A stretch of DNA of 64,000 bases from Auricularia sp. M13 (lineage: Eukaryota > Basidiomycota > Agaricomycetes > Auriculariales > Auriculariaceae), in assembly GCA_037042915.1 (NCBI GenBank), contig CM073195.1, positions 434,001-498,000 of the forward strand. The letters run 5' to 3'. The notes under the pieces were generated by a model. The model was not told the DNA's origin. It saw only the letters and a list, made by a program, of their open reading frames with translations, and did no database searches. A program made the translations under genes and the position numbers. Positions 1 to 64,000 of this stretch are shown here, piece by piece; positions within the stretch are counted from its first letter, which is position 1, and the number at the start of each line of letters is the position of its first letter.

Positions 1-18
1 TGGCCTTGAGTGGTTTTC

Positions 19-240
19 TGGTTTGCTGCTCCCAGTTTTCTCAGGAATACTCCTGAATTTTTCTACTCCTACTCCCTATGTACATATTCCCACTCCCAAC
101 TCCCACAACTCCCAGAGTCCAATTGACTCTTTTTACCCACTCCTGGGCTTCTCCACCCTGTAAGTCTATCTAAGTCAGTACTCCCAACTCCCCAAAAGTC
201 TACCCAAGTCAGTACTCCCAAGCTCCCAAGAAATGCAGAG
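19..240 (-). repeat. Left terminal inverted array (GGGAGT-rich)
   Basis: This stretch is rich in ACTCCC/GGGAGT words. Read on the minus strand it ends outward with CTGGGAG followed by CAGCAAACCA. The stretch 13150-13324 carries the same kind of array in the opposite orientation and ends outward with CTGGGAG followed by TAGCAAACCA; 19 of the terminal 22 bases match by eye. I read the two as the ends of one mobile element, although a dispersed satellite would look similar. Confidence 0.55.
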
Positions 241-250
241 CTCCCAACTC

Positions 251-1961
251 CTAGAGCTCCTTGAGCACCCGACTTCCAGCATTGGCAACTCCCACTGCAC
301 GAGCCAGGGCCGTTTTGGCGCTGAGACGGGCGTACGGTCTCCGGACAATCTGCACAAAGTCAAGTCCCTTACGGGCCCAGTCATCCGGGGCATAAGTCCC
401 AGCTGCGAGCGCGTGACGCGCAGCAATGTTCTTTTGCGCAATGTGAGATTCGTGCGCAGCAGCGGCGTCGAGCATCGGGAAGTCGGGCGCGGGGAACAGC
501 GGCAAGACGTCCGTTGGCTCGAAGGCCGGCGACGCAAAGCCTGGGAACGGCGCGCAGCTGCGCACTGGATCGTGCGCAGCAGCGGCGTCGAGCACCACAG
601 CCTCGGCGCTCGACTGGTCCATGCGAGCGCGCAACGCGTCGTCCAAGGCCGCGGACCAGCGCGCGGCGGCAGCCTCGGGTTCGCGAGCGAGCGGCATGTG
701 CGCCGTGCCGTTCACGGCGAGCGTCGACTGGGTGGGCGTGGAGACGGCCGGGGCGCGCGCCTGGCTGGCCGTGTCATTCTCCAAGGCGGGCACGAGGTAG
801 GACGAGAAGAGCAGCGATTCGCCGTGCGCAAGCCAGCACACGGCGCCGTGACCTTGCGGTGCCACCTGTGACGGCCGTGAGTTACAGAAACAAGCAGGCG
901 GTTGGCACACTTACAGCGTCGTCGTCCATGGCGGACGTGGTCGACTGCCAGCGCGTGGCGAGCGTCGTGCCGCCGGCGTGGAAGTCTCCTTCCCACTGCC
1001 CGCTCACGACGACGGGCGTGTGGTCGAAGTGCGAGACGGGCAGGACAGGCGAGACGGCGAGCGAGACGCGCGAGACGCGCTGCCCGCTTGACTGGTCGGT
1101 GGGCGCGTGGTCGAAGCGCGAGACGGGCGGAACGGGCGGGACGGCGCGCGTGCGCGAGACGGGCGGGACGAGCGAGACGAGCGAGACGCGCTGCCCGACG
1201 CGCTGCCCGTTTGGCTGGTCGGCGGGCGCGTGGTCGAAGCGCGAGACGGGCGGGACGAGCGAGACGCGCTGCCCGACGCGCTGCCCGTTTGGCTGGTCGG
1301 CGCACGCGTGGCAGAAGGGCGGAACGGGCGGGACGACGTCGGAGTCCACGACCCGCTGCCCGCCCGCGAGGTCGGCGGGCGCTTTGTATAAGGGCGAGCG
1401 CTCGACGAGCGCTGTGTCGCTGTGCATGGCGGGCTCGTGGGAGAGCGAGAACGGCGAAAATGCGGGCAGCGCGCCGTTTCCTATGCCGTCGAAGCGCAAC
1501 GCGGGCTGCCCGGGCCAGCGGACGGCAGATGGCGCGACGTTGGAGCCCGTGTTGCGCTGCATTGTGCCAGAGTCGATGTGCCTGGGCTGGAAGTGCATGC
1601 CGGGCGGGACGGGTTGCGCGGGCCAGCGGTCGCCAGTCGCCGCAGCGGCGAAGTCCGCGACCCGCTGCTCGCTGGCGGGCTCGATGAGCTGGATGGGCGC
1701 GGGCAGGACAGGCGGGAACGGCCAGCCGGCAGCGTACGGCGCCTCGTCGAAGCCCGCAACGGGCTGCGCGCGAGCGGGCTCGATGGGCTCCCCGGGCACG
1801 AGCGGAACAGGGTATGGCGCCGCGTTGAAGTCGCGCTCGAAATGGCCGGGAAGTGCACCATTGTCATGCACAAGCCTATGCTCGTGCATGGCAATGACGG
1901 GCAGATGGTGCCAGTGCAGTGGCATAGTGGGGGTGTCGTTCGGCGGTGTAAACCCAGCCAT
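251..1961 (-). CDS. Low-complexity proline-rich protein, 553 aa, two exons
   Basis: I do not recognise this gene. The model is exon 1 1961-915 and exon 2 865-251, with a 49-nt phase-0 GT-AG intron (GTAAGT to CACAG) that bypasses stops in the exon 1 frame. I chose the ATG at 1961 because the protein becomes compositionally uniform from there; the frame stays open upstream. The protein is hydrophilic and rich in Pro, Ala and Gln. Residues about 210-345 contain at least four degenerate repeats of about 25 residues around FDHAP.DQ..GQRV, which correspond to a DNA minisatellite. No membrane segment or catalytic motif is visible. It is the outermost gene at the left end of the candidate element and points outward. 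It could be a structural or DNA-associated cargo protein, but no function can be assigned. Confidence 0.55.
1021..1345 (-). repeat. Coding minisatellite in the 553-aa gene
   Basis: About four imperfect copies of a 65-80 bp unit sit inside exon 1. Each unit contains GAGACGGGCGG/GCGAGACG words and encodes the FDHAP...QRV module. Shorter GAGACG sub-repeats inside the unit suggest growth by slippage. Confidence 0.6.
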
Positions 1962-2448
1962 AGTGTCGAGAGCAGGTAGACGGGGTCTCGCGCGACTCCG
2001 TCCAAAATTCCGAAGCCCGAGCAAAGCGCCGGGCTCGTAGGTCAAGGAAAATGTAGATCGGCGACGTTCGTGGTCTATATTATATTGGTAGCTTAACACT
2101 GATAGCTTCGTACGAAGATTCGGATTAATGCGCGAAAAATGACGCTGGCCGTACATTTGCAGGCGCCGAGTACGAGACGTCGCGCCTGGTCTGTCGCAAC
2201 GCCCTCGATATATTACGGCTGGCCCGTTCTTGTTCATTGTAAATGGCGCTGTGCGATGCTTATCTACACCAGTGCGACACATGGTTATCATGACGTTTAC
2301 TGCGAGGTATATTTGCATGAGATATTACACAGAGAATTGGACGATCCCGACGCACCAGTAATGCAAGTCCGTCCCCTTTGGGGTTCAGCACTCGGGATTA
2401 TCAGGATTATCTAAGATCGCCGGATCGACAGGGTCTCAAGCCACGTGA
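1962..2448. other. Intergenic stretch without a supported gene
   Basis: This is an AT-richer gap between the 5' end of the 553-aa gene and the 3' end of the KDZ fragment. I see no convincing ORF, RNA gene or repeat. A promoter for the minus-strand gene presumably lies here, but no clear TATA element is visible. Confidence 0.3.
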
Positions 2449-3384
2449 TTAAGCATCTGCCTCTCGCGATTTCTGCCGCATGCGGTTCCAAATGGCAAGG
2501 AATGTATAGACAAGGACTATACCGTGGCGTTGGCCCATGTAACTGAGCGACTTGCGGATCTTGAGCAGGCTGGAGTTCCCGCATTCGCCGGCGCTCGAGT
2601 TGATGTTCCGATACTTTTCAGACCATTCCAAATACGCGCTGAGGAAACAGGCCGGCGAGCAGCGGGAGTGGTCGTGCTCATGGAAGCCATCGATGACGAA
2701 AAGGGTGTCGCCGAAGTAGATGGGTTCCCGAATCATGCAGTACGGGGACAGGGCGCAGGCGAAGTCGTACACGACGACTTTGGGTGGCCGAACCCAGTGA
2801 GTGTACAGCGCGGAAAAGACGTCGTTCCGCCCCTCGCCTTTCGGGATGCAGTGAAACCCGTAGCAGACGCTGTGCGGGCACCAGATGGCCATCAAGCCGC
2901 CCGTTAGGCCTTTCTTGCCATAGGTCTGATAAAACTTGGAGCATGCCATCTTCCCGCCCGACGCTGTTACCGTCGCGCGATCAGTTGCGCCGTCTCCGGG
3001 AATGTTGGGGTACACCGATCTGTTTCGAATCCGAGGCTGTCCATAGAAGGTGCCAGTCTGAAATGCGTGTTAACTTTGTCACTGTCCGGGATCATTATAA
3101 AAACGAACCTCGCGCCAATTCTCGTGCTCTTCGATCAGGTGTTCATCCGGGTCGTGGTACGAAAGCGACGCGAAGACCGTTTGAGAACGGTCAAGAACGA
3201 ATCCCGCGACGCTTCGAAGTGTAGAGCTGATTTGTGTCGTTGTCTTCACTTCATACCGAGCGACGACGGCGAGTGCGGGAACGAGTGAGAGTAGCGGCAG
3301 GATGCCCTCCGCGTCGCCGTCCTTGGATCTGGATTTGGGACGTACGGACACTGACGCGTGCTCGACGATTCTCCGGGCAGACAA
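2449..3384 (-). pseudogene. KDZ-type transposase, 5'-truncated (294 codons left)
   Basis: This is the C-terminal part of a Kyakuja-Dileera-Zisupton (KDZ) family DNA transposase of the basidiomycete type. The model is exons 3384-3109 and 3057-2449 with a 51-nt phase-0 intron (GTTCGT donor, TTTCAG acceptor). Visible blocks are KFYQTYGKKGLTGGLMAIWC, then VVYDFACAL...YC..REP, then the His-rich FVIDGFHEHDHSRCSPACFL, then NSSAGECGNSSLLKIRKSLS.M, and a final helix FLAIWNRM. These match what I know of KDZ proteins, with acidic residues at YDFAC and GECGN as likely catalytic ligands. A full KDZ transposase is much longer; the 5' part is missing and the reading frame runs into a tandem repeat at 3338. 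It may be a dead remnant or a mis-assembled full gene. Confidence 0.75.
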
Positions 3385-3735
3385 CTGACGCGTTGACTGC
3401 CACTGAGGGGAATGGACACAGAGAAATTATTAATCAGAGAATATGGCTGCTAAGGAGAGTAATGGGCAAGGTTTTATTATTTTAATTTGAGGATGGCGGG
3501 GCGTACGGACACTGACGCGTGCTCGACGTTTCTCCGGGCAGACAACTGACGCGTTGACTGCCACTGAGGGGAATGGACACAGAGAAATTATTAATCAGAG
3601 ATTATGGCTGCTAAGGAAAGCAACGGGCAAGGTTTTATTATTTAATTTGAGGATGGTGGGGCGTACGGACACTGACGCGTGCTCGACGATTCTCCTGGCA
3701 GACAACTGACGCGTTGACTACCACGGGAGGGAATG
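3338..3735. repeat. Tandem 160-bp repeat, about 2.5 copies
   Basis: Units start near 3338, 3498 and 3659 with a period of about 160 bp and very high mutual identity. Each unit holds two palindromic sites, one centred on TGACGC after CGGACAC and one with arms GGCAGACAAC and GTTGACTGCC, followed by an AT-rich tail containing TTTTATTATTT. The first unit overlaps the 5' coding end of the KDZ fragment, so the array appears to have been copied out of transposase coding sequence. Confidence 0.8.
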
Positions 3736-4599
3736 GGCAAAGGTAGAGTATAAAGAAAATGTATGCCTGGCACTAGGGGGTTATACGATGTATTCAGTGG
3801 GGCAGGAGGGACGGCCGAAGAGAGCGCAGACACTGACGCGTGTCCACGCTCACCAACGACCTGAGCTCTGGATGGCAACTGACGCGTTGCCACCGGCGGA
3901 GCGGAGGGAGGGAGGAGGGAAGGGGGAAGGCGGGGTGGCGGGCGAAGGCGGGTGGGTGACGGGGATGTGGGTGTGCGGAGGAGGGGAGGGCGGATGAAAG
4001 ACCAAAGTCCGTTCGAACTCCGACCCAGACTCACCGCCCGCCCGCTGCTGTCGACGCCACGGGTCAGTGTCCGTCCGACAGCACGGCCAGGCCCGCTTAA
4101 CTGCGGGCCTGTGACGAGGCCGCTCACGCGTCAGTGAGCGGCTTCTCGGCGTTCTCCTCATAGGCGAGATGATGGGGACAGGTTCTTCGCTTAGGCGTAC
4201 CTGCACGGCCACCAGCATACACGCTCACGCGCCAGTGAGCGTGGGTGGTCAGAGGAGGGTACATGCGTCAATGTATCCTCCTTGGCGTCCCTCAGAGTGC
4301 TCCTGTACATTTTCTTGTCGTTCCTCGCAGCCATTCCCCCAAGACCCCCAGACGCAGTCGCCCGCTTGCCCAAGGACGCCACCCGCATACACGCTCACGC
4401 GTCAGTGAGCGTGGGCGATTAGAGGAGGGTTTATGCGTCAATATACCCTCCTTGGTGTCCCTGGACATCTTCTTCCCGTTTCTCGCATCCATTCCCCTCG
4501 ACGCTATCGCCGGCTCGCACAAGGACGCCACCCGCATACACGCTCACGCGTCAGTGAGCGTGGGCAGTCAAAGGAGGGTATATGCGTCAATATACCCTC
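3341..4599. promoter_or_regulatory. Palindrome cluster 1 with fixed hexamer centre
   Basis: At least ten inverted repeats occur here, each with a six-base centre GCGTCA (or complement TGACGC; one GCGCCA). Examples: arms GGCAGACAAC/GTTGACTGCC at 3376-3401 and 3537-3562 (one mismatch); GAGCGCAGACAC/GTGTCCACGCTC at 3822-3851 (two mismatches); TGGCAAC/GTTGCCA at 3873-3892; GCCGCTCAC/GTGAGCGGC at 4119-4142; CACGCTCAC/GTGAGCGTG at 4220-4243, 4390-4413 and 4539-4562; AGGAGGGTTTAT/ATATACCCTCCT at 4423-4452 (one mismatch); GAGGGTATAT/ATATACCCTC at 4574-4599. The arms change between sites while pairing is kept. The cluster ends about 220 bp before the 330-aa gene. It could be binding sites, DNA cruciforms or RNA hairpins. 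Confidence 0.85.
4088..4111. other. Perfect hairpin with TTAACT centre
   Basis: A perfect 9-bp inverted repeat (arms CAGGCCCGC and GCGGGCCTG) flanks the hexamer TTAACT, eight bases before one of the GCGTCA-centred palindromes. It has the same geometry (six-base centre) but a different centre. Confidence 0.7.
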
Positions 4600-4660
4600 A
4601 TTGGCGTCCCTGGACATCTCATTCCCGTTCCTCGCATCCATTCCCCCCGACAAAATCAGT
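4201..4660. repeat. Tandem repeat of about 150-170 bp, three copies
   Basis: Units begin near 4211, 4380 and 4530. Each carries, in order, the ACGCTCAC/GTGAGCGT palindrome, a second palindrome built on GGAGGGT.. and ..ACCCTCC, then a C/T-rich tail with TTCCTCGCA and CATTCCCCC. The array lies just upstream of the 330-aa gene, so it may act as a repeated upstream element. Confidence 0.8.
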
Positions 4661-4816
4661 GTTGCGCCCACAGTCAGAAGATATGCTCGAGCATTGGAAG
4701 ATCCCTTCCCTGAAGAGCATCAGGTGCTATTTCGTGGGACCGCGCAGCGACGTACTTAAACGTCTGGGTCTCGCAGTTACAGACTTGACATTACCCCGCT
4801 CTTTAATCCTCTTTCC

Positions 4817-5809
4817 ATGCCCCCCAAGCTTCCCCTCTACTCTCTACCGGACAAACCGACCCGCCCCAACGGCGAGTGGCAGTTTTATTGTCAGATGGTG
4901 GTGCGTATTATCCGCCGCGCTTTTCTTATGTTGCGCGAGACTAAAGTCAACCAGACTGGCGAGACGATCATCGTGAACACGCCGCTTTTCAACCGGTGGT
5001 TGAGCTACGACGAGCTGCCGCCCACCGTGCTCTCTCTCCTGAACGACTGGGAGAAAAACTTGTTCGTCGAGGTGTTGCAGGTGCACCCAAGTTACGGTGA
5101 GGATATTCCTCGCTATGCGCACCTGAAGGAAGGCGACGATATGGACATGGGCCGGGATGGCCATGACTGTGACGGCATGTCCATCGTCGTACAGCTCCGG
5201 CTTGTGCGCAGGCCGTACAGCGGATCCGAGCTGCCAGATCCTATCCTCCAACCGCGAACCCGAATCCCGGAGATACTACCTGGCGACACCGCCGCCGCCG
5301 CTCCCGCTCTCGCCCACACCGCTGCCGCTGCTGCTCCACGCACCAACCCCGCCGCCGCTGCCACTCCCGCCCGCACCGCTGCTGCTGCCGCTCCACGCAC
5401 CAACCCTGCCGCCACCGGCGCTCCCGCTCACGCGCCCACCGCCACCGCTCCCGCTCCACGCACCAAACGCGCTGTCGCCCCCGCCACCGTGCCGCGAAGC
5501 ACCGCCGCCGCCGCTGCCACCGCTGCCACTCCCCTCGCCAACGCTGGCCTCCGCGGTGGCGCCGCCAGCGGGACGGCAATCATGCAGCGGCCAATGGCTG
5601 GTTCGGCCAGCCGCAATGGCCGCCCCAAACCTAACCCGTTCGCCACCCCGGTGCCCGTTCCCGGCCCGTCGAAGAGCCGCGACGTCGCCAGTGCCAGGCA
5701 GGCACCCGCGGCACCGTCGAGCAGGGACAAGCGCAAGAGAGACATGCAGGGCGAGGTCGATGAGCAGCAGGAACTCCAGCCGGTGACGAAGAAGTCTCGT
5801 TCGGCGTGA
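4817..5809 (+). CDS. Ala/Pro-rich protein with basic C-terminus, 330 aa
   Basis: I do not recognise this single-exon gene. The ATG at 4817 (MPPKLPLYSLPD) follows a CT-rich stretch and is the first in frame. Residues 1-125 look globular and mixed, with an amphipathic stretch around IIRRAFLMLRE and an aromatic-acidic segment. Residues about 155-260 are an Ala/Pro/Thr-rich low-complexity linker with PRTNPAA and PRTKRAV echoes. The last 35 residues contain two basic clusters, KRKR near 303 and KKSRS near 325, resembling nuclear localisation signals. It lies inside the candidate element between the KDZ fragment and the TET/JBP-like gene, directly after palindrome cluster 1. A nuclear, nucleic-acid-associated role would fit but is inference only. 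Confidence 0.6.
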   Translation: MPPKLPLYSLPDKPTRPNGEWQFYCQMVVRIIRRAFLMLRETKVNQTGETIIVNTPLFNRWLSYDELPPTVLSLLNDWEKNLFVEVLQVHPSYGEDIPRYAHLKEGDDMDMGRDGHDCDGMSIVVQLRLVRRPYSGSELPDPILQPRTRIPEILPGDTAAAAPALAHTAAAAAPRTNPAAAATPARTAAAAAPRTNPAATGAPAHAPTATAPAPRTKRAVAPATVPRSTAAAAATAATPLANAGLRGGAASGTAIMQRPMAGSASRNGRPKPNPFATPVPVPGPSKSRDVASARQAPAAPSSRDKRKRDMQGEVDEQQELQPVTKKSRSA

Positions 5810-5993
5810 ATACCCTTCCCTTACTTTATTTTTATCACTTTGTAATCTCGATGAGCCTGTCCTTGACCCTCTTAACCGCCAATCTTAATGCTTTCATTTG
5901 TTCATGATGAATGAGTGCCCGAAAATTAGTAAGGTGAGATATGAGTGCATATATGCTTGCCAGGGTGAGTTGAATACATTCGCTATTCAGAAA

Positions 5994-7572
5994 CTAATTC
6001 ATGGGTTCATCGCAGTCACCGTTGCCTTCGTCGAAGGGCGGCTTATAGCCCGCCATTTCTTTGTATGTGAAAAGCTTGACCTTCGTTGCACCGACCTCCG
6101 CAAGGACATTCTTGTGCATGAAGTGCGCAATCGCGATGCGCTGACCGCCTGCGAATTGAACAGAGTGCTTCAAGATGCCCCCTCTAATGAACGCAAGTGT
6201 TCCGGGGAGATAGTTAATGTCCGAACCCGCGACACGAAGCGTGCCTTCGCGGTATTTACCCACTGTGAGAATCGGCGTCCATGCGAGCTTCATATCGCGG
6301 CGGTCAGTGTGTTCGCCGGTCTCTCGATTGTAGATGAGACTTCTCCCGTGGAGGAAGGAGGGGTCGGCAGCGGCCAGCGCGGCATACGCGGGGTACATGG
6401 CTTTCAACTTCTCCGAGGCATCGTTGAAGAGGTTGTACTGCTCGGGGTCGATGAGCTGGAACATGTCCATGAGTCGCATGGTCACGAGCCGCAGCTCTCG
6501 AAGCAACGCGAGCCCCGCGTTGAGGTTGTCTGTTTTCTTGAAGAGATCGCGAGCGGGACCCGCAGGGCCACTGTTCGCCTTCACCCGGTGAGCACACACA
6601 CTCTAGGCTGATCATCTGAGCTCACCGATCGACCGAGGGCCCTCCAGATGGATACCAACTGGAATACGCCGTGCAGTTCGTCTTGATGCTCCTGCCGAGT
6701 ATAGCATTCTTCCGCGTCTCTCGCATTCTGATCTGCGCCAGCGCGAATTTTCACACCGACACTGCGCCCGAAGTCCATGAGACTCTTGAATAGGATGTCC
6801 TGAGTTTATTCCGCACGTGAGTAGGAGTTTCCGCAGCAGCGCGGACGCACATGACTAGCTTTGGATAACCAGTTCGGGAAAACGATGACAGCAGGTACGT
6901 CTTTCTTGTCCACGAGGACAAAAGGCTCATCGCTGACCCTGGCCGTCACAGATTCGAAGGCGGGGTAAGGCTTGCTGTTGCGCTCTTGATTCCTGTCGAC
7001 GAGCGCGGCGAGGTCGAGCTCGGGAACGCGGTCTGTACGGAGGAGTTGGTGAGGGCATGTATTCTCAACAGTACGTACGTATATTCCCGGGCTTCAGCGC
7101 AGTCTCTAGCATCTTCTTATTGAGACGATGCCAGCTTGTAAGCATCTTCGCCTCAAGTTTCTCGGGATTTAGTGCTCTGGATTTCCTTCGTGGCAAGTCA
7201 GAGCAAGTGCGTGAGTGTTCAGGCGATGCTGACTTATGCTTGCGGCCTTTAGCTTTTGTCCCAGTTTCCGCGAGCGGCTCAGCAGCTGATTCGCCAGCCG
7301 CGAGAGTCCCAGCAGCTTGTACCGGAGTCACAGGTTGCTCAGTGACCTGTCCAGCATCGTCGTCCGATAGAGCTTCCTCCGTACCGTCGCGTTGAATGCC
7401 AAAGAGATCTCGCAGTTTTTCCCCACCGCTGAGCTGTGCCTGCTGCACGATTCTCTGGAATAACTCGGCGAAGTCCACCGGGATACTCTCATTCTCGGGA
7501 TATGGTCCTACCGACGAGTTGATGAGTCGCAATGGCCAGAACGATGAGTTGCGCACCTGGAGTGTCGGCCAT
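5994..7572 (-). CDS. TET/JBP-like 2OG-Fe(II) dioxygenase, 461 aa, five exons
   Basis: The model is exons 7572-7557, 7507-7079, 7032-6851, 6799-6626 and 6578-5994. All phases agree, and introns of 46-51 nt remove every internal stop; the last acceptor is AAG rather than CAG, the weakest point. The C-terminal domain shows a 2-oxoglutarate/Fe(II) oxygenase signature: NRETGEHTD (His about 357, Asp 359), WTPILTVGKY, a distal GGILKHSV (His about 405) and QRIAIAHFMHKN (Arg about 414, which would bind 2-oxoglutarate). In fungi, oxygenases of this kind belong to the TET/JBP group, which oxidise 5-methylcytosine, and are known to travel with KDZ transposons (Iyer and colleagues, 2014). The N-terminal half has an acidic/basic linker and a VLVDKKDVPAVIVFPNWL block. 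A KDZ fragment lies 2.6 kb away on the same strand. The activity on DNA is inferred, not shown. Confidence 0.75.
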
Positions 7573-8570
7573 GGGCAGGACGGATGTGCGCGAGATCGGC
7601 TGCGGAAAAAGCACGGCTTATGTGCTCGCTGCGACGTGGGTTATTAGGGAGAGATCGAGGATCGATAAGAGCAACGCCAGCACATCATGTGCGGCGCGTG
7701 TTTTGCGGACCGGTGCAGGCACGGAATCGTTGCCATATCGGGAATGCAGGTCACGTGATGCGTGCAACCCGGCGCGCAGAAGCCGCGAACGCGCGGACTT
7801 TAAACCGCGTGTTCAACTTCTGCTCTGGCCGCATACCCCGGAGCAACCTTCGCCGCTGCGGCTTGAGGGAGCTCTAGGGTCCTAGCATAAGCCAGTGACG
7901 CCGTTGCGGCAGCTCAGGGTGGTCGCGAACGGCAGCCAGAGCAGCGGTTGAATACCCTTTTCGTCGTCGTCGGTGCGAGACGCGTCCGTCGCTCGCGACG
8001 CGTCCGTCCCGCGCCCACGACCGACGGATTGTATGTAAGATATTATTGCGAACATATTGCGGCAAGTATCCGGGCCAGGATCCTCAACGTGCGGTCGCAG
8101 TCGCGTCTCACTGCTCATTGCGTCACCGTCAACAGCGTCACGTGACGTGTCCCGTTCGGGAACGCGAACTCTGGAAATGAAAGCTCAGCCAATGCAGGGC
8201 TCAAGATGACTTAACTAATCTACAAGACCCCTTTGAGAGTTAAATTGAGGGTTTCTCAGTTAAAATAATGCTATCTCAGGCCATGAGGTTGAGTCAGGAG
8301 TGTGAGACAGGAAGGGCGCAGCGGAAATTTCATGAGATATTATTCCAGTGCGCTCATTTAAACTTGTTGTAGTTTTCTCATTTTTTTCGAAATTTTATAA
8401 ATGTATTCTCGGCCTCTGCGTTGAGGAAAGGCCATTCGACAACTTAAACGACCGATTTGGCTGAGCGGAGTTCGAAGTGCCCGAGTCAGCCGCCGGCTGC
8501 CGCCGGGCGCTCTCCAAGCTCTCCTTCGCTGCGTAGACGAGTCAGTCGACGCAGAGTATCGCGCCAGTGG
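7573..8570. other. Intergenic stretch without a supported gene
   Basis: This is the region upstream of the dioxygenase gene and ahead of palindrome cluster 2. Near 7980 there is a short direct repeat of CGACGCGTCCGT. Otherwise I see no ORF with coding character and no RNA gene. Confidence 0.3.
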
Positions 8571-8572
8571 AC

Positions 8573-8914
8573 CGTTCGCGCGTCAGCGAACGTGTAGCTG
8601 GACGCGCTACTGGGAGCTCCTGCACCATCGACCTGGTTCACGCATCAGTGACACCAGCGTCTTTGAGCGTCAGACAATCGCCGCCTGTACTGCGCTGCCT
8701 GCGCACCCCCATTCCGTCTCTCCCTCGCAACTCCACATAAATCAGCGCCACGCTCACGCATCAGTGAACGTGGCTGTTGAGCTTGCCGCGATCAGCGCTC
8801 AAGCGTCCAGTTCGTCCGTGCATCACACAGTCACGCTGCCTGCGCACCCCCAGTCCGTCTGTCCCTCGCAAGTGAACATAAATTAGCACCACGCTCACGC
8901 ATCAGTGAACGTGG
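8573..8914. promoter_or_regulatory. Palindrome cluster 2 with GCGTCA/GCATCA centre
   Basis: Four sites repeat the design of cluster 1. They are CGTTCGC/GCGAACG around GCGTCA at 8573-8592; a shorter TCAC/GTGA site around GCATCA near 8642; GCCACGCTCAC/GTGAACGTGGC around GCATCA at 8747-8774 (one mismatch); and CCACGCTCAC/GTGAACGTGG around GCATCA at 8889-8914 (one mismatch). The last two lie in direct repeats of about 141 bp (8690-8975). The cluster ends about 260 bp upstream of the start codon of the 1229-aa gene, mirroring the position of cluster 1 before the 330-aa gene. Confidence 0.8.
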
Positions 8915-8975
8915 CTGTTGAGCTTGCCGCGATCAGCGCTCAAGCGTCCCGTTCGTTCGTGCATCGCACAGTCAC
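8690..8975. repeat. Two direct repeats of about 141 bp
   Basis: Both copies run from the words GCTGCCTGCGCACCCCC through the palindrome and GTTGAGCTTGCCGCGATCAG to GCACAGTCAC. They are nearly identical apart from small substitutions, for example CTCCACATAA against GTGAACATAA. Confidence 0.8.
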
Positions 8976-9171
8976 CGCCTGTACCGTCCGTCTCTCTCCA
9001 CCCCCTCCCACCACTCAGAATCGTCCCAAGTATCCAGCCTGTCGTATATTAGACGTAGTATAGAAATCATCCACAGATCCACTAGTAGATATTCTCGAAC
9101 TCGTATTTCAGTGAGCCATCTAGACCGAAACCATGTCAATTTTTATTTACAAGTCGCTCAGGCAAACGAAA

Positions 9172-12100
9172 ATGAACGTGGACTCTCGAGACGTCGACAT
9201 GGACGTCGACAATGCGTGAGTGTTTCGAGTATGCCGTCTCGATCTGATGCTGACGACCTCGCAGCCAGCCAGCGTCGAATCCGAACGCGCAGGCACAGGC
9301 TGTCGACGTCCAGATGGAAAATACCATCGACGAGAATGAATCGTGAGTTCTCGAGATGTTTCTACTGGCAGACGAGCCTCTGATGGCTTCGTTCAGGGAG
9401 GACCCCGCGTTCACCGCTCTGCCGTATTTCTGCGCCTGGCCCAGCCTGCGGGAGGCCAGATACATCGTGCGGACGAATCGAGACGTTGTGCCCGAGATAC
9501 CAGACTACCCCGTCGTCGACCCAACGCGCTGCGTCGACGGTCGGTTCGGTCTCTACGAGGCAAGCCAACTGCCGCAGATGCACGACGAGAACAACCTGCA
9601 CATGGCGTTCGTGCCGCTGCTCAAGCCGGTGGGCTCACAAGTTCCGCTGCAAATTGGCCGCGCCTGGTGGAATCTCCGGCACACCGACATGCTCGGAGAC
9701 TTGGGTTGGTATCGTCTCGAAGACGAGCACCTCCGACCAGCAGGCAGCGAGCTCTTCAAGTTGCCCACGCTGCTTCTAAATCGTATCGAAACGACGGAGC
9801 TGGAGACGACACCCCTTTGGCGGGCAGCCGTGGAGAAGCCAGGCCGCAGGACTGCGTTGGCCCGTATTCCAACGGAGCGGTACGACAAGTTCGTTGAGCT
9901 CACAAGCAGCCTGAGACGACAGTCGTTAAAGAAGTGGGACTGTCACGTCAACTTCGCAGAGTGGCAGCGCTGTCTGAACGAGATACGGGGCTGGATGGAG
10001 TTGGAGAAGAAGACGGGCGACCTCGAGGCGGGATTGGACGCATACATTCCCACCGTCTCGTCATACGAGGTTGCTCGCCGGGCGCGTATATATCAGGCTA
10101 CTCGGCACGTCGCGCCTTATCGGGGCTGCTTCACCACCAGTGACAAGTTCGCCATGTTCTACGCATCGCGAGACATTCCTGTGTGGCAGCTCCTGCCTTT
10201 CACTCGAGCACACTTCAACGAGCTCCTTGAGAAGCAGCGGGCGGGAGTCATCCGACGAGCCATGTACAGGATGTACGGGAGTCAGCAATGCGCTCATATA
10301 CACGACATCGAGCGCAACCATTATGTCGAGGCGCAGCCCGTCAGCGACATCACGACCTTCTCTGGATCAAACGTCGCCGTCACCGAGTCCGTCTGGAACG
10401 GCACCGAGGACGTCGGCTTCCAGGACAACGCGCCTGTACCCGTCGCAAGCTCGTCGAGCGGCGTTGCAGGTCCGAGTTCGACGAGCCATGACCCGAGGCT
10501 GGCTAAGCCGCCAGCGCCAGCGCCACTTCCTCCCCCGCCAGCGCATCTTCCTCCCCCGCCTGCGCATCTTCCTCCCGCGCCAGCGCATCTTGCAGGGCAT
10601 CTGCCTCCAGCGCCGCAGCTGTCAGCAGCCGGGCCATCGACAGGCGCGAAAGGGTCGGGCATGTCGTCCAAGCGCAAAAGACAGGGTATGTATCTGTTGG
10701 CTATTTCTCATGATAGGTTACTGACCAGAACTGCAAAGACCCGGGTTCCAGCGCGGATGCCCCGCCAAAGAAGCGCAACCGCGGAACGACTGCGAAGCTG
10801 CTCGAAGGGAAGAACTCGACAATTGGCCTGGACAACATTGTGCTCGTGGCGCCAGACAGGATTTCGGCTTACAAGAGCACGGAGCGGCCGCACTGGTTCC
10901 CAACGGTATTCATGCCCGCTCATAACGTCTCCGGGCGCGTGAATGTATCGCGGGAGCGGCAGCTGGACCTCATGACCGCCGACGTGCTGCCTGTGCCGCC
11001 GAACATCGGCAAGTTGCAGCTGCACAAGGTCCCCTTGGCATCGTATTTCGTCAACGCCTGGAAGGCCGCAAAGGAGCCCGGCTTTAACTTACGCAAGGGC
11101 AAGGGCGGTGTACCCCTCGCCAGTGCCACGCGGCCCCAGGAAGTCAAGAGCGGAAACTTGAATACCGCTAAACCCTTGCTGCATTGGCTCAAGATCCGTC
11201 CTTATTTTCTTCGGCGACTGGCGACGACGGATGCCAGTCAGAATCCAGGCATGTCCGCGCCTCATTGGCGAAATTTGTTGAAGTTGGTCGTGCCGGAGCA
11301 GCATGTCGCTCGCATGGTCAACTTGCTCGGTCTGGACGCGAGCCTGCCGCAACCAGCACCTAAGGTCACATCGTTGCCCAAGCCTGTGGATGATAGTGTG
11401 CAGGACGAAGACGAGCCTGCTCCGCTACCGCCCGCATCCCAACCGTCTGCTGCACAGTCCGGTCAAGCCGTACATGCTCCAGCGCCGCCGCATCCGCCGC
11501 CGCCTCCACCCCAGCCTGCGCCGCCGCCTCCGCCCCGTCTGAATCGTCCACGGCCGGCGAGAGTCTTCGACATCGACGAAGATTCTGACTCTTGCGAGGA
11601 GGAAATGAACGAAATGTACGGTCCCCCTAGTCCCCCCGTCCAGGCAAAGACCGTCTCTGAGCTCAAGGACACGCTCATTCGCGACCTTTTCGACGAACCC
11701 GAACAAGGCGAAGTAGCTCGACGGAGCGAGGCTGAGCGGCGCCAGGTCGAACCCAAGACCTGGTATATCTCAGAGCCCAAGAGCAAGAAGACGCGCCCGC
11801 TGACGTACTACACTGTGTGGTACTTCAGCGTGGATGAGGCAAACGACGACGCCCCAACGTTCTGGCTGATCAGTCGCAAGCATCGCGACTTCCACAACAT
11901 CAAGCGCGGCATGACGGAGTGGTGGGACTACAAGGCGAAGCGCATCATCTATCTGCCCTTGTCCACGCAGTACCTCGAAGGCGAGCAGCTGCTCAAGAAC
12001 TCGATTGAGTGGCGGACAAACGATGACCATCCGCAACTGGCACCTCGATCGCGACGGATTTGGCGGGCAGATTGGGATGGGTGAGTCCGCAGTTGTGCTC

Positions 12101-13064
12101 AGTCATTAATCACTCATGAAATTGTAGATGCTGGGAACGTGCGGGTGTCAAAAAACCGCAACCAAAGGCCAACAAGCAGGGTCCCGTTGCGGTTATGGGC
12201 CCCCTTGGCACCATCGTCGAGTGGCGCCGTTCGCGTTTCGAGGATCCGTCTGTGCCGCCGTTGTCTGTCGGGCCCGAGCCGCCAGCGGTGCCGTCGAGCT
12301 CGTCACGACTCGAACCACCTCCCACTGCTGGTCCAAAGCCTTTGACGACGCAGCCCGAGCCGCCTGCTGAGCCCCCCGCCAACAAGACACCGCCTGAGCC
12401 GCCTGCTGAGCCCCCCGCCAACAAGACGCCGCCCGAGCCGCCTGCTGAGCCGCCCGTCGAGATGCCGCCCGCCGAGCCGCTGAAGCGCATCGGTCAATAT
12501 ATCGACCGAATCAACCACCCGACCTTTGACGGTCACGAGCTTCCTCCCTTCACGGCGGGCAAGGACGACGATGCTGTCTGGCCGTCGCTGGATTGGCGCA
12601 GGTACATCATGTGGGAACTGACGGAGCTAGAGTTCCGCTATGAGCTCTTCTACCTCGACCTCACGATCCGGCAGAGTCACCCTGACCACGCGCCACTCCA
12701 GTTCGACGCAAAGCAGCGATATAGACAATGCCGCGGTTGCTGGGGTGGCTCCGACTTTGTCCCTGGCACGGACCGGAATGCGATCAACAAGCTGACCGTC
12801 GTCGATCGCACCGAGCGCCTCGAGAGCCTGTGGAACTTCTACACGTTCATGCGCCCTTGGCCTCGAGCTGACCAGTTCCTCAAACCGTGGGATGAGCTCG
12901 TCGCCATCGGCGGCAACATCCACTCCGTGAACTGCGAGTCCGAGCTCTTCTATGATCTGGAGAGCAGCGTTTGGCATTGCTTCGCCCAGTCCTTCATGGA
13001 CTATCGTCACAGACTGCCGCCGGTGCCTCACCTTCGTCCGGAATTGCCTGTAGCTGTAGCATAA
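9172..13064 (+). CDS. Large uncharacterised protein, 1229 aa, five exons (copy A)
   Basis: The model is exons 9172-9215, 9265-9342, 9397-10685, 10739-12080 and 12128-13064, with introns of 47-54 nt and consistent phases. The protein starts MNVDSRDVDMDVD (acidic). Blocks shared with copy B at 26243-30438 include CVDGRFGLYEA, NLHMAFVPL, DLGWYRLEDEHL, a LNEIRGWMELEKKTG segment, PYRGCFTTSD, and near the C-terminus WRRYIMWELTELEFRYELF (about residue 1072). Three proline-rich linkers (about 409-445, 718-742 and 989-1035, the last built of EPPAEPPANKTP units) separate the conserved parts. I see no membrane helices and no catalytic signature. It resembles, from memory, an expanded unnamed Agaricomycete family. 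It is the outermost plus-strand gene of the candidate element, and its paralogue also sits beside a KDZ remnant. Function is unknown. Confidence 0.8.
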
Positions 13065-13149
13065 GTTGTATTATAGCTGTATCGTAGCTCGTTTTTTTCT
13101 CATCTCGACACACTGTATCTTTCGCACACAACTCGCGCAATACATCTGC

Positions 13150-13324
13150 TCTGCTTTGACCATTTTGGGAGTCAGGAGTGACTTGTGTTTTATTCCGCCT
13201 TACAAGTTGCTCTGGGAGTACAAGTTTTATTTCACCATTAACTTTGGGAGTACAAGTCTCGGGTTCAGGAGTCAGGAGCAGTCAAAGTCAGGGCCTGGGA
13301 GTTCTGGGAGCTGGGAGTAGCAAA
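13150..13324 (+). repeat. Right terminal inverted array (GGGAGT-rich)
   Basis: Several GGGAGT and TCAGGAGTCAGGAG words occur, ending with CTGGGAGTAGCAAACCA. This is the inverted counterpart of 19-240 and begins about 85 bp after the stop codon of copy A. I could not identify a target-site duplication, since the left flank is cut by the window edge. Confidence 0.55.
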
Positions 13325-14214
13325 CCAAAATACAAGTGTCTAACATATCTGTGTACCGCCGTGACATCCCAATACCGCGGATGTGCTGTGACCTGTGACA
13401 TACCACGATGATTACCGCGCCGCGCGTCTCAGAGGGCGCGTGGCGCGGTAAGGTAATAATTTCGATGCTTACAGTATGGTTTCGCTTGCTCCTCCGGAAT
13501 GGCAAACATGTGCAATGCACGTCACATTCATTATTGCTGTGTGGTTTTTCGGCAGCATGCCACGTACGCTGTTATCTTTATTGGCTGTCAGAACTTCAGT
13601 ACCCAATGCGCCAGTGACCCACCTCCACCGTCGCACGATCAGACTGCCTCGGACCGCCGCTGCCATCACCTGTACAGCGGCATACTACTCGCCGTCTTTC
13701 TTATCAGGATCTCGTCACACGTCTTATTGTTTTCTCATGCGCGAAAGGCGGGACAGAAGTGACAATGTGACGCGAGGTCGTCCTGTTGTTATCAGCTCGT
13801 TCCCATGGGAGTGCAAATTCTAGCGACATCTGTACACCCGTCACACTCTCGCATTATCATATTCTCGCGTGATCAAGTGTGCTTCAGGCGCTGTATTCTC
13901 GGGCGGCTTGTACCATCCATGAATGCTAGTGCTGGGAACAAATGCCCGTCGGCGTACCCAATCGAAGCCAGTCCGCGGAAGATAACTGTAAAGGGCGATG
14001 CATCAGTAGAGGCGTTTCCACTCAGTTTTGTACTGCAGATTCCAGCATAGAAAGGTAGGACCTACTACCAAGCCAGAGAAATTCCTTTCAAGTATGGAAG
14101 AAAATTTGCCTCCATTGCACAGCCACACCGTTTCGCGTCTTTAACATTGTTATTTATGAAGGTGGCACATACTGCTAGTTATTCTTCACGTCGCGGTCGG
14201 TATCTAACGCAGCA
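13325..14214. other. Intergenic stretch without a supported gene
   Basis: Short ORFs exist on both strands but none shows coding composition or plausible splicing. I see no repeats beyond short A/T runs. Confidence 0.3.
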
Positions 14215-14700
14215 ATGTCGTCCCTTCGGCAACTTCTCGACGAACTGGAAAGCCTGCTAAGCCAGGAAGGAACAGCCCCGGACACTACCTCTTTGACAGC
14301 GGGGTGTTTTGACTTGGTCAAGTACCTTGAAAACAAAGCCAAGGTGGGCTCATCCGTTCAAAGGCATCACAAAGCTCAGTTAGTCTCAGACGCTACCAGG
14401 GATCATGGAAAACGTTCCCAAAACATTCTGGGCACGTGTGCTGGAAGAGCTACGCTCAAATTTCGAGGCTACATCGTCAAAGCTCAATACGGGCGCCCAG
14501 GCGGCCGATTGATGCCGCCTGCAATCTATGACCATGCTTGTGTTGACTGCGACCCTTTGCCGGACACCCAGGTATGAGTCTATGCGGTCTCTTCGAATAA
14601 GTTCTAAACTTCGCATCTGACTCAGTTCGTGTACACATTCATCGGTTGCGACCTTGGTATTGCTACAATCTCCTATAAACTAGCGACCATAGATGGGAAT
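14215..14700 (+). CDS. Small uncertain gene or gene fragment
   Basis: The first 43 codons (MSSLRQLLDELESLLSQEG) look coding, with a leucine-heptad character. A 46-nt GT-AG intron (14344-14389) would join them in phase 0 to a segment reading TLPGIMENVPKTFWARVLEE, which stops after about 40 residues. The unspliced frame instead stays open to 14577 and contains YDHACVDCDPL, after which a further GT-AG pair could lead to FVYTFIGCDLGIATISYKLA. I cannot decide between the readings, so it may be a broken gene. I do not recognise the product. Confidence 0.3.
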
Positions 14701-15229
14701 TCTCAGAGAACGTCTGACAGCCTGTCTGTTCGAAGGCACTGATGGTGGTACCAAGTAGCTCGCGGTGTTGGCGCCATCAGATATACCGCAGGCCGTAGGG
14801 AAGGACTGCGCCTGTGTGGCCACTCTCCCGATCTACGGCGGCAAGTGAGCACATCCTTCCACATGCGCTCGAGCACGAAGCGTATCTCTAGCAATGAGCC
14901 CGCGCTGCAGGCAACCTGGGCTACCTCATGCGCAACGGGCGCTCAATGCACAAGTACGAGTTCGGTTTGTGCATCGCCGTTGTGCTCGGCAGTCTGGTCG
15001 TACTGTGCTTTCCAAAGCTCAGATTGAACCAGTCAGTCCGGCAGGAGCGCGTGGTCTGCAAATGACGCCAGCGGCTGTGGGAATGATGAGGAAACAATGG
15101 CTACTCACCGTGAACAGCGGGTATCATGCGACGCTCGGCGTCGGCGCAAGGATGTGCGACCCAGCGTCGACAGAACAGCCGCAGTCATGAGCAGGTGAAC
15201 AAGACAACGGCCAAGGGGCGCAAACGAGA

Positions 15230-15985
15230 AAGCACAACCTCCGCGCCTCGAAGGTCGGCGGGAGCAGGCCGTTCTCGACGTCGGACGGTTCGATTTCAAT
15301 GCAAATGCTCTCAATCCGCCGAAACCATCAGTTAGTGAGATGTATCACAGTGCATCCCTTAAGCTTCTCGCGCTGCGCCTCATTGTCGAGTGCCTGCAGC
15401 ACGAGCTCGATGACGCGCGGGGGCTCCAGCGCGAGCTGGGCGTCCACCGCAACCTTCTCGCCCAGCGCGCGCGACGCAAGCGTCGCTAACTGCGCGGCCT
15501 CCGGCACCGCAATGCCCACGAGGTTCTCGCACAGTGACTTCCGTGCACGTACACCTGCTGCAGCAGCGTGCACGCGCTGTGCGCGTGCTCGCAGCGCTCC
15601 AGGCCGACGTACTCGCCCTTCGCCAGCTTCATGATGTCCTATGTACCCACACAATGCACATCAGTAAGGGTAACGGACAAGAAGGAAAGTGAGCGAAGAG
15701 GAGAAGGCAGGCGACATGCAGGCCTTAACTCGGTCTATGATCTTGGGGCGCCTGGACTTGTCGACGAGCCGGTGTGCAGCCAGCCGTCGTCCTCGATGAG
15801 CTTGCGCGTGTTCTCAGGGTCCTTGTATTCCCCAGAGATGCACACGTCGGACTTGAATGTAAATCTCGCCGCGTGGGTACGGCTTGTCATTACCCGAGTA
15901 GACTGAGCCCATCACGGGCATGTCGACAAGCTTGACGTGGCAGAACTGGCAGAACGCGTGCGGCATGCCCGCGAACCCGCCCGGT
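15230..15985 (-). pseudogene. Long-chain acyl-CoA synthetase remnant
   Basis: Minus-strand blocks match the C-terminal half of AMP-binding long-chain fatty acyl-CoA synthetases: CHVKLVDMPVMGSVYSG then DKPYPRGEI, EYKDPENTRKLIEDDGWLHT, KIIDRV, IMKLAKGEYVGLER, and EPSDVENGLLPPTF. The live enzyme activates fatty acids to acyl-CoA using ATP. Here the frame breaks between PRGEI and the EYKDPENT block, another break follows GWLHT, and the adenylate-binding N-terminal half is absent. The fragment straddles the outer edge of the left inverted-repeat arm (15768), so the part downstream of GWLHT exists only in this copy. Confidence 0.7.
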
Positions 15986-18505
15986 CAGTCTGCATCACAT
16001 GTCACGGATGGTCCGCGGTAAGCTCCCCCGCGGTGTCACGGCGGGAGAGAGGCGGTAATAGTACTTGTGCTTACTGTTCCTCTTGTTGTCGGCGAGCATG
16101 GCGCTTGAATAAAGCGGCGAGCGGTGGCCTGCTTCAACCCTCGAACCCTCGGACGCGACTTTGAGCACGATTGCCCATCCACTGGCGCCGCGAGCTCGGC
16201 GTGAGCACGAGATCGAACGCGTCAAGAGGAGGAGAATCGACGGGCACTGCGCGAGCGCGCTATGCGGCTCACCGAGGAGAAGCTGCAATACCAGTAGGCA
16301 GACGGCCTCGGGCCGCTCGACACGACCGTGCGGCCGAAATACGCGCTCGACGCGCACGCACGCGGACATCGCGACGCCGGCCGCGCTGGACACGCCCGTG
16401 TTGTCGCTCAAGCCCGCGCGCTAGAAGCACTCAGAGGCCCGAGGAATGTTTCTGGCGTCGCACACTTCGCGCGCATAGAGGATGCCCACGCGACGGTGTG
16501 TGAGCGGCAACGCCGCGAAACGGCTCGGCGGCGTGCAGATCTTCTTGGGCGGGCTGGAACGCGTCCACACTTGCTCCCTCGATTGCATCAGTGCTCGACG
16601 ACGATATATTGCAACGTGCCTGAGTGTTTGGTCAGGGACCTGCTGCCGCATCGAGTTTCCCTTCATTTGTACGCCCGCCTCATCCTTGTACTCAAGATTT
16701 GATCTAACGTCTGCTCCAGGAAGCGCTGGCGGCATGCACGCTATCAGTGCCACTGCTCGCAGTGTATCTGCCCAGCCTGCGCCGGCCCAGATATCCTCGT
16801 CTTGCCGTGGATGGCGCTACTTCATCCCGTGTATCACGGGCGCCGTGTGCAGCACCATCATCGCCGTCGTCTCCGTACCCGTCCTTGTATGCTGGCTAGG
16901 AACCACAACGCCCTGTGGCCCTTGTGATACGCCATGCGGCAGGCTGCTTCGACGATTTCCGCGCACCCAGTGAGGACGAGTTGCAGTAGCCACGCCCTCC
17001 ATGACGTTGCGCTCTCGACGATCAGACAGACGCCGCCCAACGATAGCCTGTCGACGCGCAGTGACACAATTTATCGGCGCCGACGCACTTTCGCTCCCTT
17101 TGAACGTTGAACCGTAAAGCCCACCCAGTGGCGCGCGACCGACACGGCCTCAGCGGTCTGTTCAGTACTTACAACGACCGCGAGAGCCGTGAAGGCTCTG
17201 GAAGGGATGTGCCGGGCGACGGTAGGCACGGCGACGATACAAGACTGCTCGACGGCGTGAGCAGCGGTCAGAGCGGTCTATAGAGCACTTACAGCATCCA
17301 TGAACGCCGCTGGAGCGTAGGCTGGCGGAGGGCTGGTATGGGGGCGACGTTGGGCTACTGAACGGCGTGAGCAGAGGCCACAGCAGTCTATCAAGCACTT
17401 ACGACGACCGGGCGGATTTTAGAGCATGCAGAAACAGTAGCTGGCCGATAACAAATGGAGTAACTGCTAATTACTGCTGCAAGGTGTGAGCAGCGACCAG
17501 CTCGTTCTTGGGAGAACTTACGATGACCGAGCGAGCCGTGAGCGCTCGGCGAGGGAGCAGCTGGCCGACGGCGAGTACAGCAACCATAGAGTGCTGCAGG
17601 ACGGCGTGAGCAGCGGTCAGAGCGGTCTATAGAACACTTACAGCATCCACGAACGCCGCTGGAGCGTAGGCTGGCGGAGGGCTGGTACGGGGGCGACGCT
17701 GGGCTACTGAACGGCGTGAGCAGAGGCCACAGCAGTCTATCAAGCACTTACGACGACCGGGCGGATTTTAGAGCATGCAGAAACAGTAGCTGGCCGATAA
17801 CAAATGGAGTAACTGCTAATTACTGCTGTAAGGTGTGAGCAGCGACCAGCTCGTTCTGGGGAGAACTTACGATGACCGAGCGAGCCGTGAGCGCTCGGCG
17901 AGGGAGCTGCTGGCCGATGACGAACATAGCGACGACACAGCGCTGCGAACGGCGTCAGCGGCGGCAAGCATATTCTGTGAGGCAGTTACGACGACCCAGC
18001 GACTTACCGGGGTTCGGCGAAGGAGCTGCTGACGGATGACGGACACAGCAACGGTACAGGGCTGCGCGACGGCGTCAGCAGCGGTCAGAGTGGTCTATAG
18101 AACGCTTACGACGACCGCGAGTGCTGTTCGAGCGCAGGCCTCGTCGAGCTCGGCAGCGACGACGGAATTGAGCTGCCGTCTGCGCCAGGCTTGCGAATGG
18201 CCCTTGGAGCGCGCCGGTGGCCCGTGGCCGCTGGCTCCGATAACGGCCCAGAGACCTCGCCCGTATCACGGCGCCATCGCAGGACGTCTGTGAACTCTTC
18301 AGGTGCGCATTCCGCGGATGCAGCAACGCACAGACCATCTTACAGCTGCGCAGCGGCTCCTCCGGTGGTCACGAGTCGCGCGGCAGGAAGCAAGAGCGTC
18401 GGAGTCCGGATGTATTATCTCTTCCTGCTCTCGCTCGGCGAACACTGCCGTCTTTTCCTTTTTTTTTCCATGCCTATATCGGTCGCGCTCTCGCATTTCT
18501 CTCCT
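15768..18505 (+). repeat. Left arm of a long inverted repeat
   Basis: This 2.7-kb arm reappears inverted at 54362-56872 with very few substitutions, judged from long identical peptides and DNA words (for example the 75-residue frame at 15937-16164 and its exact partner at 56482-56709). The right arm lacks about 225 bp of this copy (near 17920-18145) and about 10 bp near 16350. The arm contains part of the acyl-CoA synthetase remnant, an unresolved coding-like stretch and the module array. Confidence 0.85.
17150..18125 (-). repeat. Array of exon/intron-like modules (left)
   Basis: Read on the minus strand, the array alternates 65-75 bp blocks with 45-48 bp blocks that begin GTAAGT and end CAG, with a CTGCTCAC branch-like word. 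The higher-order period is about 349 bp. It is the inverted partner of 54778-55480, where coordinates of single modules are given, plus extra modules that the right arm has lost. Confidence 0.7.
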
Positions 18506-18951
18506 GTGTCAATCACCTCGGCGCTCTCAACCTTGACCGAGTTCCTGTCTGCTAGACATTATCAGCTTCTGTCAAGAATGGCACGTGTCGCTTTCCACTG
18601 GCCGGTCGGACGCGTTGGAACTCCGAGTGCAATTCCCAACGCATGCATATTGCTAGCATCGACGGTGCCCCTGTCGCACGGATCTTATGGCCTGCGATGA
18701 GCCGCTACGGCCGCGTGCGGGACTGGCTTGCTCTGCAACCTTCCTCCATCGTCGAGCCAGACGGTGCACCAGTGGTGTGAAGCAACGTCAACGTGTATTC
18801 AATAAAGCGGGGTAATTTTCTACATCATATTGCGCGCGCGTTGAGCATGGATATGAAGCGTTGGTCGTCAGCGTGACGGATGAGGACGGGGCGCTCCTCG
18901 CTGGACGTGCTGGAGGGGCATAGTTGACATGTGCAGTAAATCCGGCGGCGT
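18506..18951. other. Spacer without a supported gene
   Basis: This lies between the inner edge of the inverted-repeat arm and the 3' end of the WOPR gene. I see no convincing gene or repeat. Confidence 0.3.
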
Positions 18952-19890
18952 CTACAGCGCTGGGGGCGAGGAGCACGAGTAGCGGGTCAGAACTTGTTCG
19001 TGATCGATGTTCGCAGGCTGTTCTCGGATTGCGCCAGGGAAGATCGCCTGCGCGTCTTGGTGGATCGGCTGAGACCCGGGTGAGAAAACGTGTGCTGGAT
19101 TGAGCGAGTTCGGTGGGGGTTGAGAGTTCGGCGTCGGCTGCAGGGGAATCGCAGCGAGGGTGGCGGGGTTGTCCATAGTGGCATAGATGTTCTGGTGGTC
19201 GACCTTCCGCGATCGCGACTTGACGCTGCGGTACATGCCGGGTGGGATGAGAATGGTGCGCAATGTGGGGTCGAGGTCGATCGTGGGGAGATGTTTCAGA
19301 TCGTCTTGCGTCCAGTAGGCAGTGATATGCCATTTCCGACAGGGGCCCGGCCGGTCGTTCACATAGGCACTGTACGATTGCTTCACCAGCCTGCCGTTGG
19401 CTTCTTGCTCACATGCTGAGCTGCTTGTTCGTGCGATGTCGGCAGGGGATGCTTTTGTAGATGAAGCAGCGGGTGTGCTGGCACAGGCGTGATCAATACA
19501 GCGGTACTACAGCAGGGAGCGGTATGTACGCTACTCACAATGGCTCCTTAACGGCGCTCCCAGAGACGCGCTCTTCGTAGAATAGAAAGGGTTCACGCAT
19601 GCGAGATTGTCTCCAGAAATGACCGTCCGTCCAGCGCTGCATGCCGTAGATATCTTCTTCCCATACGAAGACTGATCCAGAGCGAACGTACGCGATGCGC
19701 TCAGGCTGCCGAATGGGTGAGACCGCGCAGGTATGGTGGAAGGTACACGCACGTCGTTAAGGCGGCGGGATACTTTCTGGAGGATACCTAGCCGCACGGC
19801 CTCGAGCACAACATGGGCGTCGGATGCGCTTCGCAAATGTAGCCGGGCGTGCGTAGGACACTGGACGTCCTGTTCGTGTGTAAAGAGCAT
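18952..19890 (-). CDS. Gti1/Pac2 (WOPR) family transcriptional regulator, 276 aa
   Basis: The model is exons 19890-19753, 19705-19539 and 19477-18952 with introns of 47 and 61 nt, all phases consistent. WOPR proteins (Wor1, Ryp1, Gti1, Pac2) are fungus-specific DNA-binding regulators of morphology and development. The N-terminal lobe shows HARLHLRSASDAHVVLEAVR, SGSVFVWEEDIYGMQRWTDG and SRMREPFLFYEE (residues about 14-95). The second lobe starts at GRLVKQSYSAYV (about 131) and continues KWHITAYWTQDDLKHLPTI and GMYRSVKSRS. The last 80 residues are a Pro/Asn/Gln-rich tail. At 276 aa it is short for the family but both halves of the domain are present. The start at 19890 is the first ATG in frame, and a short upstream exon cannot be excluded. 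It looks intact. Confidence 0.85.
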
Positions 19891-19944
19891 TGAAACGGCA
19901 GTGAGGAGGCTGAGGATGAGGCGAACAATTTGAGTCGCTAACCT

Positions 19945-20190
19945 TTATGTTTGTGCCGCCGACGCGGGTGCAGACGCGGCGATGTATTCGAGACCAGGGA
20001 GATTAGCGAATGACGTGATGAGGGAGTCGCAGGCTATCTTGAGGGAAAGGAGAGTATTGTAGAGTACAATGGACATGGGAGCTCCGTGTTGAAAGATCTT
20101 GTCGTTGTGGACGTAGCCAAGGCCGCCAGGTATGATTTCTTGCGCGAGAGAATTAAGATTTGGTCTGTGCTTCTTGATGTCGACAGATAT
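19945..20190 (-). CDS. Unidentified coding exon, about 80 codons
   Basis: The minus-strand frame reads HRPNLNSLAQEII, PGGLGYVHNDKIF and SIVLYNTLLSLKIACDSLIT before a TAA at 19945. Its mixed hydrophobic and polar composition looks coding, but I find no start and no family. It ends 55 bp upstream of the WOPR start on the same strand. It may be the 3' exon of a broken gene. Confidence 0.35.
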   Translation of the reverse strand: MSVDIKKHRPNLNSLAQEIIPGGLGYVHNDKIFQHGAPMSIVLYNTLLSLKIACDSLITSFANLPGLEYIAASAPASAAQT

Positions 20191-20229
20191 GGTAAGTGCA
20201 GTATACTAATGGCACTCCCGCAGCGCATG

Positions 20230-20787
20230 TTTCATCATTCTAGACTGTTCCCGGTTTTCACACATATCAGGGGCATAGTGGCGTTGTGTGTCCGGGGTTT
20301 GAATCGCCTGACCAAAACGGAACGGCATATAAATCAGGCGTTGGTCGCGGCAAAAGCCATCATAACTATGTACGACGACACGGGCACATCTCCTGTTTTT
20401 CTCATCGTGGGCCTCACCCTTGTGCTTGTTGTCGCTGGTGCAACGGAGATTCTCGTGGCTCTGAATGCGCAGCGGGGGACCGCAGGCAGTCTTGAGCGCG
20501 ACGACGTGGAAATGGCATCTTTCGTGGAGTATTCCACGTCGGATGATAACTTCCGCGCTAGGAGGGGGCACTCGGACGCCGCGGAGCCATCACGGGCGCG
20601 GAAGGAGCCCCAGCCAAGGCGTCTGGCTTCAGCGGATGCAGCAGTCTGTCGTACGAACTTGGACGAGGTGGAGAGACGGCCACAGATCGTCATCCGCGAC
20701 TATTCCGCGAATCGTGGCCTTTATCAACGCCAGCTCATCTGTCCATTGCCCTCCAATCCCCCGTCTGCGCCTAGTTGTGCAGAATAG
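20230..20787 (+). CDS. Possible membrane protein fragment
   Basis: The plus-strand frame contains FPVFTHIRGIVALCVRGLNR and a strong hydrophobic helix, VFLIVGLTLVLVVAGATEIL, then a charged tail (ERDDVEMASF.EYSTSDD). The minus strand is also open, so coding sense is not certain. The first part is vaguely like basidiomycete multi-pass DUF6533-type proteins, but the match is weak. Confidence 0.25.
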   Translation, partial: FHHSRLFPVFTHIRGIVALCVRGLNRLTKTERHINQALVAAKAIITMYDDTGTSPVFLIVGLTLVLVVAGATEILVALNAQRGTAGSLERDDVEMASFVEYSTSDDNFRARRGHSDAAEPSRARKEPQPRRLASADAAVCRTNLDEVERRPQIVIRDYSANRGLYQRQLICPLPSNPPSAPSCAE

Positions 20788-21430
20788 TTGGTCTGCCGAC
20801 GGCTGCGACACCCGGCGGCTGGCCATGGCCGAGTTCGGTATGTGTGTAGTAGATCGCCGTGACTTTGATTCACTGACACTCCTTGATCAGTGCATATATC
20901 TCCATCCTTGCGCTTGGCCTGTAGCGGGGTCGTCGTTGATGGCGGGTCTGTAGAATAGGTTGCGGAAGGGATACGCGACTAGCGCTTGAAGAATGTGTGT
21001 TGGCGTTGTGTTTTCGTTCTCAAAATGCCGTTCTCGCATCTCAGGGTGGATTGAGGTACTAGAGATTATCAAGACGCGGAGATAAGAGGTCCTGGGTATG
21101 CGCCACAATAGATAAATGCAGATGGCGATCGTCGGCCTCATTTTCATGCTTGGTTCAGGGCCGGGGATGACATGCTTCGGAGTTTGTTTATGATCCGCGG
21201 GAGACGTGACGTTGTTTTATAGACTGTTCAAACCCCGAGAGACACACGGAATTTCCCGACCGTCGCCCTTGCGCTCACGGGTCCGAGACATGGCCCCAGC
21301 CTGGCAGCAAGCACTATTGTTGACGACAGGCTATATTACCGAGACCCGCGCTCGGATGCTTCCTTGCGCCAACTCAGATTCTTGTCTCCCGACCGTGACT
21401 TTGCTCTGACGTCCAGGACGAACCGACAGA

Positions 21431-22505
21431 ATGCAGCGCCGGTGAGTACGGTAGCTTCTGAGTTGCTTTCGTGTGTAACCAATGATCTCTTTGTTATCTA
21501 GACGCAGCCTTATCAACGAAGACGTTTTGTCAATGGTCGCGGAATACTGCGACCTCGGACTACTTAGCACCTTCGCTCCAACGAACGTCATGTTCGCCCA
21601 AGTTGCGCACTACGAGCGTCGTCGACGCGTCCTTATTGGCGTAACACCTTTCGCCAGCCCAACCACGCACAGCGCAAGAGAGTTCCTGAACATGCTGCAG
21701 AACGTCAACGGGCTCATCACCGGCTCCTTCGCGCTTAGCATCATACTCCCTGGAACACTGTACAACGGTCTGCAGATCGTCGTTCCTAAGGGGCGCGTGG
21801 ATGTAAGCATAACCTACTCCATTCGTTGGTTGATGTTTAACCACCTCTAGACTGTGCGGTCGCTGTTGAGGGCGTGGCGCTACAGGTCAAACAAATGTCC
21901 AGAACGCTTGGCCTTACTCGCTGCCGTTCCCAACATCGCCAAGAAAGTCCTTGCCGTTACATCATTCGTGCGGCCCAGCGACGGCCGACGTATCGAAATC
22001 ATCGAATGTACGACGCGCTTTCCCCTGGACGCGATTCTATCCTTCCCGAATACGGTCATGCAGAATTTCGTGTCTGACGATTCTGTCGCGTGCCTATATC
22101 CAGAATTTACTCTGGAGCATCGTGCACTGGCCACGTCACCTGCGGTCCCGAGTCGCGCGCTCGCGAGCATCCTGCTCAAGATTAAACGGCGCGGCTTCCA
22201 CATCCATTCCGACAACCTGTTTTGCACTAGCAGCTGTGGTTCGTTCTGCCCGTTGGACTACCGGGCGTTGTATTCGAAAACGGTCGGATTCGCGCGATTT
22301 TCCACGTACAAGGCGACGGAGCCGTCCAACAGACTACCCCCGAAAACCAATCGTTATCGGCCTGGTCTCCTTCACGCCGCGCGCGATTTTCGCGTCGGCT
22401 CGCACTGCGCCAACCTATTTTGCCGGCGAATGAACATCTGGTAAGACTAGTCGTTTACACCGTCGGCTGCGTATGCTAATTACTCTTACCAGCTGGGATG
22501 TGTGA
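21431..22505 (+). CDS. Uncharacterised 304-aa protein, four exons
   Basis: The model is exons 21431-21441, 21502-21802, 21851-22440 and 22493-22505, with introns of 60, 48 and 52 nt and matching phases. The very short first and last exons are unusual but both splice cleanly. The N-terminus (SLINEDVLSMVAEYCDLGLL, then ERRRRVLIG) resembles an F-box-like helix pair. The middle has GLITGSFALSIILPG followed by IVVPKGRVDV, a pattern I have seen in fungal proteins with a nucleotidyltransferase-like fold, though a clear paired-Asp metal site is not visible. The C-terminal third has Cys-rich words (CTSSCGSFCPLD). I cannot name a function. Confidence 0.55.
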
Positions 22506-22841
22506 CGTGCACATTGTATTTCCTTATGCGTCGAACTATCCGAAATGACGCATCTGTTCATTCCTATTACCATGCCCAGACCCCAGCGTGCTTCGTCCGC
22601 GGGATACGTGGACGCGAACGCCAAAACAATTCTCAGCTAGGATCCCTAGTATGGCTCAGGCACAATGTGCCCCGTCGAAATTGAACTGTGAACTGAGACC
22701 CTGCGCGTTCCTCCGAACAAAGCGCATAAGAAGGCATGTGCCCTAACGTTTCAGACATGGAGCGGTCATAGCTTCATTGTTCTGCACCCTATAAAGCCGC
22801 TGCGTATGGGTCCCGCTCGCACTCGCACCAACGACACACAA

Positions 22842-24184
22842 ATGTCTACCAAGGCTAGCAACAAGCGTGGCCCCCGCCAGTCATCTGACAGCGGTCGCCC
22901 TGCGAAGCGCGCTCAAACGTGAGTCCGTTCTAGATTTCACCTTCGCTCCGTATTTACATGGTACCTACAGAGACAGGCGTAAACAAGCCTCCGTTGATGT
23001 CAACGCGAATGGCGATGAACAAGAACATCAGGACGCTGGCTTCACTCGGGACGACAACGATACCGTAGACGACGAAGGCATCCTCCCCACGGTGCCACTG
23101 CTAATAATACGGACCATAAAGCCAAAGAGCCGCGCACGAACGACGACGATAACACGTCCGAAGTGTCTGGTCATTCGGCTCACTCCATCGCAGCGGCGGA
23201 AAAGGCCAAAGAAGACAAAGGGAAAGGCAAGGCCACGCCTACATCAACAGTGACTGTCAAGGATGGGAACAGCTCGGCGTCTACTTCCGTTCAGGTGAGA
23301 ACTGCTAGTACCGGTCATAGCGTGATTCAGTTGACTCAGTGTTCGCGATATATAGACCAAGACCGACGCTAAGACTGACTGGGGCTACGACGAGGATGTC
23401 AACAAGTGAGCCGACAAACCTGTGTCCACAGAACGTCTAACGATTACTTCAGGCGCATCAATGCGATCCGCGCAGTCGCCAACGGTCAGACTGATACGTT
23501 CTACGTCTCGAAGCATCCCCATGCACTGGATTGGATCATCGTCTCCTCGCCTTGCAAGAGCAAGTTTTACACGCTGGCGGTTAAAGGCTCGAAGGTTCCT
23601 ATCAAGCTTTGGTTCGTCGGCACCGTCGTCTCCACCTGGTTTTTCGAAAACAACGGGGATCCCCGCGCTCAAGTAATGGTAAACGTCAAGACCCTCGTTG
23701 ATACGGACGCGAACGCGGCGAATAACATTCTTCGTCGTCACACGAACGACCGCGAAAGTCAGTCTTTCACTTACAGGTCGAGGGCGTTGTTGCTAACATT
23801 CAACCGCAGAGCCTTCCCGATACGACGATGTTCGCTTTTCGAAGTGGATGACTATCCGTCGCCAGGGAGAAACAAGGCTCAAGGTACGTACAAATCAAGG
23901 TCCAGACATGATGTGCTGAAGATAATTGAAGGCGGAGACCTTCTCGGAGGGACGGATTGAAACTACCCCGCAGCAAGATGGCGTACTTTCCGCCCGAATT
24001 CGGCGATCTTGTCATGGTAGAAGCCTCCATACAGCGCTACCATAAGCACAAGGACAACAACAAGACGGTCTACTCCCAATGGACGGCGAATTACAGCATC
24101 AACTTCATCGCTCTGCTGGACGACACCACGCCGGCCGCGACGGTGGAGGAATCTACCGGCCAGGAACTTGAAGTTTCCTACTAA
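22842..24184 (+). CDS. Uncharacterised multi-exon gene, possibly frameshifted
   Basis: Exon 1 (22842-22918, MSTKASNKRGPRQSSDSGR) is basic and disordered. A GT-AG intron leads to an acidic exon from 22971. Further coding segments are about 23080-23295 (disordered, Lys/Glu-rich), 23452-23756 (FYVSKHPHALDWIIVSSPC, VPIKLWFVGTVVSTWFFEN) and 23950-24184 (FPPEFGDLVMVEASIQRY, FIALLDD). Two joins do not keep frame in any splicing I tried, near 23080 and near 23960, so the gene is either frameshifted or has introns I missed. The fold and function are unknown; the FGDLVMVEA ending recurs, from memory, in other unnamed Agaricomycete proteins. Confidence 0.5.
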
Positions 24185-24594
24185 GGAAGCACGAGCGGCG
24201 ATATCGAACACGTATCTGAAATGCTGGACAATGGTGCAGCTCGTGAATTTTTTCCCGCTTGGGTTTTTACATCTTGCTGCTGCAGCTGTATATACGAAGT
24301 CTTACTTCATTAATGAACCCTGTTTACTATTACATAATCACTCGCAAGGACTTGACTTGGGAGCGGGATGAATCCATCAAATCAACAACTGGTATTTCGG
24401 AAAGCCGCTTACAAGCCCGGCATATGTACAGTTACGACTTCGGTTGGCCTATGCATATGGGTCATAATAATGTCTCATACATGAGTATTGTCAGCGAGCC
24501 TGTACAGACAGTTTGAACGTACATGTACATCACGAGGCATCTTAGCAACTACCGAACAAAACATGCTCACGGCGTTGTTCATCGTCCAATCTCC
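24185..24594. other. Spacer without a supported gene
   Basis: This is AT-rich sequence between the preceding gene and the left end of the second candidate element. I see no gene. Confidence 0.3.
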
Positions 24595-24742
24595 TGGGGT
24601 ATCCAGATGAGGCCTTTCCAGTAAAGTAGTCCCATTTTGTACTTAGCGCTGTCACGGATTTTGCACCCAAGTGTCCCAAAATCCGAGCCAGAACTTGTAT
24701 ATACATGTCCCCAAAAACCGCAGAGGCCGTCCCGAAGCGCAA
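24595..24742 (-). repeat. Left inverted end of second candidate element
   Basis: On the minus strand this reads ATATACAAGTTCTGG, GGGACACTTGGGTG, AAAATCCG, CGCTAAGTACAA and GGGACTACT before GGATACCC. The same ordered words occur on the plus strand at 34655-34785, so the two stretches are diverged inverted copies facing outward. Confidence 0.6.
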
Positions 24743-24789
24743 AAACTCACTCTAACTAGCTAAGTGTGAATGTACACTGAAAGTAACTA

Positions 24790-24965
24790 AAATGTACAAC
24801 TCCGTCGTGTCCCGAGAAACGGTCAAGTCGTGTCCCGGAAAATGAGAATGTCCCGGAAAATACTCAAGTCGTGTCCCGGAAAATGAGAGTATCCCGGAAA
24901 ACAACCCAGCCGTCGCACAAAATGACCATGTCCCCTAAAACTACCAACTCGTGTCCCGAAAAAAA
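24790..24965. repeat. Subterminal tandem GTCCCGGAAAA repeats
   Basis: About six degenerate copies of GTGTCCCGGAAAATGA lie between the left inverted end and the 3' end of the KDZ fragment. Arrays like this are common just inside the ends of DNA transposons, where transposase binds. They drift to GTCCCCTAAAA and GTCCCGAAAAA toward the gene. Confidence 0.65.
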
Positions 24966-24987
24966 AGACAGAAACATATGAAAAGAG

Positions 24988-25431
24988 CTACTTTGAGGCT
25001 TTCCGCGCCGCTGCGACGCGGCGGTCACGGTTCCAGACGGCTAAGAAGGTATACGCGTAGACGATCGCATGCCGCTGAGTCATGTAGCTCAGCGGGCGCC
25101 GGATTTTGAGGAGACCGCCGTTGCCGCACTCTGCGGCGCTCGAGTTGATGGAGGCGAGGTCGGGGGAGTTTTTCTTGTAGGCGCTGATCATGCAGGCTTT
25201 GGAGCAGCGCCTGTGACCTTTGGCATGAAAGCCGTCAATTAGGAAGCGAGTGCGCGGCCAGATGCTGTATGCGCCGGAAAGAGAACCACGCCATGCGGAA
25301 AGCGTCGTCGCCAACGAAAGGTATCTCGGACTGTTCTTCTTGATAAGCTTCGCGGCTTCGCAGGCACCTTTACCATGTCGGCTCCTCGCAAGTAATCTGT
25401 TGTACCGCTCGTCTATGCCGTTTGTGAACAT
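24988..25431 (-). pseudogene. KDZ-type transposase remnant (C-terminal)
   Basis: Residues from about 65 match the KDZ C-terminus seen at 2449-3384: RFLIDGFHAKGHRRCSKACM, NSSAAECGNGGLLKIRRPLS, Y-M-T-Q-R-H-A and FLAVWNRD. The preceding 60 residues do not match, and the YDFAC block with its catalytic Asp is missing, so the gene is truncated. It lies just inside the left inverted end, on the minus strand, as in the first element. Confidence 0.7.
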
Positions 25432-26242
25432 GTATGCACCCGACCATCTATGCCAATCTATGCCAATCTATGCCTATTGCCCATGCACCTATCCTCTGAT
25501 ATGAGAATTGAGTTTATTTAAATATCATTTAATTGTCAGCATTGAAGAAACCTCAATTTCCCACAGCACTCCTGCTGATGCACCAGGATTTGCGATGATC
25601 TGCACGGAAGCAGTGCAGTTCTCGGTGCCAAATTTGGCCCCACCATACGTGCGGGCAACGGGTAATGCCGGATCTCTCACGTCTGTCTGCACAGTTTATG
25701 TGTCGCAGCGTCTGACCGTCCATAACGCCTGTCCGCGCAGTATATGTGCCGCAGCGCCTGACCATCCTTCACAACGTGCGCGAAAAGCTGGACGGCTCGT
25801 ACAGTCTGTGTACCGCCTGCTGCAAATCAGCGCCAAGCCCGAACGCTCACCCAGGGACCCTCCACAGATAGAGGCCAGGTCCACACATTCGTTGGAGAGC
25901 CGCAGTCTTTGACAGGGCACCGTGAGCTGAATATTTGAATTATGTCGTTACCAGCGCAATTGACTGCATGGCAGCGCGCAGGTTATCTGGACGAAGCGAC
26001 GGCAAGAACGAAACCCGGGCCGCATACACCAAAGTGAAGCCAGGACCGTGCGTATTTCGTCGGGCGGTTGAAAGTTGATGTTGATTGACGAGACCAGCGC
26101 TCAGCACAAGCTCGACAGTTGCGGCATACGACAGGCAAGGAGGCCGCACGCGCTCTCGTAAGGCAGACATAGCATTTCAGCGAGCTCGTTGACTTGGGCA
26201 ATACAGGTCGTCGTACAGAAGCTGCTTGCACAGTCAGCCGAG
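25432..26242. other. Spacer without a supported gene
   Basis: This separates the KDZ remnant from copy B. A repeated CTATGCCAATCTATGCC word occurs near 25450. A 31-codon ORF starts at 25942, but I cannot tie it to any gene. Confidence 0.3.
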
Positions 26243-29200
26243 ATGAGTGAGCAAGCTGCCCAAGCAAGCACGCCCGTACCACCGTAAGGCTTCTGGGCGA
26301 GGCGATCGTTGACACTACTGACGGTCGCCCAGGCCAGACAACACCAGCGACAGCGGGTTGAACCCCAGCCCCGCCAGCCCCGCCGCAAATGACGACGACG
26401 AAGACGCAAAGATGCTGTCGCTGGGCCCGGTTGTCGACTACATCGAGATCAGGTCCAGAGTCGACGCGCTCGTTGAGCGCGTGAGCTGGTCCCAGCTCAA
26501 CGATGCGTTGAAGGAGTGCGGAGGGCGAGGATTCCTCAAGTCTCCCCCCGAGATCCATTGGTACGATCCCGAGTTCGAAGAGTGGGCGCGCAGGGTGCAT
26601 GCGACCGGCCGCGCGGAGCAGGCGCGCAAAGGCGCAGCACCTGGGCCCATGCCCGACTTGCATCCAATACCGATCCCAATGCCCGGCTGGAACAGCAGGC
26701 GGCTGTTGACGTTCCTGGACGACTACGCAAAGACCGGCCGCGCGTGGTTGAATTCGATGGAGCACGCGCGCAAACGACTGGCGCTCCCGACCGGAGGCCC
26801 GGAGCGCCCCAAGCTGCCCTCCTTTGTGCCCAACACAGTGCCCACCTTCGAAGGCGACCCTTCCGCGCCGAGTATCGCCCCCAACATGTTCGGCTTCACG
26901 TCGCGCGTCGAGGCTCCCGATGTAGAAGATAGCAGCGCGCCCGCCATCTCGCGCGGGCACTTCAAGCATAGCTACGCGTTCATCTACAAGGGCGACATCG
27001 TGGGCGGGTGGACAAACGACGTGTTGTTCTTGTCTAACGTGGACTACATCCCGGAACCGCCGCCGAACGAATTCCCGACGCGCCGCGTCGACGGTCGCTT
27101 TGGACACCACGAAGCGACGCGGTTCGCGCAGTGGCACGAGGTCGGGCGATACCATATGGCGTTCGTTCCGACCTGCATGGACGGACGCGTGGAACGCCTC
27201 TACCACAGGTCCCTCACTGGCGACATGGCCTGGTACGCGTGGACTTTGACGAACATTGCGTCAAGTTCGGAGACCCAGAGAAAGGCGACAATCGTCCAGT
27301 CACTGCGTCGCGCGCACTGCGTGACGCACTGACTGCAGCCTGGACGAAAGCTCACGATGAATACGTCCACTGGGGGAACGTTCGTGGCGCGCAGCCAGGG
27401 ATACCGCACGTGCAGTTTCTGCGCGGTAAACAGGCACTCGGTTTCTTGGGTCACGCTATGTCGCGGCGCGAGCTAGTGGACACACTTGCGGGATTCCAGC
27501 GCGCCCTGCAGGAGGTACGGGGCTGGAATAACTACCAGCAATACCGCTCCGAGCTTGGCGACATTGCAAAATTCTACGCTCGTCGCGGCACCGCGCTGCC
27601 TCCGGCCGTCAATACCGAGAAGCAACCCTGGCACCGCAAGCCATACCGCGGGATCTTCACCTGGGACGAGAACGTGGCCAAGCGTGTCGCGCAGTTCGGC
27701 GTCCCGGCATTCCTCATGGTATCCTTGAAGCGCGACCAAGTGCTCGATCCGGTCTGGAAGCGAGTCGACTTGCTGCGTCCGCAGTACGAGAGCGCCGTCT
27801 GGGACGACGTGCGCGGCCCGTCGTACGTTGCTGCGGTGCAAGAAACGCAGCCTCTGCCCATTGCCGATACACGTGGGCTGGCAGAACCACCTCCTGCGAT
27901 AGACGATCACCGGCCGTCACATGCCGACGACGCCCCTCAGCAAGAGTACGACGACGTCCCAATGTCCACAGACGATCCCGCAGTCATTCAGGACGAAGAT
28001 CGCGCAAGCGTTGCTACCTCGGGCGCACGCCAGGCTGCATCGTCGACGCAGGCGAGCGCTCAGACGCAGGCGAGCGCGCGCGAGCAGACGGAAGCAAGAG
28101 AGGTCGTCCGAGCGGGCAAGCGGAAAGGTACTTTTTTTCTCGCTCTACAGCGCGAAACGTGCTTACGCGTAGCACAGCGGACGATGTAGCTGAAGACGCC
28201 CGACCCGCAACGCGTGTTCGCTCGCAGGCAGGCAGTGCGCCACAGGCGACGAGGGCGCAAGTGCGGCACCCCAAGGCAGAGGTCTTCACGTGGCCGACAT
28301 ACTTCCCCCAGCCCTGGACGGTCGCGCAGCAAGCGACGAAGAGCGTCATGTGCGACGACAAGCGATATCACAAGCTCTCTACGTCGTTAACGACGATGAG
28401 TGGCCAATGAACGACGATCTGCTCCATGGGCGCGAGCTTATGACGCCCACGCCCAGCTTGTTTGCGCGCATCACCAAGGAGGGCTACCTCTCGCGCATGT
28501 TCGCATCGTATGTCGCTCTGCGGCCGTCGTTCATCAAGGAAGCGGCGACGCGCTCGTCAGAAAGCGCACACCGGTTCACGTCCGCGCAGTGGCGCAACAT
28601 CCTGAGAGGCTTCGTGCCATCGCCAGCGCACTTGCAATACGGCCTGAAGCTTGGGCTCTACAGCGATCAACGCGAGGATCGCGTCTGGCAGGGAGAAGAG
28701 TCGAGTGCAGCAGGCACTTCTGACGAAGGCCGCGGGCACGAAGAGTCCGTTTCCTTGGACGCTGCTGCACTGGCAGCGGCGGCGGCGGCGGCGGCGGCCT
28801 CGAACAGTGCACTGCCGCAGTCACGACCAAGCACTCAGCTGCCTGCGCACGATGAGCGTGAGGTGCTGCCGTTCATGGACCTCGAGGAGGAGGAGACTCC
28901 CGAGCAGGCTGCCCAGGACTTCGAAGCTCACGTCTTTGTGAACCCGCTTCCTCCTGGCGAACGCCCGCTCGCGCCGGAGGAGGAACGCTATCTCCACGAG
29001 CCATCGGCATGGCGCATGAAGGGCGTGGGTCAACTGCGCTCGCTCGATTACTTCAGGTGGTACGTCGAGGAGGATTCCGAGGTGGATTATGCGGAGCAAG
29101 ATGCACGTCGCCGTGAAGACGGGCGCGTGTTCGACATGGTTGCAGCGGGCAAGCAGAAGCGCAAGAACCTCGACGACTACGACCTCTGGTGGAATTACGA

Positions 29201-30438
29201 GCGAGGCTGGGTTTTGGCGTTCGAGTTGACGAGCGGGTTTCGCGGTCGCGCTCGGCGAGCGGCTGACCAAGAAGCTGCGATTTTTCCAGGCCGACGGCGC
29301 GCAGGGCAGGAAGAAGTTCCTGCACGATTCTGAGCATGCACCGATGCAGCTTCGAGTCTGGCAAGCACGCCCGATGAACCAGAGGTGAGTTGCCGCTTGG
29401 GCTGTGCGTGTGGAATCTGACGAAATGTAGTTTGTCGCTTGGGTATGACCCGCTGGGCCAGGTCGGCGTACGCACCCAATGTCCGAACTGGCTCAAGCTC
29501 GAGCCCGATGCGTACGCAGTGGTGTTTGCCGGTGCGCGCGACGTCGCTCGCATCGCCGCACAACAGCGACGCGAGGAAGAGGAGCGTCGCGCCGCCGAGG
29601 AGCAGCGCGCCGCCGAGGAGCGACGCGAGGAAGAGGAGCGTCGCGCCGCCGAGGAGCAGCGCCTCGCCGAGGAGCAGCGTGTCGTCGAGCAGCAGCGTGG
29701 CGTGCGACAGGTTGGCGCACCGGTCGCCCCGTCGTGCGGCCCGCAGTCGCTTCGGCTGTCTTGCCCAACGCAACCGTGTTCAAGGGCCCTAAGCCGAACA
29801 AACGGAAGGACAAGGGCAAAAAGCAGGGCAACCAGGACAACGACGCCGGCGGCGAGGATGCAGGAGTCAGCGACGCAGTCCCCCAGAGCGACTGGAACCT
29901 CATCAGCGCGCTCACGCCACGCGTGCCCATGTTCGACGGCGTCACGCTGCCGGAGTATGCATCGCCTCCGAATAGCGACCCCGACTTCGCGACGTACAGC
30001 TGGCCCAGTGAGACATGGCGCCGCTATATCATATGGGACGTCGCTGAGTTGCTATTCCGCTTCGAGTTTTACGCTCTGGACGCGTTTCTGCGTCTCCAGT
30101 ATCCGCGCGCGCCGGCGTTGGCTCAGCAGTCGAACCTGGAGCGCCTGCATGCGATTTTTGCGGTTTGGCAAGGCGAGAATTTCTTGCCAAATGGCCCCAG
30201 TCCGCTGACTGCGGCGGACTGGCGAACGAGAGAGCCCGCCGTGCGCGCGTTCGCGCAGATCGTGCAAACCTGGCCGCGAACATCAATACCGGACGCGCCC
30301 GTCACGTTCACTCAGCACGAGTTCGAGGCTTTCGAGCACGGTGTGTGGAGCGCATATGCGCAGACATACACGGACTATCACTGGCGCGAGGCGCCGTTTC
30401 CTTGCTGTTACCCCGATGTCGTCCCATTCTCATCATGA
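26243..30438 (+). pseudogene. Paralogue of the 1229-aa protein (copy B), four frameshifts
   Basis: Exons by eye: 26243-26283, 26333-28127, 28178-29384 and 29431-30438, introns 46-50 nt. It shares with copy A the blocks RRVDGRFGHHEATRFAQWHE, YHMAFVP, GDMAWY, LQEVRGWNNY, PYRGIFTWDEN and WRRYIIWDVAELLFRFEFY. The N-terminus is about 200 residues longer than in copy A, and one linker is a Glu/Arg-rich repeat (29570-29700) instead of proline-rich. The frame shifts at 27236 (one base short of WYRV), 28375-28380 (CTCTCT), 29235-29237 (GGG) and 29727-29730 (CCCC). No internal stop otherwise interrupts the conserved frame. Either the copy is recently dead or the assembly has indel errors. It is flanked by a KDZ remnant upstream and the 940-aa gene downstream. 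Confidence 0.7.
29560..29700 (+). repeat. Coding minisatellite, Glu/Arg-rich
   Basis: Tandem copies of a 15-27 bp unit (GCCGAGGAGCAGCGC and GAAGAGGAGCGTCGC) encode a charged helix of EEERRAAEEQR type, probably coiled coil, within copy B. Confidence 0.75.
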
Positions 30439-31178
30439 GATCGCTTTTTACTGTCCTCGTGTATTACATGTCGAATCGAGAAGCGCAAAAATGTAGATAC
30501 ATCATCTTGACTGCGCCTCAGAATGGTATGCAATGGTAGTGTACATCAACATGTCCCGTGCAGAAGCTTTGCAGAAGCTTGGCGCAGCGACCTCTGACGG
30601 GGCGGTAAGGCAGGGAAGGTAAGTTGGTACATCTTCCCCAACCAGCTTCCAGCTTCTGATGTACAAAGCCCAGAACTGAACGATCGAAGTGCGGGCATGG
30701 CGACTCCATGTCAACGACGGGACAATTGAAGTATGTGGTGTATGCTAGGTCTGCGGAATTACAAGCAACTCAACAGTTCACGACAGCAGAATCTGATATT
30801 AAAACTCTCATCGAGTCTGTGTGAACAGCGGGTCACACGACGGCCGATCTGAAATTGCTCGTATGCGACAGTGAATCGGAGCAGTGAATAACAGAGACTA
30901 CTATCATTTGCGCAAGTTCGGTAATGTTATCAAACATGGTACAAGAGGAACGTGAGCAGGTCTGTCAAGTTTGCCCATTGTGACTGAGACAGACGCGCCA
31001 ACCGAAATATGACATCTGAACTCGACATTATGACAGGTAAGTCACTTCCATCCTTCAAGAAAATGTGGCTCGATTTATTTCTATACATGTCTCGGGACGC
31101 GTATAGGTCCAAGAAGCAAGAAACGAAACGGAAGGCTGCCGGGAAACTCAAGAAAATACAAGAACAGCCGACATGTGT
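30439..31178. other. Intergenic stretch without a supported gene
   Basis: This lies between the convergent 3' ends of copy B and the 940-aa gene. A short exon-like piece near 31009-31185 (plus strand) is Lys-rich and ends in a stop; I do not trust it. Confidence 0.3.
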
Positions 31179-34001
31179 TCAAGCGAGTGCGAACGTCTCC
31201 AGCTCTACGACAGCGTGCGCAAAAATATCGGAAAAGAGGTACGCAAGTGCAATGCCCTTGCCAGTAGAAAAGATCCAGACAATCCATAGGTCGGGATATT
31301 TCTTGGCGAAATAAACGCCTCCAAAGCCGATGACCCAGATATTCCAGGCGAAAAAGATGGAGAGTGCGTTGAAAATGGGGAGGGCTAGCTGACGGAGGCC
31401 GAGAATCTTCAGGAAGTGCTCATGCACCATCGCGAGCGTCTGCACGCGGCCAGGAATACGGCGCCTTGCTGAGATCGTACGGCCAGCTGGAGTTGGTCGG
31501 CGCGTGCTGACAGTGTTGCAGCGCGCGGTATGAAGGAACGCAAGCGCATACATGTCGGCGAAGAGGTACGCGATGCCTGTTGCAACGGTGTTGAAGATAC
31601 TGAGCACAGATGCGTTCGACGGATAGCGCAGGATTAAAAAGGCGTCAATAGCCCAAATGAAGAGCATGCTCCCACAGGCGAGGATGCTGAGGGCGCCAAG
31701 AACGCGAAGAACGATGTGCCGCGGAGCGAGCATTAGCAAGGTGCGAGCATGAACCATGCTGATGGCCTGCATATGGTGAGACATCGGAAATAAACAGCGC
31801 GAAATAATATGTAACCGTACCTGCGGTCTTAGAAAGGCGAATCGCGCCAGAAACCTGCGTTCAAACGCATGCTGGTCGGCGTGGTCGACGTCGTCGGTGA
31901 ATTCGCCATCGCTTGGTGGGCCCAGGACAGCTTCGACGGACAACTCGATCTCGTCTTGGCGCGGTTGTACGTCGCCAGCATGAGCGAGCTGTGCCGTTGC
32001 GTCCACACCAGGGCGAGCATCGTCGACCGCCGGCGCGCCGTCCGCGCGAAGACGTTCGCCGTGCAGGCGCAGCTGGAGCTCGACGTCGTCGAAGGGAAGG
32101 CGCTGCTCGCGCGCGTCGCCAGAATCGCCAGCACGAGCGATCAGTATCGTCGCGTCCAGCGCGGGCGCACCAGGGCGAGCATCGCCGACCGCCGGCGCGC
32201 TGATGGGGAGAGCGCTGTCGTCGAACGCCGACCGGTTGTCCAAGCGAAGACGGTGCTCGAGCATGCCGTCCGCGTAGGGCAGCCGTGGGAGCACGCCGAG
32301 CGGGTCGTCCTGCTGGTGGCTCTCGTCGGGCCCGTTGTGCAGCGCCAGCGCGCCGTCCACGCGAAGAGGCTGGTCGGGGTGCTTGCCAGCTTCGCCCGCA
32401 CGCGCGAACGCCGGGGCGCCGTCCGCGCGAAGACGGTCGACGTGCGGGCCGGGCTGGTCCTCGACAATGTCCGTCGGGCGACGCCCTACACGCGCCGCGC
32501 CCAGCATCAGTGCGCCTTGCGCGGGAAGACGCGGCGGGCGGGCGACGAGCGTGTCGTACGGTTCGTCGTGCATAACTACCAAGGACAGCACGCCGGGCGC
32601 AAGGATGGCGTCAGTCAGCTCGCGGCCCGTCGCGTTCAGGACCGGCGCACCCTCCTCGGGAAGACCGGACGAGGCGAAGTCGAGCAGGTCGCCGAGCTGA
32701 GGGCGGCCGTTGGGCATATGGTCCGCTGCCTGCGCGCCGTCCGCGCGAAGACGCGTTTCGCGCAGGGCGGCGTATTGATCGTGCTCGTGCGGACGCAGCG
32801 CAGCGACGAGCGCCTGTAAGCTGTCCTCGCGAAGAGGCAGTGGACGCACGACGAGCCGGTCGCCAGCGGTATCTCCCAAAGCCAGCTGGCCGTCTGCGCC
32901 CATATCGCCCAGCGCCGGCGCGCAGTCCGCGCGAAGACGCTGACGCGCCTCGCTCGCCCGTTCGAACCCCGGCGCGCCATCCGCGCAAAGAGGGTCGACG
33001 TGCGGGCCGGGGAGGCGCTCGGCATCGTCAACCTGACGGTGCTCCTCGCGCGTGCCGTCGAACGCCGGCTCTCCGTCAGCGCGAACACCGTCGTCAACGG
33101 GCTGGCTATCCTCGCCCGCACGTTCGACCGCCGGCGCGCGATCCGCGCGAAGACGGGCGACGTGCAGGCCGGGCTGCAGCACGCCGTCGCCCGACAGACC
33201 GTACACCCGATGGCGCTGTTCGCGCGGGCCATCGAACGCCGGCGCACCGTCTGCGCGCAGACGCTCGACGGCGGGCTGGCTAGCCTCGCCCGCTCGTTCG
33301 AACGCCGGCGCACCGTCTGCGCGAAGACGCTCGGCGACGTGCTGGCTAGCGTCGCCCGCACGTTCGACCGCCGGCGCGCCATCCGCGCGAAGACGGGCGG
33401 AGCCGGCCAGCGACGGCGCGCCATCCGCGCCGGAAGTCGCTGGGCGAGGAACTGGGCGGCCTCGCCCGCACGCGCTGAACGCTGGCGCGCCGTTCGCGCG
33501 CAGACGGTCGACGCGCGGGCCGGGCTGGTGCTCGACGTCGTCCAACGGCGGGCGCTCCTCGTGCGAGCCGTCCAGCGCCGGCGCGCCATCCGCGCGAAGT
33601 CGCTGGACGAGGAGCTGGGGGTCGCCAAGTCGACGGCGCTCGTCGTGCGTATCCCCCAGCGCCGGCACGCCGTCCGCGCAAGGACGCTGGGGCAGCGCGT
33701 CGAGCCTGCCGTCAAACGCGCCGGACTTGCTGCTCTCATCGCGCTTGCCGTCCCGTACGACCGCGCTGTCGGCGCAAAGACGATCGGGGGGGCGCGTAAC
33801 GTCGGCCGTCGTCGCGGTGTATGGCCCGGGGCCGCCTGCGCGCGGCTGGTGGAGCGGATGCTCGGGCGACTCGTGCTGGGCCATGTCCAGCTGGCGGCGC
33901 GGTTTCACGCGCATACTGTTGTCGGTTGCGCGTGGTTCAACGTGTATATCGGGCTTGAGGCGCTGCTTCTGCGACGCCGCCGTGTGGACTAAGCTCGACA
34001 T
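31179..34001 (-). CDS. 940-aa repeat protein with C-terminal membrane segments
   Basis: I do not recognise this gene. From the ATG at 34001 a single frame runs 940 codons. Residues about 75-690 are a degenerate tandem array of about twenty modules of 20-35 residues, each around RLRADGAPA followed by F-R-A-G-E-A-S type acidic/basic text, all hydrophilic. Residues about 720-940 contain at least four hydrophobic helices, for example VLRVLGALSILACGSMLFIW, FNTVATGIAYLFADMYALAF and IFNALSIFFAWNIWVIGFGG. The layout suggests a membrane-anchored protein with a long repetitive domain. A 54-nt segment (31768-31821, GTACGG to TGCAG) looks like an intron but is stop-free and a multiple of three. The antisense strand is also open over the repeats, a by-product of codon bias. 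Confidence 0.6.
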   Translation of the reverse strand: MSSLVHTAASQKQRLKPDIHVEPRATDNSMRVKPRRQLDMAQHESPEHPLHQPRAGGPGPYTATTADVTRPPDRLCADSAVVRDGKRDESSKSGAFDGRLDALPQRPCADGVPALGDTHDERRRLGDPQLLVQRLRADGAPALDGSHEERPPLDDVEHQPGPRVDRLRANGAPAFSACGRGRPVPRPATSGADGAPSLAGSARLRADGAPAVERAGDASQHVAERLRADGAPAFERAGEASQPAVERLRADGAPAFDGPREQRHRVYGLSGDGVLQPGLHVARLRADRAPAVERAGEDSQPVDDGVRADGEPAFDGTREEHRQVDDAERLPGPHVDPLCADGAPGFERASEARQRLRADCAPALGDMGADGQLALGDTAGDRLVVRPLPLREDSLQALVAALRPHEHDQYAALRETRLRADGAQAADHMPNGRPQLGDLLDFASSGLPEEGAPVLNATGRELTDAILAPGVLSLVVMHDEPYDTLVARPPRLPAQGALMLGAARVGRRPTDIVEDQPGPHVDRLRADGAPAFARAGEAGKHPDQPLRVDGALALHNGPDESHQQDDPLGVLPRLPYADGMLEHRLRLDNRSAFDDSALPISAPAVGDARPGAPALDATILIARAGDSGDAREQRLPFDDVELQLRLHGERLRADGAPAVDDARPGVDATAQLAHAGDVQPRQDEIELSVEAVLGPPSDGEFTDDVDHADQHAFERRFLARFAFLRPQVRLHIISRCLFPMSHHMQAISMVHARTLLMLAPRHIVLRVLGALSILACGSMLFIWAIDAFLILRYPSNASVLSIFNTVATGIAYLFADMYALAFLHTARCNTVSTRRPTPAGRTISARRRIPGRVQTLAMVHEHFLKILGLRQLALPIFNALSIFFAWNIWVIGFGGVYFAKKYPDLWIVWIFSTGKGIALAYLFSDIFAHAVVELETFALA
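31830..33780 (-). repeat. Degenerate coding repeats, LRADGAPA modules
   Basis: About twenty copies of a 60-110 bp unit share the core CGCGCCGTCCGCGCGAAGACG (plus-strand reading, split here as CGCGCCGTCC and GCGCGAAGACG). Unit lengths vary, so the array has aged by substitution and indels in multiples of three, which argues for selection on the frame. Confidence 0.7.
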
Positions 34002-34654
34002 GACGAGAGAGGAGGGCAGAGCCGTGGGCTGTCAGGCTTGACAGCTGCAAGCCGCGGCTCTCGCGCCATAACGGTTGCCTCCCTCAGCGTGCGCGCTGTC
34101 CGAATGATTCGTTAAGTGTACATGCGTGAAAATAATGTTCGCGGCGCCCGAGTGGCCTGGAAGTGAAGGTTCCGACGCGGTATTTTAGTAGTCGGTGAGT
34201 CGGTAATTAACTTGAAATATGCGCGTCGAGCGACGGTCGACATACTGCGCATTTGTCTCTCGTCTGGCGGTCTGCCATCGCTGGTACAGCACGCCGCTCG
34301 CCGCGTGCATAGTCTGTATGAACCGGGTGCGAGCGGCGTGCATAGTGTCTTCATCTGACACGCAGAACTGTGGTCGTACTGTACTTTGTACATAGTCTGC
34401 CGCGCGGAGGGCGTCCGTTATGCACAGCGTCTGCCGCAGTGAGCACATGCAGAGCCGCACGACGCTGCGTCAGCTAAAGTCTTCCGTCCCACCACCCCAT
34501 CGCGTGCCGGTCGCAGTAAGCTAGGACTGCTCTCACGACGCGCCCGAGCTGACGCCACGGTGTGCATGTCGATGAGGCGGGCGCATCGGCCGCGGTGATG
34601 ACGACGGCACGTGCCGCAGTGAGCAAGAACCTTGCTTCACGCCGTGGGAGCCGT

Positions 34655-34785
34655 TGAATTTATTGGGAGGACATGCTATACAAGTTCTGGTCATGCTATT
34701 GTGGGACACTTGGGTGTAAAATCCGGGACAACGCTAAGTACAATAAGGGACTACTATCCCGGAAATGGCCTCTTCCGGATATCCG
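34655..34785 (+). repeat. Right inverted end of second candidate element
   Basis: Ordered words match 24595-24742 on the opposite strand: ATACAAGTTCTGG, GGGACACTTGGGTG, AAAATCCG, CGCTAAGTACAA, GGGACTACT, GGATATCC. Similarity fades just before the stop codon of the following minus-strand gene at 34806. Confidence 0.6.
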
Positions 34786-34805
34786 GGGGAATCTCCTACC
34801 ATGAC

Positions 34806-36372
34806 TTAGTCGCTGGCGTCGCTGGGAGGGGCGCCCAATTCGGGTGACAGCGCCGGTGCGTGTACGTCGCGCTCGCTTGCACGATTCGCGTCATCGTTGA
34901 TGTTGCGCACCTGACGTGCTAGCTGATCGTGATTCGTCTCCAGACGATGCACGGCGCGATACAGCTTCTCCAGCTCCTTCACGATGGCCTTGTCGTGCTT
35001 GATGAGACTATGCAATAGATCCTTCGCGTGGAAGTCCTCGTCGTCATTGTTCGCGTCGCTCTCCACGCCGTCCACGTCGCGCTCTTCCTCAGACTCGCCG
35101 GCGGATATGGAGCCGTCTGCGTCGAGGTGTTCAAAGTCGATATTCGATGGCGCGCTGCCATCATCAGTGAGGGTGGCCGTGTCGGCGACGTCCATGAGAT
35201 CGCCGTCTTCGTCTTCAAATTCGACCGGCTCGCCATCGCTATCGTTTTCCAGTTCGTCGATCTCTTCGTCGACTGGCTTGACTTCATGAGACGTCTTCCT
35301 TCGCTTGCTGGGCGGACGCCGTGTCTCGAGCGCAGTGGACGTCTTCTTCCGGTTGTAGGAGCGCTTTCGTGGCTGGAGCTGATATCCCCGAATATGAGAA
35401 TACTAACGGGAATGAACTCAAATATGCACGACATACCGTCTTATTACCCTGCGCGCTGAGAACCGAATCGCCTTCGACTTGACTATTCGTTGGTGAGATT
35501 TCGAAGCAGCGCGATCCGTACCGGCGCTGCGTCCGACATGCGAGGCAGTAAGGTTCGTTGGACCACCGAAGACAAGGACGCGGTTTATATCTTCGATCGT
35601 TTCTCCATTTACAACGACTGCATATGACCGGACTGGGGGTAGCAGTCCCCATGCCTGTTGAGTCGTATGCCTCCGACTTAATGGTGCCTACAATCTTATC
35701 GTAGATGTCCTGAAATGCGACTGGTAGTTCTTCTTTATCCTCCAAAGCGACGAGAAGTGGGCGACCTAAAGCGAGAGCGACGTTGAAGAAAGCCCCGTTG
35801 ATGTCGGCGAAGGAGACGTGGACGAGAGGAAGCAAGATAATGTCGCGGGCCTGCTCTGCCCAATGCTCCATAGACTGTGCCTTGACGTCGCAGTCGGCGC
35901 GGGCTAGCTCCAGTGCACCCTGCATGAAGCGGTACGCAAGAAAGCAGCGGACCATTAGGTTGTAGACCTCGGCGTCCGCTTCGCCCATGTCCGAAGGAGG
36001 GCGCAAGTCGTGAGGAAGGGGCGCGTAAGCAGCGAGCAAGTAACAGCAATAGTCGCCGTGAGCGTTAGGAGCAATGGTCGGCTACATGCACATCAGGACT
36101 GTTGGAGTTATGGCAGTATGACCTGAGCTCACAAAATATTCCTTAGGATAATCTGCGACAAGACTGGGAGTAGGACGACGAGCTACGGCTGCGAATAATG
36201 GACGGTTGTCCTCTAGCACCTCCTTGCGTATGCGAGGATCGACGTCGCAGCAGACGAACTTCGTATGATCTGCAACGCCGCACGTGATCTCGAAGTCCAG
36301 GCTGTATTTGTAGGTCCTGACGACGCCTTCAGCGTCGGTTGGAATGGGAGCAGCTTTGACGCCTTTGGTCAT
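34806..36372 (-). CDS. 485-aa nuclear-type protein with CxxC motifs and coiled coil
   Basis: The model is exons 36372-36133, 36081-35437 and 35378-34806, introns 51 and 58 nt, all phase 0 and consistent. The first ATG in frame (MTKGVKAAPIPT) is used. Exon 2 carries a helical region and, at about residues 232-275, ICSRCKWRND...PC...YCLACRTQRRYGSRC, a Cys-rich putative zinc-binding segment. Exon 3 starts with basic text (LQPRKRSYNRKKTS, RPPSKRRKTS) typical of a nuclear signal, then an acidic stretch, then a coiled coil around KELEKLYRAVHRLETNHDQL. It may be a DNA- or chromatin-associated protein. The gene ends about 20 bp from the right end of the second candidate element and appears intact. 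Confidence 0.7.
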
Positions 36373-37849
36373 TGTGGGCGTGTGAGTAAGAGTGATATTC
36401 GACAACGCAAACTGAGCCCAACCTTTAAGGTAGAGCTATAAACTTGATGCACGTCAACGCATCACTTGTATGGTCGCGCTTAAAGGCTGCAATACGGCGT
36501 AAATCGCGTTACTGGGTTTGACGTGGATCTCCATGAGCGTCAAACACTATTTGGATATGCTTTCTTTCCTTTGGAAGCAGGCTGTAGGACGCGTGTAGCC
36601 ATCTTCTCGCTAGAATGTTCCACTCCAACATAGTACCGCAGCAGTAACGGAACGCCTCGGCGAGAGGCTCGAATGGGGAACACACATTTAGCGAATGCCA
36701 TTGAATGCCATTTCAGAATCTGTGCGAAAGGAGCTTGATATTTAGGAGAACGTATGGGCCGAGCCATGGCAAACATACTAACGGCCAGATATTACCGCTA
36801 CGTCCGATTATAGCGCTATGTCCGAATATCCGGTGCGGAGCGCCCCGGATCCGATGTTTGCGTGTTTGGCCGACATCGTCCGCTTTTCGTCGCCCAGTCG
36901 TCCCCGTTGTCGACACAATGGCGCCGCCGGCTACGTGCGCGACGGCGGCGTGACTTCACACGCTGCGTCCTTGAGCCTCCCATCCCCTCCCCCATCGAGC
37001 TCTTCTCTCGTCCCAGGGTACTAGGCGAAAAAAATCGTCCCAGCCACGCACGATATAGCTCTTGCCCGTTCCGCCGCTACCGACCACCAGCCAGGGTGCG
37101 GTGTCTGCTCTTCCCGCCCTGTCGCGCTGCGCAGGTACTCATCCATCACACTGTCTCCGTTCCCCATCTACCAATCTCACGCGTTCCCTCCCCTCCCGTA
37201 TCACCCCCCTCTATCTTGCATACAGCTCGCATAACAAGCATTTAGCCTTTGTGCATGTACCCATCCGCAGCTTTGCGTTCATCGACACCGTGCCCATTGT
37301 CCCCGGTTGCCCTATTTCGTAATCTCACGAAAATATAGGGAATTTTGCCTACACCTTGTTTCGAGCCTCTTGCACGGTCTGTTTGCAGTCGGCCGTTGGT
37401 CCGTTGATAATATGCAAAGCGCTGGTACCAGGGGTTTTAATTTCTATGACTGAACCCGTAGTGGCCGAGACTTCTAGCAGGCGATGAACATGACTTTGTA
37501 CAAAGGAGCTTCGGGCACGGACTTTTTGCGTATGCCTGCCTTTCGCAGGTCCGGTTGCGGTGCGGAATGAGAGCTAGTTAGGCCAGTCGTCCATCGAGCG
37601 CAGTGCTCGCTGCACACTCAGTCATATCCGGATATCCGACGCTTTGGTATTTATGTAAGAGGCTGGCGAAGCAATACATGCGCAGAGCGAGAATAGAGGA
37701 GTAGTGGGTGGAGGGACCGGACGGCCGCGCATTAATAAAATATACACATGAACTTGGGACATAGGATTTAACTTTGAATTTTTTGCGCAGTCATGTGGAG
37801 AGGAGGTTGTGAGCAGACTGCATTTATTCGCGCGAGCATCACAAGCCCG
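36373..37849. other. Long stretch without a supported gene
   Basis: I see only short ORFs. CCGGATATCC-type words near 36826 and 37626 lie in opposite contexts and could be ends of a small element, but I could not extend them. Confidence 0.3.
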
Positions 37850-38160
37850 GATCGGAACAGCGGATGCAACACGTGCAAAGTCCGCCTCCGCTTTTCTTCC
37901 TCCCACGTCGACGGACCGTGCGCGCTGCAGCGCGCACTGCGCACCGTTCGTCTCCCCCGCTCATCACCCACCAAAGCGCGCTGCCTGCGCTGCCGCGCTC
38001 AAGGGCGGAATCGCTGGATGACCCCGCCACCCTTCCCGCCCCTCCCTGTTCTTCCCTTCACTGTCCCCTATGCGCGCCCCTGATTTTCCTGTATTCACGA
38101 GGCCGTCCGTATGTAATATACTAATATGTAATTTCACCTTTTATGTGCTCTATCCATGTT
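37850..38160 (+). repeat. Dispersed repeat, copy 1
   Basis: It begins around GCAACACGTGCAAAGTCCGC and ends with TAATTTCACCTTTTATGTG. Related copies lie at 59403-59880 (plus) and 60250-60770 (minus). I see no transposase or RT inside. It may be a solo LTR or a non-autonomous element. Confidence 0.7.
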
Positions 38161-38519
38161 ATTCACGCACTGTACAGCGTCACCGTGGCTCTATTGGGCG
38201 CACAGTAAGTTACCTAGTGCATTCATGTACTATCCAAGGATTTAAGCACTGTACATAAGACGAAGCGGTGATAAGCGCAAGCTCCGTCGACCTCGTATAA
38301 TATGTGAGACTTCAATTACACAAAACATCTCCAAGTCACTGACATATGTATCACAATTCTCATCCGCAATAGCAGTGAGCACAAGCACTCAGAACGCGCT
38401 AAGTATGATAAGATAATACTCCAGCAGTCGCTGCTGGGGACTACTCCGGGTTTATCCAGCTGATTTTTTGGGAGAGATGGACGAAATTGTGCAGAGACAA
38501 CATGGGACGTGCTGACGCG

Positions 38520-39060
38520 GAATGGGCCCACGGGCGGCGGCAAGCATATTCCATGAAGCACTTACGACGACTCGGCGAGTTACGGGAAGTTTGGCGAAGA
38601 AGCAGATGGCCAACGGGAGGCACCGCGACGATACAGTGCTGCGGACAGGCGTGAGCAGCGGTCAAGGATTTGATAAGGCACGTACAAGGGTCAGACAGCT
38701 TATGAGGGCGCCGGGAAGCATCTCGCCAACGGCGGGTACAGCAGCGGTACAGGGTTTCTGGACGGCGTGAGCAGCGCCAGAGGCGATTAATGCAGTACTT
38801 ACGGCGACCGGGCCAGCTTATGACGACGCGGTGAAGAAGTAACTGGACGCATAAGTTATTAATGTATGACGTAAGTAGCGGCCAGATCAGTTTAGGGAGC
38901 ACTTACGACAAGCATGTGGGTTAGTCGGTCGCAGGAAAGTCGATGGCCACAGGAAGGGAGGAGTCGCCCGCAGGGAAATGCAACTTGCTGCAGCCAGGCG
39001 TGAGCAGCGGCTGAAGCAGTTCATGAGGCACGTACAACGGACAGGCAGCTGATAAGATGC
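38520..39060 (-). repeat. Diverged exon/intron-like module array
   Basis: On the minus strand, GTAAGT- or GTACGT-starting blocks with GCTGCTCACGCC words end in CAG and separate 60-75 bp blocks. One block reads CIVAVPPVGHLLLRQ, close to CIVAVPTVARHIPSRA in the array at 54778-55480. This is an older relative of the arrays in the inverted repeat. Confidence 0.55.
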
Positions 39061-39095
39061 TGCAGGATGGCGTGAGCAGCGGACGGCGCACTGTC

Positions 39096-40195
39096 GAATT
39101 TAATTAGCTTCGAAGACAATGGCATTAAGCCCAGACGGGTTTGGCGTCTGCATCGACGCGCGAGTTGCTGCAGAGCTCCAACAGCGAGTGAAGCACTCGC
39201 CGCAGAGCAAGCCGTACACCCGATCGCCAACGTCTGGCTTGGGCCCCGAGCTTCGCTCTGCGGCGAGTAACATCTCGTCTGCGACCCAGGCATGCAATAC
39301 GACAGTGAAGAAACATGTACTCACGTTTCTCGTCGCGGTGCGCGATGTCGACAGTGAGGGGAGTGCTCTACAGAATTTGATTAGCTTCGAAAACAATGAC
39401 ATTGAGCCCAGGCAAGTTTGGCGTCTGCATCGACGCGCGAGTTGCTGCAGAGCTCCAACAGCGAGTGAAGCACTCGCCGCAGAGCAAGCCGTACACCCGA
39501 TCGCCAACGTCTGGCTTGGGCCCCGAGCTTCGCTCTGCGGCGAGTAACATCTCGTCTGCGACCCAGGCATGCAATACGACAGTGAAGAAACATGTACTCA
39601 CGTTTCTCGTCGCGGTGCGCGATGTCGACAGTGAGGGGAGTGCTCTACAGAATTTGATTAGCTTCGAAAACAATGACATTGAGCCCAGGCAAGTTTGGCG
39701 TCTGCATCGACGCGCGAGTTGCTGCAGAGCTCCAACAGCGAGTGAAGCACTCGCCGCAGAGCAAGCCGTACACCCGATCGCCAACGTCTGCTTGGGCCCC
39801 GAGCTTCGCTCTGCGGCGAGTAACATCTCGTCTGCGACCCAGGCATGCAATACGACAGTGAAGAAACATGTACTCACGTTTCTCGTCGCGGTGCGCGATG
39901 TCGACAGTGAGGGGAGTGCTCTACAGAATTTGATTAGCTTCGAAAACAATGACATTGAGCCCAGGCAAGTTTGGCGTCTGCATCGACGCGCGAGTTGCTG
40001 CAGAGCTCCAACAGCGAGTGAAGCACTCGCCGCAGAGCAAGCCGTACACCCGATCGCCAACGTCTGGCCTGGGCCCTGAGCTTCGCTCTACGGCGACCGA
40101 CATCTCGTCTGCGACCCAGGCATTCAGGATGACAGTGAATAAGAACGTCACTCACGTTTCGCGTCGCGGTGCGCAATGTGGACTGGCAGGGGAGC
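39096..40195 (-). repeat. Four tandem repeats of 277 bp
   Basis: Units start at 39096, 39373, 39650 and 39926. Units 2 and 3 are almost identical, unit 3 being one base shorter; units 1 and 4 are diverged at the outer edges. On the minus strand each unit has a GTGAGTACATGTTTC to GGTCGCAG segment of 46 nt that looks like an intron, and an open frame reading DEMLLAAERSSGPKPDVGDR. The plus strand is also open. A single diverged copy sits at 53499-53762. Confidence 0.85.
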
Positions 40196-40199
40196 GCCC

Positions 40200-41325
40200 A
40201 CGTCTGTGCGCGCGAAGCAGTTGGATATATTACCTGCGCCGCGACTACGGCCACACCTAACGTCTAGGGTGGCCGGCGCAGAGCAAGGCGGGGAGGGGGT
40301 GGGGTTGCGGGGTGCTGATGGCGTTGGACACCGTGAGTGGTGGTGGTCGGGAAGATGTCGGCCACAGCCGAGACTGCCCAGTCAGGGACTTGGGCGAAAA
40401 TCCGCCCAAGTCCAGCGCCGAAATGCTTCCGGACCCGTCTCCCTGCATGGGCAGCCCTGCGATCCCAATGTCATTCGTGTTGGTGAGCATGGGCAGCTCA
40501 TTCAGAACAGTATGAGCACTTCACCAATTTATTCCGTCGCGTCCTCTTTCTGTTCGCAGTCGATTTCTCGTTTCGCCGTTCCCTGCAGTACATATGGTAA
40601 GTTTTGTATTGCTGTGCGTTGCTCGTCCTCAAGAGATAGCCCTGGTTGAGATTCAATGACTCAGTACCGTCTCTGTTCAAGCCGGTCGAAACGTTCCTTA
40701 CCCACAAATCCTCCGTTCCACAGATGAGATTACGGTGAGAAGTCCACTGTGAATGGAAAACGACCATCAACTTCATTATCCAGTGGTCTTACTGTTCCTA
40801 CCGAGCCTTCGAGGTGTGCACGAGGTCGCGTGACCTGCTGATCGGCGGACCCGTTCCCCCTGGTGTGCGCGGATGATGCTGGGCTGGTCGTTTGGCTGCA
40901 CATCGGCCTCCAATGCGCGTCGCCGTGCATCCATAGCGTCATAACGCCTTTTCCGCCTCACGAGGACGCGCTACACGCAACATATTTCATGTAGTCGTCG
41001 CGACGCGCAATGGAAGCCGATATGCCTCCACACCCCAGCCATTGGTGTCCTACTTCGCGCTTCATGCGCGGTTTTGCGCGCAATACAATGCGAGCAGCGC
41101 TGGGCCTGCTAGGTACCCGTCGTTCACGTGTCTAGTTGCCTCTGGTTGGTTCGAGATTGAGCGTGATAACTCCGCACGCGCGCTCGCCGACCGCCCAATC
41201 GGGAAGTGATCTCATCGGCATCTCCGGATTGGTCCCGCGCCACACGGTCCCCGCCACTGCCCCAACGCTGCCCCGCATGCGCGTTTATAGCGCGTCTGCC
41301 ATGCCGGACATCCAGCTGGAGGTGA
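40200..41325. other. Stretch without a supported gene
   Basis: Short ORFs occur on both strands, for example a 66-codon plus-strand frame from 40312 with a GT-AG pair near 40490, but I cannot assemble a gene or recognise a family. Confidence 0.3.
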
Positions 41326-41373
41326 GATGACTCAGAGATCTCACCACGGTCGCTCCTTGCGCTCTCTCAGTCT

Positions 41374-42440
41374 ACTTGCAATGACTTCCACGGACATCGC
41401 TTCAGGTGATGCTCGCTGCGGCAGTCAGGTCTATGCAAATGCTGACACTGTCAAATGCTGACACTGTCAAGGTCCCTTCGCGGCTGCGGTCCAACTCGAC
41501 ATGGAGCAGCTTTTTTCCTTCCCGGACAACTCGACCGCCCCATCACCAGTGTCGACTCCATTCTCGACCGCGCCTTGTTTGCCGCTGCTCCCGTTTGCGA
41601 GCATGTATCCGTGGTCCGCATTTACAGGGCGGAGAGATTCAGAATATCGCATCCGACTCGTCCGAAGACATGCCGCTCGCGGCATTGCGCTCACAATCAC
41701 GTCGCACTGCGTCAAGCTTGTCAGAGGACATTCTTTTCGCAGTGCAGGCCCGCGAGAGCCACGCAGCGGCCAAAAAGCACGGAAGCCGCACTCTCGTTGT
41801 CAACGAACGAAGATTCGCCCGTTGCAGCGCGTCCCGCACCCCGCGACGGCATTGCGCAACTCATACCCGATCTGGAACTTCGCGAGTGCGTTTACAGGCC
41901 ACACCAATGCGCCACGCGATCTCTCACGCCACAGTAGCTCTGCGCAGCGGTTTTGTCTCAACCACTGCTTGCTGGTCATGTCAGGTTCACTTTCTCAGTC
42001 TCACCATGAAGTCTGCATGAATCTGACATCTCTACGATGTAGCACGGCTCCGTCTCACAAGGACATCCAACAGGCCAAGAAGATCTGGAGAACTTGGCGA
42101 AGCATGAACCGCCGAAAGACTCGCCAGGCCATTGTGAACTGTAGTGCGCGTCTCACTGCTGCACGAACAGGCGATGGAGCTGAGGTCGCGATGTTGCAGA
42201 ACATATCCCCGGGATACACCTTGCAGCGTTCACCCATGCCCTGACACAGGAGAACTGGACAGGTCATAAAATTCCCACGCAGCATGATAGCGTACGCTGC
42301 GAAGGTACATAAGCCTTTGTCTTGCGCCACGATGACGGTGTCGCGTTATGCTGGGTCTTTCCAAACTTCCTCGGCGACGACGCTCATGTAAGTCTCCGAA
42401 TCCTGCTGCATGTGTGACGGACCGCGCTGACTTCATTCAC
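41374..42440 (+). pseudogene. Broken coding remnants upstream of the TET/JBP-like fragment
   Basis: Plus-strand frames from the ATG at 41382 read MTSTDIASGDARCGSQVYAN, then SDSSEDMPLAALRSQSRR after an intron-like end, and a helix IQQAKKIWRTWRSMNRRKT. The last recalls the basic helix of the intact dioxygenase gene (KMLTSWHRLNKKML). A 16-bp tandem duplication at 41437-41468 throws the first frame into a stop. I take this as the decayed 5' part of the dioxygenase-like gene that follows, at low confidence. Confidence 0.35.
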
Positions 42441-42649
42441 AGAAGATGCTGTTCCAGTAGCCCCAGACTTCGGCGAGGATGTGGAGAAAGCTGCCAGGGG
42501 CCGATGCTAATACTCGCAACAAGCGCCGCGGCGCAGTGCCTACAGCCGCAACAAGGAGGGAGAGCTTTCTGGTTGCTTTCAACTTGTCAATATGGAATGC
42601 CATCGGACACGCCGTGAGCATCGTCCAATCCTGCACCTATGTCACGACT

Positions 42650-43019
42650 GATGACCCCCGCGTTTCGCAAGGGCGGGCAAGCCGGTCCCGCCACTGACGT
42701 TGTTGGCGGTCGCGTGATCATGAAGGATTCCAACGCAGCAATGCTTCTATGGACAAACTGAGAGTCTTCTCTCAGCGTATCGGCCACCTTCTGCAATACA
42801 TCGACCCGGACCAACATGCGCTCCTCACGGCAGCAAGAGATCAGCTGAGAAACGCTATCCCGTCCTGCAAGATCCTCTCTCAATACGATCCCACGTATTT
42901 CTACGGCCGTTCATCCATCTAAAAATCGGCAAACGGCCCTGCACACAGACCGCCGCGATAAGAAGTTCGCATGGACGCCAGTTCTCACGATTGGCAACTA
43001 CACTGAGGGTTGCTTCAAG
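42650..43019 (+). pseudogene. TET/JBP-like dioxygenase remnant (second copy)
   Basis: The segment aligns with exon 5 of the gene at 5994-7572: GGQAGPATDVV, then LLQYIDPDQHALLTAARDQL (compare FQLIDPEQYNLFNDASEKL), FYGRSSI, NRQTALHTDRRDK with the HxD pair, and WTPVLTIGNYTEG. Two frameshifts are visible, near 42755 and near 42911 just before the HxD motif. The copy stops being alignable after 43019, so the distal His and Arg are gone. It cannot make an active oxygenase. Confidence 0.75.
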
Positions 43020-43449
43020 GTCCTCAACTCGGAGCAATGGAGAGAGACAGGCAGATCTGTATTTTTGTGGGCATAGGCGGTATTTTTTTACGGAGCGGTC
43101 AGGCAGATTCAAGGGTATAATTATCAGGGTTTAGGGGGGTTAATCCACCTCTTCTTCACAGACGATTTCGTTCCATCTCCACCGGTCGACGCGGGCCTCT
43201 TTGGGGACCCCTTCGACGGCGACGGGAGTTCAGCCGATGCCGACGGTGTCGACATGCGCATCAAAATCGATATCGGGATAACCATCGCGCCCTTGGCTGT
43301 CTTCGCCGCGCGTTCGGCGCGCTTGGACGTAGAAGCAGATTTGCTGGGGTTGGGCGGCGGCGGCGACTATGGTGAACGGGAAGGCGGGGACGAGCGCAGA
43401 GCTGCTGCCAGGCCTGCGCGCGCTCCGACGTCGCGGACGGCCTTCGCGT
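43020..43449. other. Stretch without a supported gene
   Basis: This is a short gap between two pseudogene fragments. It contains a T-run at 43082 and a GGGTTTAGGGGGGTTAA word, but no gene. Confidence 0.3.
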
Positions 43450-43690
43450 TGCCTTTGCCCTGGCCTTTGCCGCGCAACGGCACGTTAAACTGCCGAATGA
43501 CCTCCTCAAGACATCTTGCCGTCCAGCCGCACGTATCCGACTCAGCGCCGCTCGGCCGTCAGCACGTGGCATGCGGTGGCTACTTGCGTCCTTGGGTTAC
43601 GGATCTGGTGTCCCTCGTCGAGCACAACGCGCTGTAGCCGCACTTCGTAAGCAATGGTCCAATTGAAGGAACGCGGCACGTACGCGCCAC
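43450..43690 (-). pseudogene. SNF2-family helicase remnant
   Basis: On the minus strand, QRVVLDEGHQIRNPRTQVAT (motif II, DEGH box, Rad5/Rad16-like wording) is followed after only about 40 bp and a stop by YVRLDGKMS and, in another frame, EEVIRQFNVP, which belong to the second RecA lobe. About 250-300 residues expected between these motifs are missing. It is an internally deleted and frameshifted relic of an ATP-dependent chromatin remodelling or repair helicase. Confidence 0.55.
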
Positions 43691-44317
43691 TTCACGCCCA
43701 TGAGCCCACCGTCCGTCTTGCGCTTCTTCCTGCTCGGCCCCGCCTAGACACCGGCGCTCGCAGCGACGGACTAGGCGCAATCGTAAGCGCAAGACTGCCG
43801 GCCGACCCTCGACCGTGGCTCCGGGTGCTCGGGCGCGGCTGTCGGAAATGTGGCGGTTTAGGCGCCGGCAGCCAGCCGTGACGCCGCCGCCGCTTGCTCG
43901 CGTCCCGCCCGCCACGTCTGCTGCTGCATCGTCGACGCAGCCCACTCACTGCATCAATCACTGCATCTGCCGCGCTCTGCTCACCGGCGCATCAGAACTC
44001 CATCGGGCTTTGAATAAAGACAACACGGCGGTCAGCGCAGACAGCAGCGCAGCAGCGACGATACGGCTCACGCACAGAGCCTCTATCTTACTTGATTGCC
44101 GTAATAATAGCATATTGCGTTGCCCTTAACCCGTATGTGAACGCGCAAAACGCGGATTTGAACTGCGTGGATTTGAACTGCGCGTACCGAGCTCGTTTAC
44201 CCTTTTTCAGCGTACAAAAATCGAACATAGACTACGGACTGCTCAAGCGTTGGTTTTATGGAACAACCTATTATCAATATGGGTGTGTGTGGGTGTGCTT
44301 TCTAGCATCATGCAGCA

Positions 44318-45922
44318 ATGACCGATAGCCCTGCACCACGCAGTGCAAACACCGATCCAGCCCACTGACATTATCAGTCCTGGTTCTGAGACAATAACGT
44401 TGCCCATATCGATAAATGGCGACAGCTTTGTGACGGAAACCTTCGATCTGTGAGTTATATGTCTGACTGCCGCTGATTTGCCGCTGAGCCACTCCAGTGC
44501 CACTCAGAATCTTCCCGCCTTGCGCGACCGTGTCAAAAGATACAAGACACTCACATACTCTGGTGTGAACAAACCTGAACTCAAGCAGAAACTACGAGAT
44601 TTAGCAAGTGGGAGCAAGGAAGACTGGTTCAACGCGTACGATATGCCGCTTTTCTGACGCTTTTCGCTCATCCGTTTCTGCAGTCTCACTGCCCCAAAAC
44701 GTCGCATGCACAAGGGGCGTGCAACGTCGATCAAGTCCCAGACCAAGCGCTCGTACATCCGGAATCAAGAGCTGTTTGCAGCCACGACGACAGCAGAGAA
44801 ACCCACCGCAACTGCCTCGCAGCCTGGAATACGAAACCCAGCTGAAGTCGCCGCCTTGACACAGTTTGTGAGCTGAAACCACTCCCATGACCTATTTTCT
44901 AAGCAATTGGATGCAGATTTCCGACCATCAGCGTCTGAACGAGGCTGAGGATTCTCGCCGCGCTCATGGCCATCCACAGCTACAGCCGCTACCACCGCCT
45001 CTCTCACAGGCGATTCCTACGCCCCATTCGCAGGTATGGGTTACCATGTTGACATGCGCAAAGTTGGATCAATACTGCGTAGGTTACTACAGTTGTTATT
45101 TCAAACGGCCAGCTACCGGTGCTCGCAGACATGATCAGCGACCGCCTCAAGTGGTCCCCCGTCCCGTGTGGCGAAGTCGCGCGTCTACCAGTGCAGCAGC
45201 CTTTGTCCGCAGTTCCCAGCTTGGAGACTGCTTCAGAGATTCAATCCGGTAGCGAATCAACTGCTTCGGCCGCAGGAACTACTATCGAACGTACGGTCCA
45301 CGTATTGGGGAATCTACTCGTCCTTCGGTTTTCTGACATCCCATTCCCACCAACCATATCGTTCAATAACGATATCGAAGCGCTCGCGGCTCACTGGGGC
45401 GACCGTCCGGATGAATGGGCGAGGGTCGAGAGCGAAGCCTATCTGCGTATCAATGGCACTCCGATTCCACTACAACACTGGAAGGATGTTTACAAGGGAT
45501 GGAACGGTGTCAGCAGTAAGCGTTGGAAGAGGGCAAAGGGCCCATGGATTGAGAGGAAGGTGAGCAAAATTCCGCGACTATCATACGAGCTTACGAGCGC
45601 AACGTAGTTCTTGGTTGAAGCATTCCGCCAGGCGGGCTCTGCTGCTCGATTCTGGGAGCAGCACTCGGAACAGGGCATGCGCCTTCCATTCACGACGGTT
45701 TCTGAGCGACTCCGACAACGTCGCCAAGCAGTTGCGGCCCATATTGCTCAGATCGCGCGCGAGCAATACGGCCCTCAATTCAACACTGCATTTGGCTACA
45801 AGAAGACCGGAAAATGGTGTGTACCAGTCAAGCCGCATGTCATTGCACGCAAATATCTTGCGTTGGGCAATGCAATGCCACAAGAGCTCGGGGACTTCGG
45901 TGCTGACTATGACGACGAGTAA
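44318..45922 (+). CDS. SAP-like protein paired with tyrosine recombinase
   Basis: Coding segments splice in phase: a piece ending SINGDSFVTETFDL, then (after a 48-nt intron) ATQNLPALRDRVKRYKTLTY and SGVNKPELKQKLRDLA, then KRRMHKGRATSIKSQTKRSY, then HPQLQPLPPPLS, then LADMISDRLKWS to PWIERK, and finally FLVEAFRQAGSAARFWEQHS to 45922. The LPALRDRVK...KPELKQKLRDLA part resembles an SAP-type DNA-binding helix-turn-helix. The C-terminal half (IPLQHWKDVYKGW, FWEQHSEQGMRLPFTTVSER) matches, from memory, a family that often neighbours fungal tyrosine recombinases. The ATG at 44318 is one base out of frame with the next segment, so the start is unresolved or the first exon is frameshifted. It converges on the recombinase gene with 61 bp between stops. 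Confidence 0.65.
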
Positions 45923-45983
45923 TGCATACGATATACATCTCTTTGCGTAGTATATACACCAATAATTCACAGTCGTTGAACAT

Positions 45984-47501
45984 TCAAGAGCACATGCATG
46001 TGCGGCCGCATACAGGACAGCGCACCGCCAGCGGGCGATCAGGATCCAGAAGATCCTCGCGCTTCTCGCGCGGATCGTCGTTCCAGGAGATGAGATACTT
46101 GACAATAGTTAGTGAGTTGAACTCCGTGCTCCACCCACCCCAGTCGCAAATTTGCCTCAGCGGCCAGCGTTTGTCGCATGAAAGCCATTGGCAGCCACCG
46201 CGCCGGAAGGAGTGAGTTCCATAGGTCTTGTTGTCAATGGCAATGTCGCTCAGGTTGTTCCTGAAGAGCTCCAAGAACATCTCGGAGCTCTTTGAAGATT
46301 CTCAGCATGCATAGAGTAATAGAGCCAGAGGGACTCACCATTTGAGTGCGGTGCATCGGAAAGCCGGTATTCGAGAGGGAGGGAAAGATATACTCATCGG
46401 GATTTGATAGATTTGGTTTGGAGAACACAATCCAGTCGATGAGTGCCCGCACCGGGCAAAGATGCTCTTCGGAGTCGTGGAACCTATGCAGATAGAAGGG
46501 TTTGACGCCTGCAACCATTTGCATCAAGTTTTTACATGAGGACAGAACTCTCACCTCCATACTGGTTAGTCTTGCGATAGCTGAGCGTCAACTTGATTGA
46601 CATCTTGCCACTGGCGGTCTCAATGGCCAGGTGCTTGCTTTGGATCTTGAGCACCTCGTCGAAGCGCAGTAGACAGACAAAGGCCAAAGTATATGCCGCC
46701 TGAAGTAATCGACGTGAGCCTGGGGTCCCATCCTTGGACGGGACTGGATCCGAAATCGAGTCCCAGTTCTCAGGCCGGTGATTGAATTCCCAGAGCTTGC
46801 GCAAGACGTCCGGTGTGATTGCTCTTGCGCTCATTGGTGTCTCGCCACTCAGAACCTGTTAAATGTCAATACAGAGCTCCTCAAGCCGGGCAATGAGCTC
46901 ACCTTTCTCCGTCTCAGGCTTGTCATGTACGAGGAAACCGCGTGAGAAACCGACGGGTTTCCAGCGCCTTTGCCCGTCTCAGTAATGTGCCATGGCGTCA
47001 TCCCAATCGTCGCTTCACGGGCATAGAAATAGGTCATCGAAGCCCGCATCTTCTGTGCGTAGGTGTAACCGCGGCGCTCTTCATTCGCCGGCTTCATGCG
47101 GCCGGTGTGGTCCTTGTCATCGCATCTGAGGTCTGCAGTGAGTGAAAGTCTCAGATGCGAAGTAAATAGGTGCCCACTTGCTCATAATGCATCCTGCAAT
47201 CCAGATCGGTGTGTCCTTGTGCGGATTCGGTCCCACAATCGTCTGTCCGGAGGTAGCCCAGCCAGCGCCTACAACGAATGTCTCAAAGCTCTTTCTCTGA
47301 CTAGCTCGCCGTTTAGATCACTGCAGGGGATGATACAGTGAGTACTCACGCTTTATACTCGCGCTTTGTACCATCAGAGACGCCGTTGGAGGCCTCTGCC
47401 ACAATCAACTTGACGTGGTCGTATTCATGATCCTGCTCGTCAATGTCAGGTTCACCAATGCTCTCGAGAACACCATCGACGGATTCAGGTCGGGGAGCCA
47501 T
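45984..47501 (-). CDS. Tyrosine recombinase, Agaricomycete type, 424 aa, six exons
   Basis: The model is exons 47501-47350, 47300-47178, 47125-46903, 46855-46555, 46508-46339 and 46289-45984; introns are 46-52 nt and every phase closes. The frame is also open to an ATG at 47615, which would add 38 residues. The core-binding part holds YTYAQKMRASMTYFYAREAT. The catalytic domain shows the first Arg in CLLRFDEVLKI (about 230), a Lys in YRKTNQYGG, HSFRRGG (His 349, Arg 352), WGGW as the His/Trp position, and the nucleophile Tyr in IVKYLISW (about 388). The tail CPVCGRTCMCS is a Cys cluster. These enzymes cut and rejoin DNA through a covalent Tyr-DNA link; related proteins drive Cryptons and YR retroelements. 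All catalytic residues are present, so it could be active. Confidence 0.85.
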
Positions 47502-47699
47502 GGTGGGTATCAGGAATCGGGGAAATGAGGTGTTGAGGAGGTTCAGGCCACGGTATTTCAACCCAAACCGGCTGCTGCGCATACCGATCTCAATCCGACT
47601 GTTGGCGCGAGACATTCATCGGATTGGTCATTCCCTGGGTAGTGCGCTGGGCTGGCCTTGCTCATGCTTTCATTGACGTCAGTTCCTGGTGTGCGCCGG

Positions 47700-49300
47700 T
47701 TGAGGCAGAGAGATTGCGCAGTACAGCGCGGCGGGCACGCCTTGTTATGTACGTATGGTATTTGATTGCAACACCAATCAAGTGATATGTCCTAGGGCAA
47801 TGGGCAAGAGTACGTGAAGCGGGCTCTCGGCGAGTGAATGGACGTTGAGGAGGCGGAAGGGCAGCGGTATGCAGTCCGACGGAGCCTGGTCCGTGAGATG
47901 TGGCGACACGTTGTCGAGACGCACCTTGACGGCGAGCAGGTCGCTCGCCACACCGCTGAGCGCCCGCCGCGCGTGCATGAGCGCCGCCCAGTTTGTTGTG
48001 CTCGTCTCCTCGTCCGCCGGCTCCCAGTCGTGAACCACGATTCGTCGAGGTGCAGTGCACGAACATCTCACGGTCGACCGCGGCGAGATGCTGCACAATC
48101 GCCTCGCTGCGGCTGCCGAGCACAAACGACCATGGGTACGGCAGCGCAGACGTGCCCGACACCGCCGTCCGGCATGACGCTGGGAATGGGGCCAGTATCG
48201 GGGCAGGCACGTCTTCAGCAGGCGCAGGTGCAGGAGGAAGCGGGGGCGGCGACAGTCGGTACGTCTCGTGGGTGCGCGTCTTCGCACTGAGCATCGACTG
48301 GTCATCGACTGTGCCGACATAGAGCATGGGGCCGGCCTGCGCATGGCTCCCTTGTCCTCGCGACTTTCGCGCTCCTCCTCCTCGTCCAACCGCGTCTGGT
48401 TCTCGCGGGATTTGCGCAACGCATCATCCTCACCGGCGCCACACCCCCGTTACTGTGTCCCTTTCTGCCGCGGGAGAGCAGCGAGGCCTGCGGGATCTGC
48501 TGCTGCGATTGGGGCGCTGAAGGGACAGCCGGTGCGTGACGAGTGCAAGGCGGTCATCGAAGGACATGGTTGCGTTGGCGTTCACGAGAGCGAGCGGGTC
48601 GCCGGAGCGGGCGTCGGTCGCGGGGATGCGTTCGACGGCAGCGCGCCAGCCCTCGCGGAACGCGCGCCAGATGGCCTGAACATCGGCCTTACCGATGAGC
48701 GGATACCGGCGCTGTAGGACAAGTTGACCGAGTCAGAGAAACTTGTAGACCGTGCGCGAGTCGCGCAGAGAGGCGACGGCGCGCAACGTGTGGGAGACTT
48801 GCCGCAGATGGTGTTGGCGGCGTGCTGGTGTGAGAGGCTTGCCGTCGATGCTGGTGGCAGCGAACAGACCCGCCGGAAGTTTGACAACAGCAGCTGGCAC
48901 GCTGAGAGACACGACGGAAAAATCGACTGGCGACGTTGGCGACGATTTGCGCGCGCGGTGATGATGCTGCCGGGCACGCGGGAGTGGGATGATGGCCCTC
49001 GGTGTCGGTGACGGCGGGCAGCGCCTGCGGCGGCGACCTCCTCAACGGCGGACGGTGCTGGCGCGTCGAAGACGGGTTGACAGCCGCAGAATCGAGCTCG
49101 ATGACGAGCCGCAGAACGGACGGCGCGTCGTGCGAGACGTGCGCCGAGCTCGACTCAGCCGCGCTGGACGATCGGCCGCGCGAGATGCAACGGCCGGGGT
49201 GGTGTGCTCAATGAATCCAGACATGATCAATGGTAGAGGCGGCGTCAAGGACGACTACCTTCATAATAGGTGAGCATTACGAAGGGGATGCATAAAAAAT
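47700..49300 (-). pseudogene. Decayed coding sequence, family unclear
   Basis: Minus-strand frames contain coherent pieces: SVPAAVVKLPAGLFAATSID and LRQVSHTLRAVASLRDSR near 48780-48910, LIGKADVQAIWRAFREGW near 48660-48710, AIVQHLAAVDREMF near 48070-48110, and WAALMHARRALSGVASDLLA near 47930-47990. They are split by a TGA and frame changes. The AIVQHLAAVDREMF piece is faintly like the start of a RasGEF domain, but the rest does not support it. I call it a decayed gene without a name. Confidence 0.3.
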
Positions 49301-51480
49301 GAAAGACTCACTAGTCGACGGTATCATCCCGGGCGTCTTTGGGTGACGAAGACGGCGGCGGAGGGCAGAGAGAGGAATCATAGGCGGCAGGCGGCACGGG
49401 GGGTCATCCTTGGATTTGAGCGGTGGGAGCCGGAGCGCATCGAGGATGTCCGTGGGCAGATGCAGATTGAGCTCGAGCGGCGCGTGTGGGATCAGGCGCG
49501 TCGCCCTCGTGCAGCCATATGGCCCCGCAGCTCACGCGCTGTGCTGCCGTCCTTTCGCTGCTGTCGGCTAGCTGTACAATGAATATGAGCCTCAAATGTA
49601 GTTAATTGTGCTGGTTTGACAACTTACTCGGTAACTTGAGAATGCGGCCTTGAACTTGCAGCAGATTCAAGTCGGCCCATTGTTGCGGACAGCCCTGCCG
49701 GCGCAGAGCAATAACGAATTCATGCCGATTGAAGCGCACAGGGCTCGTTTTGTGTTCCACACCCGCACAGAGCGCGCACTGCCGGCGGGCTGCGCGTATG
49801 TCGCGTCCATAGCGCGCAGCGCTCTATGCAGGCGAGTACGGTCGGTTTGGCGCGCGATGAACGTTCAGCGGCTGGTACAGCAGCTGTATGTCAACGTCTG
49901 ATCCACGCGTACGGTAACGACTCACGTACAGCGCGTGTAATGGGGCGTTGGCACCTGCTAAAGTAAGATGAACACAAGATCAACGGTCAGCAAGGCACGA
50001 ATATGACTGGTCCCGTCTAGGCAGACGTACAATATGATGCTGCTTGAATGGCGCCGTATTGACGCGACGCTGCCGCACGGGGCCTATACTACGCAGGGTA
50101 GCTTCGTGTAATTAGCACAGAGACTGGACGGTGCGACTGCCAGCTCACATAGCATGTAGTGCACGCAGCAACCTGGGTAATATAGGCTGCATGGCGAGGA
50201 AGCCTATGCACGGCGCAGACACCCTATAGCAGCCAACGAGCAGAGTGGCAGCGAGGAACACGAATATGAAGCAGCTACAGAGCGCGCTCGCCGATGGCAG
50301 GCAGCACGATGACGGCCAGCGCGCGGCGGTTGGAAGAGGCAAACCAGGAATTGACCCCGACGACAGACGGAACTCCGGGCGCTGCGCTGGGACCGCGTTT
50401 GAGACCGCGTTTTTTATTTGCAAAATGCGGTTTCGGCCTTATTTAGGTCGTCCCAGGCTCTGAGCCGAAGTGTTGTTCTTGGGCATAAAAACGCGGTCTT
50501 AGGTTCCGATACACGGTCTCATCCGGCCGCTCCGGATTGAGATCATGCACAGAATACACATATTTCTTCCACCAAAAACACGCGGAAACAAGTAAGCAGC
50601 CTTTAGAAATGCATTCCTGAGGCACTGTATCCGTTTAAATGAAAGAATTATGGCGCAGCGCGGTGTGCAACCTGCAGGCGTGCAACTTGTGTGCGCTCGA
50701 CAGCGTGGCGTGCTTCCGTGGCCGCCTGTGGAGAAACCTGTGGAAAAATGATACATGCCTGTGAATTTGAACAGTGCAGGCTTGCTACGACAATGAGCGG
50801 AAGATGCTCTCTCGGAAGCCGTTGCACAATCTGGTCCGGTCTGCCATGTAGCGATCGGCGAACGAATGCGCTCGCCACTGAAGTCTCAAAAGGAATACAG
50901 CCTCACCATTCTGTTATTATATACGAAACGGCGAACGAAACGTCCAGAGCACTAAAGAGACTTCGGGGAAGTCGGGCATATATTGCGGAAGCCCATGAAA
51001 CCCTAGCAAGCTGCAGGTTCAACTTGTGTGCACTCCAGACACATGCAGATGTTGTATTTCATGGCCGAATCAAAGGGCTACATGAGCTGCGGAATGTGCT
51101 TGGAGGATTAGACGGGGGGAGCGGCAATGCAGAACGACCGCGCATGCTGCCCGGGCACGCATTCAACACACAGAACAGCGCAATGAAATTCGTCAGCTGG
51201 AGAGAGCACATTACTCGTAACATATGCAAGAGCCCAGGTATCAGAGTTCTGAGATGGCGAAGGAAACGAGATCTGAGCAGATTCAGGTCGAGCGCGAGGA
51301 TGTCCTGCTGCTGCAAGCGGATATCGTACTTCACGGCGTTGAACGCTGTAGGCGAGACTCATATGTGCGCAGTAATGGAAATGTGAGGGAAAGGCTGAGC
51401 AAGACCGCTGTGCTCCCCGAGCACTGGAAGCACAGCATCATCGAGCAATACGATTCCAACTGCGGCACTCAAGATTGAGC
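49301..51480. other. Long stretch without a supported gene
   Basis: ORFs up to 231 codons exist (plus strand 50691-51386), but they show no domain, no plausible introns and a Cys/Arg-rich composition typical of chance frames. I see no repeats other than short palindromic words. Confidence 0.3.
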
Positions 51481-52375
51481 GCAGAGTGTGCGCTCAATTG
51501 CGCAAACCCCTGCGCATTGAACGACGGTTGCAGCAGACAGGCGGCGCTGTGGTGGCCGACCGACGTGATACGCGAGCGGGCTCGGGTCAGCGAGCGGAAC
51601 CGGGGCGGGTGCGTGACGCGTAGATGAGCGGGATCGCTTCTCGCGACCGAATGCGCATGCGAATGCCGCAGTTCCGAGGGATTCGGACGAAATCGGGACT
51701 ACGACGTTTTGGGCAGGGGAGCGTTGCAGTAGGTGCACAAAGAACCGCGAGGTGCGAGACAGCGAGCGGTGCCCCAGAGCACTTATCCGAGTTGCCGTGC
51801 GAGACAACAGCTCGAACCGACAACATTTATCTGGAACGGGTGTCAGCGTGAGGTGGAGAACCAGCACAAATGCGCTCACCGCGGGCAGAGCTCGATCCGG
51901 CGTGCAGCGATAACCTGGCGCTACATTCGCATGAGCAATGGTCTTTTCCGCTAGCCCTGGCACAGAGAGCGAATGCAGCTTGTCGTTGGTCTCGCTGCAT
52001 TCCTCGATGGTCCACTTGTTGCTGGGGCTGCCAACGCGCCAGATGCGGACGACGCGCTGCTCAGTCCAGGACTGGTATGAAGCGCGAGTGGCCGCCGTCG
52101 TGGACATGCAAGGGCGCCTCCAAGCGTAGCACGCGTACGGAAGGGCGGTACCATGCAGCTGGCGCCAGCGTTTGCCAGTCGTGAGCGGCCGAACTCACAA
52201 CAATCACGAGGGAATCGACCAGCCGCTGCGAGGTGAGCAAGGGCCGCAATGACTCGGGACTTGGCTCTGGTAAATGATTTAGAATTTGACCTATAGTGCT
52301 GATTAAACGTACCACCAATGACGAGAACGACGACACTGGCCGGGTCGAACTCGACCTGCTGGTCCAAATACAATA
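51480..52375 (-). CDS. Possible gene fragment, unidentified
   Basis: Minus-strand pieces read DQQVEFDPASVVVLVIGG, RLVDSLVIVVSSAAHDWQTL and WTEQRVVRIWRVGSPSNKW. An intron of about 85 nt with GTACGT donor and CTCGCAG acceptor could join the first two. I cannot find a start, an end or a family. Confidence 0.25.
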
Positions 52376-52406
52376 ATTGCGAGGAGTGATTGCATGATGC
52401 TATGAT

Positions 52407-53110
52407 ATGCCGACTGTAAGTCAGATTACTTACCTTGAAATTTCCTGCGTCACGAGTTTTCCTGGCGTCAAGGGGGCCCGTCTAAAGAAGATGTGGGCAA
52501 TAGCCAATCTGATTCGCGAATCCCGGCGACGTCGACAGCGCCAGTATCCGGGAGCGACCAGCTTCATCGGAACGCACGCCGACTGCTCCTACCGGACGAT
52601 TCGACTATGTATCCAGATACATATCGCCATTTCTTCGACATGGCCGCATTCGACGAGTTTGCGCCAGCGGTGGTTGCGCCAGCTACCACTGAGCAAGGCG
52701 GGCTCCCTGGTGACCTAGAGATGGGGCCCATTCGCGCCACCGGGCCAGATGTCGATGTTGCTACGAACGGCCTGGGAATCGACAACATACGGGGCTCATG
52801 GTTCAAGGTGAGTTCGTTAGTTATTCCCTCTACTCGTTGGTAAGGGCTATATGGTACATAGCGCATCTACTTCAGCGTTTGCGCGATTTGGTGTCGCTAC
52901 TTCGACGCTGTTGTCCGCTTCCTGAGCAAGGTCCCCCTCATTCGCGAGCTGCTAGGCGCCGTATTGCTTTATCTTGCGAGCGAAACGGGAAACCTCATCG
53001 AGTCGGCCGGCACGCGTGCCATAGTTGCGATTTTTGGGGGATATCCCATTGTTGTGATGTTCTTGAAGCTGGTGGACGCAGTTAATATGGCCAGCAGAGC
53101 TCAAATGTAG
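52407..53110 (+). CDS. Small membrane protein, at least two exons
   Basis: The last two exons are clear: a frame ending SWFK at 52807 and, after a 54-nt intron (52808-52861), RIYFSVCAIWCRYFDAVVRF to QM at 53110. The first is hydrophilic and acidic (MYPDTYRHFFDMAAFDEFAP); the second has hydrophobic helices (IRELLGAVLLYLA and IVAIFGGYPIVVMFLKLVDA). The start is uncertain: the frame has no ATG before residue DDSTMYPD, and a short exon from the ATG at 52407 would need a splice I cannot put in phase. It is probably a fungal membrane protein of unknown role. Confidence 0.45.
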
Positions 53111-53498
53111 GCGTGAATGTATCTCCTGATTAATTGAAAGCGGCCGTTGCACACCTTTAAAAGAAAGCCCTCATTCTGAATTCCTCAACTGAGCCAGAGG
53201 TTATACTGTCAGTAGATTACAGAAGACTGAGGGCGAAGCTTACCGGTTTTTGCATGGCGTTGTAATCGTGCCGCAGCCATAGCTGGCCATGCAGCTAGAT
53301 GTTCCACATCGAGCCTCTCTTGCGTTAGCGCCGCGGGAGGGCTTAAAGACAAGCTCGAAGGCATGGCGATCTCAATCCGAAGACTTTGACTGCCAATGCA
53401 CTTGACGCCGGCACTGGGAGTATTATCCGGTCCTTGCTGCACCCCCGCTCGCTGTCATGCAGCCACAGAAAATCAGTGGCGACTGATATCATCAACAG

Positions 53499-53762
53499 CA
53501 AGTGAAGCACTCGCCGCAGAGCTGGCCGTACACCCGATTGCCAACGTCTGGCTTGGGCCCCGAGCTTCGCTCTGCGGCGAGTAACATCTCGTCTGTGATT
53601 TAGGCATGCAAGATGACAGTGAAGAAACATGTACTCACGGTTCTCGTCGCGGTGCGCGATGTCGACAGGGACGGCAGTGCTCTGCGAGTTTGATTAGCTT
53701 CGAAGACAGATATTGAGCCCAGGCGAAAACGGTGTCTGCATCGACGCGCAACTTGCTGCAGA
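53499..53762 (-). repeat. Single diverged copy of the 277-bp unit
   Basis: It has the same word order as the units at 39096-40195, including the GTGAGTACATGTTTC donor-like start on the minus strand, with scattered substitutions. It lies 600 bp from the right inverted-repeat arm. Confidence 0.75.
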
Positions 53763-53887
53763 GCTCGTCGCGCGACCGGATCGCCAACGTCCGACGTGGG
53801 CCTCGCCAACAGCACTGCAGCAAGTTTCGAGTATAAGGTAGCAGGTGTGGTAAGCTTGAAAACATTCAGGGAAGGTATTTGTGCGAG

Positions 53888-54110
53888 GATGATCGCCCAG
53901 GAGAACAAGATGCGAGACTGAAGCCAGCGGGAAGAATTAAGCGGAGGGATCGGTTACGTTTGGGAGCAAGATTCAGATAAAACCGGCAGCCCCAGTGCGA
54001 GAGATATCGCCCAGGGCAACAAGGCGCGAGGCTGAAGCCCGCGTGAAAAATTAAGCGAAGGAAGCGGTTACGAGTTGGAGCAATCAGATAAAATCCGCGC
54101 CCGCTCCAAG
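53888..54110 (-). repeat. Two direct repeats of about 115 bp
   Basis: Both copies contain ATCGCCCAGG..AACAAG, GCGAGGCTGAAGCC-like text and AAATTAAGCG. On the minus strand both read similar hydrophobic peptides (RLIFHAGFSLAPCCPGR and RLILPAGFSLASCSPGR), but no gene can be built. Confidence 0.65.
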
Positions 54111-54777
54111 AAGAGACCGTGTACGCTCGATGGCATCGGCGAAGAACGAGAGCCAGGCGGCATGAGCACATATCAGGCGGACGAAAGAGGCAGAGCAAAA
54201 GTTGATTGTTGGCACCGCCGAGGCCCTTAGTCCAAGGCACGCTGCGGAAAATATCCAGCATGGATTCGGGAGAGTGGTTGGGGCTGCGGCGACCCGAGAT
54301 ACAGACAGGGAACAGCAGAATCCATAGGGGCAACAGATTGTACTGACGTTGTGGACGTAGGAGAGAAATGCGAGAGCGCGACCGGTATAGGCATGGAAAA
54401 AAAAAGGAAAAGACGGCAGTGTTCGCCGAGCGAGAGCAGGAAGAAGATAATACATCCGGACTCCGACGCTCTTGCTTCCTGCCGCGCGACTTGTGACCAC
54501 CGGAGGAGCCGCTGCGCAGCTGTAAGATGGTCTGTGCGTTGCTGCATCCGCGGAATGCGCACCTGAAGAGTCCACAGACGTCCTGCAATGGCGCCGTGAT
54601 ACGGGCGAGGTCTCTGGGCCGCTACAATCGCAGCCAGCGGCCACAGGCCACAGGCCACCGGCGCGCTCCAAGGGCCATTCGCAAGCGCGGCGCAGACGGC
54701 AGCTCAATTCCGTCGTCGCTGCCGAGCTCGACGGCCAGCAGCTCCCTCGCACAGCGCTCACGGCTCGCTCGGTCATC

Positions 54778-55480
54778 GTAAGTTCTCCCAAGAACGAGCT
54801 GGTCGCTGCTCACACCTTGCAGCAGTAATTAGCAGTCACTCTATTTGCTATCGACCAGCTACTGTTTCGTCATGCTCTAAAATCCGCCCGGTCGTCGTAA
54901 GTGCTTGATAGACTGCTGTGGCCTCTGCTCACGCCGTTCAGTAGCCCAGCGTCGCCCCCGTACCAGCCCTCCGCCAGCCTACGCTCCAGCGGCGTTCGTG
55001 GATGCTGTAAGTGTTCTATAGACCGCTCTGACCGCTGCTCACGCCGTCCTGCAGCACTCTATGGTTGCTGTACTCGCCGTCGGCCAGCTGCTCCCTCGCC
55101 GAGCGCTCACGGCTCGCTCGGTCATCGTAAGTTCTCCCAAGAACGAGCTGGTCGCTGCTCACACCTTGCAGCAGTAATTAGCAGTTACTCCATTTGTTAT
55201 CGGCCAGCTACTGTTTCTGCATGCTCTAAAATCCGCCCGGTCGTCGTAAGTGCTTGATAGACTGCTGTGGCCTCTGCTCACGCCGTTCAGTAGCCCAACG
55301 TCGCCCCCATACCAGCCCTCCGCCAGCCTACGCTCCAGCGGCGTTCATGGATGCTGTAAGTGCTCTATAGACCGCTCTGACCGCTGCTCACGCCGTCGAG
55401 CAGTCTTGTATCGTCGCCGTGCCTACCGTCGCCCGGCACATCCCTTCCAGAGCCTTCACGGCTCTCGCGGTCGTTGTAAG
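54778..55480 (+). repeat. Array of exon/intron-like modules (right)
   Basis: Candidate introns are 54778-54822, 54897-54941, 55007-55054, 55127-55171, 55246-55290 and 55356-55403 (45 or 48 nt; GTAAGT start, CTGCTCAC word, CAG end). The blocks between are 74, 65, 72, 74, 65 and 72 nt, so three blocks plus three introns make a 349-bp higher-order unit. The 72-nt blocks read VAVLAVGQLLPRRALTARSV and CIVAVPTVARHIPSRAFTAL. The only stop-free frame of the 74-nt block runs into a TAG at the start of the 65-nt block, so one long spliced ORF is not supported. Confidence 0.7.
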
Positions 55481-56639
55481 TACTGAACAGACCGCTGAGG
55501 CCGTGTCGGTCGCGCGCCACTGGGTGGGCTTTACGGTTCAACGTTCAAAGGGAGCGAAAGTGCGTCGGCGCCGATAAATTGTGTCACTGCGCGTCGACAG
55601 GCTATCGTTGGGCGGCGTCTGTCTGATCGTCGAGAGCGCAACGTCATGGAGGGCGTGGCTACTGCAACTCGTCCTCACTGGGTGCGCGGAAATCGTCGAA
55701 GCAGCCTGCCGCATGGCGTATCACAAGGGCCACAGGGCGTTGTGGTTCCTAGCCAGCATACAAGGACGGGTACGGAGACGACGGCGATGATGGTGCTGCA
55801 CACGGCGCCCGTGATACACGGGATGAAGTAGCGCCATCCACGGCAAGACGAGGATATCTGGGCCGGCGCAGGCTGGGCAGATACACTGCGAGCAGTGGCA
55901 CTGATAGCGTGCATGCCGCCAGCGCTTCCTGGAGCAGACGTTAGATCAAATCTTGAGTACAAGGATGAGGCGGGCGTACAAATGAAGGGAAACTCGATGC
56001 GGCAGCAGGTCCCTGACCAAACACTCAGGCACGTTGCAATATATCGTCGTCGAGCACTGATGCAATCGAGGGAGCAAGTGTGGACGCGTTCCAGCCCGCC
56101 CAAGAAGATCTGCACGCCGCCGAGCCGTTTCGCGGCGTTGCCGCTCGCACACACCGTCGCGTGGGCATCCTCTATGCGCGCGAAGTGTGCGACGCCAGAA
56201 ACATTCCTCGGGCCTCTGAGTGCTTCTAGCGCGCGGGCTTGAGCGACAACACGGGCGTGTCCAGCGCGGCCGGCGTCGCGATGTCCGCGTGCGCGTCGAG
56301 CGCGTATTTCGGCCGCACGGTCGTGTCGAGCGGCCCGAGGCCGTCTGCCTACTGGTATTGCAGCTTCTCCTCGGTGAGCCGCATAGCGCGCTCGCGCAGT
56401 GCCCGTCGATTCTCCTCCTCTTGACGCGTTCGATCTCGTGCTCACGCCGAGCTCGCGGCGCCAGTGGATGGGCAATCGTGCTCAAAGTCGCGTCCGAGGG
56501 TTCGAGGGTTGAAGCAGGCCACCGCTCGCCGCTTTATTCAAGCGCCATGCTCGCCGACAACAAGAGGAACAGTAAGCACAAGTACTATTACCGCCTCTCT
56601 CCCGCCGTGACACCGCGGGGGAGCTTACCGCGGACCATC

Positions 56640-56872
56640 CGTGACATGTGATGCAGACTGACCGGGCGGGTTCGCGGGCATGCCGCACGCGTTCTGCCAG
56701 TTCTGCCACGTCAAGCTTGTCGACATGCCCGTGATGGGCTCAGTCTACTCGGGTAATGACAAGCCGTACCCACGCGGCGAGATTTACATTCAAGTCCGAC
56801 GTGTGCATCTCTGAGGAATACAAGGACCCTGAGAACACGCGCAAGCTCATCGAGGACGACGGCTGGCTGCAC
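56640..56872 (+). pseudogene. Acyl-CoA synthetase fragment, right-arm copy
   Basis: This is the partner of the fragment at 15230-15985. It has the same CHVKLVDMPVMGS and DKPYPRGEI text, the same frame break after PRGEI, and ends at GWLHT where the inverted repeat ends. The shared break shows that the gene was already dead when the arm was duplicated. Confidence 0.65.
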
Positions 56873-57089
56873 ACCGTTCGCGCTTCACACAGACTTCCGC
56901 AATTACTGCTGCTGCTGCACCCTCCTCTGTCCCGGCGCTATGTGCTCCGCGCATCCATTTAAGGCTATGGTCAATCGCCGCACGAGTCTGCTGCGGGCGG
57001 GTGCGTAGACCTCATGCATTCAAAGTTCGAGGGACCACACAGGTCCCATCACCGGCACCTGTACATGCGCACGCCCTCGCCTGCATTCG

Positions 57090-57907
57090 CGTGTTCGTTA
57101 TCACCTAGGGAAGAGTGCGGACGTGTACGATGGAGAAATGCATGGGCTGGAAATGGCAGCCGGGCCTGCTCTGAATTACGCAGCTGCACTGCCAATGAGG
57201 CAGGCTCACGTTTACTTCTTTGCTGACAACGACTCTGCAATTACCCAGGTATGCGAACAACGGCCGGCGGCGTGCCAGGCATTCTCAATCGGCTTCATGC
57301 GCCGTGTGGAGGAGTTCTTACTCCAGGACGACAGCCATAGGGTGACGGTGGCTTGGGTACCAGGCCACGAGGACATAGCGGGGCAGGAGGCGTCGGACCA
57401 GCTGGCAAAGGCGGGGACGAGGCGGGCGTCCTCCCTGCGCTTCAGCATGACGATTACGCGCGCCGCAGCAACACAGAGCGCTTGCTAGCGCGATGGCAGG
57501 AACGTTGGGCCGGCAACGCGCGCAACAACGCGTACGAGCCAGCGAACCGGATACCGCCGTCGCTGCGACCGACTCAACAACTGCGCAAATACGATAAGAA
57601 AACGTTCTCGGCGCTCGTACAATGCCGCACTGGGCACGCGCATACCGGAGAGTACTACCGGTCTATCCGAAAGCCGGAGCGCGGGTTTGCGTGTCCTTGC
57701 GGGGAGGCACTGCAGACCCGCGACCATATACTCATCGACTGCCCCGAATACGAGCGCTATCGCCGCATCCTGCGGGACGTCTCGCCTTCACTACAGGTCT
57801 CCGAACTTCTCGGGACCAAGGCGGGCATCCATGCCACAGCCGCGTTCCTTCGCCGAAGTGGTGCGTTTGGGCGGCCCACCACGGAGGTTGAAGGCGCCGC
57901 GAACTAA
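57090..57907 (+). mobile_element. LINE-type retrotransposon 3' fragment (RNase H)
   Basis: The first frame reads EMHGLEMAAGPALNYAAAL, YFFADNDSAITQV and VAWVPGHEDIAGQEASDQLA, an RNase H domain with Glu, Asp and final Asp residues but lacking its first strand and Asp. After a frameshift near 57430 the second frame continues with a tail and a CPCG...H...C finger (CPCGEALQTRDHILIDCPEY), typical of the C-terminus of Tad-like non-LTR retrotransposons of fungi. The reverse transcriptase part is missing here. Confidence 0.8.
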
Positions 57908-58838
57908 CGCGCACACAACCCGACGCCGAACCGTCTGCCGTCCTCGTGCCCCCACCCACCCGCCGTCCCCTAGGAACCCGTCCTCGGAGAGATGGACGGA
58001 CTCTATGCTATGGTCTCCCGATTTATGGACTTTTCTATGCTCTCTTTCCTTCATGCTCTATTCCCAAGGCCCAACTCTCTGCTCACATCGCAGCCTCACG
58101 CCTGTAGCGCCCTGAAGCTCTGCATGTACTTTGTCTGATCGGTGCTCTGTCCTCATTTTGCCCACACTTTCGTCCTGGTCCTCGTTTCCCGAGCTCGCCG
58201 CGTCTTGACACTGTAATTAGGTAGTCTGTAGCGGGGTAATCCACTGAATCAACAACAGCGTGTTCGTTATCAGCTCCAGCCTGTGTGTGTGCCCGTGCCT
58301 GCTCAAATACGATGTTTATCGCCCCAATTCAGTTCTCTTCAGTCTAATCGTCCCGCTTCCCCACACATCTTCAGCGCTTCAGCACTTGCTAAGCAGTGGC
58401 CGGTGATCCCATCGAGTTTGGCTATTGCGATTCACGACAGATGCGCGCGCGTTATGCTCCCCGTGGGATTGGGGACAGGTTGACGACTGCCACTGTTTCC
58501 TTTTTCATGACGCACGCTGCATTTCGAGGCCTTGAAGCCTCTTTGCATGCTCCTTGGCCTTCTCCACACTCCGCTATCCTAGGCTCTTTCGTACTTGGCT
58601 TTCCCGCGTCGGACTAATGGCCAGTATGAACAATTTGCCGGTTTTTGCTCATGATGCCTTCTGCAAATGCACACAATCGACTGGCCTGTCAACCCTCTAC
58701 ACTTTTTATCAACTTGAGACGTGATCTTAATGCTTTCCAACTCTTGAATGAACCTTTCTCATGAAAGCTCCCTTCTAAACATTCAGGAAAGTAGTAAGGA
58801 TAGCTGATGCTCTCGATCATTTCCGCACTGTCTTGCAA
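57908..58838. other. Stretch without a supported gene
   Basis: I see no convincing ORF. Part of it may be decayed pol sequence of the adjoining copia fragment, but I cannot align it by eye. Confidence 0.3.
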
Positions 58839-59200
58839 CTACTTATGGGCCGTCTGAGTCGGCGCCGCCGTCCGCATATTCATGATCAGTCTGCGAGGTG
58901 TTCGCAGCATCGGCGACATCATCTCGGTAATCGGGCGTGCATCGATTGTCTTGAAGTTCTCGAACCTCGCGCGGACCGGAGACATATGGCGAGACGCGCC
59001 CGAGTCCATGACCTCAGCGCCACGGGGGGCCCGGGGCGTCGTGCTCGCGCCCAGCGCAACATCGCCAGTCGTCCGAGTCATCCCACGCGCTGAGATGCTC
59101 GGGAAGATCGTCTAACCAGCTGCTTCGCACGTCATGCACATCGTCGGGATCCTCGCGATACGCGACGGCGAATGCGCACAGCGCAACGACCTTCTCATCA
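58839..59200 (-). mobile_element. Ty1/copia gag-pol fragment (protease)
   Basis: On the minus strand, EVMDSGASRHMSPVRARFEN and FKTIDARPI match the aspartic protease region of copia elements (DSGAS active site). Acidic text upstream (YREDPDDVHDV, LSAWDDSDDW) fits the gag-protease linker. No integrase or reverse transcriptase is recognisable around it. Confidence 0.65.
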
Positions 59201-59402
59201 CGCTCCCTCGCGAGCTACGCTTTCAGCTTGGACATCTTGGGCACGTCCGATGCGGCGGGCTAGTCGTGACTTCGATGGAGTCCTGCTATTCCTGCGGCTG
59301 GCGGTTGAGGTACGGCGGTAGGCCCGACGAAGCGCTGGCGAATGGCACGTCAATGACGGGCAGGTCGCAAGGACGATCAGGCCACGGAGTATCGGAACAG
59401 CG

Positions 59403-59880
59403 GATGCAACACGTGCAAAGTCCGCCCCCGCTTTTCTTCTTCCCACATCGATGCACCGTGCGCGCTGCACCGCGCGCTGCGCAACCATGCCTCGCCCGCA
59501 ACCATGCCTCGCCCCTGCCCATTCCCCCACCAACGCGGCCTGGGCTGCCGTGCGTCGTGCCGCGGGCATGCTCGCTACTGGCGACCTGTGACCGGCGCCG
59601 TGGCTGCGTAGCGAGTACGTCGAGCCCAGGAGCGCCGTCTTGTCGACGCCGGCCACGCACCTGCGGCGCGCGCGCTGCGGGAGCTTCATGACTTTCCTCG
59701 CCGTGACACGCCGGCGTGCTGGATGACCCCGCCACCCTTCCCCCTCCTCCCCACCTTGATTTTTAACTATTCGCCCGCCCCTTAATTGTTCTCTACTCGC
59801 GATGCCGTCCATATGCTATGTTGATATGTATATATGTAATTTCGCCTTTTATGCTCGCTATCCACTTAATACACGCGCTG
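59403..59880 (+). repeat. Dispersed repeat, copy 2
   Basis: It starts with CAACACGTGCAAAGTCCGCC and ends near TATGTAATTTCGCCTTTTAT, like copy 1, but contains about 170 bp that copy 1 lacks. It forms an inverted pair with copy 3 around a 370-bp centre. Confidence 0.7.
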
Positions 59881-60039
59881 CACAGCGTCACCGTCGTTCT
59901 ATTGGGCGCACAGTAAGCAGTGATGTACTATCAGGAATTTGAGCACTGTGCATAAGACCACGCGGTGATAAGAGCAAGCACCGACCTCCTGGTGCTGGGG
60001 ACTATTCTTGACTATTCTTGGCGCGGGCGGCCGACCGGA

Positions 60040-60200
60040 CCGACCGCCCGTCATTTCTGGGCGACTCGGTCGACCGCCGGCGATTCGCTGCAGGGCATAC
60101 CCGGCGGCCGGGACCCGGCGACTCGCTGCAGGGAATGCCCGGCGACTCGGCCGGCCGCCGGCGATTCGCTGCGGCTCAACTCCGGCGACTCGCTGATGCC
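60040..60200. repeat. Minisatellite GGCGATTCGCTGC
   Basis: About six copies of GGCGAYTCGCTGCAGGG-like units alternate with GGCCGCCGGCG words. A related cluster (GGCGACTCGCTG) lies at 60780-60900 on the far side of copy 3. Confidence 0.65.
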
Positions 60201-60249
60201 AGCTATGTTCATACTTGACAGACTTCTTCGTCTTATGTATGCTTAAATT

Positions 60250-60770
60250 CCCGCGTGAATTAGATGGATAGAGCACATAAAAGGTGAAATTACATATTAG
60301 TATATCAACATGACATACGGACGGCCTCGTGAATATAGGAAAATCAAGGACGCACATAGGGGACAGTGAAGGTGGAGGGGCGGGAAGGGCGGCGGGGTCA
60401 TCCAGCACGCCAGCCGGCGTGCAACGGCGAGCAAAGTCGTGCAGTCCCCGCAGCGCGCACGCCGCAGCTGCATGGCCGGCGTCGACAAGACGGCGCTCTT
60501 GGGCTCGACGTACTCGTGACGCAGCTGCGGCACCGGCCACAGGTCGCCAGCGGCGAGCATGCCCGCAGCACGACGCACGGCAGCCCGGCGGTCCCACCGA
60601 GCGTAGCGCTGACGCAGCGATGCCGCCCTTGAGCGCGGCAGCGCAGGCAGCGCGCTTTGGTGGGTGATGAGCGGGGGAGACGAACGGTGCGCAGTGCGCG
60701 CTGCAGCGCGCACGGTCCGTCGACGTGGGAGGAAGAAAAGCGGAGGCGGACTTTGCGTGTGTTGCATGAT
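60250..60770 (-). repeat. Dispersed repeat, copy 3 (inverted)
   Basis: This is the reverse-complement counterpart of copies 1 and 2, nearest to copy 2 in its internal segment. It includes the AAAAGGTGAAATTACATATT end and the GGAGGCGGACTTTGC end. Confidence 0.7.
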
Positions 60771-60779
60771 GAACATTCT

Positions 60780-60900
60780 CGAGCGACTCGCTGCGGGCCC
60801 AGCGCGAGTCGCCCAGCGCGATTCCGCTCGGCGACTCGCGCGCAAGTCCGGCGACTCTCTGCAAATCGGCGACTCGCTACAAAGCAAGTCCGGTGGCCGC
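60780..60900. repeat. Minisatellite GGCGACTCGCTG, second cluster
   Basis: Five or six short copies of GCGACTCGCTGC-like units occur just outside copy 3, matching the cluster at 60040-60200. Confidence 0.55.
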
Positions 60901-61379
60901 CAGAGCCTACGAGTAGTGTTGTGCGCTGTTGTGCGCGGCCGGCGCGGCGCGGGCGAGCGGCGGAAGGATGAAGACAAAGGGGAGATGAAGACAAAGGGGA
61001 GACGAGGCTTGCGGGTCAGCCTTGATTATTGATTCACTTGAATCATCCTGACGCACTTTGATTCAAGCTCATCAAATTTGATTCACTGATCACGGAAATC
61101 CTCCTGAGAAAGAGGGGGAAATAGTTAGAAAACATAGCATTTTCAAAGCTTTTTCGTGCGGCGAAAAGCGGTCGAAAAATTCTCGGAAAAATCTTACATT
61201 CAATGCTTTCTCAGGCCGTCTTTGTCTCCTTTTCCGCCCTTGAGATGGCAACTGAAAAAGGCAGGAATAATTGGACTTTTCTCGGCTTATTTTCCCTCTG
61301 AAGATTTCTCTTTTTGATGTGGGTTTCAAAGCCTTTCCAGCCAACGAAAATGTCATGAAAAGGACATATTGCAGGCTGT
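60901..61379. other. Stretch without a supported gene
   Basis: It contains TGATTCA-rich text near 61030-61090 and a purine-rich minus-strand frame, but nothing I can identify. Confidence 0.3.
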
Positions 61380-61835
61380 GTGAGCATCAGTGTAGGCCAT
61401 AGCCAAGTCATCATTGGCAGCAATGTCAGCAAAGGAGCCATCCTTGCGACGCCAGGTGTGGTGCATAAGCTCACACTTGTCCAGGTCAGGCTGAAGACCA
61501 GCCAGGTTGAACCACTCCCGAATAATGCAGAAGCAGAAGCGCAGCTCAGCAGTGTTCAGCTCCAGGCTGTCAGAGTGCACAGTGCATCTCCCATCATCCA
61601 CATAGAGGAAGAGCGTGGGTGCCACAAATGTGGGATTGAGCTGGCGCATCTCTGCCTCGCGGGCAGCTCGCCTCTGCTGCATGAACTCAATGAGCCCAGT
61701 AGAGTAGAAGGCAGAGAGGATGCCAGAGACTGGAGAGCCCTGAGGCACTCCATTCTCAACTGGCTTACAGCTGCTGACTCTACCATCCAGGCAGATGGAT
61801 GCCTCTCTGTCCTGCAAGAAGGATGCAACCCACTG
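61380..61835 (-). mobile_element. Non-LTR reverse transcriptase fragment
   Basis: The minus-strand frame reads WVASFLQDREASICLDG, ENGVPQGSPVSGILSAFYST, LFLYVDDGRCTVHS with the YVDD active site, and REWFNLAGLQPDLDKCELMH. These are the palm motifs of a LINE-type reverse transcriptase. It is truncated at its N-terminal side, where the gypsy fragment begins on the other strand near 61840, so that element or a rearrangement broke it. Confidence 0.8.
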
Positions 61836-61849
61836 CACCCCGCTGTGGT

Positions 61850-62976
61850 ATGCCGAACCCGTCGCCGAGCTTGGCCCGCTACCTCGCCGAGGACTTCGCC
61901 TCACTCGCCGACGCTTTGGAATTTGTGGCTGACGACGAAGAAGAGTATGTTCGGGCTTTTGAGTCCATCTCAACTCGCCTTGAGCAGGCCGCCAAGCCCA
62001 CCGTCGTGGCCGACATCCCCGAACACTACCACAAGTACGCCAACGTGTTCGAAAAGAAGGAATTCGACAAGCTACCCCCCCATCGTCGGTGGGACCACGA
62101 GATTAACCTCCGACCTGGATGGGAGAACGACCGCAAGCTCCGTGGAAAGGTTTATGCCTTGTCGCCCAAGGAGACACAGGCGATGAACGAGTTCTTGGAC
62201 GAGAACCTCGCAACGGGCCGTATTCGTCCTTCCAACTCGCCCATTGCGTCGCCGCTTTTCTTCGTCGGCAAGAAGGACGGAGGACTCCGACCGACTATGG
62301 ATTACAGGAGGCTCAACGACCACACCGTGCGGGATTCCTACCCCCTCCCCCTGGTCGCCGACGTTATGACCAAGATTAAGGACGCTCGTTATTTCTCCAA
62401 GTTCGACGTCCGATGGGGGTACAACAACGTCCGAATCCGACCCGGAGACGAATTCAAGGCGGCGTTCATCATGAGCCGAGGCCTGTTCGAACCCACCGTC
62501 ATGTTCTTCGGCATGACCAACAGCCCGGCCACCTTCCAACGCATGGTGGACGACATATTTGGCGACCTCATTCGGCGGATCGTCCTTATCGTCTACATGG
62601 ACGACCTCTTAGTTTTCACCCGCACTTTGGAGGACCATCGGACCGCGGTTCGGGCCGTACTGGAACTGTGTCGGCAGACGGGCCTATACCTCAAACTGGA
62701 GAAATGCGAGTTCGAGCAGGCCCAAGTCAAGTTCCTCAGCCTGGTTATAGGAAACGGGCAGGTATCCATGGACCCCGTCAAGGTGGAGACTATACGCCGC
62801 TGGAACCCCCCGCGCAACCTGCGGGAGGTTCGGTCGTTCATGCAGTTTTGCAACTTCTACCGGAACTTCATCCCCCACTTCGCGCACATCACGAAACCCT
62901 TCAACCGTCTAACGGAGAAGGGGGTCGTATTTGAATGGGGCCCGGAGCAGCAACAGGCGTTCAAAGACCTCCGAGT
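61850..62976 (+). mobile_element. Ty3/gypsy reverse transcriptase fragment
   Basis: A single plus-strand frame carries gypsy-type pol text: PTVVADIPEHYHKYANVF, HRRWDHEINL, SPIASPLFFVGKKDGGLRP, YRRLNDHTVRDSYPLP, FSKFDVRWGYNNVRI, the YMDD active site in IVLIVYMDDLLVF, and the connection start FYRNFIPHFAHI. It stops mid-motif at QQAFKDLRV where a GGGCTCGGGC-rich sequence begins. Gag, protease, RNase H and integrase are absent on either side, so this is an internal fragment. Confidence 0.85.
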
Positions 62977-63120
62977 AGGGATGTGCGGGCTCGGGCAGGG
63001 CTCGGTGCCCCGGGCTTGGGCTGGGCTTTGATGAGCTTGGGCTTGCCATACCTCGAGCCCAAGCCTCGAGCCCTTATAGGCCCAAGCCCGAGCAAGCCCG
63101 GGGCCTGAGCCCAGGGCTTT
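62977..63120. repeat. GGGCTTGGG-rich sequence, possible hAT-type end
   Basis: It starts TAGGGATGTGCGGGCTCGGGC and is filled with GGGCTTGGG, CCCAAGCCC and CTCGAG words in both orientations. Such ends are seen in fungal hAT-like elements. It directly truncates the gypsy frame, so it is probably an insertion; the other end was not found. Confidence 0.4.
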
Positions 63121-63462
63121 TGATTTGCTGTGACGCTTGTCACATCATGTGACTGTTACTTTTGCGCGGGCGTCCGTGCAAAAAGATCTTCGGACATTTT
63201 CAGGACACCGAGGCTAGGACCAGACTCGCTTGCTCTTGTAAATAGTCTTGTTGCCCTCTGCTTTGCTTGGTATGACAACATTGATAATATTTTTGTGATT
63301 ATTCATGTCTTGGTGTATGGGGTTTGCCCCGATGGATCACCTGCAGCTCATGGCTGCATTGTCCATTGTGTGAGGCGTGCGAAGCCAGGTTGGAGCCCAA
63401 CCGAAGAGACCAACCGGAAGCGAGAACCCACACAAGACAAGACAAAACAATGTATTTGTATC
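63121..63462. other. Stretch without a supported gene
   Basis: A short plus-strand frame near 63240-63340 is hydrophobic (YDNIDNIFVIIHVLVYG) but has no recognisable family. Confidence 0.3.
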
Positions 63463-64000
63463 TCAAGAACCAGACCAAGCAACGTCGCTAAGGTCTACAT
63501 GCGAGGCGATGATGGAATCTATGTCACGCCAATATCGAAGGAAAGAGTCTGACTTCCACCTTCCGGTGACCTTGACAACTTCGGTGTCGACTCCCGAGCG
63601 TAGGAGGGCCGTGGTACCACCAATGCGAAAACAGTGGCCAGAGATGCGTTGCATGCCCGCGACGGACCAAATCTCGTTCAAGCGCGAGAGAAACGCCCTC
63701 TTCGTGAGCGCAATAGGATCGCCGCCATTGACGCGATACGAGAATAGAGGGTCGTCAGGCCGGAGTGCGTTGTCGGCAAAGTGTTCTCGTAACGCCAATG
63801 ACGGATCGTTGAAGTGTTTGGGCAGATATGCCCATTCACCCGTGCGTGCAGTCTTCGTCCTGGGCAACCAGATGGCAGACGTCTCGCGGTGCGGTGGACC
63901 GCCCAAGTCTGCCCGCATCCTCACGTGTCGCACGCACGGCATGGAGTCGAAGTCGTATCTCCGCGTCGACGAGAGCACTTCTCCGAGGCGCAGTTGCCCC
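63463..64000 (-). mobile_element. Tyrosine recombinase C-terminal fragment (YR element)
   Basis: The frame is open to the window edge, and the true start lies outside. It shows the first catalytic Arg in QLRLGEVLSS, HCFRIGGTTALL (His-x-x-Arg), GRWKSDSF and RYWRDID with the likely nucleophile Tyr. The text resembles integrases of DIRS-like retrotransposons or Cryptons and differs from the recombinase at 45984-47501. The stop is at 63463-63465. Confidence 0.75.

Follow-up and report, generated by a model that had tools for sequence, protein, structure and literature searches.

Host transposon and hairpin arrays

The window (the whole stretch of DNA analysed, 64,000 nucleotides) opens within a transposon of about 18.9 kb in full length, a KDZ element that carries a Tet_JBP gene and is present here as a deletion copy. 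Its intergenic parts hold two clusters of short hairpins with different arms around a nearly constant six-base centre. The features are as follows.

1..13351, no strand assigned: host transposon, window copy; left end at about position -6, right end at 13351
2449..3015, minus strand: KDZ transposase remnant (Pfam PF18758, 22.7 bits, below the cut-off of 26.6)
3341..3722, minus strand: left half of cluster 1, three tandem units of about 160 bp with two hairpins (b and c) in each, centre GCGTCA
3341-3367, 3502-3528 and 3662-3688, minus strand: hairpin b, bulged, 19.7 bits
3376-3401, 3537-3562 and 3697-3722, minus strand: hairpin c, centre GCGTCA
3824-3849, minus strand: hairpin d, centre GCGTCA, arms unlike those of e
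3870-3895, minus strand: hairpin e, centre GCGTCA, arms unlike those of d
4009..4022, minus strand: motif CGGAGTTCGAACGG, at the strand flip of the hairpins
4118..4143, plus strand: hairpin f, GCCGCTCAC.GCGTCA.GTGAGCGGC, 36.4 bits
4219..4599, plus strand: right half of cluster 1, three units with hairpins g and h in each
4219-4244 (centre GCGCCA), 4389-4414 and 4538-4563, plus strand: hairpin g of cluster 1
4255-4280, 4425-4450 and 4574-4599, plus strand: hairpin h
5994..6599, minus strand: Tet_JBP dioxygenase exon (Pfam PF12851, 29.1 bits, below the cut-off of 34.9)
8466..8479, plus strand: second match to the motif (12 of 14), directly before cluster 2 and oriented like the plus-strand gene
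8529..8914, plus strand: cluster 2, hairpins j, i and k and two of the g type
8529-8554, plus strand: hairpin j, centre GAGTCA
8570-8595, plus strand: hairpin i, centre GCGTCA
8632-8658, plus strand: hairpin k, centre GCATCA, bulged, 18 bits
8748-8773 and 8889-8914, plus strand: g-type hairpins of cluster 2, centre GCATCA

The window copy is without about 2 kb of the KDZ transposase, and all seven other copies compared carry 2.07-2.14 kb of additional sequence at window position 4732, which in copy E forms a long minus-strand open frame. The CxC4 cysteine cluster of the transposase was detected by Pfam in copy E (2.8e-37), and Tet_JBP scored above its 34.9 cut-off in two relatives on C6 and C8 (44.4 and 43.2 bits). 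An 8-bp target duplication was present in two of the three copies checked at both ends (copy A, ATCATCCT; copy E, CATACGCG) and absent from the window copy. The element starts with 5' GGGTT and finishes with 3' ..CTG, and its ends appear to show only a weak inverted similarity, a few tens of bases inward. The same KDZ-type transposase with CxC4 and a Tet_JBP gene are united in the TET/JBP-bearing KDZ transposons (PMC12730594); in the part of the main text of that report available, 'hairpin' does not occur and 'palindrom' occurs once, on another subject. According to the same part, Kyakuja elements have 7-bp duplications and CA..TG ends, and Zisupton/Dileera have an 8-bp target duplication. With 8 bp (in two copies), GGGTT at the 5' end and ..CTG at the 3' end, the host element does not match the Kyakuja subgroup in these features.

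A covariance model found 20 hairpins of at least 18 bits in the whole window, all of them in the two clusters (3341-4599 and 8529-8914) and 16 with at least 27 bits, whereas the best site outside the clusters (15545, 17.8 bits) remained below all 20; the model had been trained on 13 hand-picked hairpins of the element family, so that the top scores are partly due to its construction. Palindromes with unlike arms around GCGTCA in two clusters, the core of the original prediction, are thus present between 3341 and 8914 in greater number than had been claimed. Element copies contain 15 to 23 hairpins in two or three clusters, with GCRTCA, GCGCCA and GAGTCA as centres and the constant bases in the loop. 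The last g-h pair of cluster 1 is enclosed by an outer stem, GGACGCCA/TGGCGTCC. The units of 160, about 150 and 141 bp are tandem copies, so the sites are not all independent. About 10 arm types occur in the window and about eleven across the element family; tandem duplication alone explains the copies inside each array and leaves the arm types unexplained.

Pairing around the fixed centre

The nearly fixed centre, the variable but paired arms and the compensated changes can be read directly from the sequence. In a further test, each GCGTCA on either strand was scored by its seven innermost pairs, sites not being picked by pairing. At least five of the seven pairs formed at 15 of 19 sites within 3326-8920, at neither of the two sites in the remainder of the element, at none of the 45 sites outside it (13352-64000; maximum 4), and at 2 of 73 sites, each with exactly five, in 81 kb from 22 further loci of the genome. 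Regarding palindromes with a 6-base spacer, GCGTCA was the top centre in 3326-8920 (11 of 25), while the commonest centre outside the element accounted for at most 3 of 103. Three stray CACGCGTCAGTG sites in the genome (C1:7.80 Mb, C2:3.62 Mb and C1:0.82 Mb) had 3, 3 and 4 paired positions among the inner seven; 5 of 7 were reached by two other GCGTCA sites in the stretches around them. Chance as the origin of the pattern is rejected by these site controls, by the shuffles reported below and by the model scores within the window.

In an alignment of the 13 hand-picked arm types, 94.6% of the 130 cells are paired and changes on both sides occur at 10 of 10 pairs; as the rows were chosen for pairing, these figures are supportive only. 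That alignment (A1) holds one or two hairpins per arm type, in the best-pairing variant where several exist, with hairpin b taken from copy F; k (bulged), the window form of b and a T-T variant of h were omitted. The prediction that pairing is kept despite changes in the arms agrees with the 15 of 19 paired sites and with the compensated changes, with the restriction that some arms contain mismatches or bulges (e.g., CACGCTCAC/GTGAACGTG). In eight young copies, with three segments summed, variation affects 6 of 252 columns in stems and 20 of 722 outside them, which is no clear difference.

Five of the seven other copies possess a third hairpin cluster that is missing from the window copy. Its arms, CGCCTTGCGC/GCGCAAGGCG and, in compensated form, CGCCCTGCGC/GCGCAGGGCG, are new and the loop is unchanged; one stem pair occurs as both T-A and C-G. 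Exact rows in the genome number 18 for the first core and seven for the compensated one. Regarding the 32 rows with no or one mismatch, 18 were fully paired, four had T-G, five C-A, four T-C and one A-C, so that no strand preference is apparent there. Taken as a whole, a pairing constraint on drifting arms around a constant loop is well supported.

Orientation, folding and a relative with another loop

The loop strand flips at the motif CGGAGTYCGAACGG in both element families studied. Of the window hairpins with at least 18 bits, the eight on the left side of the motif all have minus sense and the 12 on its right side all plus sense; the divergent relative described below has one minus-sense hairpin to the left and plus-sense hairpins to the right. 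The motif is exact in the window and in copies E and G, has one mismatch in the relative (L052:624) and two in its C8 copy (L055:539), and found no match in L051; the part of the window beyond the element (50.6 kb) has eight chance matches with up to three mismatches. CGGAGTTCGAACGG is perhaps part of a promoter. A sigma-70-type promoter scan has no meaning for the host organism.

The left half of cluster 1 shares the minus strand with the transposase, so the placement of the clusters solely before plus-strand genes is not general. A distance of 220-260 bp upstream of such genes, also claimed, applies for cluster 1 only in the window deletion copy and in one C12 copy; in copy E the plus-sense half faces the minus-strand frame instead of a plus-strand gene. 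The left array of copy E is longer, its centres (d and e included) lying up to about 1.2 kb from the transposase ATG. In all six copies having that ATG string, the nearest loop ends 28-29 nt ahead of it, so that, if the ATG is right, this hairpin is hard to exclude from the mRNA leader. The hairpins of cluster 2 are separated from the probable start codon at 9133 by a TATA-like TATATTAG (9045), which would place them upstream of transcription.

Fold z-scores for loop strand and complement were -8.98/-5.51, -5.55/-0.94, -3.15/-1.69 and -2.63/-1.37, the loop strand being better in four of four segments, whereas in raw folding energy each strand was lower in two of the four. On the loop strand, 29 distinct hairpins contain 13 G-T wobbles, eight A-C and 14 other mismatches, a small excess of wobbles. 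This strand asymmetry leans towards a single-stranded form, probably RNA.

The relative (an element on C6 with a near-identical copy on C8, in the same genome) shares 34-35% amino-acid identity with the host element in KDZ, about 53% in the Tet_JBP stretch and 37% in the plus-strand gene. Its hairpins have a spacer of 4 with the centres AATC, ACTC and ATTC. AATC is common to four perfect, mutually unlike arms; the same statistic reached 2 in seven and 1 in 293 of 300 dinucleotide shuffles, never more than 2, and in 12 window chunks it was 2 once and 1 eleven times. All six inner pairs formed at 4 of 27 AATC sites of the relative, and none of 266 such sites in the window outside the element had at least five. 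In L051 of the relative, two of seven rows lie on the opposite strand; these are weaker paired sites sharing the loose centre. The alignment of the relative (A2) comprises eight hairpin rows and omits L052:626, 894 and 1070, L051:153, 791 and 1941, L055:810 and L029:2684, as well as three rows that duplicate L052 sites (L055:408, 598 and 678). A shared-centre set was not found in the parts of elements covered by L029-L035, L043, L044, L046, L048-L050, L053, L054 and L056; L035 has one palindrome with a TTTC/TTTT centre three times with identical arms. The strand flip at the motif, the second family with another loop and the nearness to the transposase start codon are all features of the DNA as it stands, and the recurrence of this design around another loop in a divergent relative suggests that something reads the loops.

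Interpretation and comparison with known systems

The reading tentatively favoured here, ahead of hairpins formed in DNA, is that of RNA hairpins in transcript leaders with a loop read by an element-specific factor. The hairpins would be cis-elements of the KDZ/TET transposon family that are active in single-stranded form. Transcripts would leave the regulatory regions marked by CGGAGTYCGAACGG and carry the hairpins in their leaders, one set of cluster 1 reading to the left, into the transposase mRNA, and the other to the right. The factor would recognise the loop, GCGUCA in the host family and A-H-UC in the relative, with pairing as the sole requirement on the stem; bound along the whole array it might set the output of the element genes through translation, processing or protection from silencing, and so tie each element family to its own regulator. 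We infer the transcription of the hairpins, the loop-reading factor and the regulatory effect. The original idea of a hairpin loop read by a protein is thus upheld in its pairing constraint (third cluster, compensated pair and relative), the protein itself being postulated.

The main rival, possible though rather unlikely, is that the hairpins act as DNA, in cruciforms or single-stranded DNA arising from promoter supercoiling or replication, and that the transposase or another element protein binds the loop in promoter control or transposition. The same pairing data fit, the clusters are intergenic and beside a promoter-like motif, and cluster 2 apparently precedes its TATA-like sequence; the weak inverted similarity of the ends also means that internal sites could serve the transposase. 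A cruciform, however, exposes both strands, yet the orientation is ordered and the z-score favours the loop strand throughout, and no hairpin-binding domain was found among the unspliced element frames scanned with Pfam.

Less probable is a set of ordinary double-stranded binding sites with flanks that template switching or local inverted duplication turned into palindromes, free of selection for pairing. The centre is a plausible factor site (TGACGC presumably resembles a bZIP half-site and ACGCGT an MCB box), and intrastrand template switching is known to perfect imperfect palindromes. Such events would, however, have had to produce about eleven arm types around one centre with the spacer fixed at 6, and again around AATC with a spacer of 4 in the relative, although GCGTCA elsewhere is hardly ever paired (0/45 and 2/73) and the three stray CACGCGTCAGTG sites are poorly so.

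A replication or rolling-circle-type origin, with the hairpins as nicking sites, is very improbable. A conserved loop on differing stems, as seen here, is the hallmark of geminivirus/nanovirus-type origins; those viruses have a single origin in the genome, together with a Rep nuclease, whereas each copy of the host element has some twenty sites, grouped in two or three clusters, and the element shows 8-bp target duplications like those of cut-and-paste elements, and no HUH/Rep nuclease domain in 18 unspliced frames from two copies (eight from the window copy and ten from copy E, two further window frames being outside the element). An artefact, in which one or two palindromes were duplicated and selectively read, is scarcely credible: tandem duplication accounts for many copies, but arm types differ at most stem positions around a nearly constant centre, and shuffled and genomic controls fail to reproduce the pattern.

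The favoured RNA hairpins also resemble the iron-responsive element, which has a six-base loop read by a protein and a largely free stem and lies in mRNA leaders. Its loop is CAGUGN with a bulged C, while the host hairpins, which have GCGUCA and more generally the centres GCRTCA, GCGCCA and GAGTCA, stand in arrays inside a transposon and do not match the iron-responsive element in loop. No Rfam family matched 3300-9150 up to E 1. A covarying stem with a conserved loop, by which RNA regulatory hairpins are judged, is found in the host hairpins. Prokaryotic REP and GTAG- or CGTC-tagged palindromes likewise form families of short palindromes, each marked by a brief invariant tag, GTAG or CGTC, which the available part of PMC3733652 places at one repeat end; CGTC-type palindromes are described there as not associated with transposase genes. 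The host hairpins differ from these in being clustered within one transposon and in having their constant bases in the loop and not at a repeat end. The inner four loop bases happen to be CGTC. Among the literature matches listed, in the parts available, for KDZ/TET elements, transposon hairpins and ACGCGTCA palindromes, none was recognised as this design.

Recognition by transposon proteins of their own DNA is usually ascribed to terminal or subterminal repeats. In this element family, what is recognised seems to be a loop on whatever stem will pair, and it differs in the relative. If true, this would make it possible to test how related elements of a single genome keep their regulation separate, in a family equipped with a TET/JBP-type dioxygenase as well. 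Conserved-loop, free-stem elements can be found by a fixed centre with paired arms; similarity searches would miss them. It is conceivable, if doubtful, that a eukaryotic DNA transposon superfamily regulates itself through loop-coded addresses, with one loop per family, a co-evolving reader encoded by the element and no cross-regulation between sister elements of one genome.

GCGTCA hairpins in the window

The window is C3:434001-498000 of a genome of 52 Mb in 14 contigs; its KDZ and Tet_JBP genes point to a probable basidiomycete. The palindromes of the original prediction, paired arms of varying sequence around a near-fixed centre (GCGTCA), are present in the window sequence. With a covariance model of the hairpin, 20 window sites scored at least 18 bits, all of them within 3341-8914; the top-scoring site outside this interval reached 17.8 bits, and no site above 15.0 bits was found in 22 other loci (81 kb). 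Since this model was trained on hairpins of the family, more weight is given to a count made without site selection, in which every GCGTCA was considered. At least five of the seven inner pairs were formed at 15 of the 19 sites in 3326-8920, at 0/2 in the remainder of the host element (a KDZ transposon with a Tet_JBP gene), at 0/45 in the window outside it and at 2/73 in the 22 other loci. The largest set of mutually unlike perfect 6-bp arms with a common centre, taken as an exhaustive statistic, was 3 for 3326-8920 (centre GCGTCA); in shuffles of this interval (n=150) it was 1 (143 shuffles) or 2 (7). Of the 130 cells in 13 chosen arm types, 123 were paired, with changes on both sides at all ten pairs. 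Arm pairing is very likely under constraint.

The host transposon and its copies

Copies of the host element were compared from C1, C3 (three, including the window), C4, C5 (two) and C7. In the window orientation the transposase frame with CxC4 cluster and the Tet_JBP exon lie on the minus strand; the plus-strand gene had no Pfam match. In the stretch fetched, copy E (C5) spans 1099-19971 and is flanked at both ends by CATACGCG, copy A by ATCATCCT; no such duplication was found at the ends of the window copy. Additional matches to the copy E transposase frame, at least 89% identical, lie on C1, C9, C10, C11 and C12. At 3325/3326 about 2.0 kb is missing from the window copy relative to A, B, D, E and G, and 5.5 kb relative to F, with the loss of most of the transposase. 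At 4732/4733 the window copy lacks 2.07-2.14 kb relative to all seven other copies, a gap shared with a C12 copy. Elsewhere in the window, at 17164-17964, a stretch of about 450 bp matches itself at 349-bp spacing (89% identity), as a tandem repeat.

Between 15 and 23 sites were listed per copy in the eight copies scanned; at least one of them, at position 74 of copy B, is due to chance. A further cluster lies near the left end of copies A, D, E, F and G and was not found in the window copy; the stretches of B and C end short of its position.

Cluster 3, in tandem repeats
C5:3336001-3346000, positions 3006-3454, and matching places in A, D, F and G

Its arms are CGCCTTGCGC.GCGTCA.GCGCAAGGCG, with a compensated form, CGCCCTGCGC.GCGTCA.GCGCAGGGCG, in A and F. 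When the inner 20 bases were searched as a pattern across the genome, 18 exact and 7 compensated rows were listed, together with single-mismatch rows of 4 T-G, 5 C-A, 4 T-C and 1 A-C. The unit of about 160 bp adjoining the transposase start, compared at C1:403118-403289, C5:3343152-3344123 and window 3341-3722, varies from 2 (C1) to 7 (C5) copies by CACGCGTCAGTG matches. CACGCGTCAGTG also occurs six times at about 9.5-kb spacing in C1:7802229-7849764, with arms unpaired in the one copy examined; the region resembles a large tandem array, which may be rDNA.

A relative with another loop, and the flip-point motif

A C6 element and its near-identical C8 copy (99% over 2.5 kb) share with the host element the order and orientation of the transposase, the Tet_JBP gene and the plus-strand gene; identity is 34-35% for the transposase and 37% for the plus-strand gene. 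Spacer-4 hairpins lie 5' of the C6 transposase (L052; C8 copy, L055) and 5' of the plus-strand gene (L051), the remaining ones being less perfect than these:

Centre AATC: arms CCCTCG, TTTACG, GGCAAG, CGCTGC
Centre ATTC: arm CGCCCACA
Centre ACTC: arms CCGCA and, in the C8 copy, CGCCCTCG with one mismatch

The unlike-arm maximum was 4, against 1 (293) or 2 (7) in 300 dinucleotide shuffles, 1 (11) or 2 (1) in 12 window chunks outside the host element, and 0, 1 or 2 in 19 other loci. In eight chosen rows 91.1% of 56 cells were paired, with both-side changes at 6/7 pairs.

Among the 20 window sites the loop is on the minus strand in 8/8 left of 4009 and on the plus strand in 12/12 to the right. 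A motif, CGGAGTYCGAACGG, lies at the flip point and elsewhere:

Window 4009-4022: CGGAGTTCGAACGG, flip point of loop strand
Window 8466-8479: 12/14 match, preceding cluster 2
L052, 624: CGGAGTCCGAACGG; a single minus-sense hairpin lies towards the transposase, and the plus-sense hairpins lie past the motif
L053, 644, and L054, 598 and 751: motif-like strings 5' of the transposase, either orientation, no hairpin set seen

L051 has no match. With up to three mismatches, 8 matches occur in the window outside the host element; given these and the strings in relatives that showed no hairpin set, weaker matches mean little. In several KDZ families, whether or not they carry hairpins, the motif (CGG..CGG) stands 5' of the transposase; it resembles a zinc-cluster factor site. 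Near the flip point, a perfect 9-bp palindrome, CAGGCCCGC.TTAACT.GCGGGCCTG (4088-4111), keeps the spacer of 6 with a different centre.

RNA or DNA form

The nearest loop ends 28-29 nt before the transposase ATG in 6/6 copies containing the transposase start string, which is absent from the window copy and copy G. The fold z-score was better for the loop strand in 4/4 segments, its raw folding energy lower in only 2/4; loop-strand wobbles were 13 G-T against 8 A-C. For the final repeat of cluster 1 a three-way junction is predicted, with an outer stem, GGACGCCA/TGGCGTCC, around two hairpins; both strings are kept in 8/8 copies.

Window 4380-4612 and equivalent units in other copies: outer stem GGACGCCA/TGGYGTCC enclosing the pair of hairpin types g and h, second and third units (three-way junction predicted for the third)

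Start-codon distance, z-scores, wobbles and outer stem together lean towards a single-stranded form, probably RNA. Against this, the stretch from cluster 2 to its gene contains a TATA-like string, and in copy E the right half of cluster 1 faces a minus-strand frame. Extruded DNA hairpins rank second and are less likely. None of the hairpin families tested for membership appears to fit the host-element hairpins, and no description of such fixed-loop, free-arm hairpins was found among the titles and abstract openings listed by the literature searches. The best single reading, at somewhat under even chances, is action in RNA leaders, with the loop read by an element-specific factor; the host-element hairpins would work like known conserved-loop hairpins, of which the IRE is one type.
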